Origin: Nocardioides sp. BP30
GTDB lineage: Bacteria; Actinomycetota; Actinomycetes; Propionibacteriales; Nocardioidaceae
DNA: 64,000 nt
Reading direction: 5' to 3'
Assembly: GCF_029873215.1 (NCBI RefSeq)
Contig: NZ_CP123620.1
Span: 310,001 to 374,000 of the forward strand
The notes under the pieces are model-generated. The model worked only from the letters and a program-made list of their open reading frames with translations. It had not been told where the DNA came from and made no database searches. The position numbers and the translations under genes were made by a program. Of the stretch, positions 1 through 64,000 are shown piece by piece (the stretch's first letter is position 1; each line of letters begins with the position of its first letter).

Positions 1-782
1 TCGTGAGCCAGCTCGGAGGTCAACCGTTGCTCGTCGAGGATGGCGCGACGCACGCGATCGAGGAGCCGGTCGAGGGTGTGGCCCAGGGCCCTGATCTCGT
101 CGGTCGGTGGGCCCAGGTCGAAGCGCCGGTCGAGGTCGTGCTCGCTCCATGCCTCCGCGGTGTGCGCCATCAATGCCACCGGCACGAGGGCGCGCCGGCT
201 CGCCCAGGCGACGAGCAACGTGGCGAGGACGACGATCGTCGCCCCGATGCCGATCGCGATGGCGAGGGCGTCGTGGATGATGTCCTGGTAGCTGTCGAGC
301 CGTTCGGAGACGACGACGACGCCGCTGACGCCACTCGGGGTCGTGAACGGTTGGGCGAGGAGCGCGAAGGCGTCGCCGATGTGGGCCCGACGCGTGGTCG
401 AGGACGTCGACAGGTCGGCGAAGAAGCGCGCCTGGGAGGGCGGCACCACTCCGGCGACGAGCCGGCCGGCCGTGTCGTAGACGGCGACACCCGGATCGAG
501 CCGGGCATCGGGGACCGAGAGTGTCCGGCTCGAGCTCGCCGACGAGGCGGAGCTGATCACCGCGTCGGCTCGATCCTCGAGCACCCTCGCGACGGCGCTG
601 TGGGAGGAACGCGAGAGTGCTACCTGGATGACGAGGATCAGCAGGATCGCGACGGTGCTGGCGAAGACGGCGGTGAGCGTGACCAGGCGACGCCGCAAGG
701 TCGAGCTGTCGCCGCCGAAGCCGCCCCAGGCCGCCAGCCTCCTGATCGGGGATGGTGCGGTCGGCCCGTGCCGGCCGCTCAC
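1..782 (-). CDS. Sensor histidine kinase, partial (cut by window edge)
   Basis: Membrane sensor kinase, the likely partner of the response regulator just upstream. I translated it from the minus strand as an open frame of 260 codons running off the left edge. It starts with GTG at 782, and the GTGA overlaps the regulator stop by 4 bp. A first membrane segment lies at about residues 33-56, an extracytoplasmic sensor at 57-168 and a second membrane segment at 172-195. A HAMP linker follows, then the start of the dimerisation helix. The last complete residue is His260 in LTSELAH, which fits the phospho-accepting H-box. The ATPase half is outside the window. No signal can be predicted from the short sensor domain. 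Confidence 0.85.
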   Translation of the reverse strand, partial: MSGRHGPTAPSPIRRLAAWGGFGGDSSTLRRRLVTLTAVFASTVAILLILVIQVALSRSSHSAVARVLEDRADAVISSASSASSSRTLSVPDARLDPGVAVYDTAGRLVAGVVPPSQARFFADLSTSSTTRRAHIGDAFALLAQPFTTPSGVSGVVVVSERLDSYQDIIHDALAIAIGIGATIVVLATLLVAWASRRALVPVALMAHTAEAWSEHDLDRRFDLGPPTDEIRALGHTLDRLLDRVRRAILDEQRLTSELAH

Positions 783-1441
783 GAGATCGTGAAGCCGACA
801 CCGCGCACGGTCGTCAGGGCGGCCGGGGAGTTGATCGACTCGAGCTTGACCCGGATGCGGCGGATGAAGCTGTCGAGCGTGTTCTCGGCGACGATGGCGC
901 CGTCGGGCCAAGCCGCCGCGACGACTGCCTGGCGACGTACGACCTCGTCCGGCCGGGAGAGCACGACAGCGAGCAGCCGGTACTCCGTGGGGGTCAACGC
1001 GACCTCACCGTCGGCCGTACGCACCGTGTGGCGGAGAGGATCGAGGACCAGACCCGACTCCTCCTTCTCGCGCCGTGACGCACGGTTGATCAGCACGGTG
1101 AGCCGCGCGATGACCTCCTTGATCTCGAAGGGCTTCACGACGTAGTCCTCGGCGCCGACGGCGAAGCCCTGCAGCTTCTCATGGGTGGCGCCGAGCGCCG
1201 TCAGGAACAGCACCGGAGCATCCTGGCCGGCGGCCTTGAGCGCCTGGACGACATCGCGACCGTCGGAGTCGGGCAAGCCGATGTCCATCACGATCGCGTC
1301 GACGCCGCTGTTCGCGTGGAACAGCTTGATCGCCTCGGCTCCGTTGAAGGCGGCGAGCACCGTGTGCCCGGCCTGTTGGAGACCACGTGCGAGCGCGCGG
1401 CGGATCGCGGGCTGGTCCTCACAGATCCCGATCGTCGCCAT
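779..1441 (-). CDS. OmpR-family two-component response regulator
   Basis: DNA-binding response regulator, 220 aa. The receiver domain (about 1-120) has acidic residues E8 and D9, phospho-acceptor D53 in VMDIGLPD, T81 and K103, all the residues needed for phosphorylation. A winged-helix output domain fills about 125-220 and ends in TVRGVGFTIS, typical of the OmpR/PhoB class. I chose the ATG at 1441 because GGGGGAAGG sits just ahead of it. An in-frame GTG 18 nt upstream would place that ribosome site inside the gene. It overlaps the kinase gene by 4 bp, so the two are translationally coupled. The COG4705 membrane gene lies 27 bp upstream on the same strand and may be in the same transcript. Confidence 0.9.
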   Translation of the reverse strand: MATIGICEDQPAIRRALARGLQQAGHTVLAAFNGAEAIKLFHANSGVDAIVMDIGLPDSDGRDVVQALKAAGQDAPVLFLTALGATHEKLQGFAVGAEDYVVKPFEIKEVIARLTVLINRASRREKEESGLVLDPLRHTVRTADGEVALTPTEYRLLAVVLSRPDEVVRRQAVVAAAWPDGAIVAENTLDSFIRRIRVKLESINSPAALTTVRGVGFTIS

Positions 1442-1468
1442 CGTGCCTTCCCCCGCCACCGTCAGTCC

Positions 1469-2269
1469 CTATGCGGCCGAGTCTGACACGGCGCGCTCCT
1501 CGGTGCGGTCAACCTTGCTGACGCTGAGGTAGACGACCACGGCAAGGATCGCTGCCAGGAACGCGAGGCTGGGCCACAGGGTGCCGAGAGCGAGGCCGCC
1601 CTCAGACTTGTCCGAGGAGAGGTAGTCGCCGATGTTGGCACCCAGCGGGCGGGTCAGGATGAAGGCGACCCAGAAGGTGGCGACGGCGTTGACCCCGGCA
1701 CGCCACGCGAGGAGGGTCAGCGCGATCAGGCCCAGGGGGAGCAGGACCGAGACGCCGGGAGTCCAGCCGGTGAGCTCGACGGTCCAGTCTCCGAGAGCGG
1801 TGCCGAGCGCGAAGGTCACCAGGACGGTGAGCCAGTACCAGGCCTCCCGCGAGCCGGTGTTCACGGCATGGATGGACAGGGTCCGCTCGCGCCACCACCA
1901 TGCGGCGAAGACGACGACGAGGAGCACGGAGAAGACGGTGCTGCTGATCCACAGCGGCACGTTGTGGCCGTCGGTGAGGTTGTCGGTCAGCAGCGTGCCC
2001 TCCACGCTGACGAGCACCACCGTCAGCCAGTAGATCCAGGGCGTGTAGCGCCGGGTGCGGAACTGGACGGCGAGCGCGACGATGAGCGCGACGCCGAACA
2101 GGATGGTCGTGTTGACCAGGCCGAACCCGACCGTCTCGTTGATGTAGTCGGCGAAGCTCTCCCCGACACTCGTGCACAGGATCTTGATGACCCAGAACCA
2201 CACCGTGATCTCGGGAACCTTGTTCAGCATGGCGCCGCGAAGCGTCGGCGCAGGCGTGTACGTCGTCAT
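1469..2269 (-). CDS. COG4705-type polytopic membrane protein
   Basis: Integral membrane protein of 266 aa with about eight hydrophobic segments. It resembles the COG4705 family of uncharacterised membrane proteins. Two similar elements, one near residues 20-50 (KILCTSVGESFADYI) and one near 210-235 (FILTRPLGANIGDYL), suggest an internal duplication of a T-x-G-x-x-x-(A/G)-D-Y motif, as in transporters built from inverted or tandem repeats. It is the first gene before the response regulator and kinase, so it may be made with that system or sensed by it. The substrate is unknown and I do not assign one. Confidence 0.7.
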   Translation of the reverse strand: MTTYTPAPTLRGAMLNKVPEITVWFWVIKILCTSVGESFADYINETVGFGLVNTTILFGVALIVALAVQFRTRRYTPWIYWLTVVLVSVEGTLLTDNLTDGHNVPLWISSTVFSVLLVVVFAAWWWRERTLSIHAVNTGSREAWYWLTVLVTFALGTALGDWTVELTGWTPGVSVLLPLGLIALTLLAWRAGVNAVATFWVAFILTRPLGANIGDYLSSDKSEGGLALGTLWPSLAFLAAILAVVVYLSVSKVDRTEERAVSDSAA

Positions 2270-2341
2270 GTCCAGCAGGCTGGTCGGTCAGCGGTGCCAT
2301 TCACCTGACCGGCCGACGAAGGCCTGCGGACGAGCCGCCTT

Positions 2342-2365
2342 CCAACCATGTCAATGACACGTTGG
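2342..2365. promoter_or_regulatory. Operator-like imperfect dyad between divergent genes
   Basis: The outer arms CCAAC and GTTGG enclose a perfect inner palindrome, TGTCAATGACA, in the 164-bp region between the COG4705 gene and the GT2 gene. It could be a binding site for the neighbouring response regulator, but that is only a positional guess. Confidence 0.35.
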
Positions 2366-2433
2366 ATCGCCGATGGTTGACCGGTGAGCACAGCTGTGGG
2401 GGTTCGCACCTCCGGCACGGAAGGTCATGGAGC

Positions 2434-3228
2434 TTGAGTACTGATCTGGGGCCTCTCGGCCGCGCGATCATGGTGATCCCGACCTACAACGAGGCTGCCA
2501 ACCTCGGTTGGATCGTCGCTCGGTTGCGGCGAGCGGAACCCGAGGTCGACGTCCTGGTCGTCGACGACAACTCCCCCGACGGCACCGGCTCCCTCGCCGA
2601 GGAGCTCGCGGCGTCGGACCAGCACGTGCACGTGCTGCACCGCACCGAGAAGAACGGCCTGGGCGCCGCCTACCTCGAGGGCTTCGCCTGGGCGCTCGCC
2701 CAGGGTTACGACGTCATCGGGGAGATGGACGCCGACGGCTCCCACCAGCCCGAGGAGCTGCATCGGTTGCTCGACGCGCTGCAGGCCGCCGACCTCGTCA
2801 TCGGGTCGCGCTACGTGGCGGGCGGCTCGGTGGTGAACTGGCCGCTCTCGCGCCAGGCGCTCTCCCGGGCCGGCAACCTCTATGTGCGCCTCCTGCTGGG
2901 GATCGGCGTGCGCGATGCGACGGGCGGCTTCCGGGTGTTCCGGCGCCAGACGCTGGAGAAGGTCGACCTCGGCTCGGTGGAGTCCGCCGGCTACGTCTTC
3001 CAGACCGATCTGGCGACCCGGACGGTGCGGGCGGGCATGGTCGTCGCGGAGGTACCGATCGAGTTCGTCGAGCGGGTGCGCGGCTCCTCGAAGATGAGCG
3101 GGACGGTCGCCTCGGAGTCTCTCCGGCTCGTCACGGTGTGGGGCCTGCGCGAGCGCCGCCAGCAGCTCGCCCGAGCCTGGCGCCGTACGTCAGGACGCAG
3201 GCCCGCCCGAACCCGTCGTCCCCGATGA
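2434..3228 (+). CDS. Polyprenol monophosphomannose synthase-like GT2
   Basis: Family 2 glycosyltransferase of 264 aa that probably moves mannose from GDP-mannose to polyprenyl phosphate on the cytoplasmic face of the membrane. Sequence marks are [11 protein letters not shown] near the start, [10 protein letters not shown] for nucleotide-sugar binding and [11 protein letters not shown] with the acidic metal-binding residues. This order is typical of DPM1/Ppm1 synthases. It has no C-terminal membrane domain, as in the single-domain members. I chose TTG at 2434, preceded by GGAAGG 9 nt away; longer readings add a non-conserved N-terminus. The 3' end overlaps the convergent GT39-like gene by 39 bp. 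A GT39 enzyme would use the polyprenol-linked sugar made here, so the pair makes biochemical sense. Confidence 0.85.
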
Positions 3229-4779
3229 CCGCCGAAGCTCGAAGATGGCTGTCGAGGGGCCTCGCCAGGCGCGCACCATGCGGTAGCCGAGCCGGTCGAG
3301 GAGCAGCAGGTCCGGGTCGCCGGGTGCCGTGAGCGGCAGGGCGGCGTCCGTGACGACGAACAGGCGGCTGCGGGGTGCGGCGGTGGTCAACCTCGCGCTG
3401 ACGGCGGCGAGCGGGTAGTCGCGGCCCCACAGACTCCGGTTCTGGGTCGGGGTGAGGTGCTGTGTCACATCCCGGAGCCCGCTCACCGCCCCGGGATAGG
3501 CGATCGCGAGCTTGGCTGTCGACACCGTCCTACGTCCGCGGAGGTTGAGATAGGCGATGTCGTCGCCGGCCCGCGCATGTCGGCGCAGGTAGGCGGCCGC
3601 GACTCGCCAGTCGCTCGCCTTCTTGGCCGTCGTCGTTCGCAGCGTCAGCGCGATCGGCGCCGCCAGGACCACCAGCAGAACGCCGCTGGTCACCTGACGC
3701 CATGACGAGCGCAAGCGCGCGATGGCCGCCCCTACCAGCAGCGCGAGGGCCGGAGCGGTGAACGTGGCGTACCGGGGGCTGTAGAGCGGCTTGATCGCGT
3801 AGCTGTAGGCGAGGATCAGCGCGGTCGGCACCACGAGCCAGCACAGCGCGAGCAACACCAGCGGGCGCTCGGCACGACTGCGCCCGAGACCTCTCACCAC
3901 CGCGAGTACCGCCAGCGTCACCACCACGACCGCCAGGGCCAGCACCGCCAGCGTCCACGGCGGCCCGACGCGCACCGTCTGGGCGTGGGTGGGCAGCTCA
4001 CCGGTGAAGAACTGCTGGAGCAGCACCTGCACGAGCGTCACCCGCAGCGGAGGAGCCGTGTGAAAGGGAAGCTGCCACTGCTCGTGATGAGCCATCACCA
4101 CCATCGGGCTCAGCAGCAGCGCGACGACGGCCGCCGCCGCTGCCGCCGGACGCAGCCGCTGCCGGGAGAGGAGCGAGACGGCGAGGAGGTGAGCGGCAGC
4201 GAGGAGCAGCAGATAGATGAACAGGACGCTGGCCGCGAGGAGCGCGAAGGCGTACCGCAGCCAGCGCCAGGTGCCTCCCCGCCGCAGGGCTGCCACCAGC
4301 GCGAGCGTGACCCAGACGGCGGCGGCGAGGTCGAAGGCGTAGGACCGCGCCTCCCCGCCGGCCCAGACCGTCCGGGGCAGGATGGCCAGCACGAGTCCCG
4401 CGCAGGTTCCGGTACGGCGGTCGACGAGCCGGGTGGCGAGCAGAACGAGGCCGGCCGCACCCAGGCCGACGGCGAGAGCCGAGGGCAGGCGGAGCGCGAG
4501 CGCGCTGCGACCCGCCAGCGCGATCCAGAAGTGCATGAAGAGGTAGTAGAGGCCGTGCACCGCATCGATGCGCGTGATGAGCGCCCACCATGCCGGGATG
4601 CTCCGGGTGGCCGCGGAGACGGTGGCTGCCTCGTCGGTCCACAGCGAGGGATGCCCGATCCGGATCAGGCTGAGGACGGTCGCGACCAGCCCGACCGCCA
4701 GTGCGGTGCTCGTTCGGGCGCCGTCCGGCGCCGAGGGCCGGCTATCGGCTCCGGGTGGCAGCAGAACGGTGGCGCCCAC
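3190..4779 (-). CDS. GT39-like polytopic glycosyltransferase
   Basis: Membrane glycosyltransferase of about 529 aa with ten or more hydrophobic segments. After the first membrane helix comes [16 protein letters not shown], whose Asp-Glu pair is the usual catalytic position in the first outer loop of GT-C enzymes (PMT/GT39 and ArnT). The donor would be a polyprenyl-phosphate sugar, plausibly the product of the convergent GT2. I chose GTG at 4779 because TACCGT lies 7 nt before it, the leaderless promoter pattern seen across the window. An in-frame GTG at 4842 has only a poorly spaced ribosome site. The acceptor is unknown. The PIG-L and flippase/GT4 genes follow the same strand upstream. Confidence 0.75.
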
Positions 4780-4786
4780 GCCGCAG

Positions 4787-4792
4787 ACGGTA
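4787..4792 (-). promoter_or_regulatory. Leaderless -10 element of the GT39-like gene
   Basis: TACCGT on the minus strand, 7 nt before the GTG at 4779, fits TAnnnT with transcription starting at the start codon. Confidence 0.4.
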
Positions 4793-4869
4793 GGCCGCGC
4801 CGCATGCCGGCAACCTGGGTGAGACGCGAGCCCGAGCAGCACCTCTCACCGGCGGCGGCCGACGGTGTG

Positions 4870-5619
4870 TCAGGGTCGCACGCGGAAGTACTCGTACCCG
4901 AGCACGCGGCGGGCGACCGGGCGAGGCAGGGCCAGCAGCACTGCCAGCGTCCGGACACCCCCCGTGGTCTGCGAGGCGTGGGCGGCCAGGGCCGACCGCT
5001 TGGCGCCCCACTGGGGCCGCACGTCGACCACGACGTCGATCTCGGCGCGATCGGAGTAGATCTCGTCCCCGGGCAGCGTCATGCCGGGCAGCAGCGAGCG
5101 CATCGGTCGCACCAGCCGCAACGATCGCACGAGCCAGGTGCGGTCGAGCGTCGCCTCCCACAGGGCCGGGCGGCGGCGCGCGAGCGCTTGAGCCGCCTGT
5201 GCCACCCGGTGGACCTGCACGTGGTCAGGGTGCCCGTACCCGCCGTGTGCGTCGTAGCCGGTGAGCACCGTGGCCCCCTCCTCGTCGAGGATCGCCGCGA
5301 CACGGCGCGCCGCTATGAGGATCGGCACGTCGATGAAGCGTGTGCGGGCGGCGGACGGGGCGGCCGCCATGCCGGAGTCGGCGTAGTCCAGCCATACGAC
5401 GCGGGCGACGCCGAGGATCGCGGCGGCTCGCAGCAGCTCGGCGCGTCGCTGCACGCCCAGCGGCGTGCCGGCTTCGGAGGAGCCGGTCAGCCCCGCTGCC
5501 CCGTCGGTGGCCAGCACCAGGATCACCCTGTCACCGGCTGCCGACCGTTGAGCGAGCCAGCCGCCGGTCAGCAGCGCCTCGTCATCGGGATGGGCGTGGA
5601 GCGCGACGATCGTGTCCAT
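4870..5619 (-). CDS. PIG-L family deacetylase
   Basis: Zinc-dependent LmbE/PIG-L deacetylase, 249 aa. AHPDDE at residues 9-14 and GHPDH at 129-133 are the two metal-binding signatures of the family, which removes acetyl groups from N-acetylglucosamine-type sugars (GlcNAc-PI, GlcNAc-inositol, other glycoconjugates). The ATG at 5619 is only 7 bp after the stop of the flippase/GT4 fusion gene. A longer reading from 5802 would overlap that gene and adds a low-complexity arginine-rich N-terminus, so I reject it. Context points to a glycan or glycolipid made with the adjacent transferases. A role in mycothiol synthesis (MshB/Mca) is possible, but nothing else nearby is specific to mycothiol. Confidence 0.85.
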   Translation of the reverse strand: MDTIVALHAHPDDEALLTGGWLAQRSAAGDRVILVLATDGAAGLTGSSEAGTPLGVQRRAELLRAAAILGVARVVWLDYADSGMAAAPSAARTRFIDVPILIAARRVAAILDEEGATVLTGYDAHGGYGHPDHVQVHRVAQAAQALARRRPALWEATLDRTWLVRSLRLVRPMRSLLPGMTLPGDEIYSDRAEIDVVVDVRPQWGAKRSALAAHASQTTGGVRTLAVLLALPRPVARRVLGYEYFRVRP

Positions 5620-5626
5620 CTCGGTG

Positions 5627-7885
5627 TCAGGCGCCGGCCGCCCGCGGCAGCGCACGTGCGGCCGGTCGAGGCTCGCGTCCGTGTCCCGCCGCGAGCGCCG
5701 CCTCGTGGTACAGCTCGGTGGTGCGATCGAGGACCCACGTCCAGTCCTGGCGCGGTGGCACCCGGCGGTTGTGCTCGGCGAGACGCGTGCGCAGACGAGC
5801 ATCTTTGGCGAGGTCGGCGATGGCGACTGCCATCTGGGCGTCGCTGTCGATCAGGAGACCGCCGACGCGGTCGCTGACGAACTCCTCGATGCCACTGCGG
5901 CGACGCGCCACGACCGGCAGACCGGTACAGCGGGCCTCCAGCGCTGCCAGGCCGAAGGACTCCTTCGGTGCGGGGGACACGTACAGCGTGGCCGCGCGCA
6001 GCTCGGCGAGCACCTGCTTGCGCGAGAGCCTGCCGGTGAACCGCACGACGCCGTCGAGCCGGTGCCGGGCGACATAGCGCTCGAGCCGCCGCCGCAGCGG
6101 GCCGTCACCCACGATCACCAGGTCGACGTCCGGGTTGAGCCGTCGGGCAGCGCGGAAGATGCGCAGCAACGGCATCGGGCGCTTGCGCGGCATCAGACGC
6201 ATGACGCTCACCACCGTGGTGTGTGAGCCCGAGACCCTCGCTGCGGGGGCTGCCGGCGCTGCGCTCGACGGGAGGGGAGGCCGCGGCGCTCCGTAGCGCC
6301 AGTCCGACACCTCGATCGCGTTCGGGAGCACCGCCACCGAGCGGCGCAGCGCGGATTCGAAGGATGTCGCGGCGGCGGTGCTCACCGCCGACCAGGCGAC
6401 CGGCCAGCGGCGGAGGCTGGCCCGTGCGGCGAAGCGGAGGACGGTCGCCGCCCCGGTCCACATCGAGTGGACGGTGATGAGGGTGGCGATCTCGGCGCCT
6501 GCGGCGGCGCGAGCAAGCCGCAGACCGTAGGGCGAGAGCACCGACAGGTGCACGTGCACGACATCACACTCGGCCAGCTCGCGGGTGGCCTGCCGCACCG
6601 AGAGGCGCCGTACCCATGCCGGGTCCTCGCTCGCGTCGCTCGCGGGAGGAGTGATCACCCGTGCGTCGAGGCCCCGGGCGCGCTGGTGACGCGCCAGGTC
6701 GTCCACGTGGGTCTCGATCCCGCCCAGCCTCGGGAGGAAGACATCGGTGACGTGGGCGATACGCGTCCCCGGCTGGGCCGGATCGCGAGGGGTTGCGCGA
6801 TGTGCCCCGGGGAGCGTGGCGATGGGCGCAGCTGTCGGTTGCCGACGGCTCGCCCGACGACGGACCAGCACCCACAACGCCAGCGCTCCTCCTCCGACCG
6901 GGATCTCGACGGCGAAGACGAAGGCGCGGTACAGCACCGCACCGGCGGTGACGGCCGTCGGGTCACCGCCGAGGGCGAGCAGCATGCCGACCAGACCGAT
7001 GTCCGCGATGCCGATACCGCCCGGGGTGAGGGGCAGGACGGTGAGCGCGCGTTCGACCGCGAAGCCGGCGAGGATCACGGGCCAGCTGGCGCCGACGCCG
7101 GTCAGATGCAGGCACCAGCCGAGCAGCACCGCCTGCAATGCCAGGTAGCCGCCGATGCCGAGGGACATCCGAAGCCAGCCGCGCGCCACGAGACGAGCGC
7201 AGTCGCTGCGGATCTCGAGAAGGTGCTGGGCGAGTGCGAGATCACGATCGCGCCCGATCACCCGCAGCGGTGCGCGCACGACCCACTCGACGGTTCCCCC
7301 GATCATCGAAGCACCGCGCGGGCTGAGCAGCAGCGGTGCAGCGACAGCGCAGACGCAGACGAAGGCGCCCGCCGAGATGAGGGAGAAGGTGCGGAGCGAC
7401 GGCGAGACGGCGATCCCGGCGTGAGCCAGCGCCACGAGCGCGACGACGGGCAGCAACAGCTTCGCGCCGACGTCCCACAGGTTGGTGAGGAACGTGAACC
7501 CGGTGAAGGTCCGGGCGTCGAGACCCCACGACTTCATCATCCGGCGGTTCAGCTCGACACCGGCGGCGCCTCCCAAGGGCACCACGTTGGACACCGCGCT
7601 GCCCGTGAGGTTGAGCGTGAGCGCACGCCGGTGCGAGAGCCGCGGTGCGGCGGCGGTCAGCACGAACGTGTGCACGAGCAGGCCGGCGAACCACACCGCC
7701 ACCAGGCCCAGGGCGGTGCTCCATCGCAGCTGGGCGAAGGCGGGGAGGACGCTGTGCCAGGTCACGCCGACCAGCTTCGGGAGGCCCGCCGCGACAAGAG
7801 CCGCGGCGATGGCCCACGAAGCCACGAAGCGGAGGCCGCGACCCAGGCCGGCGCGGCCAGGGTGGGGCGCGGATGAGGTGGACAC
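5627..7885 (-). CDS. Flippase-like membrane domain fused to GT4 glycosyltransferase
   Basis: Two-domain protein of 752 aa. Residues about 15-340 form a polytopic domain like the lysylphosphatidylglycerol synthase/UPF0104 flippase-like family, with SNVVPLGGAAGVELNRR and LTPGGIGIADIGLVG as landmarks. Residues about 370-740 are a GT4 transferase with a GGIETHV N-terminal loop and the E-x7-E motif in KESFGLAALEA. Both halves are in one frame with no stop between them. I chose GTG at 7885, which has TACGTT 6 nt before it. The fusion suggests that the sugar is added and the lipid-linked product moved across the membrane by one polypeptide; this is inference. PIG-L and GT39-like genes follow downstream. 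Confidence 0.8.
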   Translation of the reverse strand: MSTSSAPHPGRAGLGRGLRFVASWAIAAALVAAGLPKLVGVTWHSVLPAFAQLRWSTALGLVAVWFAGLLVHTFVLTAAAPRLSHRRALTLNLTGSAVSNVVPLGGAAGVELNRRMMKSWGLDARTFTGFTFLTNLWDVGAKLLLPVVALVALAHAGIAVSPSLRTFSLISAGAFVCVCAVAAPLLLSPRGASMIGGTVEWVVRAPLRVIGRDRDLALAQHLLEIRSDCARLVARGWLRMSLGIGGYLALQAVLLGWCLHLTGVGASWPVILAGFAVERALTVLPLTPGGIGIADIGLVGMLLALGGDPTAVTAGAVLYRAFVFAVEIPVGGGALALWVLVRRRASRRQPTAAPIATLPGAHRATPRDPAQPGTRIAHVTDVFLPRLGGIETHVDDLARHQRARGLDARVITPPASDASEDPAWVRRLSVRQATRELAECDVVHVHLSVLSPYGLRLARAAAGAEIATLITVHSMWTGAATVLRFAARASLRRWPVAWSAVSTAAATSFESALRRSVAVLPNAIEVSDWRYGAPRPPLPSSAAPAAPAARVSGSHTTVVSVMRLMPRKRPMPLLRIFRAARRLNPDVDLVIVGDGPLRRRLERYVARHRLDGVVRFTGRLSRKQVLAELRAATLYVSPAPKESFGLAALEARCTGLPVVARRRSGIEEFVSDRVGGLLIDSDAQMAVAIADLAKDARLRTRLAEHNRRVPPRQDWTWVLDRTTELYHEAALAAGHGREPRPAARALPRAAGA

Positions 7886-7891
7886 CTTGGC

Positions 7892-7897
7892 AACGTA
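7892..7897 (-). promoter_or_regulatory. Leaderless -10 element of the flippase/GT4 gene
   Basis: TACGTT, 6 nt before GTG 7885 on the minus strand, fits the TAnnnT pattern. Confidence 0.45.
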
Positions 7898-7940
7898 GGA
7901 CTCGGTTCGTGCAGGAAACATGACCTACCGCGCCGGGCCG

Positions 7941-9557
7941 CTATCGCGGCGCCAGGATCCGCAGCTGGAGCATCACGGTGAACCGCTGTTCGGGGTCGCC
8001 GAGATCGAGTCCGCTCACCTCGGTGATCCGGCGAAGCCGATACCGCAGCGTGTTCGGATGGATGAAGAGCGCATGGGCGGCCGCGGTGACGTCGCCGAGC
8101 GCGTCGAGCCAGGCCTCCAGGCTCTCCACCAGACCCGCGTCGCTGTGCTCGTCGTACTCCAGCAGCCGCGCCAGCGGTCCCACCGCGCGCTCGCCGCGCG
8201 CCTGTGCCAGATCCCGCAGCTCCAGCAGCAGGGACGGGGTCTGCACGTCCGCCAATCGTGCGACTCGCTGGGTGACATGGCCATCGCGCAGCACCCGCAG
8301 TACGCGGTCGGCGACGGCACGCGACTGCATCAGCCCGGCGATATCCGCCCCCACCGACCCGATGCCGGCCACCACCGGGAGGCTCGCGCCCACCCGGTCA
8401 TGGAACTCCTGCACCACCCGGACCGCCCGATCCTCGGCGTCGCCGCCACCCGGCAGCACCGGGATGAGGCCGTAGGCGATGCCGCCGACGAGGGCCACCG
8501 CCGCCTGCGGCGCGGTCGCGGCCAGATGTACGGCGAACGCGTCGGTGAGCCGGTTCATCTCCGCTGCCCGCTCGGAGTCGCGCTCGTGGTCGGCCGGCAG
8601 GGAGGCGCCCACCACGATGAGCCGGCGACCGGCGATGCCGAGCCGGGCAAGAGCCTCCTGGGCACCGGCACCGCCCTCGAGAGCAGTGCTGACGAGGTCG
8701 GTGCGGAGTCGACGCTGCACGTCGGCACCGGCGCGCACCCGGAGGAGGTGGAGGGCGACGAGATGGGCGGACTCGGTGAGTCCGGCGGCACGCTCCGGCG
8801 TGATCTCGCCCTCCATGACGGCCCAGATCGAGCCGAGCACCTCGTCGCCGGCGCGCACCGCGATGGCGACGCGTTGCTTGGTCACGGCCTGGTGGCCGAG
8901 GTCAGCGGGGTCGACGACGACGGGCCCCTGTTGGCGATAGAGGTCCCGGAAGATGCCCAGATCGGTCAGCAGCCGGGCGTAGCGCTCGGGCACCTGTCGC
9001 CCGATCACCGTCTCGACGCGCGAGGGGTCGCCCTCGTCTTGCCGCCCGGAGAAGGCCAGCACACGGGAGTTGCGGTCCTCGATGGTGATGGGGGCGTCGA
9101 GCAGGGCGGCGACGGCGTTCGCCACCGCGAAGAGGTCGCCGGCCGGCAGCCCGCCGAGCGACTCCTGCTCGATCGTCGCGATGTCGTCCTCCGCCAGCAC
9201 CGATCGCAGCAGGGCGGTCAGCTGCGCCCAGGTCGCCCCTCGCCGTAGGCCGAGCAGCGCCAGCCCCTGCTCCTGGACGGCGGCTCGCACCTCGGGCGAC
9301 ACCGGCCGCGAGCGTACGACGACGCCGACCGCCCCGTGAGCGCCCATGCGGCGTACGAGATCGGCGAGATCCGCTCCGGGGACGCCGACGCCCAGCACCA
9401 ACGCGCGGGCCGGGAAGAGCGGCTCGTCGTCGGGGTCGTCGATGACGATGCCACCGATCTCACCCTCGTGGTCGGGGTCGCCGCAGAGCAGCTCGAGCAG
9501 GGTGTCGCCGAGGTCGCCGAGCACCCGACCGAGACTCGCCCGCGGTCGCTGACTCAC
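7941..9557 (-). CDS. PucR/CdaR-family transcriptional regulator
   Basis: Regulator of 538 aa. The C-terminus carries the PucR helix-turn-helix (HPNTLRYRLRRI, about 50 residues from the end), preceded by a GGDEF-like CdaR middle domain and an N-terminal PucR-type sensor region. Family members control amino acid, purine or sugar-acid catabolism in response to a metabolite. The gene is last in the D-amino acid peptide cluster and 24 bp after the racemase-like gene, so it probably regulates that cluster. I chose GTG at 9557 because TATGCT lies 7 nt before it. The in-frame ATG at 9569 would overlap this hexamer and has no ribosome site. Confidence 0.85.
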   Translation of the reverse strand: MSQRPRASLGRVLGDLGDTLLELLCGDPDHEGEIGGIVIDDPDDEPLFPARALVLGVGVPGADLADLVRRMGAHGAVGVVVRSRPVSPEVRAAVQEQGLALLGLRRGATWAQLTALLRSVLAEDDIATIEQESLGGLPAGDLFAVANAVAALLDAPITIEDRNSRVLAFSGRQDEGDPSRVETVIGRQVPERYARLLTDLGIFRDLYRQQGPVVVDPADLGHQAVTKQRVAIAVRAGDEVLGSIWAVMEGEITPERAAGLTESAHLVALHLLRVRAGADVQRRLRTDLVSTALEGGAGAQEALARLGIAGRRLIVVGASLPADHERDSERAAEMNRLTDAFAVHLAATAPQAAVALVGGIAYGLIPVLPGGGDAEDRAVRVVQEFHDRVGASLPVVAGIGSVGADIAGLMQSRAVADRVLRVLRDGHVTQRVARLADVQTPSLLLELRDLAQARGERAVGPLARLLEYDEHSDAGLVESLEAWLDALGDVTAAAHALFIHPNTLRYRLRRITEVSGLDLGDPEQRFTVMLQLRILAPR

Positions 9558-9564
9558 GGCTGGA

Positions 9565-9570
9565 AGCATA
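9565..9570 (-). promoter_or_regulatory. Leaderless -10 element of the PucR gene
   Basis: TATGCT 7 nt before GTG 9557. It would let the regulator be made independently of the operon upstream. Confidence 0.45.
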
Positions 9571-9581
9571 CGGACGACGGC

Positions 9582-10706
9582 TCAGAGCTCGACGGTCTCC
9601 ACCGAAGTCGTGACCTCGTCGAGCACCTCCGGGATCGGGGTGACGCCGAGGCCCGGACCCGTGGGCACGCGGATCCGGCCGTCCTCGAGCACGAACGGCT
9701 CGGTGATGTCGACCTTGTAGAAGCGCCCGGACGCGGAGATGTCGCCGGGCAGCGTGAAGCCCGGCAGCGAGGCCAGCGCGGCGTTGGCCGCCCGACCGAG
9801 ACCCGACTCGATCATCCCGCCGCACCACACCGCGAGCCCGTGCGCCTCGGCGAGGTCGTGGATCCGCACCGCCTCGAGGTAGCCCCCGACCCGGCCGGGC
9901 TTGATGTTGATGATCTGGCAGGCGCCGAGCCGGATCGCGGCGGCCGCGGTCTGCGCCGAGACGATCGACTCGTCGAGGCAGATCGGCGTCTGCACGACCT
10001 TGGCGAGGTCGGCATGGCCGACGACGTCGTCCTCCTCCATCGGCTGCTCGATGAGCAGCAGCCCGAACTCGTCGAGCCGCGCCAGGTGGCGCGCGTCGCG
10101 CAACGTGTACGCCGTGTTCGCGTCGACCTGCAGCAGCACGTCGTCGCCGTAGGTCTCACGCACCGCGCGGACGGGCTCGACGTCCCAGCCGGGCTCGATC
10201 TTCAGCTTGATCCGCACATAGCCCTCGGCGAGGTAGCCGCCGACCACGTCGAGCAGCTGCGGGATCGACTCGAAGATGCCGACCGAGACACCGCTCGGCA
10301 CGGTCGCGTGTACGCCGCCCAGCTCCCGTGCCAGCGAGCGCCGGCCGGCCCGGAGCTCGGCGTCGAGGACCGCCATCTCCAGCGCGGCCTTCGCCATCCG
10401 GTGACCCTTGAAGTGGTGGAGGCGGTCGGCGACGGCGTACGCCCCGAACTGCTCGAGTGCCGCCTTGCCCGCGCCCTCGGCGAAGACCGGAAGGAAGAAG
10501 CGCTTGAGCACGTCGATCTCGCTGGCGAGGTACTCCGGGGAGTACATCGGGTCGATCAGCGCGACGCACTCGCCCCAGCCCTCCGCCTCGTCGGTGATCG
10601 CCTTGAGCAGCAGGATGTCGCGCTCGTACTGGGTGCCGAAGGAGGTCCGGAAGGGACCGACCAGCGGCATCGCGATCCGGCGCAGCTCGACGGCGCGCAG
10701 CTTCAT
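9582..10706 (-). CDS. N-succinylamino acid racemase-like enolase-superfamily enzyme (OSBS/NSAR family)
   Basis: Enzyme of 374 aa in the muconate-lactonising subgroup of the enolase superfamily. K167/K169 (RIKLKI) and K269 (NIKPGRVGG) are the two acid-base lysines on either side of the substrate. D195 (QVDANTAY), E220 (LIEQPM) and D245 (CLDESI) bind Mg2+. These motifs match the family that contains o-succinylbenzoate synthase and N-succinylamino acid racemase. No menaquinone genes are nearby, whereas a COG3375 acyltransferase and an M20 deacylase are directly upstream and coupled by 4-bp overlaps, so NSAR is the better call. It would interconvert N-succinyl-D- and L-amino acids. A bifunctional or OSBS role cannot be excluded from sequence. 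Confidence 0.85.
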   Translation of the reverse strand: MKLRAVELRRIAMPLVGPFRTSFGTQYERDILLLKAITDEAEGWGECVALIDPMYSPEYLASEIDVLKRFFLPVFAEGAGKAALEQFGAYAVADRLHHFKGHRMAKAALEMAVLDAELRAGRRSLARELGGVHATVPSGVSVGIFESIPQLLDVVGGYLAEGYVRIKLKIEPGWDVEPVRAVRETYGDDVLLQVDANTAYTLRDARHLARLDEFGLLLIEQPMEEDDVVGHADLAKVVQTPICLDESIVSAQTAAAAIRLGACQIINIKPGRVGGYLEAVRIHDLAEAHGLAVWCGGMIESGLGRAANAALASLPGFTLPGDISASGRFYKVDITEPFVLEDGRIRVPTGPGLGVTPIPEVLDEVTTSVETVEL

Positions 10707-11530
10707 GAGTCTTCTCCAGTCGTCTCGGCGGCCGGGTCGGCGGCCGGGTCGGAGCCCGTGTCCGGGGCCGTGGGGGTGGGGGGCTCGAGCAGGTAGCCCG
10801 ACGCTCGGTCGAAGCCGACGATCCGCCAGCCGCGGTCGAGGCGTGGGGCGAGCGCCTGCCGCAGCTGGGTGCGCCATGCCCGGGCCCCTTCGAGATCGGC
10901 GACCCGAAGGCCCTCGATGTCGGCCGGCACCGGCACCCACTCCCCCTCCTGCGTCGGCTCTGAGGACCTGGTGGGCGGGTCGAGCAGGTCCCACCGGATG
11001 AGGATCCGGTCGGAGTCGTCGACGCCGTTGATGGCGTCGTTCATCGCGCCGTAGAAGTTCGTCAGATACTCGGCCGGGCGAGCGCCGAGCTTGACGATGT
11101 TGAAGTAGGCGTTGCGGGCCACGAGCGGGTCGTAGGTCCACTCGATCGCCGTGATGCCCCGGTGCAGCGCCCAGGCCCGCTGGTGCAGCTTGAGCGCGGA
11201 CCCGATCGCGTGGCCGATCAGCTCGGGCAGGACGCCGGCGATGTGGCTGTGCAGCGTGCGGGCTCCGGGTGCCTCGTGGAAGCCGACGCAGCCGCCGACC
11301 ATCCGCTCGCCCCGGTAGGCGCCGACGACATAGCTGCCGGCCTTGCTCATCGCCCGCAACAGGTCGCCGGAGATGAGCGGCTCGTTGCCTCCCCAGATCG
11401 TCACGAAGAGGTCGGCGAGCCCGTGGAGGTCGCCGAGGTCGTGGAGCTCGCGCACCTCGACGCCGGCCTTCGCGACGGCCTTCGCGGCGTCGGTGTCGGC
11501 CTGGGCGAGCTCCGTGGCGTCGATGCTCAC
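10703..11530 (-). CDS. COG3375-type GNAT acyltransferase (putative D-amino acid N-succinyltransferase)
   Basis: GNAT-fold protein, 275 aa, of the COG3375 type. Features are an N-terminal GNAT core with GNEPLISGDLLRAM and VVGAYRGERMVGGCVGF, a central TYDPLVARNAYFNIVKLGA segment, and a proline-rich low-complexity tail. The same type of enzyme in Geobacillus kaustophilus succinylates D-amino acids ahead of an NSAR, and the gene order here (acyltransferase directly before the racemase-like gene, ATGA overlap) matches. The start is GTG at 11530 inside a GTGA overlap with the M20 gene. The acyl donor, probably succinyl-CoA, is inferred. Confidence 0.8.
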   Translation of the reverse strand: MSIDATELAQADTDAAKAVAKAGVEVRELHDLGDLHGLADLFVTIWGGNEPLISGDLLRAMSKAGSYVVGAYRGERMVGGCVGFHEAPGARTLHSHIAGVLPELIGHAIGSALKLHQRAWALHRGITAIEWTYDPLVARNAYFNIVKLGARPAEYLTNFYGAMNDAINGVDDSDRILIRWDLLDPPTRSSEPTQEGEWVPVPADIEGLRVADLEGARAWRTQLRQALAPRLDRGWRIVGFDRASGYLLEPPTPTAPDTGSDPAADPAAETTGEDS

Positions 11531-12663
11531 CGGTCCCCCTCGGACGGGTCGGCGAGGAGGTCCGCGAGCAGCGCGTGGAGCAGCATCGTGCGGTCGGGCA
11601 GCCGGTCGACCAGGACATGCTCGCCGACGGCGTGCGCACCACCGCCGACGGCACCGAGCCCATCGAGGGTCGGCGTGCCGACGCCGGCGGTGAAGTTGCC
11701 GTCAGAGGCGCCGCCGACAGCGGCGGCGGTCAGCGGAGGCAGGCCCAGCGCGTCAGCCAGGCCGGCGGCCCGCTCGAAGAGCGCCTTCGAGGACGACTCC
11801 TCCAGCGGCGGACGGTTGATGCCGCCGAGGATCGCGATCGTGGCGCCGGGCAGCACCGGCGTCAGCGACCGGATGGCGGCGTCGACCCGCTCGAGCTCGG
11901 CCAGGCTCCACGCCCGTACGTCGATGCTGAAGTGCGCGGTGGCGGGCACGGTGTTGGCGGTGGTGCCGGCCGAGGCGACGGTCGGGGTGACGGTGGTGCC
12001 GTCGGCGACCGAGGCCAGAGCCGGCACGGCGCACAGCTGGTGGGCCAGCTCCAGCCCGGCGTTGATGCCCTTCTCCGGCTCGAGGCCAGCGTGCGCGGCG
12101 CGGCCGGTGATGACGACGTCGTACATCGAGGTGCCCTTGCGGGCGGTCTTGAGGGCACCGCCGTCGGCGGAGGCCTCCAGCACGAGCGCGGCGCGGGCAC
12201 CGCGGGCGGTGTCCTCGATCAGCACGCGCGAGCTCGGCGAGCCGATCTCCTCATCACCCGTGACCAGCAGTGTAATGCCGTCGGCCGAAGGCAGCGTGGC
12301 GACGGCCGACCAGGCCATGACCAGCCCGGCCAGCATGTCGAAGCACCCCGGGCCGCGCAGCACCCCGGAGTCGTCGACGCCGTACGGGTGCGTCTCGAGC
12401 GTGCCCAGCGGCCACACCGTGTCGTGGTGACACACCAGCACGACCCGCTCCGCCTGCGGGCGGCTGCCGAGGATCCAGCGCAGGTGGCTGCAGCCGTCGA
12501 CGACGATCCGCTCCGGCTCGACACCGAGGCGGGCGGCGCCGAGGCGAGCGACGAGATCGGCCGAGCGGGCGACGGCCGCCTGGTCGGCTGAGGGTGACTC
12601 GCACTCGACGAGCTGCCGGAGATCGTCCAGCAGGTCGTCGAGCACGACGGTCGGCTTGGTCAC
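11527..12663 (-). CDS. M20-family metallopeptidase (putative N-succinyl-L-amino acid desuccinylase)
   Basis: Two-metal amidohydrolase of 378 aa (ArgE/DapE/CPG2 group). H79-x-D81, D109, catalytic E138 with E139, E163 and a C-terminal His (GGGAHAVGEH) supply the metal site and general base. The dimerisation domain sits at roughly 175-285. In the NSAR pathway the matching enzyme removes succinate from the L-isomer only, which makes the D-to-L conversion irreversible. Here it is the gene directly before the acyltransferase and overlaps it by 4 bp. A dipeptidase or carboxypeptidase role is the main alternative. It begins with GTG 3 bp after the beta-lactamase-like gene. Confidence 0.8.
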   Translation of the reverse strand: MTKPTVVLDDLLDDLRQLVECESPSADQAAVARSADLVARLGAARLGVEPERIVVDGCSHLRWILGSRPQAERVVLVCHHDTVWPLGTLETHPYGVDDSGVLRGPGCFDMLAGLVMAWSAVATLPSADGITLLVTGDEEIGSPSSRVLIEDTARGARAALVLEASADGGALKTARKGTSMYDVVITGRAAHAGLEPEKGINAGLELAHQLCAVPALASVADGTTVTPTVASAGTTANTVPATAHFSIDVRAWSLAELERVDAAIRSLTPVLPGATIAILGGINRPPLEESSSKALFERAAGLADALGLPPLTAAAVGGASDGNFTAGVGTPTLDGLGAVGGGAHAVGEHVLVDRLPDRTMLLHALLADLLADPSEGDR

Positions 12664-12666
12664 GGA

Positions 12667-14058
12667 TCAGCTCGTCTTCTTCGGGGTGGCTCGGGCGCCG
12701 TAGTGGAGGTACCTCTCGCCCGTGGGCAGCATGTAGAAGCGCACCGGGTAGAAGTTGTCGGCCGTGGCGTCGGGCTGCAGCGCGAAGAGCGCCGGGGCGA
12801 CCGGGATCAGCTCGTGCACCTCGGGCTCGGACTTCTCCAGCTCGGCGATCGGACCTGAGAGCGCCGTGCGCAGATAGACCTTGCCGTCATCGAGGTAGAC
12901 GTCCTCGGTCACGGAGGCACGCTCGTAGGTGCCGACGTACGGCGTCGCGTCGACCGTGACCGGCTCGGCCGGCACCTCGAAGGCCGCCGGGAAGTCGACG
13001 TCGGCGAGCGCCTTGAAGATCTCGCCGAAGAGCTCCCGGTACAGCGGGATGGCGCTGCCGACGTTGGCGTTGAGCGAGACGGCGATACCGGCGTCGGGCA
13101 GCAGCCGCAGGAAGGACGTCTGGCCGATGGTGTTGCCGTCGTGGCCGATCGCCCGGCGACCGTTCCAGTCGCAGCGGAAGAAGCCGAGGCCCCACGAGTC
13201 GCCGAGCAGGTCCTTCTCCGGGCACTCCACCTGGTAGGCCGCCATCGCGGCGGCACTGTCCTCCGAGAGCAGGCGGGTCCCGTCGGCGGCGAGACCACCG
13301 GTGAGGTGGAGGCGGGCGAAGGAGAGTACGTCGGTGGCGGTGGCGGTGATGAGACCGGCCGGGCCGACCGAGCGGGGCAGACCCCACACCGGGGCGAGCA
13401 CGGGCTCGTCACCGCCCTTCAGGTGACCCATCGAGTGACCGAAGACCATCGCCTCCTCGGGCAGGGTGGTCGTGTGCGTCAGGCCGAGGGGGGTGAAGAG
13501 CTTCTCCCTCATCGCCGCGTCCCAGGTCTTGCCGGTGGTGACCTCGATAATGCGGCCGAGCAGCGAGAAGCCGGAGTTGCAGTAGGACCAGGTGGCGCCC
13601 AGGGGGTGGTTCTGCTGGGCGGTCTTCAGGTCGGCGACGTACTTCTCCAGACAATCGTCACCGCGGCCGGTGTCGGTGAAGACGTCACCGTCGATGCCGC
13701 TGCTGTGGGTGAGCAGGTGCCAGACGGTGACCTTCTCGGTGACCTGCGGATCACTTAGCTCCAGGCTCGGGACGATCTCCTTGACCGGGGTGTCGAGGGT
13801 GAACCTGCCCTCGTCGATCAGCTGCATGATGACGGTGGCGGTCCAGACCTTCGAGACCGAGCCGATCTGCCACACCGAGTCGGTGGCGGCGGGCTGGCCG
13901 GTCCCGGAGTGGAGCACACCGGTGGCGGCGGTGAAGACCTCGTCCTCGGCGCCGTCCTTGCCGAGCACGAGGATGCCGAGCTGCGCGCCGGGGATGCCGT
14001 GCCTCGCGACCAGCTCAGCGAGGCGCTGCTCCCAATGTGCGGTGTCGATCGTGGTCAC
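12667..14058 (-). CDS. Class C beta-lactamase-like serine hydrolase (S12), cytoplasmic copy 1
   Basis: Serine hydrolase of 463 aa in the class C beta-lactamase/DD-peptidase/D-aminopeptidase superfamily. S67-V-S-K70 is the nucleophile motif, Y159-C-N161 the second motif, and HDG in GHDGNTIGQ takes the place of K(T/S)G. A lipocalin-like C-terminal region follows. There is no signal peptide or membrane anchor, so it should act in the cytoplasm on imported substrate rather than on the wall. It shares the segment TDTGRGDD with the paralogue at 19408-20796. In this operon a D-aminopeptidase or D-specific amidase activity is plausible. It overlaps the ABC ATPase gene by 4 bp. Confidence 0.8.
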   Translation of the reverse strand: MTTIDTAHWEQRLAELVARHGIPGAQLGILVLGKDGAEDEVFTAATGVLHSGTGQPAATDSVWQIGSVSKVWTATVIMQLIDEGRFTLDTPVKEIVPSLELSDPQVTEKVTVWHLLTHSSGIDGDVFTDTGRGDDCLEKYVADLKTAQQNHPLGATWSYCNSGFSLLGRIIEVTTGKTWDAAMREKLFTPLGLTHTTTLPEEAMVFGHSMGHLKGGDEPVLAPVWGLPRSVGPAGLITATATDVLSFARLHLTGGLAADGTRLLSEDSAAAMAAYQVECPEKDLLGDSWGLGFFRCDWNGRRAIGHDGNTIGQTSFLRLLPDAGIAVSLNANVGSAIPLYRELFGEIFKALADVDFPAAFEVPAEPVTVDATPYVGTYERASVTEDVYLDDGKVYLRTALSGPIAELEKSEPEVHELIPVAPALFALQPDATADNFYPVRFYMLPTGERYLHYGARATPKKTS

Positions 14059-14816
14059 GCTGACTCCTGAGGGTGAGGGGTGGACTGGGCGCTGCGGCCG
14101 GGGACCGCGGCGAGCAGCTGACGGGTGTAGTCGTGCTGGGGGTCGCCCAGCACGGCCGCGGTGGGGCCGCGCTCGACGATGCGGCCCTGGTGCATAACAG
14201 CGACCTGGCTTGCGACGTAGCGCACGACCGCGAGGTTGTGGGAGATGAAGAGCATCGAGAGACCGAACTCGCGCTGCATCTCGCGCACGAGGTTGAGGAC
14301 GGCGCCTTGGACGGACACGTCGAGGGCGGAGGTGATCTCGTCGGCGATGATCACCTCGGGCCGACCCGCGAGTGCCCGGCCGAGGGCGACGCGCTGGCGC
14401 TGGCCGCCGGAGAGCTGGCTCGGCAGGCTCTGCGCACGACGGGGGTCGAGGTGCACGAGAGCCAGCAGGCGCTCGATCTCGGCGGTCCTCGCGCGGCGGG
14501 AGAGTCGTTCCGGGATGGCCTCGGCGATGCTCTCGCCGATCGTCATCCGCGGGTCGAGCGAGGAGTAGGGGTCCTGGAAGACCATCTGCACCGGGCGGTG
14601 CCGACCCCGGCGCGGAAGCTCCCGACCGTCGAGCTCGATCCGGCCGCCGCTGACCGGCGCCAGGCCGACCACGGCGCGGGCGATGGTGGACTTACCCGAG
14701 CCGGACTCGCCGACCAGCCCGACGATCTCACCGTCGGGCACGGTGAGGTCGACGCCGTCGACGACCGTGGTGGGCCCGTAGCGCACGGTCAGGTCGTGGA
14801 TGCCGAGGAAGCTCAT
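14055..14816 (-). CDS. Peptide ABC transporter ATP-binding protein (OppF/DppF type)
   Basis: ATPase of 253 aa. Walker A GESGSGKST, signature LSGGQRQRVALGRAL, Walker B VIIADEITSALD and the H-loop SHNLAVV are all intact. It lacks the cysteine-rich C-terminal extension common in Opp/Dpp ATPases, which the fused partner retains. ATG 14816 lies in an ATGA overlap with the permease-ATPase gene; longer readings in this frame only add sequence that overlaps that gene. It should pair with the ATPase half of the upstream fusion to power import. Confidence 0.88.
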   Translation of the reverse strand: MSFLGIHDLTVRYGPTTVVDGVDLTVPDGEIVGLVGESGSGKSTIARAVVGLAPVSGGRIELDGRELPRRGRHRPVQMVFQDPYSSLDPRMTIGESIAEAIPERLSRRARTAEIERLLALVHLDPRRAQSLPSQLSGGQRQRVALGRALAGRPEVIIADEITSALDVSVQGAVLNLVREMQREFGLSMLFISHNLAVVRYVASQVAVMHQGRIVERGPTAAVLGDPQHDYTRQLLAAVPGRSAQSTPHPQESA

Positions 14817-16741
14817 GCCGATACCTCCTCGAGGTCGTCGGGAGCGACCTTCGCTGTCGTCAGCGGCAGCGGCTCGCCGGCGTGCCAGCACGCCACGCGC
14901 CGGCCCGCACCGTCGGGGACGAGCGCGGGATCCTCCTCGCGACACCGGGCGTCGGCGAGCGGGCAGCGGGCCGCGTAGGCACAACCGGTGGGGAGACGGG
15001 CCGGATCGGGCGGCAGGCCGGCGATCGTGGCGAGCGGGGCCTCGAGGTCGGTCTCCATGTCGGGCACCGCGGCCACCAGCGCACGGGTATAGGGGTGCTG
15101 GGCGGCGGTGTGGAGCTCGGCGGCCGGGAGCTCCTCGACGATGCGGCCGGCATACATCACCAGCACGCGGTCGCAGAGGCCCGCGACGACCGAGACGTCG
15201 TGGCTGATGAAGAGCAGCGCCGACTCGTGCTCGGCACGGATCTGGCGTAGCAGGTCGAGCACCTGCGCCTGCACGGTGACGTCGAGCGCCGTGGTCGGCT
15301 CGTCGGCGATGACGAGCCGAGGGGTGCCCATCAGGCCCATGCCGATCATCGCGCGCTGCCGCATGCCGCCGGAGAACTCGAAGGGATACTGCGCCGCGCG
15401 CCGCTCCGGATCCGTGATGCGTACGGCGCGGAGTCGGTCGACCGCCCGTGCCAGTGCCGGCCTGCGGGCCATGCCCTGGTGCTGGCGGGCCACCTCGGCG
15501 AGCTGGGTGCCGATGCGGTGGCCGGGGTTCAGCGAGGTCATCGGGTCCTGGAAGACGACGGCGAGCGAGGTGCCGAGCATGGTGCGGCGCTTCGCCGAGG
15601 TGTCCCCGTCGAGCAGATCCTCGCCCGCGAAGGAGAGCCGGTCGGCCGTGACGACGCCCGGAGCCTCGACCAGCTGCGCTGTCGCGAGAGCCGTGACGGA
15701 CTTGCCGGAGCCGGACTCCCCGACGACGCCGACGGCCTCGCCGCGGCCGATGGAGAAGGAGACACCGCGCACGGCGCGCACCGGCGCGGTCGCGCCGGGG
15801 AAGGTGACGTACAGGTCGCGTACGTCGAGGACGGCCTCGGTCTCGACCTCGGCCGTCCCGTGCGTCGGTGCGGCCGGGGCGACGCCGCGGTCGACGTGGA
15901 CGGGGTCGAGCAGGCCGGTGGCGGCGGAGACGCCGAAGGTGCGTGCGATCGCCTCACCGACGAGGTTGAAGGCGAGCCCGGCGAAGATCACCGCGACGCC
16001 GGGCGCGATGGCGGCGAGCGGGTGGATGTAGATGCCGCTCAGGCCGTCCTGCATGAGCTTGCCCCAGTCGTAGCGGGGGGCCTGCACGCCGAGACCGAGG
16101 AAGGACAGACCGGCGAACGAGAGCAGCACGCCACCGGCGCCGATGGTGGCGTTGACGATGAGCGGCTCGGCGATGTTCGGCAAGACGTGGCGGACCAGGA
16201 TGCGCAGGCGGCTGACCCCCGCCGTACGGGCTGCGGCGATGTAGTCCAGCTCGGAGATGCCGGCGATCAGCGTCTGGCAGAGCCGGGCGAACGAGGGTGC
16301 CCCCGCGAGGCCGACCGCGAGCACGGCGCCCTTCGCGCCGACGCCGAAGACGACGGCGAAGAAGAGCACGAGCAGCAGACCCGGGAAGGCCACCAGGATG
16401 TTGATCAGCGCTGTCACGAGGCGGCCGGCGCGGCGGCCCATCATCAGCGGCGCGGCCCCGAGCACGAAGCCGATCAGTACGCCGATCAGCGTGGCCAGCA
16501 GCGCCAGCTCGACGGAGAGCCGCGTCGCGACCAGCACCCGGAACCCGAGGTCACGGCCGAGGTTGTCGGTGCCGATCCAGTGCGCCGACGACGAGCCGGC
16601 GAGCAGGTTGTCGGTGTCGACGGCGTCGGCCTTGCCGCTCCACAGCACGGGTCCGAGGACCGCCAGCGCGATCACGATCGCGAGCATGGTGACGCCCACG
16701 ATGCCCACAGGCATCCGGACGACGCGCCCCCAGCGCTTCAT
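14813..16741 (-). CDS. Fused peptide ABC permease (DppC-like) and ATPase (DppD-like)
   Basis: One 642-aa chain holding two transporter parts. Residues about 1-275 are the permease: N-terminal helix, about six membrane segments and the EAA-like loop (ELDYIAAARTAGVSRLRIL). Residues about 305-560 are the ATPase: GESGSGKSV, FSGGMRQRAMIGMGL and VIADEPTTALD. An Opp-type cysteine-rich tail follows (GCAYAARCPLADARC). The linker between the halves is about 30 residues of Ala/Pro-rich sequence without a stop. It overlaps both neighbours by 4 bp. Such fusions are known in actinobacterial peptide transporters. They fix permease and ATPase stoichiometry. Confidence 0.88.
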   Translation of the reverse strand: MKRWGRVVRMPVGIVGVTMLAIVIALAVLGPVLWSGKADAVDTDNLLAGSSSAHWIGTDNLGRDLGFRVLVATRLSVELALLATLIGVLIGFVLGAAPLMMGRRAGRLVTALINILVAFPGLLLVLFFAVVFGVGAKGAVLAVGLAGAPSFARLCQTLIAGISELDYIAAARTAGVSRLRILVRHVLPNIAEPLIVNATIGAGGVLLSFAGLSFLGLGVQAPRYDWGKLMQDGLSGIYIHPLAAIAPGVAVIFAGLAFNLVGEAIARTFGVSAATGLLDPVHVDRGVAPAAPTHGTAEVETEAVLDVRDLYVTFPGATAPVRAVRGVSFSIGRGEAVGVVGESGSGKSVTALATAQLVEAPGVVTADRLSFAGEDLLDGDTSAKRRTMLGTSLAVVFQDPMTSLNPGHRIGTQLAEVARQHQGMARRPALARAVDRLRAVRITDPERRAAQYPFEFSGGMRQRAMIGMGLMGTPRLVIADEPTTALDVTVQAQVLDLLRQIRAEHESALLFISHDVSVVAGLCDRVLVMYAGRIVEELPAAELHTAAQHPYTRALVAAVPDMETDLEAPLATIAGLPPDPARLPTGCAYAARCPLADARCREEDPALVPDGAGRRVACWHAGEPLPLTTAKVAPDDLEEVSA

Positions 16742-17739
16742 CGCGCCTCTCCGATCGTCGATCGGGGGTCGAGCAGCGCCAGCGCCACGTCGACCACGGT
16801 GTTGATCAGCAGCACTCCGGCGCCGTACACGAGGACGGTGCCCTGCACCATCGGGAAGTCCTTCGCGGTGATCGACTGCACGATCGTGGAGCCGAGGCCC
16901 GGCCAGGCGAAGACGTTCTCGACCAGGACGGTGCCCGCGACGAGCGAGCCCAGCAGCAGGCCGCCGATCGTGAGCGTGGCCGTGACGGCGTTGGGCAGGG
17001 CGTGGACGAGCGTGATCCGCAGCTGGGTGAGCCGCTTGGCCCGAGCGGTGCGGATGTAGTCGGTCTCGAGCACCGCCAGCATCTCGACCCGCACGATGCG
17101 GGCAAGCACCGCAGCCGGCCCGATCGCGAGCGAGACGACCGGCAGGATGAAGGAGGAGGGGCCGTCGCGGCCGGCGACGGGCAACGCGTGCATGGAGACG
17201 CCGAAGACGTAGACGAGCGCCACGCCCAGGAAGAAGTCGGGGATGGAGCCGAGGACCACGCTGGTGCCCGCGAACAGCAGCTCCGTACGGCGGCCACGGC
17301 CGCGGCGGGTCACCACGGCGACGGCGACGCCGACCGGGATGGCGATCGCGACAGCGACGACGAACGCGAGCACGGCCAGCTCGGCGGTGGCGGGCAACCG
17401 CTGGCCGATCATCTGCCGCACCGGCAGCTGGGTGACGAAGGAGATGCCGAGATCGCCGTGGGCCAGGTGCTGGAGATAGTGCAGGTACTGCTGCCAGAGC
17501 GGGTCGTCGAGGCCCAGCTCGCGGCGCTTGGCGGCGACCAGGTCCGCGGGCGCGGTCAGGCCCAGCGCGGCCCGGACCGGGTCACCCGGCACCGCATGGA
17601 TCATGAAGAACGACGCGGTGACCAGCACCCACAGCGACACCAGCAGCCGCCCGCCCTGTCGGATCGCGAAGCGCGTCCAGCGTCCACCGAGGTGGATGGT
17701 CCTGCGGGCCGGGGCGGCCGCCGGTGTCAGCGTCGTCAT
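16738..17739 (-). CDS. Peptide ABC transporter permease (DppB-like)
   Basis: Membrane permease of 333 aa with six predicted helices. It carries the DppB/OppB-type N-terminus, VLVTASFFMIHAVPGDPVRAAL, and the EAA loop ETDYIRTARAKRL. It pairs with the permease half of the downstream fusion to form the pore. Two bp separate it from the binding-protein gene, and it overlaps the fusion gene by 4 bp, so stoichiometric translation is likely. Confidence 0.88.
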   Translation of the reverse strand: MTTLTPAAAPARRTIHLGGRWTRFAIRQGGRLLVSLWVLVTASFFMIHAVPGDPVRAALGLTAPADLVAAKRRELGLDDPLWQQYLHYLQHLAHGDLGISFVTQLPVRQMIGQRLPATAELAVLAFVVAVAIAIPVGVAVAVVTRRGRGRRTELLFAGTSVVLGSIPDFFLGVALVYVFGVSMHALPVAGRDGPSSFILPVVSLAIGPAAVLARIVRVEMLAVLETDYIRTARAKRLTQLRITLVHALPNAVTATLTIGGLLLGSLVAGTVLVENVFAWPGLGSTIVQSITAKDFPMVQGTVLVYGAGVLLINTVVDVALALLDPRSTIGEAR

Positions 17740-17741
17740 GG

Positions 17742-19346
17742 TCAGCCGAGCATCCGGATGCTGGTCGGGACGATCTCGCCGATGATCTCGAACTGGGCAC
17801 CCTTGGCGTACGTCGGGATGAGGTTGTTGGCGAAGGGCACCACGTCAGCGGCCTTGAAGAGGGCGGACTCGGCCTTCATCCAGGTGGGGCAGCCCTCGGG
17901 GCCGTTGATCGCCATCGCCTTGGCGGTGGTGGCGTCGTACGTCGCGTTGTCGATGCTCGCGAAGTTCTCACCGCCCTTGGCCACCGTCGGCCCGGAGAGG
18001 AAGGGGACGACCTGGTCGGGGGTGTTGACGTTGATGGGCTCCCAGAGGATGTCCCAGTCGCCGGTGCCGAACATGGTGCCCGACACCTGCGTCTGGTTCT
18101 CCGCCTTCGCGGTGACGTCGATGCCGATCTGCTTCCATGCCGAGACCGCGAGCTCGGCGGCCGCGCTGCCACCGGTGCCCAGCGAGGAGTCGTAGATGAA
18201 GGTGAGCTTGAGCGGTTTCCCGCCCTTGGCGTAGACGCCGTCGGAGCCCTTGACCCAGCCGGCCGCCTGGAGCGCGGACTCGGCTGCCGAGGCGTCGAAG
18301 GCCGGCACGTTGCCGGTGACCGAGTCGGTGGTGCAGCCGGTCGGCGGCGTGACGGCGAGCTCGGTGGGGGCTGCGCCCTTGTTGGAGGTGAGCACCTTCT
18401 CGAGCTGGGCGTAGTCGGCCCCCTGCGTCAGCGCCATGCGGACGGCCGGGTCGCTGGTCGGGTGTGACTTCTCCTCGTTGTAGAACTGCTCGCCGATCAG
18501 TGCCTTGGTGTCGACGTGGGACACGTGCTGGGCGGAGAGCCGGGTGGAGTCGGGGCCCATCACCTGGGTGGCGTTCAGCGTGCCGGCAAGGAGCTCGTTG
18601 GCAGCGGTGGTCTCGTTGGAGACGACCTTGACCACGATCGTGGCGGGCAGGCCCGAGGTGGCGCTGGTGGCGCCGTCGGGACCCCATGTGTAGCCCTTGC
18701 GCAGCGTGTACGTGTAGTGGTTGTCCGGGACGGCCTCGCTCAGCACGTAGGGGCCGGTGCCGTCGGTCTTCGCCTTCAGCGTGGAGCGGTCCTTGAGGCC
18801 GCCGTCGCAGACCATCGGCAGGTTGGCGAAGGAGTCGAGCACGAACGGTGCCGGCGCGGCCAGCGTGACGGTGACAGTGGAACCCGACGCGGTGGCCTTG
18901 GCTCCGGCCGGCACGAAGACGCCGAGGAAGGGGCTCTTGTTCTTCGGGTTCTCGACGTAGTTGATGTTGTCGGCGGCGGTCTGCGCGGTGAACGCGGAGC
19001 CGTCCGAGCAGGTGACCCCGGCGTTCAGGTCGAAGGTGACAGTGGTGCCCGAGACCTTCCACGTCTTGGCGAGCTCCGACTGGGTCTGACCGCTGCTGGA
19101 GACCGAGACCAGGTTGTCGTAGGCGAACTGGCTGAGCTGGAAGAGCGCGCTGACCGCTGATGCCTGCGGGTCGAGGGCGCCCGGGTCGGCGGCGATCGCC
19201 ATCGTGAACGTGGCGCCCGACTTGTACGACGCCGACGAGCTGCCGCCGGCGCCGGCCGTACCGGAGCTACCGCAGCCCGCCAGAGTGACGGCGGCTGTCA
19301 CCGTAAGGGCGAGCGCCGCGACGGCACTCGTGCGGATGGGCCTCAT
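17742..19346 (-). CDS. Peptide-type ABC substrate-binding lipoprotein (SBP_bac_5)
   Basis: Extracellular binding protein of 534 aa. The N-terminus MRPIRTSAVAALALTV is a secretion signal ending in the lipobox LAGC, so the mature protein is a lipid-anchored Cys-start protein. The body has the family-5 (DppA/OppA) pattern: LDPQASAVSALFQLSQFAYDNLV, a central GTGPYVLSE and a late DWDILWEPIN segment. ATG 19346 is preceded by GAGGAA at good spacing; a much longer reading in this frame overlaps the upstream hydrolase and is not real. It sets the specificity of the importer, presumably for short peptides. The ligand is not readable from sequence. Confidence 0.9.
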   Translation of the reverse strand: MRPIRTSAVAALALTVTAAVTLAGCGSSGTAGAGGSSSASYKSGATFTMAIAADPGALDPQASAVSALFQLSQFAYDNLVSVSSSGQTQSELAKTWKVSGTTVTFDLNAGVTCSDGSAFTAQTAADNINYVENPKNKSPFLGVFVPAGAKATASGSTVTVTLAAPAPFVLDSFANLPMVCDGGLKDRSTLKAKTDGTGPYVLSEAVPDNHYTYTLRKGYTWGPDGATSATSGLPATIVVKVVSNETTAANELLAGTLNATQVMGPDSTRLSAQHVSHVDTKALIGEQFYNEEKSHPTSDPAVRMALTQGADYAQLEKVLTSNKGAAPTELAVTPPTGCTTDSVTGNVPAFDASAAESALQAAGWVKGSDGVYAKGGKPLKLTFIYDSSLGTGGSAAAELAVSAWKQIGIDVTAKAENQTQVSGTMFGTGDWDILWEPINVNTPDQVVPFLSGPTVAKGGENFASIDNATYDATTAKAMAINGPEGCPTWMKAESALFKAADVVPFANNLIPTYAKGAQFEIIGEIVPTSIRMLG

Positions 19347-19407
19347 GGGTTCCTCTTTCTCGACGCTGCTGAGGTCGGGACGGATGGTGCTGGATGAGGT
19401 GGAGCTG

Positions 19408-20796
19408 CTAGTCGACGCGCGCCACGACGCGGCCGTAGTGCACGTACTTCGCCAGGCCCTCGTCGTTGCGTCCGACGAAGGCGAAGATCGGGTGGAGGCC
19501 GTAGTACTGGTCGAGCGAGATGAGGGAGTCGCCCTCGAGGTGCACGAGCTGCACCTGCAGCGGCTTCTCGCCGATCTCGGCGATGATGTCCTGGGGAACC
19601 CGGTCGAGCCAGACAGTGCCGTCCTCGCGCTGGCTGACGGTGATGTCGTAGATCGTGTCGGCGTAGTGGCCGAGGTACGGCGCCGCGTCGAAGGGCTGCG
19701 GGACCTGCGGCGGCACCTTCGCGCCGGGCAGCGCCACGCCCGCCAGCTCGGCGAGCAGGTGCCCGACGACGTCGCCGTACAGGCCGAGGAAGTCGCCGCC
19801 GTTGGTGAGCAGCGCGATCGCGACCTCCGCGTCCGGCACCACCCGGAAGAAGGCCGCCTGGCCGATGGTGCCGCCGTCGTGGCCGATGACCCGGACGCCG
19901 TCGTACTCGTCCATCTCCCAGCCGAGGCCCCAGTAGCCACCCATGAGCGCGAGCTCGGGCACCTTGACCTGCTTGCTCTGCATCGCGGCGACCGTGGCGG
20001 GCTGGAGCACGACCGAGCCGTCGGGTGCGGTGCCGCCGGCGAGGTGCATGCGGGCGAAGCCGACCAGGTCGGTCGGCGTCATGGCGAGCATCGAGCCGGC
20101 CGGAGCGTTGGAGCGGGCGAGCGCCCAGGTGGGCGCCGCCTCGGGCGCGCCGTCCTCACCGGGTACGTGGCCGACCGCCGCGCGACGCAGGATCGCCTCG
20201 TACGGACTCGGCGAGACGCTGGTCAGGCCGAGCGGGGCCGCGAGCCGCTCGACCAGCACCTCGTCGAACGGCTTGCCGCGCAGGACCTCGATCAGGCGAC
20301 CCAGCACCACGAAGCCGGTGTTGTTGTAGGAGAAGACCTCGCCCGGCTCGACGAGTTGCGGAATGTCCCGGATCGAGGCGAGATACTTCTCCACCGCATC
20401 GTCTCCGCGTCCGGTATCGGTGAAGATGTCGCCCTCGAAGCCGGCGGTGTGGCAGAGCAACTGACGCGTGGTGATCGCGGCCGAGGCCGCCTCGTCGCCG
20501 ATGGTGAACTCCGGCAGGTAGGTGCGCAGCGGCTGGTCGAGGTCGACCAGGCCGTCATCGACCAGCTGCATCACCAGCGCACTGGTCCACAGCTTGGTCA
20601 CCGAGCCGATCTGGAAGACGGTCTCGGTGTCGGCCTCGACCTGGGTCGCGACACTGGTGAGACCGGCTGCGACAGCCGCAATCTCACCGTCCACCAGGAC
20701 GGCGGCCGAGGCGCCCGGGACCCCGCGAGCCGCGACGAGCCGGGGAAGATGCTCCTCCAGCCAGGCCTGGACGTCGTGCACGCGGGTGGTCGTCAT
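19408..20796 (-). CDS. Class C beta-lactamase-like serine hydrolase (S12), copy 2
   Basis: Serine hydrolase of 462 aa, paralogous along its length to the gene at 12667-14058. S65-V-T-K68 and Y157-N-N159 form the first two catalytic motifs, and VIGHDGGTIGQ the third. TDTGRGDD is shared with copy 1. No signal peptide, so it is probably cytoplasmic. The two copies flank the transporter, and their difference at the second motif (YNN against YCN) hints at different substrate preferences. A leaderless promoter hexamer lies 8 nt before the ATG. Candidate activities are D-aminopeptidase, D-esterase or DD-peptidase-like hydrolysis. Confidence 0.8.
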   Translation of the reverse strand: MTTTRVHDVQAWLEEHLPRLVAARGVPGASAAVLVDGEIAAVAAGLTSVATQVEADTETVFQIGSVTKLWTSALVMQLVDDGLVDLDQPLRTYLPEFTIGDEAASAAITTRQLLCHTAGFEGDIFTDTGRGDDAVEKYLASIRDIPQLVEPGEVFSYNNTGFVVLGRLIEVLRGKPFDEVLVERLAAPLGLTSVSPSPYEAILRRAAVGHVPGEDGAPEAAPTWALARSNAPAGSMLAMTPTDLVGFARMHLAGGTAPDGSVVLQPATVAAMQSKQVKVPELALMGGYWGLGWEMDEYDGVRVIGHDGGTIGQAAFFRVVPDAEVAIALLTNGGDFLGLYGDVVGHLLAELAGVALPGAKVPPQVPQPFDAAPYLGHYADTIYDITVSQREDGTVWLDRVPQDIIAEIGEKPLQVQLVHLEGDSLISLDQYYGLHPIFAFVGRNDEGLAKYVHYGRVVARVD

Positions 20797-20804
20797 GGTG
20801 ACCG

Positions 20805-20810
20805 ACCCTA
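20805..20810 (-). promoter_or_regulatory. Leaderless -10 element of hydrolase copy 2
   Basis: TAGGGT 8 nt before ATG 20796. The same hexamer lies before the M19 gene. Confidence 0.45.
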
Positions 20811-20883
20811 GGGAGATGCCATCCGAAGAGCATTGTCAGTTGTTACAAGACAGGCGGCCAGGCGCGGTGCGATCCGACAAGCC

Positions 20884-21846
20884 CTAGTCGGCCCACACTT
20901 CGCGAGCGACCCTCCGGAAGTTGCCGCCCAGGATGCCGTCGACCGCCTCCGGCGGGTAGCCACGCCGTACCAACTCGGCCTCGACGGTGAGCGTCACCTC
21001 CGGCTCGACGAAGCCGATCGGACCCCACCGGGTGTACTCCTCGGGGAAGAGCTCGGGATTGTCGGCGATGTCGCTCACCAGATCCTCGGCGTCGAAGGAG
21101 TAGTCGCTACCCAGGCCGATGTGCTGCCAGCCGACCAGGTCGACGCCGTACTCGATCATCGCGACGTAGGCCTCGAGGGTGGCGGTGTTCTCCCCGAGGA
21201 AGATGCCGATGCCGGGTACGCCGATCACGCCGCCGGTCGCCGCGCACTCGCGGGCCTGCTCGTCGGTGATGTTGCGGACGTGGTCCCACCGCGACTTGAA
21301 GCCGGAGTGGGAGTAGATCATCGGCTTCTGCGAGGCCTCGGAGAGGCCGAGGCCGGTGCGCACACTGGTGTGCGAGCCGTCGACGAGCATCCCCACGGCG
21401 TTGAGCTCGTGGACCAGATCGCGGCCCCACGGGGTCAGACCGGTGTCGTCCTTCTCCAGGCAGCCGGCCCCGGCCTTGTTCGCCAGGTTGTAGCTCACGC
21501 CGAGCGAGCGGACACCGAGGTCGTAGAACGCCTGGACCATCCCGAGGTCACCCTCGAGCGGGTTGGAGCACTCCAGGTCGAAGGCGACCACGATCCGGCC
21601 CGCCTCGTGGGCGGCATCGATCTGCGCCACCGAGCCGGCCAACTCCAGCCGCGGATGCTCGGCCACGGCCGCCGCGAACTGCCGCGCGAAGCCCATCGAC
21701 TCCGCCCGCGAGTGGGGCGCGTAGCCGACATTGAGGCAGACATAGGCACCACCCGGCCGGTCGAAGCGGAGGACGTCGGCAACGTCGGCGACGGGGGCCA
21801 GAGGCAGGCAGGCGTGCTGCTCCCAGAAGAGTCGAGTGGTCGTCAT
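20884..21846 (-). CDS. M19 membrane-dipeptidase-family metallopeptidase
   Basis: Renal-dipeptidase family enzyme, 320 aa. Metal-site residues visible are H11, E92, H159 (VDGSHTS) and H180 (YSHSGF), with HIGLGSDYSFD late in the chain. The usual first motif H-x-D reads H11-A-C13 here, inside EQHACLPL; I believe this H-x-C form is a recognised M19 subgroup, so it does not by itself mean loss of activity. Bacterial M19 enzymes cleave dipeptides, often L-D ones, because they tolerate a D-residue at the C-terminal position. No signal peptide is present. It is the first gene of the cluster and has TAGGGT 6 nt before its ATG. Confidence 0.85.
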   Translation of the reverse strand: MTTTRLFWEQHACLPLAPVADVADVLRFDRPGGAYVCLNVGYAPHSRAESMGFARQFAAAVAEHPRLELAGSVAQIDAAHEAGRIVVAFDLECSNPLEGDLGMVQAFYDLGVRSLGVSYNLANKAGAGCLEKDDTGLTPWGRDLVHELNAVGMLVDGSHTSVRTGLGLSEASQKPMIYSHSGFKSRWDHVRNITDEQARECAATGGVIGVPGIGIFLGENTATLEAYVAMIEYGVDLVGWQHIGLGSDYSFDAEDLVSDIADNPELFPEEYTRWGPIGFVEPEVTLTVEAELVRRGYPPEAVDGILGGNFRRVAREVWAD

Positions 21847-21852
21847 GACCGG

Positions 21853-21858
21853 ACCCTA
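21853..21858 (-). promoter_or_regulatory. Leaderless -10 element of the M19 gene, likely first promoter of the peptide-salvage operon
   Basis: TAGGGT, 6 nt before ATG 21846 on the minus strand. No gene on this strand lies directly upstream, so transcription of the cluster probably begins here. Confidence 0.5.
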
Positions 21859-22095
21859 GGGGACCGAGCCCGTCGGCGGATCGCACCGCCGGACGAAGAG
21901 GTGGCGCTCGCTTCGTCGGTTCCTACGACGGCCTTGCCGGCAGCTGCCCTAGCGTCCCTGATCGCCGCATCGCCTAGGAGCCGAGGCGCCACCGACGGCG
22001 TGCCGGTGCGCGTCGCGGCAGGTTCGCCCGACCCGACTCGTGGGCACCGCCGAGAGCTAGGCTGGCATGACGGCGGAGAGACGGCGGGGCCGGTG

Positions 22096-22944
22096 ATGTC
22101 GATGGAGACCATCCCGATGGTGCGGCTGCCTGCGGGCGAGCCCATTCCCGTGATGGGTCTGGGCACATGGTACCTGGGCGAGGATCCCGCCCGAAGAGCC
22201 TCGGAGCTCGCTGCCTTGCGCCTGGGCATCGACAGCGGGCTCACCCTGATCGACACCGCCGAGATGTACGGCGACGGTGCGGCGGAGGTGTTGGTCGGCG
22301 AGGCGATCGCGGGGCGGCGGGACGAGGTCTTCCTGGTCAGCAAGGTGCTGCCCTCGCACGCGTCGTACGAGGGCACCATCGAGGCGTGTCGCCGCAGCGT
22401 CGGGCGGCTCGGCACCGAGCGGCTCGACCTGTACCTGCTGCACTGGCGGGGCCGGGTGCCGCTCGAGGAGACGGTGCGCGCCTTCCAGGAGCTGGTCCGG
22501 CTCGGCATGATCCGACACTGGGGCGTCAGCAACTTCGACATCCGGGACATGGCCGAGCTGCTGAGCGTCCCCGGCGGTGAGGCGGTCCAGACCAACCAGG
22601 TGCTCTACAACCTGACCCGCCGGGGAATCGAGTACGACCTGCTGCGGACGATGCAGGCGCACGGTATCCCGGTGATGGCGTACTCGCCGATCGAGCAGGG
22701 CCGCCTGCTGCGCCATCCCACGATCAACGCAGTCGCGAACCGGCACGACGCCACCCCGGCGCAGGTAGCGCTCGCCTGGCTGATGACGCGGCGGGGGCTG
22801 ACCATGATCCCCCGAGCCGGCACGCGCGAGCACGTGCTGGAGAACCGGGCCGCTGTCGACCTTCGTCTGACCGAGGAGGACCTGCGCATGCTGGACGACG
22901 CCTTCCCACCGCCCCGCGGCCCCCAGCCCCTCGAAATGCTCTGA
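22096..22944 (+). CDS. Aldo/keto reductase
   Basis: NAD(P)H-dependent aldo/keto reductase, 282 aa, monomeric TIM barrel. The catalytic tetrad is complete: D53, Y58 (DTAEMYG), K83 (VSKV) and H116 (LLHW). NADPH-site motifs GVSNF and IPRAGTREHV are present. ATG 22096 is taken with GGAGAG upstream; a second ATG 6 nt later is possible. Frame-open sequence further upstream overlaps the divergent M19 gene and is not coding. A TAGGCT hexamer at 22058-22063 could start a transcript with a short leader. The substrate is unknown. Confidence 0.88.
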   Translation: MSMETIPMVRLPAGEPIPVMGLGTWYLGEDPARRASELAALRLGIDSGLTLIDTAEMYGDGAAEVLVGEAIAGRRDEVFLVSKVLPSHASYEGTIEACRRSVGRLGTERLDLYLLHWRGRVPLEETVRAFQELVRLGMIRHWGVSNFDIRDMAELLSVPGGEAVQTNQVLYNLTRRGIEYDLLRTMQAHGIPVMAYSPIEQGRLLRHPTINAVANRHDATPAQVALAWLMTRRGLTMIPRAGTREHVLENRAAVDLRLTEEDLRMLDDAFPPPRGPQPLEML

Positions 22945-22995
22945 CCGGGCACTCCCGCAACGGTCAGGGCGGCGCGGTCCTCCAGCGACTTCGTC

Positions 22996-23637
22996 TTACT
23001 CGGCCGGGGTGACCTCGGCACAGTCGAGGCAGATGGTCCAGCCGCTCTGCAGCGCGAGCAGGTCCGGGTAGCCGCGCTCGGCGCAGATCGACCCGGGAAT
23101 CTCGCCGTCGACCAGCTGCGGCTGCGGGACGGCCTCGACCCAGGTGGCTCCTTCGGCTACCCAGACGCGCTCGCCGGCCTTGGCCCAGGGTCGCGGGGTG
23201 CCCTGGATCCGGAGTTCTGCCCGCTCCTCGTCCGTGATCACGAGGGGAAGACGTGGTCGCTTGTGGAGGGCCGGCCAGTCGCCGGTCTCGCGGTAGCGCG
23301 CGTTGAAGGCTCGCCACCGCTCGTACTCGGCGTCGGTCGGTTCGACGTCGCCCAGTCGGGCGTCGATGCCGAGGTAGTCGTACACATCGGGTTCGCAGCC
23401 AGCCAGAAAGCCTCTGATCCACCAGCGGGCGGCATCGCTGATCGATTCGAGTTCCGACAGGCTCCGGGTCACGTCGTAGCCGAGGCGCGGCACGTAGATG
23501 TGCATTCGGCCCGCGAAGGTATGAGCGTTGCCTTCGAGGTAGCCGACTTCACCGTCGACGACGACCTCTAGCGAGGCGTCGAGCTGGAACCGATGGCCAT
23601 TCTGGTCGACGAATTCGACCATGCGATTCTGTTCCAC
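22996..23637 (-). CDS. Hypothetical protein
   Basis: I do not recognise this 213-aa protein. It is soluble and acidic, rich in Trp and Tyr, with segments such as RWWIRGFLAGCEPDVYDYLG and a C-terminal C-x-x-C (ICLDC). It starts with GTG at 23637, chosen because GCAGGAG sits 5 nt before it. The frame stays open far upstream, but that part is arginine-rich and overlaps the divergent ankyrin gene. It converges on the aldo/keto reductase gene with 51 bp between. The paired cysteines near the end might bind a metal. Confidence 0.65.
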   Translation of the reverse strand: MEQNRMVEFVDQNGHRFQLDASLEVVVDGEVGYLEGNAHTFAGRMHIYVPRLGYDVTRSLSELESISDAARWWIRGFLAGCEPDVYDYLGIDARLGDVEPTDAEYERWRAFNARYRETGDWPALHKRPRLPLVITDEERAELRIQGTPRPWAKAGERVWVAEGATWVEAVPQPQLVDGEIPGSICAERGYPDLLALQSGWTICLDCAEVTPAE

Positions 23638-23804
23638 GCTGCTCCTGCGTCTCGCTATCGGTGGCCCGGTGACACGATACGGCGAACGGTCGCGCGGCGG
23701 ATCGCCTCGGCCGCCGCCAGGCTCCGCCGTCACCGTCAGGACCGGCTCGGCAGGTTGACCCGGATCGACTTCGAAGTCACGAGCAACCGCCGCATACTCG
23801 GTCC

Positions 23805-24347
23805 ATGTCTGATGAGCGCGGTCGGCCGGCGACTCCCACTTGGACCGGACTCGGGTTCGCTGTGTGGAGCGATGACCTCGAGCGCGTCCGAAGCCTCTTG
23901 AGCGCAGGGGCAGCCGCGGACGAGTACGGCGACGGCGTCGCGGACGCGACACCCTTGATGGAGTCTGTGGATGAGGTCGAGTACTTCTACGACGACGAAC
24001 GTTCCGCCATGACGAAGCTGCTGCTTGATCACGGTGCCGAGGTGAATCGGCAGAACAGCGACGGGCGTACCGCCCTGCACTACGCAGCGGGTGCCGGTCG
24101 CACAGCGGTTGAACTGCTCCTCGAAGGGGGTGCCGACCCGAACGCGGTCGCCGTCGATGGCAGGACGCCGCTCCACGAGGCAGTCGACCTCCTGAACCTA
24201 GGAGCGGTCCAGGCACTCTGTGGCGCCGGCGCAGATCGGACCGCAACCGATCGAGACGGGCGGACGCCGGCGGACCTTCTGGACCGCGCGGATGAAGGTG
24301 CTGACGAGGAGCAGACGGCTATCCGCGCCGCTCTAGACGCCCCGTGA
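23805..24347 (+). CDS. Ankyrin-repeat protein
   Basis: Soluble protein of 180 aa made of about four ankyrin repeats. The clearest are DGRTALHYAAGAGRTAVELLLEG and DGRTPLHEAVDLLNLGAVQALCG-type units, with a weaker one at the N-terminus. No signal peptide or membrane helix. Ankyrin arrays bind other proteins; no partner can be named. It diverges from the hypothetical gene at 22996-23637, with 167 bp between. The 254 bp after it (24348-24601) hold no gene that I can support, only a short GC-rich direct repeat near 24466. Confidence 0.8.
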   Translation: MSDERGRPATPTWTGLGFAVWSDDLERVRSLLSAGAAADEYGDGVADATPLMESVDEVEYFYDDERSAMTKLLLDHGAEVNRQNSDGRTALHYAAGAGRTAVELLLEGGADPNAVAVDGRTPLHEAVDLLNLGAVQALCGAGADRTATDRDGRTPADLLDRADEGADEEQTAIRAALDAP

Positions 24348-24601
24348 GCACGTGCGGGTCGCGGCGGATCCGACAGCCTTGAAGCTCGCCCCCACCGAGT
24401 TGCATCGACGGAAGAGCGAGGAGGTTCGCGTGTCATGCCGTGGTGGACCTGCTTGTCGTTGGTGGCGGGGCTGCGGGGCTGCGGGGCGAACCGGTCGGGC
24501 CGTCCCGGTGATCACGGCGACACGGCCCGCGAGCCGGCCTCTCCGCGTCGGGGGTCCGCCAGGCAGTGAGCCTGCCCCGCCTGCGTGGGCCCTCGGGTTG
24601 C

Positions 24602-25630
24602 TCACGCCGGATTCCGGCCGATGAAGAATTCGCGGAACGGGTCGGTGCTCGGGTCGAAGCCCGAGTCGAGCAGGCCCTTGCGGAGGGCATTCATCTGCGG
24701 CTCGTGGATGCGCTGAGTGGGCAGGCGCAGCGGGCCGCCGTTGTAGCCCTGCAACCAGCCCTGGAACTTCCACAGCTGTCGGTTGATGAACGCACCGCCG
24801 TTGAGTTGCTGAGCGACGGCGCCCTTGGCCTTCCGGGCTGGGTGCATCTTCCAATAGAGCTCCGTGACCTCGTCGTACTTACCGTCACGGAGCAGTTGCA
24901 TGGCGTGCGGGATGGTCGGGCCCCAGAACTCGTGGTCGCTGGTCGCGGAGAGCTGGATGGGGATCAGTTGGCCGAGCGGGAGCAGCTCGCCCTCGATCGG
25001 GCAGGAGATGACGACCTCCTCGCCGAAGAGACGGTGGCACTCGATGATGCCCATGATGCTCGGGAAGCCGCCCTCGGCTTTGATGACCGCGACGTTCGGG
25101 CAGTCGTCGAGGAGCCGGCGGATCAGTCGGGCTGGGATGTCGGAGGGGTGGATGCGCTGGCTGAAGCCCCAGAGGAACATCGGGAAGAGGATGACGGCGA
25201 GGTTCGTCGCGTCGCAGACTGCCCTGGTGTAGTCGTAGATCTCCTGCTCGGACTCCGGGTAGAAGTTCGGCGGGTAGGACAGCAACACCAACTCTGCGCC
25301 GGCGGCCTCAGCGCCCTTGACCGCCTCGATGTTCTGCTCGAGGTCGCTCCAGCTGGCGTGGTGGACGACGACCAGGTCGCCGCCGTCCTGGTCTGCCTCG
25401 TCGCGGATGATCTGCAGGAAGTCGAGGTATTCCGGCAGCGTGATGTTGACCTCGGAGATGCCGAGTGTGCCGAGGAAGCCGTGCTGTTTGGCCAGGCGGA
25501 CGTCGTGACGGATGCCTGCCTCGTTGATGCTCTTGAGGTCGTTGGTGAACGACGGGATGGTGCAGTTGACGGCGCCGACGAGGCGCTCTCGGGCCCACTC
25601 GCGGGCTTCGTCGCGGGTGTAGGGAATCAT
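24602..25630 (-). CDS. Dihydrodipicolinate synthase-family (class I aldolase) enzyme
   Basis: Class I aldolase/lyase of 342 aa in the DapA/N-acetylneuraminate lyase family. The Schiff-base lysine is K184 in VAVIKAEGG, and a tyrosine-containing SYPPNFYP segment matches the catalytic Tyr region. It is longer than DapA (about 290-300 aa) and lacks a clear GTTGE motif, so lysine synthesis is unlikely; a catabolic aldolase or dehydratase role is more probable. ATG 25630 is preceded by AAGGAG. It lies downstream of the ornithine-cyclodeaminase-like gene and opposite a GntR regulator, suggesting a substrate-induced catabolic operon. Confidence 0.8.
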   Translation of the reverse strand: MIPYTRDEAREWARERLVGAVNCTIPSFTNDLKSINEAGIRHDVRLAKQHGFLGTLGISEVNITLPEYLDFLQIIRDEADQDGGDLVVVHHASWSDLEQNIEAVKGAEAAGAELVLLSYPPNFYPESEQEIYDYTRAVCDATNLAVILFPMFLWGFSQRIHPSDIPARLIRRLLDDCPNVAVIKAEGGFPSIMGIIECHRLFGEEVVISCPIEGELLPLGQLIPIQLSATSDHEFWGPTIPHAMQLLRDGKYDEVTELYWKMHPARKAKGAVAQQLNGGAFINRQLWKFQGWLQGYNGGPLRLPTQRIHEPQMNALRKGLLDSGFDPSTDPFREFFIGRNPA

Positions 25631-25656
25631 GGTGTGCTCCTTGCAGGTGAGGTGGG

Positions 25657-25755
25657 TCAGCGAGGGGTGGACGTCGTGCCAGCGCCCTCCGAGGCCGCAC
25701 GACGGAGCAGGCCAGGTTCGTCGAGCACATTCAGGTCACGGGTTCGGATGGTCAT
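25657..25755 (-). CDS. Possible 32-aa small ORF between the aldolase and cyclodeaminase-like genes
   Basis: An ATG at 25755 follows GAGGAG by 3 nt and opens a 32-codon frame ending in TGA 26 bp before the aldolase gene. It starts 7 bp after the upstream stop, so spacing fits an operon member. The peptide is basic and hydrophilic, beginning MTIRTRDLNVLDEPG. It could instead be the remnant of a lost longer gene or a leader peptide. I recognise no family. Confidence 0.35.
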   Translation of the reverse strand: MTIRTRDLNVLDEPGLLRRAASEGAGTTSTPR

Positions 25756-25762
25756 GGGCTCC

Positions 25763-26743
25763 TCACTTCTCGATCGGGTGGAGGCCAAGGTTGAACGTGA
25801 TTCCTCGACCCTGAGCTTCAGCGGAGCGCGCGCACAGATCGGCGACGGCGAGGTCCTGCACCGCAGCGCCCACCGACTTGTAGAGCAGGATCTGGTCTGC
25901 GGTCTCCCGGCCCGGTACCTCGCCCCTGACGAGAGCGGAGAGGCTTACCGCACGATCCGTCACGTCGACGCCGGCCGCACGGGCGACGATCAGGTCGCCG
26001 GTCTCCTCCAGTACCTCGTCGAGCATGTCGGCCACGACCAGGTCCGCCCGGGCCAGCACTCCGGGGTCGACCTCGCGCTGCTCGGGCAGCGTGGAGCCGA
26101 TGGAGAGCACCGTCATCCCGGGACGTAGCCAGGTACCGAGCAGTGTGGGCGTCTCGTCACGCGAGCGGGCGGCGCAGATGATCAGGTCGGCCTCGCGGAC
26201 AGCGGTCTCGGCGGAAGCGGCTGGCTCGATCACTACGCCGAGGTCGGCCAGTTCGTCGACGAAGCGCTGCCGGCTCTCCGCACGCGGGCTGAAGACGCGG
26301 ACGCCGGCGAGCTCGCGGACGGCGGCGACAGCGCGCAGGTGGTTGCGCGCCTCGAAGCCTGAGCCGATCACCGCGACTTGCAGCGGCCCCTCGATCGCCA
26401 GCTCGTCCGCCGCCAGGGCGGAGGTCGCGGCAGTGCGGAAGCCGGTGATGGAGTGGCCATCGATCAGTGCGGCAAGCGCAGCCGTGCGCTGGTCGAAGAG
26501 CGGGATGAGATAGGACACCCGGCCGTTCGCCGGCGAGGCCGCAATGACCTTGAGCCCCATCAGGTGCTCACCTGCCGGCACCCCGCTCAGCGTCCGCAGC
26601 CAGCCGTGGTCACCGCGCGCCATCCGGCGGGCGGGGAACCGCGCTTCGTCCGGATCGATGGAGTACGCCTCGCGCAGCGCGCCGACGGCGTCCTTCCAGT
26701 CGAAGACGGACCGCACGGTCTCGTCGTCAAGCACCAGGGTCAT
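25763..26743 (-). CDS. Ornithine cyclodeaminase/mu-crystallin-family protein
   Basis: NAD(P)-binding protein of 326 aa. VAVIGSGFEARNHLRA is the dinucleotide-binding Rossmann loop, with the family's N-terminal FPARRMARGDHG and GLKVIAASPANG segments that hold the substrate carboxylate. Members include ornithine cyclodeaminase, alanine dehydrogenase, ketimine reductase and amino acid synthases, so exact chemistry is open. ATG 26743 follows AAAGGA at 6 nt. It overlaps a small ORF by 4 bp and is followed by the aldolase-family gene. Together they could break down a cyclic imino or hydroxy-imino acid, an inference only. Confidence 0.8.
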   Translation of the reverse strand: MTLVLDDETVRSVFDWKDAVGALREAYSIDPDEARFPARRMARGDHGWLRTLSGVPAGEHLMGLKVIAASPANGRVSYLIPLFDQRTAALAALIDGHSITGFRTAATSALAADELAIEGPLQVAVIGSGFEARNHLRAVAAVRELAGVRVFSPRAESRQRFVDELADLGVVIEPAASAETAVREADLIICAARSRDETPTLLGTWLRPGMTVLSIGSTLPEQREVDPGVLARADLVVADMLDEVLEETGDLIVARAAGVDVTDRAVSLSALVRGEVPGRETADQILLYKSVGAAVQDLAVADLCARSAEAQGRGITFNLGLHPIEK

Positions 26744-26868
26744 GTGTTGCGTCCTTTCCATGCCGCCAGGGCGAAGAAGCACTGCCTGATCCCGAGGTAG
26801 ACCGGAGCGGCGTTAAAGATCGGCGTGTTGCCAACCTCGACGACGGTGGCACTGCCGCTCGCCTTCAT
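26740..26868 (-). CDS. Possible 42-aa small ORF coupled to the cyclodeaminase-like gene
   Basis: A 42-codon frame starts at ATG 26868 and ends in a TGA that overlaps the next ATG by 4 bp (ATGA). It is the first possible gene after the divergent promoter region. The second half is hydrophobic (IFNAAPVYLGIRQCFFALAA). The overlap argues that it is translated; the ribosome site (GGGACGAG) is weak. No family recognised; it may be a truncated relic. Confidence 0.4.
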   Translation of the reverse strand: MKASGSATVVEVGNTPIFNAAPVYLGIRQCFFALAAWKGRNT

Positions 26869-26905
26869 GTCTCGTCCCGTTCGTCGTGTGGTGACGTCCG
26901 AATAG

Positions 26906-26930
26906 TATCCAATATCCAATGTTTTGGATA
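26906..26930. promoter_or_regulatory. Probable GntR operator (palindrome plus direct half-site)
   Basis: TATCCAATGTTTTGGATA at 26913-26930 is a perfect 7+7 palindrome with a 4-nt spacer, and an extra TATCCAA half-site abuts it at 26906-26912. It lies between the GntR gene and the divergent operon it probably controls. Confidence 0.7.
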
Positions 26931-26952
26931 GTGGATGGAGCATGCGATGTTC

Positions 26953-26958
26953 TAGGAT
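26953..26958 (+). promoter_or_regulatory. Leaderless -10 element of the GntR gene
   Basis: TAGGAT 7 nt before ATG 26966. The palindrome ends 22 nt upstream of it, over the -35 area, consistent with autorepression. Confidence 0.45.
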
Positions 26959-26965
26959 CCGCCGC

Positions 26966-27676
26966 ATGGCAGCGATTCATCGGCGCGTCGCCGACGAGGT
27001 CTACGACAGGCTCCACGAGCGCATCGCGACCGGAGGTGTCGTTCCCGGCGACCGGCTCGACCCGACGGAGATCGCAGAGTCCTTCGGAGTCAGCCGGACT
27101 CCGGTGCGCGAGGCCATCCTCCGGCTCGATGCGGAGGGGCTGGTCGAGCGGATTCCCTACCGCGGCGTGGTGGTCGCGGGCATCGACCCGGCCGCCGCCG
27201 AGGATGTCGCGGCGATGCGGATCGAACTGGAGACGCTGGCCGTGCGGGCCGCCCTGCCGCGGGTGAGTGATGAGGCCGTGGACCGGATGCGCGAGATCCA
27301 CACAGAGCTCCGGGATCGCGTCCACGGCGCCGAGGCGCAGCGGGTCTTCTCCGACTTGAATCGAGAGTTCCACCTCACCCTCTACCGCGCCTCCGAATCT
27401 CCCACGCTCATCCAGCTGATCACCGACCTCTCGGCTCAGGCAGAACGTGTGCGACTGCATTTCGACGTACGCCGGGGCCCAGCGTGTGAGGACCACGCCC
27501 GCATCCTCGCGGCGGTCGTTGCCCGCGACATCGAAGAGGCGGTGGCCGCCACCCGCGACCACATCTTCGGGACCCTGAGTCTGATGATGGGCGACCGATT
27601 CGAGGTGACACCCGGCTCTGCGCTTGACCTCGTCTTGCGTCTGACCGGTGGCCCGACGGCCACCTCGTTGAGGTGA
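26966..27676 (+). CDS. GntR-family regulator, FadR/FCD subgroup
   Basis: Transcription factor of 236 aa. The N-terminal winged helix includes PTEIAESFGVSRTPVREAILRL, the GntR signature. The all-helical FCD effector domain fills about 80-225, with a metal-binding-like set (D in SDLNREFH, H in DHARIL, H in TRDHIFG). Such regulators usually bind an organic or amino acid-derived ligand and repress a neighbouring catabolic operon. Here that is the divergent cyclodeaminase/aldolase operon. ATG 26966 is chosen by conservation of the N-terminus and the leaderless hexamer. Confidence 0.88.
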   Translation: MAAIHRRVADEVYDRLHERIATGGVVPGDRLDPTEIAESFGVSRTPVREAILRLDAEGLVERIPYRGVVVAGIDPAAAEDVAAMRIELETLAVRAALPRVSDEAVDRMREIHTELRDRVHGAEAQRVFSDLNREFHLTLYRASESPTLIQLITDLSAQAERVRLHFDVRRGPACEDHARILAAVVARDIEEAVAATRDHIFGTLSLMMGDRFEVTPGSALDLVLRLTGGPTATSLR

Positions 27677-27926
27677 CATCTGGGCCTTCTGCCGCGCTGT
27701 GGCGATGTGATCCTCTGAGATTCTGAGGAGCATCCGTTGACGAGTCCGACGCGCCACCGCGAGCCGAGTCCAGGCCTGCCTGGCTCTGAGCGAACGGGGT
27801 TGGGCGACGGCGGGGCGTGAGTCGGCTGTTTGTCGACCTTCGCCCTTTGCCGCGTGTCAGCATGCGGGTGATCGGCATCGGAGACCCACACGTGCGGATG
27901 CGTGCTGCGTCTGCGGAGGGTTCGGG

Positions 27927-28046
27927 ATGGGGTTCATCGACTGGTTCAAACAGGTGCACTCAAGCCCGAACAGGGAACCGCATGCGCGGGCGCACCCCAT
28001 GGGGGTTCCGGGCATGAAGTGCCGCAGTTCGTCGGTGCCCCGATGA
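27927..28046 (+). pseudogene. Short ORF with good ribosome site, possibly the start of a frameshifted gene
   Basis: A 39-codon frame begins at ATG 27927, 8 nt after GGAGG, with N-terminus MGFIDWFKQVHSSPN. It stops at 28046, but protein-like sequence continues in a second frame (EVPQFVGAP from about 28016) and a third (about 28042-28131, ERASYWFADLAP). This pattern suggests a decayed gene of about 70 codons with two frameshifts. It could also be chance. No family recognised. The 250 bp before it (27677-27926) hold nothing that I can support. Confidence 0.3.
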
Positions 28047-28142
28047 CATCGACCCGCCAGTCACCTCACCGGAGCGGGCCTCATACTGGTTCGCCGACCT
28101 CGCGCCGCGCCCGAAACGACCACGGAGCTGAGAGCCGGCGAG

Positions 28143-28313
28143 CGATCCCCGTTCCGTGGAAGACCGTTCAAATCGGTGCCCGACCTCAACGCCAAGCTCC
28201 GTCCCTACATCGAGGGCTGGAACAAGCGCGCCCACCCGTTCGTGTGGACCAAGACCGCCGAGGACATCCTCAAGAAAGCCAACCGTCCAACAACTTCAAA
28301 TCCGCGGCACTAG
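28143..28313 (+). mobile_element. IS630-family transposase remnant (C-terminal end only)
   Basis: An open frame ending in TAG at 28311-28313 reads RPFKSVPDLNAKLRPYIEGW and then GWNKRAHPFVWTKTAEDIL, which matches the conserved C-terminal tail of IS630-type transposases. The catalytic DDE core upstream is missing, so the element is inactive. No terminal inverted repeats could be paired. It marks the left border of the AT-richer island. Confidence 0.7.
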
Positions 28314-28398
28314 CACTCGCCGCGCATCTGCTGCGCGTGGAGTGCTGGACAACAACCTGGAACAGAAGACAACTCGCCTGAAAAGTAACAATGACATT

Positions 28399-28689
28399 CT
28401 AGGCTTTCATGCGCTTTCCCCAATAGTTCGAGTTCAGCCCCTCTGCAAGTATTGCAACCGGAAAGACTATGGCAAGCCACATCTTTGGAATCATCGGAAA
28501 CATTACCGCTACGAAGAAAATGGCGACTACACCTGCCAGGGCGCTGCTAACTATAAAGCCGATGCGAGTGTCGCGCTCACCGGAATCGGCGCACGCAGTT
28601 GAAATTAGATACCATTTCACACTTCTGAAGCCAAAGATCAGGGCCCCGCAACTGAAGAGAATTATGCCGATCATACCCTCGAGAGTCAT
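28399..28689 (-). CDS. Small membrane protein, function unknown
   Basis: Protein of 96 aa with three hydrophobic stretches (about 4-25, 47-68 and 70-88). ATG 28689 is used because AAGAGGAG precedes it at 6 nt; an ATG two codons earlier directly abuts that site. Base composition is clearly more AT-rich than the flanking chromosome, which suggests acquisition by transfer. No family recognised. It lies just after the IS630 remnant, on the opposite strand. Confidence 0.5.
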   Translation of the reverse strand: MTLEGMIGIILFSCGALIFGFRSVKWYLISTACADSGERDTRIGFIVSSALAGVVAIFFVAVMFPMIPKMWLAIVFPVAILAEGLNSNYWGKRMKA

Positions 28690-29073
28690 AATCATCTCCT
28701 CTTCTTTTCGGGCCGATCAACGAGTACCCCACGGTCCGAACGTCGCGCTCAGAGTCGAGCCAGGCTCAGATCCGCAAAGTCGAGTGCACCAACTGACAAC
28801 GTGAATCTTGAAATTGAAGGCGATACTTCAAAGTTCGCTGCATCTCGACAACGAGCGTGTCGAGATGCAGCGAAGATTGACGACCTGCCCGCGGGTAGTT
28901 TGAAAGATCGGGGCAGATCGACGCACGCCGTCAAAGTAGGCGAGGCAACAACTTGGGGCTTCCCCCAAGACCGTCATCATCATTGGCACCACCACCGGTC
29001 GGCAGTGCCTGCACTCCGACCTTCGATGTTGATGGACCTCTCCTAGCAACCGCCTGAGCGGGTGCGCCGACAA
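28690..29073. other. 384-bp stretch without a supported gene
   Basis: Between the two small membrane-protein genes I see only the hairpin at 28834-28874. Short frames here are not convincing. Confidence 0.6.
28834..28874. repeat. Perfect 17-bp inverted repeat with 7-nt loop
   Basis: TTCGCTGCATCTCGACA (28834-28850) is followed after ACGAGCG by its exact reverse complement (28858-28874). No T-run follows on either strand, so it is not a typical intrinsic terminator. It lies in a non-coding stretch of the AT-richer island. Confidence 0.85.
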
Positions 29074-29466
29074 CTAGCCTAGGCCGTACATTCCGAACCA
29101 TAAGCCTATCCACGTAATTAATGTTCCAGTCCACGCGACGACCACAAACGCAATACAGGCGGCAAAAAGCCACCGTAAACTCCCTGAATAATGTCGGATA
29201 TAGGACACCCTAAAAGGTGCAATGAAACTCGGTAGCCGCGACTTTACAGACCGATTCGAAAAGTCAGATACGTAGGCCTCGCTTGCCCTGTGCGCAAGTA
29301 CCGCAAAGGCAATCAGTGCGAGTCCCAAGTAAGTGAGAGCCGGGGATCTGCTGTCATTAATGAATTGCAAAACAAGAAACGCCGGAATTGCGAGCGACAT
29401 GTAAAGACTTAGGAGCAACGGCAAAGGCCGCAGGCGAGAAGGAGGTGGACCATCAAATAGCGGCAT
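29074..29466 (-). CDS. Small polytopic membrane protein, function unknown
   Basis: Protein of 130 aa with about four hydrophobic segments (near 17-36, 43-60, 99-115 and 117-128) and a basic loop (SNRSVKSRLPSFIAPFRVSYI). The ATG at 29466 overlaps, as TGATG, a stop in the frame of the broken gene upstream. This suggests that the two were once coupled. The composition is AT-rich for this genome. No family recognised; a membrane partner or immunity-type role for the upstream product is possible but unsupported. Confidence 0.5.
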   Translation of the reverse strand: MPLFDGPPPSRLRPLPLLLSLYMSLAIPAFLVLQFINDSRSPALTYLGLALIAFAVLAHRASEAYVSDFSNRSVKSRLPSFIAPFRVSYIRHYSGSLRWLFAACIAFVVVAWTGTLITWIGLWFGMYGLG

Positions 29467-29893
29467 CAATGAATCCTCCCGGATGCGCCGCCCCAGACGC
29501 CGGTACCGTATCCGAAGCCAACCGCCTGCACGACGCCGTGATACCCGAGATGACTATAGTGCGTGTAGCCACCCTGCACACCGGCACAGATCGATAGCAA
29601 CCGGACACTCCGCCGCCGAGAGTGGTCTTCGAAGGGTGCCCGGGCGGCCACATGACAGCGCCGACTACAGACAAATGCTTCATATCTTCGCTTACGTTGC
29701 TATACGAAGTGAGCCCGACGCCCATATAGACGTTGAAGTGCGTGCCACCGCTCCAGTGTACTCCCCAAGATACGGGCGCAAGAGGTGCGTTAATAGTCCC
29801 CGTTACCGTGCCGTGGGCAACCGTACCAACTGCATGCGATACCGCGTGAACGATATTGTGCCAGAATTGGCCGTTCAGATGGGTCTGCTCCAA
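29466..29893 (-). pseudogene. Frameshifted gene, Gly/His-rich product, function unknown
   Basis: A frame opens at TTG 29893, with GAGGGG overlapping the dnaB stop region, and reads HNIVHAVSHAVGTVAHGTV and GGTHFNVYMGVGLTSYSN. Around 29600-29640 the protein-like sequence jumps to the -1 frame, which continues as GGYTHYSHLGYHGVVQAVGF and ends at a TGA overlapping the next ATG. The original frame beyond the jump reads into Ser/Arg/Thr-rich sequence to 29453. A one-base deletion explains this best; sequencing error is the alternative. The Gly/His/Tyr-rich composition suggests an exported protein, but no clear signal peptide is seen. Confidence 0.5.
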
Positions 29894-29901
29894 CGAGCCC
29901 C

Positions 29902-31320
29902 TCAGTGCGCCATGTCCACGAACCGGCTGTAGTGCCCCTGGAAGGCGACCACCAGGTCCCGGGTCGGTCCGTTGCGGTGCTTGGCGACGATGATGTCGGC
30001 CTCGCCGGGGCGGGTCGACTCCTTCTCGTAGACGTCCTCGCGATGAAGGAGGACGACCATGTCGGCGTCCTGCTCCAGCGAGCCCGACTCGCGCAGGTCG
30101 GAGACCATCGGGCGCTTGTCGGCGCGCTGCTCGGAGCCACGGTTGAGCTGGGAGAGGGTGATGATCGGGACCTCGAGCTCCTTGGCCAGCAGCTTGATCT
30201 GCCGGGAGAACTCCGAGACCTCGAGCTGGCGGCTCTCCACCTTCTTGCCCGAGCTCATCAGCTGGAGGTAGTCGAGCACGATCAGCTTCAGGTCGTGACG
30301 CTGCTTGAGCCGGCGCGCCTTGGAGCGGATCTCCATCATCGTCATGTTGGGGCTGTCGTCGATGAACATCGGCGCCGCCGAGACCGCCGGCATGTGCCGG
30401 GCCAGCTTGTTCCAGTCGTCGTCGGTCATGTTGCCGTTGCGGATGTGGTTGAGCGGCACCTTCGCCTCCGCCGAGAGCAGGCGCATGGTGATCTCGGCGC
30501 GGCTCATCTCCAGGCTGAAGAAGACGCTGGTCAGGTTGTTGTGGATCGACGCCGCCCGGCAGAAGTCGAGCGCCAGTGTCGACTTACCCATCGCGGGTCG
30601 TGCGGCGACGATGATCATCTGACCGCCCTGGAAGCCGTTGGTCAGGTCGTCGAGGTCAGCGAAGCCCGTCGGTACGCCGTAGAGGCCCGCGTCGCGGTTG
30701 GAGATCGTCTCGATCTCGTCGAGGACGGAGTCCATGATGTCCGAGAGCGGCGCGTAGTCCTCGGTGGACCGCTTCTCGGTGAGCTTGAAGACCTCCGCCT
30801 GGGCGACATCGACGATGTCGTCGACATCGCCCTCACCGGCGTAGCCCATCTGGACGATCTTGGTGCCGGCGTCGACGAGCCGGCGCAGGGTCGCCTTCTC
30901 CTTGACGATCTCGGCGTAGTAGCTGGCGTTGGACGCGATCGGGACGTTGGCCGCCAGGGTGTGCAGGTAGGGGGCGCCCCCGATCCGCTCGAGCTGCGCA
31001 CGACGCTGCAGCTCGCCGGCGACGGTGATCATGTCGGCCGGCTCGCCGCGCCCGTACAGGTCGATGATCGCGTCGAAGATCGTCTCGTGGCTGGGCCGGT
31101 AGAAGTCGGCGCCGCGGACCGACTCCGAGACATCGGCGATCGCGTCCTTGGAGATGAGCATCGCCCCGAGGACCGACTGCTCGGCCGCCATGTCCTGCGG
31201 CGGCGTCCGGTCGTTGGGCGCGCGCCGCTGCTCGCCGGGCTCGAAGGCGGCCGGACCGTCGCCCCAGCCGTCGAAAGGCGGCTCCGGCATGCCGCGCGCA
31301 TCCTGCTCGGTGACGCTCAA
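29902..31320 (-). CDS. dnaB: Replicative DNA helicase
   Basis: DnaB helicase, 472 aa, which unwinds DNA ahead of the replisome. The N-terminal primase-interacting domain starts at PPQDMAAEQSVLGAML. The RecA-like motor has Walker A ARPAMGKST, the SLEMSRAEI motif, LIVLDYLQLM as Walker B and LRESGSLEQDAD. It is contiguous with no intein. I chose TTG at 31320, preceded by GGGAGG at 6 nt; a longer reading from 31551 adds non-conserved sequence containing DnaA-box-like sites. Upstream, on the opposite strand, lies the MATE gene. The rpsF-rplI operon is close by, as in many actinobacteria. Confidence 0.95.
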   Translation of the reverse strand: MSVTEQDARGMPEPPFDGWGDGPAAFEPGEQRRAPNDRTPPQDMAAEQSVLGAMLISKDAIADVSESVRGADFYRPSHETIFDAIIDLYGRGEPADMITVAGELQRRAQLERIGGAPYLHTLAANVPIASNASYYAEIVKEKATLRRLVDAGTKIVQMGYAGEGDVDDIVDVAQAEVFKLTEKRSTEDYAPLSDIMDSVLDEIETISNRDAGLYGVPTGFADLDDLTNGFQGGQMIIVAARPAMGKSTLALDFCRAASIHNNLTSVFFSLEMSRAEITMRLLSAEAKVPLNHIRNGNMTDDDWNKLARHMPAVSAAPMFIDDSPNMTMMEIRSKARRLKQRHDLKLIVLDYLQLMSSGKKVESRQLEVSEFSRQIKLLAKELEVPIITLSQLNRGSEQRADKRPMVSDLRESGSLEQDADMVVLLHREDVYEKESTRPGEADIIVAKHRNGPTRDLVVAFQGHYSRFVDMAH

Positions 31321-31783
31321 ATCCGACCTCCCAGTCTCGCGTTCGCGACCATAGTCGGCAGCTCCGACAGTTCCCGGTACGGCGCCTCGCGGCGGCCCGT
31401 CCCGAAGCCGCGAACCGCTCGGTCCGGGCGACCCTACGTGCCGACCCCCCTCCAGCAACACCTCCTTGTCCACAGGGCCTGGGGATAACCCGTGCATACC
31501 CGTGGAAGACCCGTGGAATGAGGTGCACAGCCTGGGGAGACGGGTGTGCACGACACACCGTACGACACGCCGGACAAGCCTCTGACCTGCGGAAACGCGT
31601 CTGTGGATGTGTGGAGCGAAAATGATCGCCCCCGAATCGTGTTCATCTGCCGGTCACCTCGGCGTGGCCTGGCCGTTTGCCGAACCGGCGCCGGTCTAGA
31701 CCCGTATCCACACGTTTTCCACCGGTCGTCAAAACGGGGCTTTGGTCCCAACCCCAGGCACCCGTGCGAGCTACGGGGCCCGG
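31321..31783. other. 463-bp dnaB-MATE intergenic region with DnaA-box-like sequences
   Basis: No gene is supported here. TTGTCCACA at 31466-31474 is the exact actinobacterial DnaA box. TTATCCCCA (31480-31488, minus), GTATCCACA (31704-31712) and ACATCCACA (31602-31610, minus) are one or two mismatches away. They lie upstream of dnaB, so DnaA control of dnaB or a DnaA-titrating cluster are both possible. oriC itself should lie beyond the right window edge. Confidence 0.5.
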
Positions 31784-31789
31784 TACCGT
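31784..31789 (+). promoter_or_regulatory. Leaderless -10 element of the MATE gene
   Basis: TACCGT 6 nt before GTG 31796. Confidence 0.45.
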
Positions 31790-31795
31790 GTCCCG

Positions 31796-33124
31796 GTGCC
31801 AGGACGCGATCGGAGGGTCGACCGGGAGCTCGCCCGCCTCGCCCTGCCGGCATTCCTGGCCCTCGTCGCCGAGCCGCTCTTCCTGATCGCCGACTCCGCG
31901 ATCGTCGGCCACCTCGGCACCCGCCAGCTGGCCGGTCTCGGTGTCGCCGCCGTGGTGCTGCAGACCGTCACCGGCCTGTGCGTCTTCCTCGCCTACGGCA
32001 CCACCGCCGCCGTCGCGCGCCGGGTAGGCGCCGGCGACTCCCGCGGAGCGCTCAGCCAGGGCATCGACGGCCTGTGGCTCGCCCTCCTGATCGGCGTCGT
32101 CGTCACGGTCCCGTGCGTCCTGCTGGCCCATCCCCTGGTCCGAGCCGCCGGCGCCGATGCGCCCGTCGCCGGCCAGGGCGCCGCCTACCTGCGCATCGCC
32201 GCTCTCGGCGTCACGCCGCTGTTGCTGATGATGGCCGCCACCGGCGTGCTTCGCGGGCTCCAGGACACGCGCACGCCGATGGTGGTGGCCATCCTCGGCA
32301 ACCTCCTCAACATCGCGCTCAACCTCCTGTTCGTGTACGGCGCCGGACTCGGCATCCGCGGCTCCGCGCTGGGCTCGGTCTGCGCCCAGCTGCTGGCGGC
32401 GACCGCCCTCGTCGCGGTGGTCGTGCGCGGATCGAGGGGTCTGCCGCTGCGGCCCGACCTCGCCGGCATCAAACAGGCGGCTCGCGCCGGGGTCGCGCTC
32501 GTGGTTCGCACCCTGACGCTCCGCGCCGCCTTGCTGGCCACGACGTTCGCGGTCAGCCGCACCGCGGCCGGCCATGGCCAGGCGACGGCGCTGGCCGCGC
32601 ATCAGGTCGCCTTCACGCTGTGGACGCTGCTGAGCTTCGTGCTCGACGCCATCGCCATCGCCGCCCAGGCCATCACCGGTCGTGCTCTCGGTGCCGGCGA
32701 TCGGGACGCCGTACGAGCCGCGACGACGCGGATGGTGTGGTGGGGCACCGTGGTCGGAGCGGCCGGCGGCATCCTCCTCGCGGCCGCCTCGCCCCTGGTC
32801 GGCGCGCTGTTCACCGACGACGCCGGCGTCCGTCATCACCTCGTCCCGGTCTTGGTCATCGCCGCCCTCGCCGAGCCGGTATGCGGGGTCGTGTTCGTCC
32901 TCGACGGCGTCCTCATCGGCGCTGGCGACGGCCGCTACCTGGCCATCGGAGGGGTGCTGACCTTCGTCGTCTATGCACCCGTCCTGGCGCTGGTGGTCGC
33001 CCTCGGCGGCGGGCTGCCCTGGGTCTGGGTGGTCTTCTCGGTGGTCTTCATGGGCGCCCGGTTCGCCGTGCTCACCCGGCGCGCCCGCGGGGATCGCTGG
33101 CTGGTGACGGGTGTCCCGGCTTAG
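31796..33124 (+). CDS. MATE-family efflux transporter
   Basis: Membrane exporter of 442 aa with about twelve helices in two related halves. Landmarks are LVAEPLFLIADSAIVGHLGT in helix 1-2, GVLRGLQDTRTPM in the first half and AAHQVAFTLWTLLSFVLDAIA in the second, typical of the DinF-like branch of MATE transporters, which expel drugs or metabolites using an ion gradient. GTG 31796 is chosen by the leaderless hexamer and because membrane topology starts right after it. The DinB-like gene follows 9 bp downstream but has its own promoter hexamer. Confidence 0.85.
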   Translation: MPGRDRRVDRELARLALPAFLALVAEPLFLIADSAIVGHLGTRQLAGLGVAAVVLQTVTGLCVFLAYGTTAAVARRVGAGDSRGALSQGIDGLWLALLIGVVVTVPCVLLAHPLVRAAGADAPVAGQGAAYLRIAALGVTPLLLMMAATGVLRGLQDTRTPMVVAILGNLLNIALNLLFVYGAGLGIRGSALGSVCAQLLAATALVAVVVRGSRGLPLRPDLAGIKQAARAGVALVVRTLTLRAALLATTFAVSRTAAGHGQATALAAHQVAFTLWTLLSFVLDAIAIAAQAITGRALGAGDRDAVRAATTRMVWWGTVVGAAGGILLAAASPLVGALFTDDAGVRHHLVPVLVIAALAEPVCGVVFVLDGVLIGAGDGRYLAIGGVLTFVVYAPVLALVVALGGGLPWVWVVFSVVFMGARFAVLTRRARGDRWLVTGVPA

Positions 33125-33127
33125 CGT
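33122..33127 (+). promoter_or_regulatory. Leaderless -10 element of the DinB-like gene
   Basis: TAGCGT 6 nt before ATG 33134, overlapping the MATE stop codon. Confidence 0.4.
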
Positions 33128-33133
33128 CGCTCC

Positions 33134-33745
33134 ATGACCAACTCCGAGAAGGACGCGCTCAAGCGATACCTGCGCACGGCTCGCGAGGCCGTGCTGTGGA
33201 AGACCGAGGGACTGTCCGAGCGGGATCTCCGCCTGCCTCGGACGGGCACGGGCACCAGCTTGATCGGCATCGTGAAGCACTGTCTCAACGTCGAGGCGGG
33301 CTACTTCGGAGTGACCTTCGGGCGCACGCCGCCGATGAGCGCGGAGCTGGTCCCGCTCGCGGCGTACGACGAGGACCCCCAGGTCGACTGGTACGCGACC
33401 GAGGAGGACTCCGCCGCCGAGCTGATCGATCTCTACCGCCGGGTGGGTGCGTACGTCGAAGCGACCCTCGACGAGCTGCCCTTCGACACCGTCGGCCGGG
33501 TGCCGTGGTGGCCGCCCGAGCGCGCCGAGATCGCGCTGTCACAGCTGGTGGCCTACGTGTTGGCGGACATCGCCCGCCATGCCGGACAGGCCGACATCCT
33601 TCGCGAGCAGATCGACGGTGCCGCGGGACTCAGCGAGACCCACACCAACCTGCCCGCCGACGCGGACTGGCCCGCGTACGTCGAGAAGCTGTCGGCCATC
33701 GCGCACGGCTTCCCCGACGACGACGCCGGGGACGGCTGGGAGTAG
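33134..33745 (+). CDS. DinB-like (DUF664-type) metal-binding protein
   Basis: Four-helix-bundle protein of 203 aa. The three-histidine metal site of the DinB superfamily is suggested by H in IVKHCLNVEAGY and H in ADIARHAGQADILRE. Actinobacterial members are often thiol-dependent transferases that use mycothiol; the presence of ino1 (first step of mycothiol synthesis) in this window fits, but a mycothiol link is inference. No signal peptide. It converges on rplI, with a strong hairpin between. Confidence 0.8.
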   Translation: MTNSEKDALKRYLRTAREAVLWKTEGLSERDLRLPRTGTGTSLIGIVKHCLNVEAGYFGVTFGRTPPMSAELVPLAAYDEDPQVDWYATEEDSAAELIDLYRRVGAYVEATLDELPFDTVGRVPWWPPERAEIALSQLVAYVLADIARHAGQADILREQIDGAAGLSETHTNLPADADWPAYVEKLSAIAHGFPDDDAGDGWE

Positions 33746-33758
33746 CGGTGAGACAGCA

Positions 33759-33793
33759 GTGGCGGCCGGCCCCCCGGGGGGACCGGCCGCCAC
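33759..33793. terminator. Bidirectional hairpin terminator between the DinB-like gene and rplI
   Basis: GTGGCGGCCGGCCCCCC pairs with GGGGGGACCGGCCGCCAC, leaving one bulged A, between two convergent genes. No T-run, as is common in actinobacteria. Confidence 0.7.
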
Positions 33794-33806
33794 TCGCGTC
33801 AGACGA

Positions 33807-34256
33807 TCAGGCCGGGACGACGTTGAGCGCCACCGAGGCGGTGACGTCATCGTGCAGGCGCACGGCGACCGTGTGGTTGCCGAGGCTCTTGATCGCGTTC
33901 TTGACGGCGATGGTGCGCTTGTCGATCGACTCACCGGTGGTCGCCTCGAGGGCGCCGGCGATGTCAGCGACGGTGACGGCGCCGAACAGGCGGCCGTCCT
34001 GGCCGGCGCGGACCTTGAGGTTGACCGCGGCCGACTCGAGCTTGCCCTTGATCTGGGCGGCGTGGTCGAGGTCGCGAGCGGCACGCTTGGCGCGCGCGTT
34101 ACGGATCGACTCGACCTCCTTCTCGGCGCCCTTGGTCCAGCGGATCGCCACGCCCTGCGGAAGCAGGTAGTTGCGCGCGTAGCCGTCCTTGACCTCGACG
34201 ACGTCACCCGCCGAGCCGAGACCGGAGACTTCCTGGGTCAGGATGATCTTCGCCAT
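33807..34256 (-). CDS. rplI: 50S ribosomal protein L9
   Basis: Ribosomal protein L9, 149 aa, the usual length. The N-terminal rRNA-binding domain begins [20 protein letters not shown] with the family's [17 protein letters not shown] long helix and the C-terminal domain follow. Start supported by GAGAGGAG upstream. Last gene of the rpsF-ssb-rpsR-rplI operon, 14 bp after rpsR. Confidence 0.97.
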
Positions 34257-34270
34257 GGTGTCGTCTCCTC

Positions 34271-34507
34271 TCAGCGACCGGTCGAGGTGTAGGGCAGCAG
34301 GGCGACCTCGCGAGCGTTCTTGACCGCGATGGCCACGTCACGCTGGTGCTGGACGCAGTTGCCGGTCACTCGGCGAGCACGGATCTTGCCGCGGTCCGAG
34401 ATGAACTTGCGGAGCAGCGCGGTGTCCTTGTAGTCGACACCGGTCGCCTTCTCCTTGCAGAACTGGCAAACCTTCTTCTTCGGCTTGCGAATCACTGCCT
34501 TGGCCAT
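34271..34507 (-). CDS. rpsR: 30S ribosomal protein S18 (zinc-ligand form)
   Basis: Ribosomal protein S18, 78 aa. It keeps C-x-x-C (CQFC) near the start and C-x-x-H (CVQH) further on, a set that could bind zinc, so this is the C+ paralogue rather than a zinc-free form. Core motif [18 protein letters not shown] is standard. AGGAAGG precedes the ATG. S18 pairs with S6, encoded at the head of the same operon. Confidence 0.97.
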
Positions 34508-34575
34508 TGTGGTGCTTCCTTCCTAGAAGCCCGACCGAAGTCGGAATGGTTGAGGGATTCGGTCTGTGTTGCTGA

Positions 34576-35205
34576 TCAGAACGGGGGCTCGTCCGAGCCG
34601 ACGCCCGGAGCACCCCACGGGTCGTTGGCCGGAGCGCCACCGGCGTAGCCACCCTGGCCTCCGCCCTGGGCGCCCTGGTTGCCGCCGTAGCCGCCACCCT
34701 GCTGGGCGGGGGCCTGCGGAGCCGGGGTCGCCCACGGGTCGTTGGCCGGGGACTGCTGCTGCGGAGCGCCGCCGGCGGCGTTGCCGCCGCCGAACCCACC
34801 ACCGCCGCCGGAGTTGAACCCGCCGCCGGAGCCGCCCTGGCGGCTGACCCGGTTGACCTTCGCGGTCGCCCAGGTCAGCGAGGGGCCGACCTCGTCGACC
34901 TCGAGCTCGGTGACGGTGCGCTTCTCACCCTCACGCGTCTCGTAGGAGCGTGCCTTGAGCCGGCCCTGGACGATGACCCGGGTGCCCCGGGTCAGCGACT
35001 CGGCGACGTTCTCAGCAGCCTGGCGCCAGATCGAGCAGCGCAGGAACAGCGTCTCGCCGTCCTCCCACTGCTGGGTCTGGCGGTTGAGCGTGCGCGGCGT
35101 CGAGGCCACCGTGAAGTTGGCGACAGCGGCGCCGGAGGGCGTGAAGCGCAGCTCCGGGTCGTCGGTCAGGTTGCCGATCACGGTGATGACGGTCTCGCCA
35201 GCCAT
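34576..35205 (-). CDS. ssb: Single-stranded DNA-binding protein
   Basis: SSB of 209 aa. An OB-fold occupies about 1-110, with [19 protein letters not shown] at the start and [17 protein letters not shown] in the middle. A long Gly/Gln/Pro-rich flexible linker follows, ending in the acidic tip DEPPF that recruits replication and repair proteins. AGGGAG precedes the ATG. It lies between rpsF and rpsR, the classical position of the essential SSB. Confidence 0.96.
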
Positions 35206-35284
35206 GGCGTCTCCCTAGGTCTCGTTCTGATCTACGTCCGTTGTCGCCCCATCAAACAGCACGGGACCGACAAGGACGAGGGGG

Positions 35285-35572
35285 TCACTTGCCGGGGCGA
35301 AGGACCTTGGTGCGGAGGATCGACTCGTTCAGCGTGAGCTGACGGTCGAGCTCCTTGACGGTGGCCGGCTCGGCGGTCAGGTTGACGATGGCGTAGATGC
35401 CCTCGGCGTTCTTCTTGACCTCGTACGCCAGGCGGCGACGGCCCCACACGTCGACCGACTCGACGGTGCCACCGTCGTTGCGGACCACGTTGAGGAACTT
35501 GTCGAGCGACGGAGCGACGGTGCGCTCGTCGGTGGCAGGGTCGAGAATGACCACAACCTCGTAAGCACGCAT
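35285..35572 (-). CDS. rpsF: 30S ribosomal protein S6
   Basis: Ribosomal protein S6, 95 aa. [19 protein letters not shown] and [13 protein letters not shown] are the family landmarks. TAGGAGG precedes the ATG at 9 nt. First gene of the operon; the leader upstream contains a small perfect hairpin. Confidence 0.97.
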
Positions 35573-35599
35573 AGCTTCCCACCTCCTACGGACTCAGCG

Positions 35600-35618
35600 G
35601 CCATGGTCTCTCCATGGC
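35600..35618 (-). promoter_or_regulatory. Hairpin in the rpsF leader
   Basis: GCCATGG-AGAGA-CCATGGC on the minus strand, a 7-bp perfect stem 28 nt before the rpsF start. S6:S18 feedback elements exist in such leaders in other bacteria; whether this hairpin is one cannot be decided by eye. Confidence 0.35.
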
Positions 35619-35693
35619 AGGAGGGCTGTGCGTTGTCCCCATCCGACTGGGCAGACGAGGACACGACAGGCTACCAAGCACGAGGAGCGTGGC

Positions 35694-36950
35694 CTAAATC
35701 CCCAGGTGACGCTCGGTCCAGGCATTGCGGAACCGGCCCTGCGGGTCGCAGCTCGTGACCAGGTCCAGGAAGTCGTCCCACCGGGGGTAGAGCGGCGCGA
35801 GCGCCTCGGCACGGGCGGCGAACACCTTGCCCCAGTGCGGCCGCGCGCCGAGCGGCAACAGCACCTCCTCGAGCCGCTCGACCAGGGCATGCACCCGTGA
35901 GGCCTCGCGGTGCCAGGTGAAGTGGAGGGCGAGCGCATCCTCGCCGTACGCACCGGAGAGCCACAGGTCGTCGGCCGCGATGGTGCGCAGCTCGGTCACG
36001 AAGAGCACCTCCCGCAGCGCCTCCCCCAGGCCCCGTACGGCGGCCACCGCCTCGGCGGCCCGGGACAGGGGGACCAGGTACTCGGTCTGCAGCTCCTCCC
36101 CCGCGCTGGGCTGGAAGCCCATCCGGAAGTGCGGCAGCCGCTCGTGCCAGGGACCGGCGACGCCGAGCTGCGCCGTGGTGTTCTCCACCGACATGCCCGC
36201 GATCATGTGCCGCTGCTCGGTGGCCGGACGGGCACCGGCGGCGAGGAGTGTCTCGACGGGCTCGGCGGGTGCCCCGGTCCCCGAGTCCGGCGCGGTGCGC
36301 TCCTTCACCCAGACCTGCCCGACCTCCTCGCCGACCCAGGTGGTGAAGACCGAGACCGAGTACGCACAGCCCAGCACGTCCTCGAGGCGCTCGAGCAGTG
36401 CCGGCCAGGCCAGCCCCTCGTAGACGACCTGGGTCAGGTCGTAGGCCGGCTCGACGGCGAGGTCGAGCGAGGTGACGATGCCCAGGGCACCCAGGCCGAC
36501 GACGGCGCCGGCCAGGTCCGCGCCGGAAAGCCGCAGCAGCTCGCCGGTACCGCTGACCATCTCCAGTCCGCGCACCGCGGCCGCCAGCGACGGGTTGCGC
36601 CGTCCGGACCCGTGCGTGCCGGTGGCCACGGCTCCCGCCACGGAGATGTGCGGCAGCGAGGCCAGGTTGGCCAGCGCGAGGCCGCGGGGCGCCAGCTCGG
36701 TGGCCAGGTCGCCGTACCGGAGCCCGGCCGGCACCCGCACGGCGTCCCCGACCACCTCCACCGTCGACGGCAGACCCGCGAGCGAGACCTGGAGGCCCGG
36801 GGTGTCGGCGAGGTCGGTGAAGGAGTGCCTGCTGCCCAGCGCCCGGATGCGGGGTGAGACCGCGACCAGCTCCTGCACCTCTGCGACGCTCGTCGGTGTG
36901 ACGAGGTCGCTCGCCTCGTAGACATGGCTGCCTGCCCAGTTCGTTCGCAC
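35694..36950 (-). CDS. FAD-dependent alditol/sugar-lactone oxidase (AldO/ALO family)
   Basis: Flavoprotein oxidase of 418 aa, VAO fold. H42 in ALGSRHSF is the His that carries covalent FAD in alditol oxidase. HISVAGAVATGTHGSG forms the flavin pocket, and late TELRTIAADD and HWGKVF match the catalytic Glu/Arg and Lys of the xylitol/alditol oxidases. It oxidises a polyol or sugar lactone with O2, giving H2O2. No signal peptide, so cytoplasmic. GTG 36950 has TACGGT 6 nt before it and diverges from the Ser/Thr kinase gene only 43 bp away. D-arabinono-lactone oxidase is the close alternative. Confidence 0.85.
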   Translation of the reverse strand: MRTNWAGSHVYEASDLVTPTSVAEVQELVAVSPRIRALGSRHSFTDLADTPGLQVSLAGLPSTVEVVGDAVRVPAGLRYGDLATELAPRGLALANLASLPHISVAGAVATGTHGSGRRNPSLAAAVRGLEMVSGTGELLRLSGADLAGAVVGLGALGIVTSLDLAVEPAYDLTQVVYEGLAWPALLERLEDVLGCAYSVSVFTTWVGEEVGQVWVKERTAPDSGTGAPAEPVETLLAAGARPATEQRHMIAGMSVENTTAQLGVAGPWHERLPHFRMGFQPSAGEELQTEYLVPLSRAAEAVAAVRGLGEALREVLFVTELRTIAADDLWLSGAYGEDALALHFTWHREASRVHALVERLEEVLLPLGARPHWGKVFAARAEALAPLYPRWDDFLDLVTSCDPQGRFRNAWTERHLGI

Positions 36951-36956
36951 GGCTCC

Positions 36957-36962
36957 ACCGTA
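36957..36962 (-). promoter_or_regulatory. Leaderless -10 element of the alditol oxidase gene
   Basis: TACGGT 6 nt before GTG 36950, minus strand. Confidence 0.45.
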
Positions 36963-36981
36963 GAACCCTCCCGTTCTCGCC

Positions 36982-36987
36982 TAGGCT
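36982..36987 (+). promoter_or_regulatory. Leaderless -10 element of the Ser/Thr kinase gene
   Basis: TAGGCT 6 nt before ATG 36994, facing the oxidase promoter 19 bp away. Confidence 0.45.
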
Positions 36988-36993
36988 CCTGGC

Positions 36994-37944
36994 ATGGAGC
37001 CCGGGCTCGGAAGCCGGCAGCATCCGATCGCCGGCCGCTACGTGCTCGTCGACCAGATCGGGTCCGGCGGCATGGGGTCGGTCTGGCGCGCCTACGACCA
37101 GCGCACCCAGTCCTGGCTCGCGGTCAAGGTGCTCACCGCGCGCGGGACGTCGTTGCTGCTGCGGTTCGTCCGGGAACAGGGGCTGCGGATCCCGCACCGG
37201 CACGTGGTGGCGCCGACCGGCTGGGCGGCCGAGGACGACGTCGTCGTGCTGACCATGGACCTGGTCAGGGGCGGCTCCGTGCAGGAGCTCCTCGAGACGC
37301 ACGGCAGGTTGCCGGAGCCGCTGGTCGCCGTCCTCCTCGACCAGCTGCTGCAGGCCCTGTCCGCCGTCCATGCCGCCGGGGTGGTGCATCGGGATGTGAA
37401 GCCGGCCAACCTGCTGCTGGAGGCGACCGGGCACGGGCGCCCGCACCTGCGGCTCGCCGACTTCGGCGTGGCGGCGACGCACGCCGAGCCGCGGTTGACC
37501 CGCTCCCCCGGCGGCATCGGCACCGACGGCTACATGGCGCCCGAGCAGGAGGCGGGCGCCCCGCCGGACCCGACCGCAGACCTGTACGCTGCCGGCCGGG
37601 TGGCGATCCAGCTGCTGACGGGTGATCCGGCCGCCGCCGTCCCGGTGAGCGCCCTCGGACCGCTGCTGCACACCCTCACCCGCCCCGATCCCGCCGACCG
37701 GCCCACTTCGGCCGCGGCGGCACTGGTGGAGCTGCGCGCCCTCGGGGTGCCCGCCTGGGACGGCGGGATCGACCTCCCAGACCGGCTGCCGGCCGCAACC
37801 CTGCCGTTGGCCAGCGGGCTCTCGCTACCGCCGCCGCGACCAGGTCGGCGCCGTACGTCCGGCCGGGTCTGGGCCGCCACCGGCTGCTTCGTCGGCGCGA
37901 TGGCGCTGTGCGGGGTGGCCGTCGCGCGCATCCTGGTCCGCTGA
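36994..37944 (+). CDS. Serine/threonine protein kinase with single C-terminal membrane anchor
   Basis: Hanks-type kinase of 316 aa. The glycine loop GSGGMGSVW, K45 (AVKV), catalytic H132-R-D134 with VKPAN, D156-F-G158 and a short APEQ motif are all present, so it should be active. A Pro/Arg linker leads to one membrane helix at about 292-312, with only a few residues outside. Unlike PknB-type kinases it has no outer sensor domain. It is short for the family because the C-lobe is trimmed. Substrate unknown. A minus-strand frame overlapping its 3' end (37825-38007) is not counted. Confidence 0.88.
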   Translation: MEPGLGSRQHPIAGRYVLVDQIGSGGMGSVWRAYDQRTQSWLAVKVLTARGTSLLLRFVREQGLRIPHRHVVAPTGWAAEDDVVVLTMDLVRGGSVQELLETHGRLPEPLVAVLLDQLLQALSAVHAAGVVHRDVKPANLLLEATGHGRPHLRLADFGVAATHAEPRLTRSPGGIGTDGYMAPEQEAGAPPDPTADLYAAGRVAIQLLTGDPAAAVPVSALGPLLHTLTRPDPADRPTSAAAALVELRALGVPAWDGGIDLPDRLPAATLPLASGLSLPPPRPGRRRTSGRVWAATGCFVGAMALCGVAVARILVR

Positions 37945-38017
37945 GCGCAGCAGCACGAAGCCGGCCGTCGTCAGCACGGCCGCCCCGGCGATCAGCGCGA
38001 CTGTCACAGCGCCACTC

Positions 38018-38023
38018 TAGGGT
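38018..38023 (+). promoter_or_regulatory. Leaderless -10 element of nfo
   Basis: TAGGGT 6 nt before ATG 38030; the spacer GGAGCC could also serve as a weak ribosome site. Confidence 0.4.
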
Positions 38024-38029
38024 GGAGCC

Positions 38030-38818
38030 ATGCTCATCGGTGCTCACGTCGACCAGACCGATCCGATCGCCGAGGCGAGGGCCCGCAACGCCCCGTTGGT
38101 GCAGTTCTTCCTGGGCGACCCGCAGGGCTACCAGGGCCCGGAGTTCGCCTACGCCGGAGGCGCCGAGGGCCTGCGGGCCGACGCCGAGGCGGCCGGGATC
38201 GAGCTCTACGTGCACGCGCCGTACATCGTCAACGTGGCGACGACGAACAACCGGATCCGGATCCCGAGCCGCAAGCTGCTGCAGCAGCACGTCGACGCCG
38301 CCGCCTCGATCGGTGCCAAGGGTCTGATCGTGCACGGCGGCCACGTGAACAAGGCCGACGACCCGGAGAAGGGCTTCGACAACTGGCGCAAGGCGATCGA
38401 CGCCACCGACCTCAAGCTGCCGGTGCTCATCGAGAACACGGCGGGTGGTGACAACGCGATGACCCGCTACCTCGAGCGGATCGCGCGGGTCTGGGACGCC
38501 ATCAGCGGCTGCGAGCAGGCCGACCGGGTCGGCTTCTGCCTCGACACCTGCCACGCCCACGCGGGCGGCAACGCGCTGGAGACCGTGGTCGACGACGTGG
38601 TGGCGATCACCGGCCGGATCGACCTGGTGCACTGCAACGACAGCCGCGACGAGTTCGACTCCGGCGCCGACCGGCACGCCAACTTCGGCGCCGGCAGGAT
38701 CGACCCGGACCTCCTCGCGGGCGTGGTGCGGGCCGCCGGCGCACCGGTCGTCTGCGAGACGCCCGGTGGGGCCGCCGAGCATCAGGCCGACTTCGCCTGG
38801 CTCCGCGAGCGGCTGTAG
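38030..38818 (+). CDS. nfo: Endonuclease IV (AP endonuclease)
   Basis: Zinc-dependent AP endonuclease of 262 aa, TIM barrel, which cuts at abasic sites in base-excision repair. Metal ligands appear as H in HAPYIVNVA, H in IVHGGHV, E in VLIENTAGG, D and H in CLDTCHAHA, H in LVHCNDS, D-x-H in DRHANFGAG and E in VCETPGG, the normal order for the family. The length is normal. The downstream LLM oxidoreductase gene begins 26 bp later. Confidence 0.92.
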   Translation: MLIGAHVDQTDPIAEARARNAPLVQFFLGDPQGYQGPEFAYAGGAEGLRADAEAAGIELYVHAPYIVNVATTNNRIRIPSRKLLQQHVDAAASIGAKGLIVHGGHVNKADDPEKGFDNWRKAIDATDLKLPVLIENTAGGDNAMTRYLERIARVWDAISGCEQADRVGFCLDTCHAHAGGNALETVVDDVVAITGRIDLVHCNDSRDEFDSGADRHANFGAGRIDPDLLAGVVRAAGAPVVCETPGGAAEHQADFAWLRERL

Positions 38819-38844
38819 TCCAGCACCCTGGTTGACTTGCTGCC

Positions 38845-39870
38845 ATGACCCGACCGCTGCGTCGCCTCGGCTTCCTGACCATCGGGCTCTTCGATCCGGC
38901 CGACCCGCGTCCCGGGATCGAGGACACCCTGCGCACGATCGAGCTCGGAGAGCGGCTCGGCTTCGACTCGGCCTGGCTGCGCCACCGCCACCTCCAGCAC
39001 GGCATCTCCTCGCCGGTCACGATCATGGCCGCAGCCACCCAGCGCACGTCCCGCATCGAGCTCGGCACCGCCGTGACCCCGCTGGGCGCGGAGAACCCCT
39101 TCCGCCTCGCGGAGGACCTCGGCACCCTCGACATCCTGTCCGCTGTCGACGGCTCCGGCCGGATCAACCCGGGCTTCTCGGTGGGGCCGCCGATGAACTA
39201 CGACCGCTACAAGCAGGCCCTCTACCCCGATACGCACCGGAGCGAGGACCTCTCCTACGCCCGGCTCGAGCGGCTGTTGGCCTACCTCGACGGCGAGCCG
39301 GTCTCCGACTTCGAGGGGACGATGGGCATCGAGACGTTCTCCCGCCGGATCCAGCCGCACTCGCCCGGGCTGCGCGAGCGGATCTGGTACGGCGGAGGCT
39401 CCCTCGGCTCCTGCACCTGGGCGGGCGAGCACGGCCTCAACCTGCTCACCTCCTCCGTCGTCAAGGCGGAGGGCTCCACTGACGACTTCGCCACCATCCA
39501 GCGACGCCAGATCGACGCGTTCCGCGCGGCTCACCCTGCCGGCGATGCCGCCCGGGTATCGCAGGGCCTGGTGGTCATCCCGACCGATTCCGCGACACCG
39601 GACCAGGTGGCCCGCTACCGCTCCTACGTCGAGGCTCGACTGCCCCGCACCCGCGAGCCGCAGGGGCCCGCGGGGGTGCTCTTCGCTCCGGACCTCGTCG
39701 GCACCTCCGACCAGATCGCCGACGCGCTGCAGGCTCACGCCGGCTACCAGGCCGTGGACGAGGTCGCGTTCGCGCTGCCGTTCAGCTTCGACCGGGCCGA
39801 CTACGTGCAGCTCCTCACCGACATCGCCACTCGGCTCGGGCCGGCGCTGGGGTGGGTGCCGGCGGCGTGA
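38845..39870 (+). CDS. LLM-class flavin-dependent oxidoreductase
   Basis: Luciferase-like monooxygenase-fold protein of 341 aa using reduced FMN or F420. N-terminal GFLTIGLFDPADPRPGIEDTL and SAWLRHRHLQHGISSP, plus TSRIELGTAVTPLGAENPFRLAEDL, are the barrel landmarks. YGGGSLGSCTWAGEHGLNLLTSS is the late phosphate-binding region. Closest in look to alkanal/F420-type members; cofactor and substrate are not fixed by sequence. Followed by a non-coding stretch with twin palindromes. Confidence 0.82.
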   Translation: MTRPLRRLGFLTIGLFDPADPRPGIEDTLRTIELGERLGFDSAWLRHRHLQHGISSPVTIMAAATQRTSRIELGTAVTPLGAENPFRLAEDLGTLDILSAVDGSGRINPGFSVGPPMNYDRYKQALYPDTHRSEDLSYARLERLLAYLDGEPVSDFEGTMGIETFSRRIQPHSPGLRERIWYGGGSLGSCTWAGEHGLNLLTSSVVKAEGSTDDFATIQRRQIDAFRAAHPAGDAARVSQGLVVIPTDSATPDQVARYRSYVEARLPRTREPQGPAGVLFAPDLVGTSDQIADALQAHAGYQAVDEVAFALPFSFDRADYVQLLTDIATRLGPALGWVPAA

Positions 39871-39876
39871 GCGGTG

Positions 39877-39960
39877 CTGACCCCTGGGGGTCACAACCCA
39901 ACGTTGGGGGGCAATGCTTCGCCCATCAACCTGCGGTTCTGACCCCTGGGGGTCACAACC
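39877..39960. repeat. Two identical 22-bp palindrome-containing repeats before the FemX-like gene
   Basis: The same 22 bp occurs at 39877-39898 and 39939-39960, 62 bp apart. Each holds TGACCCCTGGGGGTCA, a 7+7 palindrome with a 2-nt centre. A third, unrelated palindrome, CCCAACGTTGGG, lies between at 39897-39908. The second copy covers the -35 area of the FemX promoter, so this looks like an operator pair. Confidence 0.75.
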
Positions 39961-39990
39961 GCCGCCCCACCGCGCCCCTCCCCACCCGGG

Positions 39991-39996
39991 TAACCT
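39991..39996 (+). promoter_or_regulatory. Leaderless -10 element of the FemX-like gene
   Basis: TAACCT 7 nt before GTG 40004. Confidence 0.45.
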
Positions 39997-40003
39997 TCCG
40001 CAG

Positions 40004-41140
40004 GTGAGTGTCACCGTCCGACCCCTGTCCCCAGCGGAGCATCTGTCCTTCATCCGCAGCCGGTCGTCGGTGAGCTTCCTGCAGACCCCGGCCTGGGCGC
40101 AGGTGAAGACCGAGTGGCGCTCGGAGTCGCTCGGTCTGGTCGAGGACGGCGAGCTGATCGGCGCCACGCTGGTGCTCCACCGGCCGGTGCCCCGCCTCAA
40201 GCGCTACACCCTGGCCTACCTCCCCGAGGGCCCGGCGCTGGACTGGAGCCGCCCGCTCGCCGACTGGCTGGGCCCGCTGACCGACCACCTGAAGGCCCAC
40301 GGCGCCTTCGGCGTGCGGATGGGGCCGCCGGTGACGACGGCGACGTGGAGTGCCGAGCAGGTCAAGCAGGGCATCGCCGACGACGGTGTGGGACGGCTCG
40401 GCGAGCTGCCGCCCAGCCGTCGCGACCCGGTCGGCGCCCGGGTGGTCAGCCAGCTGCGCAGCGCCGGGTGGCGGCTGCAGAGCCCCGAGGACGGCTTCGG
40501 TGCGGGCCAGCCGCAGTACACCTTCGAGATCCCGCTGCACGGCCGCACCGAGGACGACGTGCTCGCGGGCATGAACCAGCTGTGGCGGCGCAACATCAAG
40601 AAGGCCGCGAAGGAGGGCGTCGAGGTCACCTCCGTGGTGCCGGGGCAGGACAGCTTCGAGTCGGCGCTGGCCACGTTCCACGAGCTCTACGTGCACACCG
40701 CCGAGCGCGACCACTTCACCCCGCGCCCGCTGGGCTACTTCCGCACGATGTTCGCCGCGATGAGCGCCGAGGAGCCCGACCGGATCACGCTCTACTCCGC
40801 CCACCACCAGGGCGACCTGGTCGCCGCCACGATCATGGTCCGGGTCGGCACCCACGCCTGGTACTCCTACGGCGCCTCCTCCACCGCCAAGCGGGAGGTG
40901 CGCGGCTCCAACGCGCTGCAGTGGGCGATGATCCGCGACGCGATCGCTGCCGGCTGCGACGTCTACGACCTGCGTGGCATCACCCCCACGCTCGCCGCCG
41001 ACGACTCGCACGTCGGCCTCATCCAGTTCAAGGTCGGCACCGGCGGCCGGGCGGTCGAGTACGTCGGCGAGTGGGACCTCCCGCTGCGCCCGCTGATCTA
41101 CCGTGCCTTCGACCTCTACATGACCAGGCGCGGGCGATGA
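40004..41140 (+). CDS. FemABX-family aminoacyltransferase (peptidoglycan bridge formation)
   Basis: FemX/FemAB-type transferase of 378 aa with a double GNAT fold. It adds an amino acid from aminoacyl-tRNA to the stem peptide of lipid II or a similar precursor. Landmarks: SFLQTPAWAQVKTEW at the start, YTLAYLPEGPALDW, LWRRNIKKAAKEGVEV and YSYGASSTAKREVRGSNALQ towards the end. It has no coiled-coil insertion. GTG 40004 is chosen for the leaderless hexamer; the frame stays open upstream through the twin repeats. The alanine-racemase-like gene follows after 49 bp and may supply or edit the amino acid used. Confidence 0.85.
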   Translation: MSVTVRPLSPAEHLSFIRSRSSVSFLQTPAWAQVKTEWRSESLGLVEDGELIGATLVLHRPVPRLKRYTLAYLPEGPALDWSRPLADWLGPLTDHLKAHGAFGVRMGPPVTTATWSAEQVKQGIADDGVGRLGELPPSRRDPVGARVVSQLRSAGWRLQSPEDGFGAGQPQYTFEIPLHGRTEDDVLAGMNQLWRRNIKKAAKEGVEVTSVVPGQDSFESALATFHELYVHTAERDHFTPRPLGYFRTMFAAMSAEEPDRITLYSAHHQGDLVAATIMVRVGTHAWYSYGASSTAKREVRGSNALQWAMIRDAIAAGCDVYDLRGITPTLAADDSHVGLIQFKVGTGGRAVEYVGEWDLPLRPLIYRAFDLYMTRRGR

Positions 41141-41189
41141 CTCACCCCACTGCCGCGCTCGCGCCGCTCCGTTTCGTTCGAGGATCCCG

Positions 41190-42245
41190 ATGACCCTGCA
41201 GCTGACCGTCGACGGCACCCGCTGGCGCGAGCACCTGCGCTCGGTGCTGGAGCAGACCCCCGGCCTGGTGCCGGTCGCCAAGGGCAACGGCTACGGCTTC
41301 ACCGTCGGGCGCCTCGCCCGGCGCGCCGAGTGGCTCGGCTGCGACACCCTGGCGGTGGGCACCTACGGGGAGCTGGAGGAGGCAGCGAGCCGGTTCCACG
41401 GCGACCTGCTCGTCCTCACGCCGTGGCGGCCCTACGAGCCCACCCTGGATCCGGCCCTGAGCCACCGGGTCATCCACACCGTCTCGCGGTCGGCCGACCT
41501 CGGCGACCTGCTCGCCCGCCAGCCCGGTGCCCGCGTCGTGCTGGAGAGGATGACCTCGATGCGCCGCCACGGGCTGGCTGCGGCGGACCTGTGGGCGCTC
41601 GCCGGTCAGGCCCGCAACCGTGCCCGGCTCGAGGGCGTCGCGATCCACCTTCCGATGGGTGCTCAGGGCGCCAACCTGGCCGAGGCGCGAGCCCTGATGA
41701 CCGACATCATCGGGGCGGGCGGCAACGGCACCGTCGCCCCGATCGTGTGGGTCTCCCACCTCACCGCGACCGAGTTGGCCACGCTGCGCCACCAGTACGC
41801 CGACCTCACCATCCGACCCCGCGTCGGCACCGGGCTGTGGCTCGGCGACCGCGGGGCGCTCGAGGTCACGGCGGTCGTGCAGGACGTGCATCCCATCCAC
41901 CGCGGCGACACGTTCGGCTACCGCGGCCGCAGCACGCTGCGCTCCGGCCACCTCATCATCGCCAGCGGTGGCACAGCGCACGGCCTCGGGCTGACGGCAC
42001 CGAACGGAGCCGGCTCCCTGAGAGCGAGAGCGAACGCGGCGGCACGCGGCGGCCTGGACGCCGTCGGACTGGTGCGCTCGCCGTACTTCCTCGACGGTCA
42101 GCAGCTCGTCTTCGCCGAGCCGCCGCACATGCAGGCCTCGATGCTGCTGCTGCCGCACGGCGCCCGGGTCCCGGAGGTCGGCGAGCGGATCCCGGTCCGG
42201 GTCCGCTACACCACCACGACGTTCGACGAGATCATCGTCGACTGA
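41190..42245 (+). CDS. Alanine racemase-like PLP protein
   Basis: PLP-dependent protein of 351 aa. K31 in VPVAKGNGYGF is the PLP lysine of the alanine-racemase N-terminal barrel, and ERMTSMRRHGL and AIHLPMGAQG are barrel segments. The C-terminal domain differs from classical Alr: I cannot find the usual GYADG region that carries the second catalytic tyrosine, and instead see FGYRGRSTLRSGHLIIASG. It may be a racemase for another amino acid or a decarboxylase-like relative. It is paired with FemX, and its 3' end overlaps the convergent GT87-like gene by 40 bp. Confidence 0.75.
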   Translation: MTLQLTVDGTRWREHLRSVLEQTPGLVPVAKGNGYGFTVGRLARRAEWLGCDTLAVGTYGELEEAASRFHGDLLVLTPWRPYEPTLDPALSHRVIHTVSRSADLGDLLARQPGARVVLERMTSMRRHGLAAADLWALAGQARNRARLEGVAIHLPMGAQGANLAEARALMTDIIGAGGNGTVAPIVWVSHLTATELATLRHQYADLTIRPRVGTGLWLGDRGALEVTAVVQDVHPIHRGDTFGYRGRSTLRSGHLIIASGGTAHGLGLTAPNGAGSLRARANAAARGGLDAVGLVRSPYFLDGQQLVFAEPPHMQASMLLLPHGARVPEVGERIPVRVRYTTTTFDEIIVD

Positions 42246-43639
42246 GCCGCACGCTCCTCGTCGGCCGCCTCGGTGAGCACGACCGGGTCGTGCCGGGGCG
42301 AGAGCACGTCGCGCGCCACGATGCCGACGAGATACAGCTCGCCGAGGACGCGGATCACCACGACCAGCCAGTAGAACGGCTGGTCGTCACCCCCGCCGGC
42401 GGTGAACAGGCCGCCCAGGTACCACCACACGCCGGCGAAGTAGAGCACCTCGGTGGCCTGCCAGATCAGCTGGTCGCGCCAGCGCGGCCGCGCCAGCACC
42501 GCGAGGGGCAGCAGCCACAGCACGTACTGCGGTGAGTAGACCTTGTTGACCAGCAGGAAGCCGGCGACGATCAGGAACCCGAGCTGGGCGAAGCGCGGCG
42601 TCCGCGGCGCGAGCAGGCCGAGCACCAGGACGGCCAGGCACCAACCGCCGAAGAGCAGCCAGGACCAGACGTTGATCGTGTGCGCGCTGAAGGTGTGGCC
42701 GGTGACCTGCTGCGCGACCAGCCACAGGGAGCCGAGGTCGGCGCCGCGGGTGCTGTTGAACGACCAGAAGACCTTCCACTGCGCGACGCCGCTGAGCAGC
42801 GCCGGCATGTTGAACACGACCCAGGCGATCACCGCCGAGCCGGCCGCCATGATGAGGTCGGGCCAGCGTCGCCGGCGCCAGCAGATGACGAGCAGGCCGC
42901 CGAGCAGGAAGAGCGGGTAGAGCTTGGTCGCCGTACCGAGCCCGATCATCACGCCGGTCAGGACCGGCCGGTCGCGCGACCACGCCCACAGCGCACCGGC
43001 GACGAACCCGACGGCGAGCAGGTCCCAGTTGATCATCCCGGTGAGCAGCAGCGCCGGCGAGAGGGCGAACGCGGCAGCGTCCCAGGGTCGTCGGCGGTTG
43101 ACGCCGGCGATCAGCCAGCAGGCCAGCAGGGCGACGACGGCGAAGCCGATGGTGTTGACCGAGACGTAGAGCCGGATCTCGTGCAGCACATCGTCCTCGC
43201 CCCAGAGCTTGTCGGTGGACAGGGCCGCGCGCGGGCTCAGGTCGGGCGACCCTGCCAGCCAGTGGGTGACGTACGCCGTGCCCCACGCCCAGTAGGCGAT
43301 CCCGACCGGATACTCCATCACCTCGTAGCGCGCGCGGGTGGTGGCGTCGCCGCTGTAGGGCCACTTGAGCTCGGCGAAGCCGCGCCCGGTGTAGAGGTAG
43401 GGCAGGTCGGAGTAGCACATGTGGGTGTAGCGGGTGTTCCCGCCGGACCAGGTCTGGCTGTAGCAGGAGCTCTTCTGCACCATGCCGAGCGCCATCACGA
43501 TGGCGGTCAGCAGCAGCAGCACCCGCACGGGGGTCCACCAGCGGTGCCGGCCGGCGTGCTCGCCGACCGGTCCGCCGATGGACTCACTGAGCGTCTCGAC
43601 GACGCGGTCCTCGTGCGCGGGTGCGACGACGCCAGCCAT
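42206..43639 (-). CDS. GT87/DUF2029-like polytopic mannosyltransferase
   Basis: Membrane protein of 477 aa with about ten helices. The first outer loop after helix 1 holds [21 protein letters not shown], where the Asp is the likely catalytic residue of this GT-C family. [26 protein letters not shown] and [15 protein letters not shown] are typical DUF2029 motifs of actinobacterial polyprenol-dependent mannosyltransferases. ATG 43639 has TAAGAT 7 nt before it. It lies immediately downstream of the class A PBP gene on the same strand. Confidence 0.8.
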
Positions 43640-43646
43640 GCCCGGG

Positions 43647-43652
43647 ATCTTA
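43647..43652 (-). promoter_or_regulatory. Leaderless -10 element of the GT87-like gene
   Basis: TAAGAT 7 nt before ATG 43639, minus strand. Confidence 0.45.
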
Positions 43653-43669
43653 GGCGACCGCGCGAGCCG

Positions 43670-45982
43670 CTAGGGACCGGCGGTCGCCGTCGCGCTCGGC
43701 GGCGAGGAGGTCTGCGGACCGCACCCCAGCACGCCACAGGTGCTCCCACCCGACGGCGGTGCCTGGCTCGAGGTCGGCGGCGAGGGCTGCACCTGGTGCG
43801 TCGGGCTCGGGGTCGACTTCGGCGTCTTGGTCTTGGTCGGCTTGGGCGTCCGGGTCGGCTTCGGATGGGGCGTGTACGTCGGAACCGGCGCGTGGCTGGT
43901 GTCCGGCGGGGTCCCGGTGACGTTGGCGCGCGGCGGGAACTGCTCGATCGGCAGGCCGTCCATGTCGGCCTGCATCACCGCTGTCCACGTCCGGGCCGGG
44001 TAGTCGGCACCGAAGTACGACGGCAGCCAGCCGTCGAGGGCCTCGCGGCCGTTGCCACGGATGTACATCACCGCCGTCGCCGCCTGAGGCGTGTAGCCGA
44101 CGAACCAGGCCGAGGAGACGTGGGTGCCACCACCGCTGGCGTTGGGGGCCGTCGCCGTACCGGTCTTGCCGGCGGCGGGGCGACCGAGCGCGAGTGCCGC
44201 CTTGCCGGTGCCGCCCTTGACCACCTGCTGCAGGGCGTAGGAGACGTCGTCGGAGACGTCCTGGGGGATCGCCTGGTCGGTGTGGTTCTTGTACCTGTAC
44301 AGCACGGTGCCGTTCTGGTCGGTCACCTTGTTGATCACGTGCACGTCGGCGCGCTTGCCGCCCGCCGCAATGGTCGCGTAGGTGTTCGCCAGGTTGATCG
44401 GGCTGGCGGCGGCCTTGCCGAGCGTGATCAGCGAGTCCGAGGACTGGAGGTCCTTGGTGGTCGAGGGGATGCCCGGATAGTCGGGGTTGGCCTGCTCCGG
44501 TGTGAGTCCCATCTTCAGGGCGTTCTGGTAGATCTTCTTCGGCCCGTTGGGGATGGAGTGCGACATGTCCACGAACGCGGTGTTGATCGACTGCTGCAGC
44601 GCATAGATGGCGTTCACCCGCGAGCCGTAGCTGTGACCGTTGGCCTCACCGGCCTGCTCGCCCTCGTTGTGCACCTCGAGACCGCCGGGGAAGGTGTACG
44701 GCGAGTTGCCGTCGAAGGTGGAGTTGAGCGAGAAGCCGGCCTCCAGGGCGGTGGCCAGCGTGACCGCCTTCATCGTCGATCCGGCCATGCCGCCGGTGGC
44801 GGCCCAGTCGATCTGCGACTGGAGGTAGTCCTGACCGCCGTAGAAGCCGAGCAGGGCGCCGGTGCCGGGCTGGATGGTCGCGACGCCGATGTGCAGCTGC
44901 TTGTCGCTGAACCCGGCGGGCTTGGCCTGGGCGACGCCGTTGGCGGCGGCGTCCATCGCCTTCTTGGTCAGCGTGGTGGTCACCCGCAGCCCGCCGCCCT
45001 GGATCTGGGCGTCGGTGAAGCCCAGCTTCAGCAACTCGTTCTTGACCAGCGTCAGAGCGTGGCCCTTCTGGCCGCCGTAGGTGTTGGAGGCGTGCTGCTG
45101 GGGGAACTTCGGCAGCTTCGCGGCCGCCTTGGTCGCCTCGGCGTCGGTGATGTCGCCGGCGCTGGCCATCCCGGCCAGGACGTAGGCGTAGCGGCGCTGC
45201 AGCGCCGCCTTGTGGACCGCGCCGTTCGCCGGGTCGTACTGGGTCGGGTTGTTCAGCACCGAGGCGATCACCGCCGACTGGCGCAGGTTGAGCTTGCTGG
45301 CCGGGATGTCGAAGTAGGCCTCAGCGGCCGCCTGGACGCCGTACGCGCCCCGCCCGAAGTAGATCGTGTTCAGGTAGCCCTCGAGGATCTGCTTCTTGCT
45401 CAGCTGGCGCTGGATCTTGAGCGAGAGGATCGCTTCCTTGATCTTGCGCTTGTAGGTGCGCTCCTGGTTCAGGTAGAGCACCTTGACGTACTGCTGGGTG
45501 ATCGTGGAGGCACCCTGGGTGGAGTTGCCCTTGGCGTTGCTGAACGCGGCGCGCAGGATGCCCTTGGGGTCGATGCCGTGGTTGGTCCAGAACGTCCGGT
45601 CCTCGGCGGCGACCACGGCGTCCTTGAGGTTCTGCGGCATCTCGTCGTAGGAGATGGAGTCGCGGTTCTGCAACGCGAACTGGCCGATCTTGTTCTTGCC
45701 GTCCGCGTAGTAGATGTACGACGTCTGGGTCTTGAACTCCGCGTTCGGGTCCGGGATCGACGTGGTGTTGTACGCCAGCACCGCGAGACCCGCGATGACG
45801 ACCACGCCGGCCAGGCAGACCAGCAGGAACCACTTCAGGGCGCGGCGGACCTTCTGCTTGCGGGTCAGCGGCTTCTTCGGACGGCCGCCAGGCTTGCCAC
45901 CGGTGCCGGGGCGGCGCTGTGCGGGGGTGCCGGAGGACGACGGCATCCGTCGCTTACCGCCACTGGGCGAGGTACCACTCAC
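43670..45982 (-). CDS. Class A penicillin-binding protein (transglycosylase/transpeptidase)
   Basis: Bifunctional peptidoglycan synthase of 770 aa. A short basic cytoplasmic tail and one membrane helix (about 48-70) precede the GT51 domain with [10 protein letters not shown] (catalytic Glu) and [11 protein letters not shown]. The transpeptidase domain has S-x-x-K in [10 protein letters not shown]-x-N in QQSINTAF and GKTGTA. The last 80 residues are Pro/Thr/Ser-rich, like the extended tails of actinobacterial PBP1/PonA proteins. The start is GTG 45982 with GGAG 10 nt upstream. It diverges from the PadR gene with about 200 bp between. Confidence 0.93.
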
Positions 45983-46162
45983 GTGTCACTATCTCCACGA
46001 TCTCGGGGTCGGGCGATACGAGGGTACGCACTGCGGCGCAGGATCCCAGATTCATCGGGGCCGGCCGCGGACGTCCGGGCCCCAGCGTGTCGGCCCTCCG
46101 GACCGCTTTCCCACGCTCCGATGCGACACGGTGATGTACCGGGGATTCGCAACAGCCGGATA

Positions 46163-46175
46163 TATCGCTACGATA
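46163..46175. promoter_or_regulatory. Palindrome overlapping the PadR promoter
   Basis: TATCGCTACGATA is a 5+5 palindrome whose right arm overlaps the -10 hexamer TACGAT, a position where a bound repressor would block its own promoter. Confidence 0.5.
46169..46174 (+). promoter_or_regulatory. Leaderless -10 element of the PadR gene
   Basis: TACGAT 7 nt before ATG 46182. Confidence 0.45.
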
Positions 46176-46181
46176 GGTCTC

Positions 46182-46772
46182 ATGACACGTCGGGCAGAGA
46201 CCATCGAGCTGGCAGTCCTCGGGCTGCTGCACGAGGGTCCTATGCACGGCTACGAGCTGCGCAAGCGGCTCAATCTGATGCTCGGATGGGGTCGGGTGCT
46301 GTCCTACGGCTCGCTCTACCCCACTCTCAAGAAGATGCTGCGTGCGCACCTGATCGAGGAGTCGACCACGTCGGTCACCCCGGTCACGCGCCGCCCGCGG
46401 ATCGTCTATCAGGTGACCGAACCAGGTCATCGGGAGTTCGAGCGGCTCATGTCGGAGGTCGGTCCCACCGCCTGGGAGGACGACAACTTCGACATCCGCT
46501 TCGCCTTCTTCGGTCGCACCGACATGGAGATCCGGCTGCGAGTCCTCGAGGGCCGCCGCAGCCGCCTCCAGGAGCGACTCGATCGCGTCCAGCGCGAGCT
46601 GTCGCTGACGCAGAAGGAAGTCGACCAGTACGCCGGGGAGCTCCAGCGCCACGGTGTCGAGTCGGTGGAGCGGGAGGTGCGATGGCTCTCCGGACTCATC
46701 GACGCCGAGCGAAATCCCGCCTCAGGTCTTGCAGGTGCGGAAGTGACCACCACAGAAAGGAAGGAGCCCTGA
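46182..46772 (+). CDS. PadR-family transcriptional regulator
   Basis: Regulator of 196 aa. The N-terminal winged helix ([22 protein letters not shown], then [13 protein letters not shown]) is the PadR signature, and a long C-terminal coiled-coil dimerisation region (Vir_C type) covers about 110-180. ATG 46182 is preceded by TACGAT. Its stop overlaps the ino1 start as TGATG, so both are co-translated. PadR next to inositol-phosphate synthase is a familiar actinobacterial pair; it probably controls inositol production and its own promoter. Confidence 0.9.
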
Positions 46773-47854
46773 TGGGTTCGGTTCGCGTAGCAATCGTGGG
46801 GGTCGGCAACTGCGCCAGCTCCCTCGTGCAGGGTGTCGAGTACTACAAGGACGCCGACCCGGCGGGCACTGTCCCCGGTCTCATGCACGTCAAGTTCGGC
46901 GACTACCACGTCTCCGACGTGAAGTTCGTCGCGGCGTTCGACGTCGACGACAAGAAGGTCGGCAAGGACCTGTCCGAGGCGATCAACGCCTCGGAGAACA
47001 ACACCATCAAGATCACCGACGTCCCCACGCTCGGTGTCGAGGTCGAGCGCGGCCCGACGCTCGACGGCCTGGGCAAGTACTACCGCCAGACGATCGAGGA
47101 GTCGGCCGCCGAGCCGGTCGACATCGTCAAGGCGCTCAAGGACGCCGAGGTCGACGTCCTCGTCTCCTACCTCCCGGTGGGCTCGGAGGAGGCCGACAAG
47201 TTCTACGCGCAGTGCGCCATCGACGCGAAGGTCGCCTTCGTCAACGCGCTGCCGGTCTTCATCGCCTCCGACCCGGTCTGGGCGAAGAAGTTCGAGGACG
47301 CCGGTGTCCCGATCGTCGGCGACGACATCAAGTCGCAGGTCGGCGCCACCATCACCCACCGCGTGATGTCGAAGCTGTTCGAGGACCGCGGCGTCCGGCT
47401 GGACCGCACCTACCAGCTGAACGTCGGCGGCAACATGGACTTCAAGAACATGCTCGAGCGCGAGCGGCTGGAGTCCAAGAAGGTCTCCAAGACCCAGGCC
47501 GTCACGTCGAACCTGACCGGCCCGCTGGCCGGCCTCAAGGACGACCGCAACGTGCACATCGGCCCGTCCGACTACGTCGCGTGGCTCGACGACCGCAAGT
47601 GGGCCTACGTGCGCCTCGAGGGCACCACGTTCGGTGACGTGCCGCTGAACCTGGAGTACAAGCTCGAGGTGTGGGACTCCCCGAACAGCGCCGGCATCAT
47701 CATCGACGCCTGCCGCGCGGCGAAGATCGCCAAGGACCGCGGCATCGGCGGCCCGGTCATCGCGGCCTCGGCCTACCTGATGAAGAGCCCGCCGGTCCAG
47801 ATCGAGGACACCGAGGGTCGCGCCCTGCTGGAGAAGTTCATCGCCGGCGAGTGA
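46772..47854 (+). CDS. ino1: Inositol-3-phosphate synthase
   Basis: NAD-dependent myo-inositol-1-phosphate synthase, 360 aa, which converts glucose-6-phosphate to inositol-phosphate, the entry to mycothiol and phosphatidylinositol. [20 protein letters not shown] is the NAD-binding loop; [15 protein letters not shown] and [12 protein letters not shown] form the active-site region. AAGGAGG precedes the ATG. Length matches other actinobacterial Ino1 proteins (about 360 aa). It is overlapped with padR by one base and ends at a hairpin terminator. Confidence 0.95.
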
Positions 47855-47867
47855 CACCCGCGAGCGC

Positions 47868-47899
47868 AAGCCCCGCCTTCCGTGAGGACGGCGGGGCTT
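47868..47899 (+). terminator. Hairpin terminator of padR-ino1
   Basis: AAGCCCCGCC pairs with GGCGGGGCTT around a 12-nt loop, 14 bp after the ino1 stop, and faces the convergent SRPBCC gene. Confidence 0.7.
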
Positions 47900-47939
47900 C
47901 GTGCTGTCCCGGGCCGGTGCAGAACGCCGGGTGCCTCGC

Positions 47940-48392
47940 TCAGCTCTCCGCGGCAGCCTTGATCCGCTGCAGCGTCTGGGCCATCCCGGTGCGCAGGCAG
48001 TCGGTGAAGTGCCGCTGACCACCCAGCACAGCGTTGACCAGCGCCGTCGAGATCGGCGCGATGCCGTCCGGCGTCTCACGCGCCTGGGTCAGCACGGTGC
48101 CGCCGTCGGCACTGGGCTCGAGCCGGAAGGACCACACCGTCCGGTTCTCGGTGATCCGGAACGCGAAGTCCTCGTGGGGCGAGAAGCGCACCACCTTCGC
48201 CGAGGTCGGCCAGTGCTTCCAGCCGTCACGGTTGATGTTGAGGAAGCGGGTGCCCAGCCGGACCGGACGCCCTGCCACGAAGGAGCGCCTGACCTGCGGG
48301 CTCCACTCGGCCATCCGCTCCACGTCGGTGACCAGCGCCCACACGGCGGCAGGCGGGGCGGCGATGGTGACGGCGGCAGTGAGGTCGCTCAT
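47940..48392 (-). CDS. SRPBCC-family (polyketide cyclase/START-like) protein
   Basis: Small protein of 150 aa with the SRPBCC helix-grip fold. AAVTIAAPPAAVWALVTDVERMAEWSP is the standard opening, and GTRFLNINRDGWKHW and RTVWSFRLEPSADGGT form the cavity strands. Such proteins bind hydrophobic ligands; the ligand is unknown. ATG 48392 is chosen for the TAGGTT hexamer 7 nt before it, which overlaps the end of cca. Confidence 0.82.
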   Translation of the reverse strand: MSDLTAAVTIAAPPAAVWALVTDVERMAEWSPQVRRSFVAGRPVRLGTRFLNINRDGWKHWPTSAKVVRFSPHEDFAFRITENRTVWSFRLEPSADGGTVLTQARETPDGIAPISTALVNAVLGGQRHFTDCLRTGMAQTLQRIKAAAES

Positions 48393-48399
48393 GGCGAGC

Positions 48400-48405
48400 A
48401 ACCTA
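48400..48405 (-). promoter_or_regulatory. Leaderless -10 element of the SRPBCC gene
   Basis: TAGGTT 7 nt before ATG 48392, covering the cca stop. Confidence 0.4.
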
Positions 48406-49869
48406 CTCTCGAGTAGCCCACCATGCACGCAGTCTCACGGCGGCCTCCTCCTCGGAGAGGACACCCTCGTCCATCCGGACCTCGAGCAGGAACCGGTACG
48501 CCGCGCCGACCGCCGGTCCGGGCTTGAGATCCAGCAGCGCCATGATCTGCTCGCCGTTGAGGGCCGGGCGCATCGCCGCCAGCTCCTCCTCCTCGGAGAG
48601 CCGCTCGATGCGCTCCTCGAGCGCGTCGTAGGTCCGTGCCAGCCGCTCCGCCTTGCGCCGGTTGCGGGTGGTGCAGTCGGCGCGGGTGAGGATGTGCAGC
48701 CGCTCCAGCTGATCGCCGGCGTCGCGGACGTAACGACGTACGGCGGAGTCGGTCCACTCGCCGCTGCCGTAGCCGTGGAACCGCAGGTGCAGCTCGATCA
48801 GCCGACAGACGGCGTCGGTCTCCTCGTTGGAGAACCGCAGCGCCCGCATCCGCTTGCGGGTGAGCTTGGCGCCCACCACGTCGTGGTGATGGAACGTGAC
48901 CACGCCGCCCTCGACGAACCGACGGGTCTTCGGCTTGCCGACATCGTGCATCAGCGCGGCGAAGCGGGACACGAAGTCGGGCCCTCCCCCGGGCAGCCGC
49001 GACTCCAGGCCGATCGCCTGGTCCAGCACCGTCAGGCTGTGCTCGTAGACGTCCTTGTGCCGGTGGTGCTCGTCGGCCTCCAGCCGCAGCGCCGGCAGCT
49101 CGGGCAGCACCAGCTCTGCCAGGCCGGTCTCGACGAGCAGCGCGAGACCTCGCCGCGGGTGCGGGGCGCAGATCAGCTTGACCAGCTCGTCGCGGACGCG
49201 CTCCGCGGAGATGATCGAGATCCGGCCCGCCATCGCCGTCATCGCCGCCACCACCTCCGGTGCCACGGTGAAGCCGAGCTGGGCGGCGAAGCGGGCGGCT
49301 CGCATCATCCGCAGCGGATCGTCGGAGAAGGAGTCCTCCGGCAGGCCCGGCGTACGCAGGACCCGGTTCGCGAGGTCCACGACCCCGCCGTACGGGTCCT
49401 CCACCCGCCGCTCGACCCCCCCGGGACCGGCCAGCCGCACCGCCATCGCGTTGACGGTGAAGTCGCGGCGGCCGAGGTCACCGGCCAGCGACGTGCCGTA
49501 CTCGACGGTCGGCTTGCGGGAGTCGGGGTCGTAGGCCTCGGAGCGGTAGGTGGTGATCTCCACCACCCACTCGTCCTTGCGGGCCCCGATGGTGCCGAAC
49601 TCCCGGCCCATGTCCCAGGTCGCCCGGGACCACCGCTTCAGGAGCCGCTCGGTCTCGTCCGGGTGGGCCGAGGTGGTGAAGTCCAGGTCGTTCACCGGTC
49701 GGCCGAGCATGGCGTCGCGCACGGGGCCGCCCACCAACGCCAGCTCGTGGCCGGCGGAGGCGAAGAGCTCGCCCAGCGGCTCGAGCACACCGGCCAACCG
49801 GTCCAGCTCGGCGTCCACCGCTCGCTGCACCTCGACGATGGAGAGGGGGGCGAGCGTGGGATCGGACAC
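48403..49869 (-). CDS. cca: CCA-adding tRNA nucleotidyltransferase
   Basis: Class II nucleotidyltransferase of 488 aa that builds or repairs the CCA end of tRNA. ALVGGPVRDAML and NDLDFTT hold the catalytic aspartates; RRDFTVNAMAV and DDPLRMMRAARFA form the nucleotide-selecting neck. A C-terminal HD domain is present (LMHDVGKP), as in the actinobacterial PcnA-like branch. GTG 49869 has TAGACT 8 nt before it. It diverges from the DUF6049 gene; this cca / DUF6049-murJ arrangement is familiar near actinobacterial origins. Confidence 0.92.
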   Translation of the reverse strand: MSDPTLAPLSIVEVQRAVDAELDRLAGVLEPLGELFASAGHELALVGGPVRDAMLGRPVNDLDFTTSAHPDETERLLKRWSRATWDMGREFGTIGARKDEWVVEITTYRSEAYDPDSRKPTVEYGTSLAGDLGRRDFTVNAMAVRLAGPGGVERRVEDPYGGVVDLANRVLRTPGLPEDSFSDDPLRMMRAARFAAQLGFTVAPEVVAAMTAMAGRISIISAERVRDELVKLICAPHPRRGLALLVETGLAELVLPELPALRLEADEHHRHKDVYEHSLTVLDQAIGLESRLPGGGPDFVSRFAALMHDVGKPKTRRFVEGGVVTFHHHDVVGAKLTRKRMRALRFSNEETDAVCRLIELHLRFHGYGSGEWTDSAVRRYVRDAGDQLERLHILTRADCTTRNRRKAERLARTYDALEERIERLSEEEELAAMRPALNGEQIMALLDLKPGPAVGAAYRFLLEVRMDEGVLSEEEAAVRLRAWWATRE

Positions 49870-49877
49870 GAGGGAAC

Positions 49878-49883
49878 AGTCTA
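49878..49883 (-). promoter_or_regulatory. Leaderless -10 element of cca
   Basis: TAGACT 8 nt before GTG 49869, minus strand. Confidence 0.4.
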
Positions 49884-49906
49884 GGTAACCCCGGACCGGC
49901 GGCCGA

Positions 49907-49912
49907 TATCCT
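49907..49912 (+). promoter_or_regulatory. Leaderless -10 element of the DUF6049-murJ operon
   Basis: TATCCT 7 nt before ATG 49920. Confidence 0.4.
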
Positions 49913-49919
49913 CAACCGC

Positions 49920-52163
49920 ATGCCCGCTCGCCGTACCGTCCCTGCGTGGGCTCCGGCGACGACCGTCGTCACGCTCCTGATCGCCGTCCTGACCGGTCTC
50001 GTCGCACTGCCGGCGACCGCCGTGAGCGCCCCGACGGCCCGGGCCGGACGCACCGCCGCGGCGGCGAAGGCCGCGAAGGCGGCGACCACGAGACCGGACC
50101 CGCTCGGGGTGACGATCACCAGCCTCACCCCCTCGACGCTGAAGACCGATCCGACCAAGGGCACGGTGCGCGTCTCGGGCACGATCACCAACGACGACGA
50201 CCAGACCTGGCAGGACATCAACGTCCACGCCTTCATCGGCAGCACCCCGCTGACCACCGAGACCGAGCTCACCGAGGCCTCGCTCTCCGATCCCACCCAG
50301 GACGTGGGCCAGCGCATCACCACGTACGGCGACTTCCAGACGATCGCCGAGCTCGCCCCCGGGCAGAGCTACTCCTACTCGCTGGCCATCCCGCGCGGCG
50401 ACCTCGTCGACAGCGCCGACCGTCCCATCACCGCCCCCGGCGTGTACTGGTTCGGCGTGCAGGTGCTCGGCACCGACAGCGATGGACGCGACAGCACCGC
50501 CGACGGCCGCGCCCGGACGTTCCTGCCGCTGGTGGGGGCGACCAAGAAGAAGCAGTCCCCGGAGAAGACCGCCATTGTCGTACCGCTGCGGCAGCGGGTG
50601 CTGCGCCAGCCCGACGGCACCCTGGCGGCGCCCGAGAACTGGGTGCGGCGGCTCTCCACCGGCGGCAGGCTCGACAACCTGCTCACCTTCGGCACCGACC
50701 ACCCGGTCTCGTGGCTGGTCGATCCAGCGGTCATCGACGCCATCGCCCAGCTCGCCGACGGCAATCCGCCACGCAGCATCGCTGCGACCGACGGCAGCGC
50801 CACCACCGGCGAGCCGTCGGCCGGCGCCACCGCCCACCAGAGCGGTGCCGAGCGAGCCGCCGCCGACGACGCGGCCGACCTCGCCAAGGCGTGGCTGGCT
50901 CGACTGCTCGCCACGCTGCGGAGCAGTCAGGCCGTCTACGCCCTCCCGTACGGCGACCTCGACCTGGCTGCCGCGGCGCGACACGATCCGGCCCTGTACG
51001 CCGTCGCTCGCCAGCGCAGCACCCAGGCGCTGACGGCGCGCGGCATCACCAACGTCGTCCCCGTCGACGCCCCGATCGACGGCTACCTCGAGGCCAGTGC
51101 GCTCGATGTCGGCGACAGCGCGCCGAAGCTGCTCCTCACCGACCAGGCCATCAGCGGCACCGTGCCCGCCGTCGCCAGCATCAGCGGTCGCACCGTCGTC
51201 ACCACCTCCTCCCTCGTCGCAGCCGGCGGGCCGCCCCCCGGAGACCAGCTCGGCCTGATCCCGGTCCGTCAGGAGCTGCTGGCGCAGTCGGCGCTGCGTC
51301 TGGGCACCGACGACCCGGTCATCGCCGTACTCCCCGCGGACTGGAGCGCCGCCGGGGACAGCAACGGCTTCTTCGAGGGTTTGCGCAAGAAGTGGCTGCA
51401 GCCGACGACGATCGACGGTGCGGCACTCTCCTCGGTCGCGCAGGAGGTCCCGCTGAGCAGGCTGCGCTATCCCGATGCGGAGCTCGAGCACGAGCTGCCG
51501 GCACACACGTTCGCGGCGGTCGACGGGTTGCGGCGAGCGGGCAGCGTCCTGCAGAGCGTGCTCAGCCACAACGACGTCGTCGCCACCACCGTCCTCGACG
51601 ATGCGCTGACGAGCGCCTCCTACACGGCGCGGGGCGGCAGCGGTGGCGCCGCCGCGGAGCGCAGCCGGGAGGCGATCGACGCCCAGTTGCAGATGGTCAC
51701 CGTGGAGGCCCCGCCATCGGTGACCCTGGCCAGCGACCGCGGGAAGTTCAACGCGACGGTGGTCAACGGCCTCGACCAGGACATCACCGTCAGGGTGCGC
51801 GCGGTGGCCGACAACGGGATGGCGATCTCGGTCCCCCGAAAGCTGCAGATCCCGGCCAACGGACGCGCTGGGGTGCTGCTGACGGCGAAGGCGACCAGCA
51901 ACGGCGTGCACACCGTCATCCTGGAGCTCACCGACGGCGCCGGCTCACCGCTCGGCTCCCAGACCAGGTTCCCGATCCGTACGGCGCAGGTCAGCAGGAT
52001 CATCTGGCTCTTCATCGGCTGCGGTCTCGGCCTGCTGTTCGCCGCGATCGTGGTCAGGCTGGTGCGGCGGGTGCGCGCGGGAGCGCGTGCCGAGCGTCAC
52101 GATGACGACGACCCGACGGCCTCGGCGTCCGCCGAGGCCCACGCCCCGATGGAGCCACGATGA
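49920..52163 (+). CDS. DUF6049-family secreted, membrane-anchored protein
   Basis: Envelope protein of 747 aa. A signal peptide (basic start, then VVTLLIAVLTGLVALP) leads into an outer domain that begins with an Ig-like segment (VTITSLTPSTLKTDPTKGTV). A long enzyme-like middle follows, then a second beta-sandwich segment (VTLASDRGKFNATVVNGLDQ). One helix near the end (IIWLFIGCGLGLLFAAIVV) anchors it, with a short charged inner tail. It overlaps murJ by 4 bp, the conserved context in actinobacteria, so a role in peptidoglycan precursor export or its control is likely. No biochemical function is established to my knowledge. Confidence 0.85.
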   Translation: MPARRTVPAWAPATTVVTLLIAVLTGLVALPATAVSAPTARAGRTAAAAKAAKAATTRPDPLGVTITSLTPSTLKTDPTKGTVRVSGTITNDDDQTWQDINVHAFIGSTPLTTETELTEASLSDPTQDVGQRITTYGDFQTIAELAPGQSYSYSLAIPRGDLVDSADRPITAPGVYWFGVQVLGTDSDGRDSTADGRARTFLPLVGATKKKQSPEKTAIVVPLRQRVLRQPDGTLAAPENWVRRLSTGGRLDNLLTFGTDHPVSWLVDPAVIDAIAQLADGNPPRSIAATDGSATTGEPSAGATAHQSGAERAAADDAADLAKAWLARLLATLRSSQAVYALPYGDLDLAAAARHDPALYAVARQRSTQALTARGITNVVPVDAPIDGYLEASALDVGDSAPKLLLTDQAISGTVPAVASISGRTVVTTSSLVAAGGPPPGDQLGLIPVRQELLAQSALRLGTDDPVIAVLPADWSAAGDSNGFFEGLRKKWLQPTTIDGAALSSVAQEVPLSRLRYPDAELEHELPAHTFAAVDGLRRAGSVLQSVLSHNDVVATTVLDDALTSASYTARGGSGGAAAERSREAIDAQLQMVTVEAPPSVTLASDRGKFNATVVNGLDQDITVRVRAVADNGMAISVPRKLQIPANGRAGVLLTAKATSNGVHTVILELTDGAGSPLGSQTRFPIRTAQVSRIIWLFIGCGLGLLFAAIVVRLVRRVRAGARAERHDDDDPTASASAEAHAPMEPR

Positions 52164-53821
52164 GCGCGGGCAAGCGCAAGGCGGTCCCGGCGCGACGCAG
52201 CGCCCTGCTTCCCGGCGCCGGAAGGTCCTCGATCGGCGGGGCCAGCGCGGTGATGGCCGTCGGGACGCTGTTCTCCCGACTCAGCGGATTCGTCCGGGCC
52301 GCCCTGCTGGCGGCGGCGATCGGATCGGGTGCCCGCGCAGACGTCTTCAACGTCGCCAACACGATCCCCAACATGCTCTACATCCTGCTGGCGGGCGGCG
52401 TCTTCAATGCCGTGCTGGTGCCCCAGCTGGTGCGGGCGCTGAAGAACGACGAGGACCGCGGCGACGCGTTCACGCAGCGGATCGTCACCTTGGCGGCACT
52501 GTTCCTCGGTGTCGTCACGGCGCTGCTCGTGCTCGCCGCGCCGTGGCTGATCCAGCTCTACTTCCACCACCACACGGCTACGGAGAACGCCAGCGCGATC
52601 GCCTTCGCGCGCTACTGCCTGCCGCAGGTCTTCTTCTACGGCATGTTCGTGCTGGTCGGGCAGGTGCTCAACGCCCGCGGCAGCTTCGGACCGATGATGT
52701 GGGCACCGATCACCAACAACGTGATCTCGGTGGCAGTGCTGGTCGCCTACATGGCCCACTTCGGCACCGCGGGCACCGGCGCCTACTCCTCCGCCGAGGA
52801 GCTGTGGCTCGGGCTCGGCTCGACGGCCGGCATCGCCGTCCAGTTCCTCGTGCTGGTGCCCTACCTGCGCCGGGCGGGCTTCCTGTACCGGCCACGCTTC
52901 GACTTCCGCAACGCCGGCCTGGGCCACACCCTGCGCCTGGGCGTGTGGACGGTGCTCTTCGTGGTGGTCAACCAGGTCGCCTACACCGTGGTCACGATCC
53001 TCGCCACCAGCGGCAGCGGCCGCTCCGGCACGGGCTACACCATCTATTCCTACAGCTTCCTGCTGACCCAGGTGCCGCACTCGATTGTGACCGTCTCCCT
53101 CGCCACGGCGATCCTGCCGACGCTGTCGGCACGCGTGGTGGCGATCGATCCTCGCGGCTTCGCGTACGGCGTCGTGCGCACGCTGCGGTCCTCGCTCGCG
53201 ATCGTGCTGCCCTTCGCGGCACTGCTGCCGGTCCTCTCGGTCGACCTCGGCCACGTGATGTTCGGGTTCGGCGCCTCGGCCACGCAGTACCGCTCCTATG
53301 GGTCGACCATCGCCATGTTCGGCCCCGGGCTGGTGTTCTTCACCCTGCAGTACGTGCTCCTGCGCGGCTTCTACGCCCTGGAGCGCAACAAGACCGTCTT
53401 CTGGATGCAGTGCCTGGTCGCCGCGGTCAACATCGCCGCGGCGCTCGTGCTGGTGCACCGGGTCCGGCCCGAGCACACCGCCCCGGCGCTCGCCGCGGCC
53501 TGGGGGCTGGCCTACCTGGTCGGCTCGATCAATGCCTACACCCGGCTCAACCGCCGGATCGGCCCGCTGCGCACCGATCTGCTCTTCCGGTTCGCCATCC
53601 GGATGCTCCTGGTCACCGCCGTCGCCACCACGATCGCCTGGGTGGTCGGCCGCGGCTTCGACGAGCTCTGGCCGGATCGATCCTGGGGGCAGGCGGCGAT
53701 CAAGAGCGCCGTGGTGGGCGGTCTCGATCTCGGCCTGATCTTCCTCGGCGCGAAGGTGCTCCGGATCACCGAGCTCACCTCCTTCGTCTCGACGTTGTCC
53801 GCCCGGCTGCGCCGCGGCTGA
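52160..53821 (+). CDS. murJ: Lipid II flippase MurJ (MviN)
   Basis: MOP-superfamily transporter of 553 aa with about 14 helices that moves lipid II to the outer face. GTLFSRLSGFVRAALLAAAIG and DVFNVANTIPNMLYILLAGGVFNAVLVPQLV are the conserved N-terminal half, with the essential Arg residues. The chain ends soon after the last helix (SARLRRG). In Mycobacterium the MurJ protein continues into a pseudokinase and outer binding domain; here those parts are the separate next gene. Start overlaps the DUF6049 stop (ATGA). Confidence 0.93.
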   Translation: MSAGKRKAVPARRSALLPGAGRSSIGGASAVMAVGTLFSRLSGFVRAALLAAAIGSGARADVFNVANTIPNMLYILLAGGVFNAVLVPQLVRALKNDEDRGDAFTQRIVTLAALFLGVVTALLVLAAPWLIQLYFHHHTATENASAIAFARYCLPQVFFYGMFVLVGQVLNARGSFGPMMWAPITNNVISVAVLVAYMAHFGTAGTGAYSSAEELWLGLGSTAGIAVQFLVLVPYLRRAGFLYRPRFDFRNAGLGHTLRLGVWTVLFVVVNQVAYTVVTILATSGSGRSGTGYTIYSYSFLLTQVPHSIVTVSLATAILPTLSARVVAIDPRGFAYGVVRTLRSSLAIVLPFAALLPVLSVDLGHVMFGFGASATQYRSYGSTIAMFGPGLVFFTLQYVLLRGFYALERNKTVFWMQCLVAAVNIAAALVLVHRVRPEHTAPALAAAWGLAYLVGSINAYTRLNRRIGPLRTDLLFRFAIRMLLVTAVATTIAWVVGRGFDELWPDRSWGQAAIKSAVVGGLDLGLIFLGAKVLRITELTSFVSTLSARLRRG

Positions 53822-53826
53822 GCCAT

Positions 53827-53832
53827 TAGTCT
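53827..53832 (+). promoter_or_regulatory. Leaderless -10 element of the pseudokinase gene
   Basis: TAGTCT 7 nt before ATG 53840, just after the murJ stop. Confidence 0.4.
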
Positions 53833-53839
53833 CGGGTCC

Positions 53840-55639
53840 ATGACAGCGCATCGGCCGGGTGACGTCCTCGCGGGGCGCTACCGACTGGCCGACCTGCTCA
53901 GCGAGACGGCGCACGGACGGTTCTGGCTCGCGCACGACAGTGTCCTGGGACGGCCCGTCGCCGTACACGTGATCGATGCTGACGACTCCCGCGCCCCGGC
54001 CCTGATGGACGCCGCCCGTGCCTCGGCCTCCATCCTCGACCCGCGCCTGCTGCGGGTCCTGGACGCCGAGACCCGCGACGGCAGCTCCTACGTCGTCAAC
54101 GAATGGGGGCGGGGCACGTCGCTCGACATCGTGCTCGCCCGCTCCGGGCCGCTCTCGCCCCGGCGCTCCGCCTGGATCACGGCCGAGGTCGCGGCCGCGT
54201 TGGGCAAGGCGCACGGCGCCGGGCACGCCCACGGTCGGCTCAATCCGGAGAAGGTGCTGATCGACGAGGGCGGCTCCGTCCGGATCATCGGCTTCGCCGT
54301 CGAGGCAGCGCTCTACGGCTTCCCGGCCGGCACTCCGGCCGACGACGACGCGGCCCTGGCGGCCATCCTGGCGGCCTGTCTGACCGGCACCTGGTCGGGA
54401 TTCCACGAGTCGGCGGTGCCGCCCACCCCGAGCGTGGGTGGTCACCCGATGCGCCCACGACAGGTACGCGCCGGCGTACCGAGGGTGCTCGACGAGCTCT
54501 GCGAGGCTGCGCTGAACCCGGATGCCCGTGGCAGGCACCAGGGACCGGTGCTCGACGCGCGCTACCTGCACCAGCGCCTGATGGAGTACCTGGGCGACCC
54601 GTCGGACGTGGTGGGCCTCCCCGCCGAGCAACCGGACGGCGCAGCCCGGCCGAGGATCACCACCTCGCTGCGCCTGCCCGTCGAGGAGCCGGCGGCGGCA
54701 CCGGGGAGCCCGGACGAGCCGGCGGAGCGGCACGAGGACGAGACAGTCGTCCGGGGCGATCACACCGACATCCCGACCCAGGCGTCGCTGCCCCCGTTCG
54801 AGGACGACTCGTCCTGGCACCTGCCGCGCACCACGCCTGCCCCGCCACCACCGCCCCTCGAGCCGCCTGCTCCGAAGCCGCTGTTCGCCGACGAGCCGCG
54901 GGTCCCGCGGCCGCCGGAGGGGGCGGCCGGCGACACGCCGAGTTCGGTCCCCGTCTCGTCCGGGGGGCACGCCGCGCCGGCGCCCGTTGCGGAGGAGTAC
55001 TGGCCCTGGGGCGAGGACCGGGTGCCACCCCGGCGCCGCCGCTGGCTGCCGCTCGCGATCGGGCTGGTGGTGCTGGTCCTCGTGGTGGCGGCCGTCCTGG
55101 CCGTGCGCGACCTCTCCGGCGGAGGCGGCGGCGACGGCACCCCGTCGACGTCGCCGAGCGCCTCGGCGAGCTCGCGTGCCGCGCAGGCCGTCACCGGCGT
55201 CACCGCCACCGACTTCGACCCGCTCGGCGACCCGCCCAGCGAGTACCCGGCGCTGGCGAGGAACGCTGTCGACGGCAAGGTGTCCACGGCCTGGCACACC
55301 AACACCTACAAGTCGCAGCTCGGGCCGAGCGCGCCGGCGCTCAAGAGCGGGGTGGGACTGGTGCTCGACCTGCACGGGACCTACGCGCTCGAGTCGGTCA
55401 AGGTCACGATGAACGGCAGCCCCACGGCCGTCTCCTTCTTCGTCGCGGACGCCGAGCCCACCGGTGTGACGGGCCTGCAGCGCGCCGCCACCGCGACCGT
55501 GACGCGCGCCGGTCAGCGGGTCGGACTGAACGGCGCCACGGGTCGCTACCTGGTGGTCTGGCTGACCTCGCTGCCCCACGTCGCGGGCGGGTACCGTGGC
55601 GAGGTCGCCGAGGTGGCGGTCACCGGAACCCAGCGCTGA
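53840..55639 (+). CDS. Membrane-anchored pseudokinase with outer sugar-binding-like domain
   Basis: Protein of 599 aa. Residues about 8-210 have a protein-kinase fold, but key residues are lost: the Lys position is H43 (VAVHV), the HRD motif reads H131-G-R133, and DFG reads G151-F-A153, so phosphotransfer is very unlikely. A Pro/acidic linker follows, then a membrane helix at about 403-424 and a Ser/Gly-rich stalk. The C-terminal outer domain (about 460-599) resembles a discoidin/CBM-type beta sandwich (DGKVSTAWHTNTY). This matches the C-terminal half of mycobacterial MviN, where the phosphorylated pseudokinase recruits an FHA protein to control MurJ. The gene sits 18 bp after murJ. Confidence 0.85.
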   Translation: MTAHRPGDVLAGRYRLADLLSETAHGRFWLAHDSVLGRPVAVHVIDADDSRAPALMDAARASASILDPRLLRVLDAETRDGSSYVVNEWGRGTSLDIVLARSGPLSPRRSAWITAEVAAALGKAHGAGHAHGRLNPEKVLIDEGGSVRIIGFAVEAALYGFPAGTPADDDAALAAILAACLTGTWSGFHESAVPPTPSVGGHPMRPRQVRAGVPRVLDELCEAALNPDARGRHQGPVLDARYLHQRLMEYLGDPSDVVGLPAEQPDGAARPRITTSLRLPVEEPAAAPGSPDEPAERHEDETVVRGDHTDIPTQASLPPFEDDSSWHLPRTTPAPPPPPLEPPAPKPLFADEPRVPRPPEGAAGDTPSSVPVSSGGHAAPAPVAEEYWPWGEDRVPPRRRRWLPLAIGLVVLVLVVAAVLAVRDLSGGGGGDGTPSTSPSASASSRAAQAVTGVTATDFDPLGDPPSEYPALARNAVDGKVSTAWHTNTYKSQLGPSAPALKSGVGLVLDLHGTYALESVKVTMNGSPTAVSFFVADAEPTGVTGLQRAATATVTRAGQRVGLNGATGRYLVVWLTSLPHVAGGYRGEVAEVAVTGTQR

Positions 55640-55747
55640 GGCCTGCCTCTCGCCGGGGCTGCCGGCCGGTGTGCCCGACGTACGGAACGGGAATCTTTCT
55701 CGCCTACGATCGGTTCTCGAAGCGTCACCAACCCAGGGAGTCAGTCC

Positions 55748-56773
55748 ATGCCCAGCTCGTCACCGACCGAGCCCCGCAACGTCATCGTCATCGGTTCCGG
55801 ACCGGCCGGCTACACCGCTGCCGTCTACACCGCGCGCGCCAGCCTCGAGCCGCTCGTCTTCGAGGGTTCGGTGACGGCCGGTGGTGCCCTGATGAACACC
55901 ACCGACGTGGAGAACTTCCCCGGCTTCCGCGACGGCATCATGGGCCCGGAGCTGATGGACAACATGCGCGCCCAGGCAGAGCGCTTCGGCGCCGAGCTCA
56001 TCCCGGACGACGTGGTCGAGGTCGACCTGTCCGGCGACGTCAAGGTGGTCAAGACCGCCACCGAGACGCACTACGCGCGCTCGGTGATCCTGGCGATGGG
56101 CTCGGGCTACCGCAAGCTGGGCATCGACAAGGAGGATCTGTTCTCCGGCAAGGGCGTCTCCTGGTGCGCCACCTGCGACGGCTTCTTCTTCCGCGAGCAG
56201 CACATCGCCGTGGTCGGCGGTGGCGACTCCGCCGTCGAGGAGGCGACCTTCCTGACCCGGTTCGGCTCCAAGGTGTCGCTGATCGTACGGCGCGACGAGC
56301 TGCGGGCGTCCAAGATCATGCAGGAGCGTGCGTTCAACGACCCGAAGCTCGAGATCGAGTGGAACTCGGTGATCGAGACGATCAACGGCACCGACCGGCT
56401 CGAGTCGCTGACGCTGCGCGACACCGTCACCGGCGAGACCCGCGAGCTGCCCGCGACGGGCCTGTTCATCGCGATCGGGCACGACCCGCGCTCGGAGATC
56501 GTCAAGGGCCAGGTCGAGCTCGACAACGACGGCTACGTGCTGACCGCCCGCGCGGCCGGCGGCTCGACGGCGACCAACGTCCCCGGCGTGTTCGCCTGCG
56601 GTGACCTCGTCGACCACGTCTACCGGCAGGCCGTCACGGCCGCGGGCTCGGGTTGCTCGGCGGCTCTGGATGCCGAGCGCTACCTCTCCGAGTTCGACCT
56701 GAACCTGGCCAGCTCGGGTGCCGAGGCGCAGGCGCGCGCCGACCTCGAGCTCGCCGAGCTCGGCGGCGCCTGA
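55748..56773 (+). CDS. trxB: Thioredoxin reductase
   Basis: NADPH-dependent flavoprotein of 341 aa that keeps thioredoxin reduced. FAD-binding [17 protein letters not shown] near the start, redox pair C140-A-T-C143 ([10 protein letters not shown]), NADPH-binding [12 protein letters not shown] and the late [23 protein letters not shown] are all intact. GGGAG 8 nt before the ATG. The last 25 residues are an Ala/Glu-rich extension. trxA follows after 117 bp, so the pair is probably expressed together. Confidence 0.96.
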
Positions 56774-56890
56774 GCCGCTGCGCGGGAGGGTTCCCGGCTC
56801 GTGGCAGGCGCTGCACGCCGGGAACAAATCCAGCTCCGCTCCTGTTCTTCCTCTAGCTCCGCTACACATCTCAACGAAGGGTGAGCCCGC

Positions 56891-57220
56891 ATGGCTGACA
56901 ACATCACCGCCGTGACCGACGCCGAGTTCGACGCCAAGGTCCTCAAGTCCGACAAGCCCGTCCTGGTCGACTTCTGGGCGGAGTGGTGCGGTCCGTGCCG
57001 CCAGGTCGCTCCGATCCTCGACGAGATCGCCGGGCAGCACAGCGACAAGGTCACTTTCGTGAAGATGAACGTCGACGAGAACCCGGTGACGCCGTCGAAC
57101 TACCGCGTCACGGGCATCCCGACGCTCAACGTCTACCAGGGTGGCGAGGTCGTGAAGTCGATCGTCGGCGCCAAGCCGAAGGCAGCGCTCCTCGCGGAGC
57201 TCGCGCCCTACCTCGGCTGA
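56891..57220 (+). CDS. trxA: Thioredoxin
   Basis: Thioredoxin of 109 aa. Redox site C33-G-P-C36 in WAEWCGPCRQ, buried Asp in VLVDFWA and cis-proline in GIPTLNVYQGG are standard. GAAGGG precedes the ATG. Reduced by the TrxB encoded just upstream. A GC-rich hairpin terminator follows 16 bp after the stop. Confidence 0.96.
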   Translation: MADNITAVTDAEFDAKVLKSDKPVLVDFWAEWCGPCRQVAPILDEIAGQHSDKVTFVKMNVDENPVTPSNYRVTGIPTLNVYQGGEVVKSIVGAKPKAALLAELAPYLG

Positions 57221-57236
57221 GCACCCGGCACTGCCC

Positions 57237-57266
57237 GCGAGGCCCGCGCTTCGGCGCGGGCCTCGC
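57237..57266 (+). terminator. Strong hairpin terminator after trxA
   Basis: GCGAGGCCCGCGC-TTCG-GCGCGGGCCTCGC, a 13-bp perfect stem with a TTCG tetraloop. It may also stop transcription from the convergent GNAT gene. Confidence 0.8.
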
Positions 57267-57314
57267 TGCGTTCGGGGGTCAGCCGCGCAGGTCAGCCGGA
57301 ACTCCCCGCTCGAC

Positions 57315-57992
57315 CTAGGGATGGTCGGGGCGACGGAAGTGGGTTCCGGCCCGCGGCACGGGACGTGGGTGCGGCTGATGGTGCGGTCGCACCGCACCGA
57401 GCAGCTTCTCCAACGCCGCCTCCACCTCGTCGCGCCAGGTCACGGCGGTGCCCAGGTCCATCCGCAGCCGTGGAGCGGTCGGGTGCGCGCGGTGGGTCTT
57501 GAAGCCGACCCGGGCCAGGAACTCCGCCGGCGCCGCGCACCTGCTGCCGTGCGAGATCGCGCTCATCGGCCCCACGTCACCGAAGGCCTCGACCGCCTTG
57601 ACGCCGCCACGCCTGATCAGGTCCCGAGCCATGCCCTGCACGAGCATGCGGCCCAGTCCCCCGCCGGCGTACTGCGGATCGAGCCAGACGGTCGTCAGCA
57701 GCACCGCGTCCGGGGAGACCGGCGCCGTCGGGAACGCGTCGGCTCCGGGTGCGTACGCCGCCGGGACATAGACGACGAAGCCGACCGGGCGATCCTCGAC
57801 CACAGCGACGCGTCCGCACGAGCCCCACTCCCGCAGCACCTCGCTCAGCCAGGCCTCCTTGGCCTGGATCCGCTCCTGCGCCGGCACCCGGTCGCGGCGG
57901 ACGGGGTCAAGCTCCCAGAACAGGCAGCTGCGGCAGGGCGCGGCCAGATCTGCGAGGCGGTCCAGTGTCAAGGGCAGGATCTTGCGGGACAT
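57315..57992 (-). CDS. GNAT-family N-acetyltransferase
   Basis: GNAT protein of 225 aa. The acetyl-CoA pyrophosphate loop is QYAGGGLGRMLVQGMARDL, after the beta-4 strand VLLTTVWLDP. The N-terminus includes CRSCLFWELDP. The last 25 residues are His/Pro/Arg-rich and probably disordered. GGAGTGAG lies before the ATG. Substrate unknown. It diverges from the aminotransferase gene with about 60 bp between. Confidence 0.8.
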   Translation of the reverse strand: MSRKILPLTLDRLADLAAPCRSCLFWELDPVRRDRVPAQERIQAKEAWLSEVLREWGSCGRVAVVEDRPVGFVVYVPAAYAPGADAFPTAPVSPDAVLLTTVWLDPQYAGGGLGRMLVQGMARDLIRRGGVKAVEAFGDVGPMSAISHGSRCAAPAEFLARVGFKTHRAHPTAPRLRMDLGTAVTWRDEVEAALEKLLGAVRPHHQPHPRPVPRAGTHFRRPDHP

Positions 57993-58054
57993 CTCACTCC
58001 GGTCAGGGAAGCGGTGATGCGCGAAGCTGTGACATCCTTCATGCTAGAACGATC

Positions 58055-59371
58055 ATGGACACTACTCCCACAGCGCGCAGCAGCAATCGCCTCGATCCCT
58101 ACGTCGACCGCTACGCCGCGCGCACGGCAGGGATGACCCAGTCCGAGATCCGCGCGCTCTTCGCCGTGGCCTCCCGCCCGGAGGTCGTCTCGCTCGCCGG
58201 CGGCATGCCGAACATCTCCGGCCTCCCGCTGGACGTCGTCGCGGAGGCGATCGACGGCGTCGTCCGTGACCACGGCACCGTCGCCATGCAGTACGGCTCG
58301 GGCCAGGGCATCCCCGAGCTGCGCGAGCAGATCACCGACGTGATGCGACTCGAGGGCATCGAGGCCCACCCCGACGACGTCGTGGTCACGGTCGGCTCTC
58401 AGCAGGCCGTCGACCTGGTGACCCGCATCTTCTGCGACCCGGGCGACGTGATCATCTGCGAGGCGCCCTCGTACGTCGGCGCTCTGGGCGTCTTCAAGTC
58501 CTACCAGTGCGACGTGGTGCACGCCGAGATGGACGCGGAGGGTCTGCGACCCGACGCGTTGCGGGCGGCCATCGCCTCGGTGCGGGCGGCCGGCAAGCGG
58601 ATCAAGTTCCTCTACACGATCCCGAACTTCCACAACCCGGCCGGAGTGACGCTCTCGGTCGCACGTCGTCGCGAGATCGTCGAGATCTGCGCTGCGGAGA
58701 ACATCCTGATCCTCGAGGACAATCCGTACGGGCTCCTGGGCTTCGACGAGGATCCGCTGCCGGCGATGCGCTCGATGTCGAACGACAACATCATCTACCT
58801 GGGCTCGTTCTCCAAGACGTTCGCTCCGGGCTTCCGGGTGGGATGGGCGCTCGCACCCCACACCGTCCGCGAGAAGCTCGTCCTCGCCCAGGAGAGCGCC
58901 ACGCTCTGCCCGCCGCAGTTCAGCCAGATGGCGATCTCCGCCTACCTGGCGAACCACGACTGGCAGGGGCAGATCAAGCAGTTCCGCGAGATGTACCGCG
59001 AGCGCCGCGACGCGATGGTCAGCGCTCTCGCGGACATGATGCCGGCCGGCTGCCACTGGAACGTTCCCTCGGGTGGCTTCTACGTGTGGCTGACCCTCCC
59101 TCCGGGTGTCAACGCGAAGGCGATGCTGCCGCGCGCGGTCACCGCCCGGGTGGCCTACGTGCCCGGCACGGCCTTCTTCGCCGACGGCTTCGGCTCCGCG
59201 TCGATGCGTCTCTCCTACTGCTACCCCACGCCGGAGCGCATCCGCGAGGGCGTACGGCGCCTCGCCGGCGTGATCGAGGAGGAGATGGAGCTGCGCCAGA
59301 CGTTCGGCGCCGTCGATGCCACCGGTCTGCTTCCGTCGAGCGCGGAGTATCCGAGCACCGACACGCAGTAG
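58055..59371 (+). CDS. PLP-dependent aminotransferase, class I/II (2-aminoadipate/MocR-like branch)
   Basis: Fold-type I aminotransferase of 438 aa. The PLP lysine is in YLGSFSKTFAPGFRVGW; LAGGMPN, GSQQAVDLVTR and TIPNFHNPAGVTLS are landmarks of the LysN/aromatic-2-aminoadipate branch. It has no GntR domain, so it is an enzyme and not a MocR regulator. ATG 58055 is taken; the frame stays open upstream but runs into the divergent GNAT gene. The amino donor is uncertain (aminoadipate, branched-chain or aromatic amino acids). Confidence 0.85.
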   Translation: MDTTPTARSSNRLDPYVDRYAARTAGMTQSEIRALFAVASRPEVVSLAGGMPNISGLPLDVVAEAIDGVVRDHGTVAMQYGSGQGIPELREQITDVMRLEGIEAHPDDVVVTVGSQQAVDLVTRIFCDPGDVIICEAPSYVGALGVFKSYQCDVVHAEMDAEGLRPDALRAAIASVRAAGKRIKFLYTIPNFHNPAGVTLSVARRREIVEICAAENILILEDNPYGLLGFDEDPLPAMRSMSNDNIIYLGSFSKTFAPGFRVGWALAPHTVREKLVLAQESATLCPPQFSQMAISAYLANHDWQGQIKQFREMYRERRDAMVSALADMMPAGCHWNVPSGGFYVWLTLPPGVNAKAMLPRAVTARVAYVPGTAFFADGFGSASMRLSYCYPTPERIREGVRRLAGVIEEEMELRQTFGAVDATGLLPSSAEYPSTDTQ

Positions 59372-59495
59372 CCGTCTCCCGCCGCAGGATCGTGCGCGCC
59401 GGCCGGGGCTGCGCGTGCCGACCCACTCAGCGAGACGGCTGGCGACGCCCAGCGCGCCGCAATCGACACTCGAATGTCGACATATCTACTTGTCG

Positions 59496-60527
59496 CTAGA
59501 TCGCTCTATCGCTTCGATTCCGAGGATCCATGATGTCGACGATCCGGCGCAGATCCTCCACCGTCGCGAACTCGACGGTGATCTTGCCCTTCGCCTGACC
59601 CATGTCGACCCGCACGCTGGTCTCGAGCCGGTCGGCCAAGCGGTCGGCGTACTCATTGAGATCGGGGGCGGGATCCTTGAGCCGGGCCGAGCGACGCTTG
59701 GACGGGCCGCCGCCGATGTCACGCAGCGCGACGATCTCTTCGAGGCCGCGCACGCTGATCCCCTCCGAGACGACCCGCTGGGCCAGCTCGTCCTGGGTGG
59801 CCGCGTCGTCGACGCCCAGGAGCGATCGGGCGTGCCCCGCGGAGAGCACTCCGGCGGCGACCCGGCGCTGTACCGCCGGGGAGAGCCGCAGCAGGCGCAG
59901 CGTGTTGCTGATCTGCGGGCGCGAACGGCCGATCCGGGTGGCCAGCTCCTCGTGGGTGCAGCTGAAGTCCTCGAGCAGCTGCTGGTAGGCGGCCGCCTCC
60001 TCCAGCGGATTGAGCTGCGACCGGTGCAGGTTCTCCAGGAGGGCGTCCCGGAGCATGTCGGTGTCGTCGGTCTCGCGCACGATCGCGGGGATCGTCACCA
60101 GGCCGGCGCGCTGACTGGCGCGCCAGCGACGCTCACCCATGACGAGCTCGTACTCCTCCTCCCCCGCGCGACGCACCACGATCGGCTGCAGGAGGCCGAC
60201 CTCCCTGACCGAGTGCACGAGCTCGTCCATCGCCTCCTCGTCGAAGACCTGGCGAGGCTGCGCATGGTTCGGCCGGATCGAGGTGAGCGGAAGCTCGGCG
60301 AAGTAGGCGCCCTCGACGGGCCGAAGACCCGAATCTTCGATCTGAGAGCCTCGTAGGCCCCCGGCGGCCCCCAGGTACGCCGCGTCGCCGTTCGTCGCTC
60401 CTGAGGCGAAGTCCGCATCCCGGACGTCGGAGTTGCGCTGGCCCGCGTCCGCTTCCTCGCTCGGCATGGTCGGTATCAGCGAGCCGAGACCCCGGCCCAG
60501 TCCTCGCCTCGGCGCCGGCTTGCTCAC
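59496..60527 (-). CDS. parB: Chromosome partitioning protein ParB
   Basis: CTP-dependent DNA clamp of 343 aa that loads at parS. The N-terminus RRGLGRGLGSLIP is the ParA-stimulating peptide. NHAQPRQVFDE and GERRWRASQRAG form the CTP-binding ParB/Srx domain, LLENLHRSQLNPLEEA the next box and a helix-turn-helix (THEELATRIGRSRPQISNTLRLL) reads parS. C-terminal dimerisation helix present. It overlaps parA by 4 bp. Two parS sites lie within 2 kb, in parA and rsmG. The intergenic region to the convergent aminotransferase (59372-59495) holds a small TCGACA/TGTCGA dyad. Confidence 0.96.
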   Translation of the reverse strand: MSKPAPRRGLGRGLGSLIPTMPSEEADAGQRNSDVRDADFASGATNGDAAYLGAAGGLRGSQIEDSGLRPVEGAYFAELPLTSIRPNHAQPRQVFDEEAMDELVHSVREVGLLQPIVVRRAGEEEYELVMGERRWRASQRAGLVTIPAIVRETDDTDMLRDALLENLHRSQLNPLEEAAAYQQLLEDFSCTHEELATRIGRSRPQISNTLRLLRLSPAVQRRVAAGVLSAGHARSLLGVDDAATQDELAQRVVSEGISVRGLEEIVALRDIGGGPSKRRSARLKDPAPDLNEYADRLADRLETSVRVDMGQAKGKITVEFATVEDLRRIVDIMDPRNRSDRAI

Positions 60528-61630
60528 GCCTCCATCCCCTTTCGAGCGATCTCTCGAGCCGCCTCGAGGTAACTGAGCGCCCCCGGAGATCCCGGGTCGT
60601 AGGTCATCACCGTCTGGCCGTACGACGGCGCCTCCGAGACCCGCACCGAGCGAGGGATGTAGGTGCGCAGCACCTGATCACCGAAGTGTCCGCGGACCTC
60701 CTCGGCGACTCCGGCGGCAAGCCGGGTGCGGGCGTCGTACATCGTGATCAGGATCGTCGAGACGGCGAGTTCGGGATTGAGGTGGGCCCGCACCATGTCC
60801 ACTGTCTTCAGCAGCTGTCCGAGGCCCTCGAGGGCGTAGTACTCCGCCTGGATCGGAATCAGCAGCTCGGCACCGGCGACCAGAGCGTTCAGCGTCAGGA
60901 GTCCGAGTGAGGGGGGACAGTCGACGAGCACGTAGTCCCAGCGGTCCTCCCCCAGGGAGACGTCTCCGACCCGGCCGCTCGCCAAGAGAGCCTTCTTGAG
61001 CCGTCCCTCCCGGGCGACCACGCTCACCAGCTCGATCTCGGCTCCGGCCAGATCGATGGTCGCCGGCACGACCTCGAGGAGCGGGACCTCGGGGCACTGA
61101 CGCACCACCTCGTTCAGCGCGGTGTCGTCGACCAGGAGCTCATAGGTCCCCGGCGTTCCCTGGAAGTGCTCCACCGAGAGCGCCGTCGAGGCGTTCCCCT
61201 GCGGGTCGAGGTCCACGACAAGGACGCGCTGACCCAGCTGCGCCAGGCCGGCAGCAAGGTTCACCGTGGAGGTGGTCTTGCCGACGCCGCCCTTCTGGTT
61301 CGCGACCACCATCACGCGGGTAGCCGAAGGCCTCGGCATGGGCGGACGCACCTGCGACTGCTGGCGTGCCAACAAGGTGTTCTCAGTGGCGCGTGCCAGC
61401 GGCGTCTCGTCGTCAGCGATCACCTGAGCGAAGTCGGCCAGGTCCGCGGCTGTGCGGACCTTGAAGGGGGAGCTGGCTGTTTCACGTGAAACATCGCCAT
61501 CCGCGGCCTGTGGATTACCGGCACCGTTCTGTGGATATTCACGCTCAGCCGCACCCTTCGGACCGGTGGAAAACTCCGGGGAGGCGCCTGCCGAGCGGGC
61601 TGCGCCCTGGTCCGTCCGACCGTCGGTCAC
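60524..61630 (-). CDS. parA: Chromosome partitioning ATPase ParA
   Basis: Deviant Walker ATPase of 368 aa. KGGVGKTTS (Walker A with signature Lys), VLVVDLDPQGN and VLVDCPPSLGLLTLNAL are intact. The first about 100 residues are a low-complexity extension longer than in classical ParA/Soj; part of it (DVSRETAS) is encoded by a parS site. GTG 61630 overlaps the rsmG stop by 4 bp. Internal starts nearer the conserved core are possible. Confidence 0.94.
   Translation of the reverse strand: MTDGRTDQGAARSAGASPEFSTGPKGAAEREYPQNGAGNPQAADGDVSRETASSPFKVRTAADLADFAQVIADDETPLARATENTLLARQQSQVRPPMPRPSATRVMVVANQKGGVGKTTSTVNLAAGLAQLGQRVLVVDLDPQGNASTALSVEHFQGTPGTYELLVDDTALNEVVRQCPEVPLLEVVPATIDLAGAEIELVSVVAREGRLKKALLASGRVGDVSLGEDRWDYVLVDCPPSLGLLTLNALVAGAELLIPIQAEYYALEGLGQLLKTVDMVRAHLNPELAVSTILITMYDARTRLAAGVAEEVRGHFGDQVLRTYIPRSVRVSEAPSYGQTVMTYDPGSPGALSYLEAAREIARKGMEA
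61478..61493. promoter_or_regulatory. parS centromere site inside parA
   Basis: TGTTTCACGTGAAACA is a perfect match to the bacterial parS consensus, embedded in the parA coding sequence. Confidence 0.95.
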
Positions 61631-62364
61631 GTGTTCTTCCTTCGCTTCGATCGAGCACTCCTGACACCGGTGCGACCTCGGGCCGCTGCGGTCGCAGACG
61701 GCAAAGATACAGTCGTCGGATCGGCCCAGGCCACTCGCAGGGCGATCGTCGTGGCCTCGAGCAGTCCCTCACCAAGCACGTGCACCGTCGGATCCGCACA
61801 TCCCATCCGAGCGAGAACCGACCGCGCAGACGTCACCTCCTCGCCGACCGACGATCCCTTCATCGCGACCAGCGCCCCGTGCGCGTCGACCAGCGGCATC
61901 GACCACTCCAGCAGCCGGTCCAGTGGCGCCACCGCTCGTGAGGTGACGACGTCGAAGCGTCGTCTCCCATGCAACGCGTCGGCCCGTCCGCGCACCACCT
62001 CGACGTTCGAGAGCGACAGCGCGGCGACGACCTCGGACAGGAACGTCGTACGGCGGAGCAGCGGCTCCACCAACGTGAGATGCAGATCGGGGCGGCGGAT
62101 CGCGAGCACGATCCCGGGGAGGCCCGCCCCTGAGCCGATGTCCACGACCGTCGAGGCGTGGGGGAGGAGGTCCGCCAGCACCGCACTGTTCAGCAGGTGG
62201 CGATCCCACAGCCGGGGCGCCTCCCGTGGGCCGATGAGACCGCGCTCGACGCCCGCGGTCGCGAGCAGGGTGGCATAGGACTCCGCGAGCGGGAGCCGGT
62301 CGATATGAAACACCCTCCGTGCCACCGCGGGCACGGAGGGTGTTTCACGTGAAACGTCGCTCAT
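61627..62364 (-). CDS. rsmG: 16S rRNA (guanine-N7) methyltransferase RsmG
   Basis: SAM-dependent methyltransferase of 245 aa (GidB), which modifies G527 of 16S rRNA. VVDIGSGAGLPGIVLAI binds SAM, and LTLVEPLLRRTTFL and VTSRAVAPLDRLL are conserved. The C-terminal about 30 residues are a basic tail. The first 20 codons contain a parS site and a strong inverted repeat, and encode DVSRET, also found in ParA. Overlaps parA by 4 bp and follows khpB by 4 bp. Confidence 0.95.
   Translation of the reverse strand: MSDVSRETPSVPAVARRVFHIDRLPLAESYATLLATAGVERGLIGPREAPRLWDRHLLNSAVLADLLPHASTVVDIGSGAGLPGIVLAIRRPDLHLTLVEPLLRRTTFLSEVVAALSLSNVEVVRGRADALHGRRRFDVVTSRAVAPLDRLLEWSMPLVDAHGALVAMKGSSVGEEVTSARSVLARMGCADPTVHVLGEGLLEATTIALRVAWADPTTVSLPSATAAARGRTGVRSARSKRRKNT
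62306..62347. repeat. Perfect 18-bp inverted repeat in the rsmG 5' coding region
   Basis: TGAAACACCCTCCGTGCC (62306-62323) and its exact reverse complement (62330-62347) flank a 6-nt loop. In rsmG mRNA it would form a long GC-rich hairpin at about nt 18-59. Its right end overlaps the parS site. Confidence 0.9.
62341..62356. promoter_or_regulatory. parS centromere site inside rsmG
   Basis: TGTTTCACGTGAAACG matches parS with one terminal mismatch; the core GTTTCACGTGAAAC is perfect. Confidence 0.92.
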
Positions 62365-62368
62365 CGGA

Positions 62369-62866
62369 TCAAGCCGGCAGCACCACGACGTACCGTCGCG
62401 GTTCGACGCCCTCCGACTCAGAGCTCAGGCCCGCGGAAGCGACGGCGTCGTGGACGACCTTCCGCTCGAAGGGGGACATCGGCTTCAGCGAGACCGACTC
62501 GCCCGACTCACGGACCTTCGCCACCGTGTCCGCCGCCAGCGCCATCAGGGTGGACCGGCGGTCCGCCCGGAAGCCCGAGATGTCCAACATCAGCCGCGAC
62601 CGCTCGCCGGTGTCGCGATATACGGCGAGCCTGGTCAGCTCCTGGAGCGCATCGAGCACCTCGCCGTGCTGCCCGACCAGCTGCGCCAGGTCGGCGCCGA
62701 CGATCGAGACAGCGGCGCGGTCCCCTTCGACATCCATATCGAGATCGCCGTCCAGGTCGGCGATGTCCAGCAGCTCCTCGAGGTAGTCCGCGGCGATGTC
62801 GCCCTCACGCTCGAGCTGCTTGATCCGGTCGGCCTCGGTCGAGGCCACCTTGGTCTCCTCAGTCAC
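62369..62866 (-). CDS. khpB: RNA-binding protein KhpB (Jag), KH and R3H domains
   Basis: RNA-binding protein of 165 aa. The KH domain spans about 35-95 (DRAAVSIVGADLAQLVGQHGEVLDALQ) and the R3H domain the end (SPFERKVVHDAVASAGLSSESEG). It lacks the N-terminal Jag domain of Firmicutes, as usual in actinobacteria. It lies between yidC and rsmG, the conserved place, and may bind mRNAs for envelope proteins. Start is GTG 62866. Confidence 0.92.
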   Translation of the reverse strand: MTEETKVASTEADRIKQLEREGDIAADYLEELLDIADLDGDLDMDVEGDRAAVSIVGADLAQLVGQHGEVLDALQELTRLAVYRDTGERSRLMLDISGFRADRRSTLMALAADTVAKVRESGESVSLKPMSPFERKVVHDAVASAGLSSESEGVEPRRYVVVLPA

Positions 62867-62892
62867 TCCATGATCCCTTCTCGGGGGGTCGG

Positions 62893-63861
62893 TCAGCGCT
62901 TGCCCTTGCGCTGGCTACGGGTCTGCTTCTTCGGCTGCGCGCGCGCCGCCGGTCGCTCGGTGACCTCCGGGCCGGCCTCCGGGCGCGCCTCGACGGTGTC
63001 GACGGCAGCGACAGTGCCGCCGTGCCGGGCGGCCTTGCGTGCGGCCTTCTCACGGTCGCGCTCCTGCTTGGCCTTCTCCGCCGGGGTGCCGGGGGCCGGG
63101 CTGTTGCGGATGACGTAGAACTGCTGGCCCATCGTCCACAGGTTCGACGTGGTCCAGTAGAGCATCGCCGCGATCGGGAAGGCGATGCCGGAGATCGCGA
63201 ACACGAAGGGGAGGACGTAGAGCAGCATCTTCTGCTGCTGGGCGTACTGACCCTGCATCGCGTCGGCCGGCATGTTCTTGGCCATCAGCTGACGCTGGGT
63301 GAGGAACGTCGTGACACACATGGCCACGACCAGCACAGCCGCCAGAATCTTGACCGAGGTGTCGTCGGTGCCGTTGAACGTGTCCGCCAGCCGCGCGCCG
63401 AAGATCCTGGCGTTGCTGAAGTGCTGGACGTCGTCACTGGACAGGAACCCACGAGCCGTCCCATGCGCAGCCGAGTTCACCAGCCGGAACAGGCAGAGGA
63501 AGATCGGCATCTGGATCAGCAACGGCAGGCACGACGCGAACGGATTCGTGCCCGTGTCCTTGTAGAGCTTCATCGTCTCCTGGGCGAGACGCTCCCGGTC
63601 GTGGCCGTACTTCTTCTGCAGCTCCTTGACCTTCGGCTGGATGAGCTGCATGTTGCGGCTGGACTTGATCTGCTTGACGAACAGCGGGATCAGCAGCGCG
63701 CGGATCGTCACCGTCAGACCCACGATCGCGAGCACCCAGGACCAGCCGTTGCTGGGGGAGAGCACGAGCGTGGCCAGCTTGTGCCAGAACAGCAGAATGC
63801 CGGAGATGGCGTAGTACAGCGGCGTGGCGATCCAGCCGAACAGCTGGCCGATAGCTCCCAC
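62893..63861 (-). CDS. yidC: Membrane protein insertase YidC (Oxa1 family)
   Basis: Insertase of 322 aa with five membrane helices and no large periplasmic domain, the Gram-positive type. SWVLAIVGLTVTIRALLIPLFVKQIKSSRNMQ holds the hydrophilic-groove Arg, followed by LQKKYGHDRERLAQETMKLYKDTGTNP. NPFASCLPLLIQMPIFLCLF is the next landmark. The C-terminus is long and basic (RSQRKGKR), which may bind ribosomes. Starts with GTG 3 bp after yidD. Confidence 0.95.
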   Translation of the reverse strand: MGAIGQLFGWIATPLYYAISGILLFWHKLATLVLSPSNGWSWVLAIVGLTVTIRALLIPLFVKQIKSSRNMQLIQPKVKELQKKYGHDRERLAQETMKLYKDTGTNPFASCLPLLIQMPIFLCLFRLVNSAAHGTARGFLSSDDVQHFSNARIFGARLADTFNGTDDTSVKILAAVLVVAMCVTTFLTQRQLMAKNMPADAMQGQYAQQQKMLLYVLPFVFAISGIAFPIAAMLYWTTSNLWTMGQQFYVIRNSPAPGTPAEKAKQERDREKAARKAARHGGTVAAVDTVEARPEAGPEVTERPAARAQPKKQTRSQRKGKR

Positions 63862-63864
63862 GGG

Positions 63865-64000
63865 TCAGGCTCCTTGCATCGGGTTGCCCGCGCTGGTGCG
63901 GGACGAAGAAGAGGGGACGCGCCGGCGCGCCGGCACCGGGTCGTAGCCGCCGGCCGCCCACGGATGGCACCGGCCGAGCCGTCGCGCCGCCAGCCAGGAG
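63865..64000 (-). CDS. yidD: Membrane protein insertion efficiency factor YidD, partial
   Basis: The C-terminal 44 residues only; the gene continues past the right edge. [20 protein letters not shown] followed by PVP is the conserved YidD C-terminal motif. A Ser/Arg-rich tail ends at the TGA just before yidC. By the usual order rnpA, rpmH and dnaA should lie beyond it. Confidence 0.85.

Follow-up and report, generated by a model that had tools for sequence, protein, structure and literature searches.

A probable salvage operon for D-amino-acid peptides, assembled from known pathways, in a Nocardioides-like genome

The acyltransferase-racemase-deacylase trio and the import of D-amino-acid peptides are each already known. 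In Geobacillus kaustophilus, D-amino acids are reportedly converted to L-amino acids by a route that consists of an N-succinyltransferase, an N-succinylamino acid racemase (NSAR) and an L-succinylase, and that is said to have been described by Sakai and coworkers in 2006. The NSAR/L-succinylase pair of this organism is reported to make L-amino acids (PMC7431475), and PMC7431475 and PMC8142540 treat the NSAR pathway mainly as a biocatalyst. The Amycolatopsis N-acylamino acid racemase/NSAR (PDB entries 1sja and 4a6g), likewise, has been studied as an isolated enzyme and as a biocatalyst. To our knowledge, no operon role has been assigned to it. Two further systems share elements with these: the DgcN-DgcA pathway uses N-acyl chemistry, with no peptide importer that we know of, and dpp forms part of the dpp-ykf operon of Bacillus subtilis. 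The former acts on one amino acid only, converting D-Glu to L-Glu (PMC10845958), and the latter encodes the epimerase YkfB and the endopeptidase YkfC (PMC5808125). Finally, Pab87, a CubicO protein of the archaeon Pyrococcus abyssi, is reported to degrade D-amino-acid peptides. Its neighbours are a D-aminoacylase and an ABC transporter for dipeptides, and processing of environmental D-peptides was proposed for this neighbourhood; NSAR and acyltransferase go unmentioned in the available part of that paper (PMC2651629).

In a 64-kb window (the whole stretch of DNA that was analysed) from a Nocardioides-like genome, eleven open minus-strand genes at positions 7941 to 21846 form an operon. An earlier reading of this DNA, made from the sequence only, had assigned all eleven to named families, and Pfam and NCBIfam confirm these assignments, the COG3375 label of the acyltransferase aside. 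The same reading had most genes overlapping by 4 bp, which is the case at five of the ten junctions (from the M19 to the PucR gene: 87, 61, 2, -4, -4, -4, 3, -4, -4 and 12 nt). The genes and two candidate operators are as follows.

20884..21846, minus strand: 320-aa protein of the M19 (membrane/renal dipeptidase) family (Pfam PF01244)
19408..20796, minus strand: S12a, an S12 (beta-lactamase-like) hydrolase, 462 aa (Pfam PF00144; motifs)
17742..19346, minus strand: family-5 solute-binding lipoprotein (PF00496, 144 bits; LAGC lipobox)
16738..17739, minus strand: DppB-type permease (PF00528, PF19300)
14813..16741, minus strand: DppC-DppD fusion, 642 aa (PF00528 at 87-267, PF00005 at 325-484, PF08352 at 535-600)
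14055..14816, minus strand: DppF-type ATP-binding protein (PF00005; Walker A and signature motifs)
12667..14058, minus strand: S12b, a second S12 hydrolase, 463 aa (PF00144; motifs)
11527..12663, minus strand: M20 metallohydrolase, putative N-acyl-L-amino acid deacylase (PF01546, PF07687; motifs)
10703..11530, minus strand: GNAT-fold acyltransferase, putative D-amino acid N-acyltransferase, labelled COG3375 in the earlier reading (GNAT fold)
9582..10706, minus strand: predicted N-succinylamino acid racemase of the NSAR/OSBS subfamily, with 374 aa (similarity to 1sja; active-site residues)
7941..9569, minus strand: PucR-type regulator with HTH_30 (PF13556, 81.5 bits)
20833..20848, no strand: candidate operator TTGT-N8-ACAA, within the 87 nt that separate M19 from S12a (pattern match)
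21913..21928, no strand: candidate operator TCGT-N8-ACGA, upstream of M19 (pattern match)

The operon resembles the G. kaustophilus route in its NSAR subfamily and in the three activities predicted for neighbouring genes, but here these genes share an operon with those for an importer, a regulator and two or three peptidases. With dpp-ykf it shares an importer, an enolase-superfamily epimerase and peptidases; however, dpp-ykf epimerises dipeptides, not N-acyl amino acids, and its murein-specific endopeptidase is missing here. The archaeal Pab87 neighbourhood is similar in pairing a predicted S12 D-peptidase, as here, with an ABC transporter of the dipeptide type. The combination is described in no title or abstract found in the open-access literature, a weak absence as most subscription papers lie outside that scope.

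We consider it likely that the locus is a catabolic operon for D-amino-acid peptides, combining import, cytosolic cutting and conversion of D-residues to the L-form by GNAT, NSAR and M20 proteins under PucR-type control. The lipoprotein and the Dpp-type ABC transporter would import the peptides, and the cytosolic S12 enzymes, helped by the M19 protein in this genome and by S9-S12 fusions in its relatives, would cut them, including at bonds adjoining D-residues. The GNAT enzyme would N-acylate the freed D-amino acids, the acyl group most likely being succinyl from succinyl-CoA, and the NSAR racemase would interconvert the N-acyl-D and N-acyl-L forms. The M20 enzyme would deacylate only the L-form, giving a net one-way flow to L-amino acids, and a PucR-type protein would control the operon via a palindrome near the first genes. 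The D-to-L direction is suggested by the known use of NSAR with an L-specific succinylase, as described in PMC7431475. If this is true, feeding on D-amino-acid peptides would be a physiological setting for the NSAR pathway. The interpretation given in the sequence-only reading is partly supported: the operon is real and modular, is assembled from known pathways and probably serves D-peptide salvage.

In a first survey, the acyltransferase had matches in 28 of 58 relatives, a patchy distribution; Dactylosporangium siamense (L021) has the complete gene order, and several further loci have most of it. A search of 296 genomes of the class (Actinomycetes) with NSAR only, chosen to avoid selecting by the acyltransferase, gave matches in 86 genomes at 103 places. 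We took the 85 places outside the operon's own genome with at least 54% identity, together with nine of the 17 that were weaker, each up to 20 kb or to the extent of the contig. A part was called when it reached 38% identity and 40% query coverage, and DppB, DppCD, DppF, S12b, M20, GNAT, NSAR and PucR were counted as core. At least seven of these eight parts are found in 24 of the 85 NSAR loci, whereas not one of 20 control windows, drawn from 20 of these genomes, has any part at the same threshold. Because, in addition, other genera and families share the gene order, the association is more than chance. Co-occurrence in related genomes, by which the earlier reading had proposed to refute itself, is thus borne out. 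Its word "complete" suits the loci with the full set but not the other 61 of the 85, some of which lack the set owing to a contig end. In the nine weaker loci, DppB, S12b and PucR are each found in 0 of 9, so a full set is impossible there.

The trio itself, also part of the earlier reading, is co-located in the window as in the Geobacillus-type D-to-L route, and holds together beyond it: the GNAT gene lies immediately upstream of NSAR on the same strand in 64 of the 85 loci, and an M20 match above 150 bits is found within the locus in 49. Conversely, of the relatives with at least 50% identity, 27 of 32 for S12b and 25 of 32 for PucR lie within 15 kb of an NSAR, counts that are lower bounds because 50 of 102 NSAR places entered. 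Among the S12b misses, one (L171) is an operon whose contig ends right after the GNAT gene, three (L167-L169) are PucR/transporter/S12-type clusters with no NSAR in the fetched stretches, and one (L170) is an S12 gene alone, again with no NSAR in the fetched stretch. These sister clusters, with PucR, transporter or S12 parts but without NSAR, suggest that importer and racemase are separable. On an NSAR tree, the operon label (39 loci and the window, judged by identity alone) changes 7 times, compared with a mean of 33.8 after shuffling, and none of 500 shuffles gave so low a count. Thus, the operon appears clustered, with several gains or losses, on a tree made by a quick method that leaves 39 of 117 inner branches open and carries a long-branch warning.

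The earlier reading had identified the racemase as an OSBS/NSAR-family enzyme with all metal and acid-base residues, and this stands. The nearest solved structures are those of Amycolatopsis NSAR (1sja, E 3.2e-168 over residues 1-368), and the alignment with 1sja places the protein in the NSAR/OSBS subfamily. Residues K167, K169, D195, E220, D245, K269 and R272 are kept, comprising the catalytic lysines, the metal ligands and an R266 equivalent; we take them to be the KxK motif, the three acidic metal ligands, the second catalytic lysine and, in Amycolatopsis numbering, R266. In a 120-row alignment, all seven are unchanged in every one of the 40 operon-type rows, and the 80 other rows show three departures across the seven positions. 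The NCBIfam model racemase_DgcA scores 88.5 bits, below its cut-off of 400. The assignment to the NSAR type is therefore supported, and racemisation of N-succinyl amino acids is predicted.

For the acyltransferase, no Pfam or NCBIfam model matched at 1e-3, and a confident GNAT fold covers residues 22-186, with the C-terminal part barely covered. The M20 family is clear from both Pfam domains, and the HHD, EE and GAHA motifs are present; the NCBIfam matches shown are all under cut-off. Unlike in the G. kaustophilus route, the closest solved relative is carboxypeptidase G2, ahead of the DapE/ArgE desuccinylases, and L-specific deacylation is a putative assignment.

Both S12 proteins carry the SxxK, YxN and HxG motifs of S12 D-peptidases, as SVTK, YNN and HDG in S12a and as SVSK, YCN and HDG in S12b. 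Solved relatives common to the two are 7spn, 6ksu and Pab87 (2qmi); S12a is further related to alkaline D-peptidase (4y7p) and S12b to Ulm16 (8fek), a PBP cyclase, and a D-amino acid amidase, esterases (carboxylesterases) and beta-lactamases are also among the S12 relatives, in line with the esterase activity that some S12 enzymes have. Of these relatives, 6ksu is SurE, and SurE and Ulm16 act on nonribosomal peptides with D-residues; if that action carries over, the operon bears on the natural breakdown of such peptides. From these relatives, bonds of D-residues are the predicted substrate of S12a and S12b. The M19 protein clearly belongs to its family (PF01244, 229.3 bits, cut-off 26), with 2i5g as the nearest PDB entry, followed by GliJ and renal dipeptidases. 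However, it lacks the aspartate of HxD, the metal motif of the family: the window reads H-A-C and L049 reads H-T-C. Its activity is therefore uncertain. The gene was seen in 1 of the 85 NSAR-sampled loci (threshold 38% identity, 40% coverage), and also in L021. The claim of three D-tolerant hydrolases is therefore weakened for this protein.

Many relatives have an S9 peptidase gene inserted after DppF and ahead of S12b. Among 121 loci (L021-L141), 39 have an S9 match above 200 bits, and in 34 of these 39 the S9 domain and an S12 domain are fused in one stop-free frame, as judged by a same-frame test with either S12 query as partner. Microbacterium luticocti (L023) provides one example of an S9-S12 fusion. 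One locus (L040) has S9 and M20 in one frame, and four (L042, L073, L094 and L095) have neither an S12 nor an M20 partner. In the window, S12b stands alone. The fusions argue that the enzymes act on one path, and they offer a peptidase architecture for study.

The gene set could instead serve general catabolism of peptides and N-acyl amino acids without D-specificity, in which the S12 proteins would be esterases or amidases, the M20 protein a carboxypeptidase G2-like peptidase, and NSAR a rescuer of occasional N-acyl-D-amino acids. The kinship of M20 with carboxypeptidase G2 and the esterases among the S12 relatives fit this explanation, as does the acceptance of many N-acyl groups by NSAR enzymes reported in PMC7431475. 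We nevertheless consider it unlikely, because the tight GNAT-NSAR linkage is best understood if the cell itself acylates amino acids, and because the S12 relatives include the D-peptidases Pab87 and alkaline D-peptidase.

The dedicated importer of the earlier reading is present, as a lipoprotein with Dpp-type permease and ATPase parts; DppC and DppD form a single chain of permease and ATPase. The binding protein, with its start codon placed at 19346, has a hydrophobic, signal-like N-terminus by hydropathy, and the same simple analysis gives no such N-terminus for the S12, M19 and M20 proteins, which suggests that cutting would follow import. Solved relatives of the binding protein include nickel-binding proteins as well as peptide binders, among them the murein peptide-binding protein 3o9p (E 9.8e-16). 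This relative and the Dpp type of the importer would suit recycling of the cell's own or its neighbours' murein stem peptides, as with B. subtilis dpp-ykf. That role is improbable, since the NlpC/P60, LD-carboxypeptidase and DppA-type D-aminopeptidase families have no match (Pfam, 1e-3) among the eleven operon proteins, and the L-Ala-D/L-Glu epimerase 1jpm is a remote relative of the racemase (E 4e-34, compared with 3e-168 for NSAR). A murein operon of the dpp-ykf type is thus disfavoured by both its peptidases and its epimerase. It is more improbable still that the genes serve not feeding but protection, whether by detoxifying D-amino acids or nonribosomal peptides or by defending the cell against them. 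The presence of 6ksu and Ulm16 among the S12 relatives would accord with such a role, but a dedicated importer would make poisoning worse, and no exporter or biosynthetic gene lies within the eleven-gene operon. That the racemase is the genome's menaquinone OSBS can practically be dismissed: although the equivalog model menC_lowGC_arch matches it above cut-off (295.1 vs 200.65 bits), a separate MenC match at C1:811817-812773 (433 bits, cut-off 288) is followed after 20 bases by a MenD match at 812793-814049 (339.9 bits, cut-off 244.2), which makes an OSBS role of the racemase unnecessary, and the other ten operon proteins include no enzyme of menaquinone synthesis.

For the preferred reading, a catabolic D-peptide operon, control would fall to the last gene. 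The claim of a PucR regulator holds for the C-terminal HTH_30 domain, which is clear, but the N-terminal PucR domain is under the Pfam cut-off (19.9 vs 33.5 bits); the AdeR model also matches, below its cut-off. A repeat, CCCTAGGGTC, that seemed shared upstream of M19 and S12a was rejected, since its 15-base pattern with two mismatches has 1 match in the window compared with 0.81 expected. A palindrome, TYGT-N8-ACRA, was noticed by eye upstream of S12a in relatives. Its overall rate is 319 in 2,233,071 bases, or one per 7000. Of 39 operons, 29 were eligible, with gene starts in relatives estimated from tblastn. In 21 of the 29 it lies at most 150 nt before the first transporter or S12 gene, compared with 15 of 230 before internal genes and 9 of 138 at loci that lack the set. 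The exact palindrome is missing in the eight other eligible operons (L021, L029, L053, L063, L085, L087, L089 and L100). Among the 13 S12a-first operons, 12 of which were viewed while forming the pattern, 7 have it; the 16 binding-protein-first operons, of which 14 have it, were unused in forming the pattern, and many are close relatives sharing the same site.

The palindrome offers a testable operator, to which the PucR-type protein may bind. Tentatively, and with less confidence than for the catabolic role, one could envisage a dedicated regulon for heterochiral peptides in a number of actinobacteria. Its S9-S12 enzyme would be a two-headed peptidase, with one site for L-bonds and the other for D-bonds, that fully dismantles mixed L/D peptides, for example nonribosomal ones; GNAT, NSAR and M20 would turn D to L, and a PucR-type sensor would bind TYGT-N8-ACRA. 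The 64-kb window contains six matches to this pattern, where the overall rate predicts about nine, and one of the six lies before S12a and one before M19.

Among relatives of the operon in other genomes of the class, an S9 peptidase is fused in frame to an S12 hydrolase within the operon at locus L031 (5272-8562) and at 33 other loci; the window has no such fusion. At another fetched locus, L040 (3163-6432), the partner of the in-frame S9 peptidase is the M20 deacylase and not an S12 hydrolase.

Three further loci (L167, L168 and L169) represent sister clusters that encode relatives of the PucR regulator, of the second S12 hydrolase (S12b) and of the transporter or binding protein, together with ORFs of no assigned family. 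In the fetched stretches of these three loci, no match was obtained to the racemase (NSAR) or to the acyltransferase.

Within the operon, the M19 family protein (20884-21846) lacks the aspartate of the HxD motif. Elsewhere in the window, the region 5627-7921 combines an LPG-synthase-type membrane region and a glycosyltransferase in a single protein. The region 24602-27676, which encodes a DHDPS-like protein, an ornithine cyclodeaminase/mu-crystallin protein and a divergent GntR/FCD regulator, is possibly a second amino acid cluster close to the operon.
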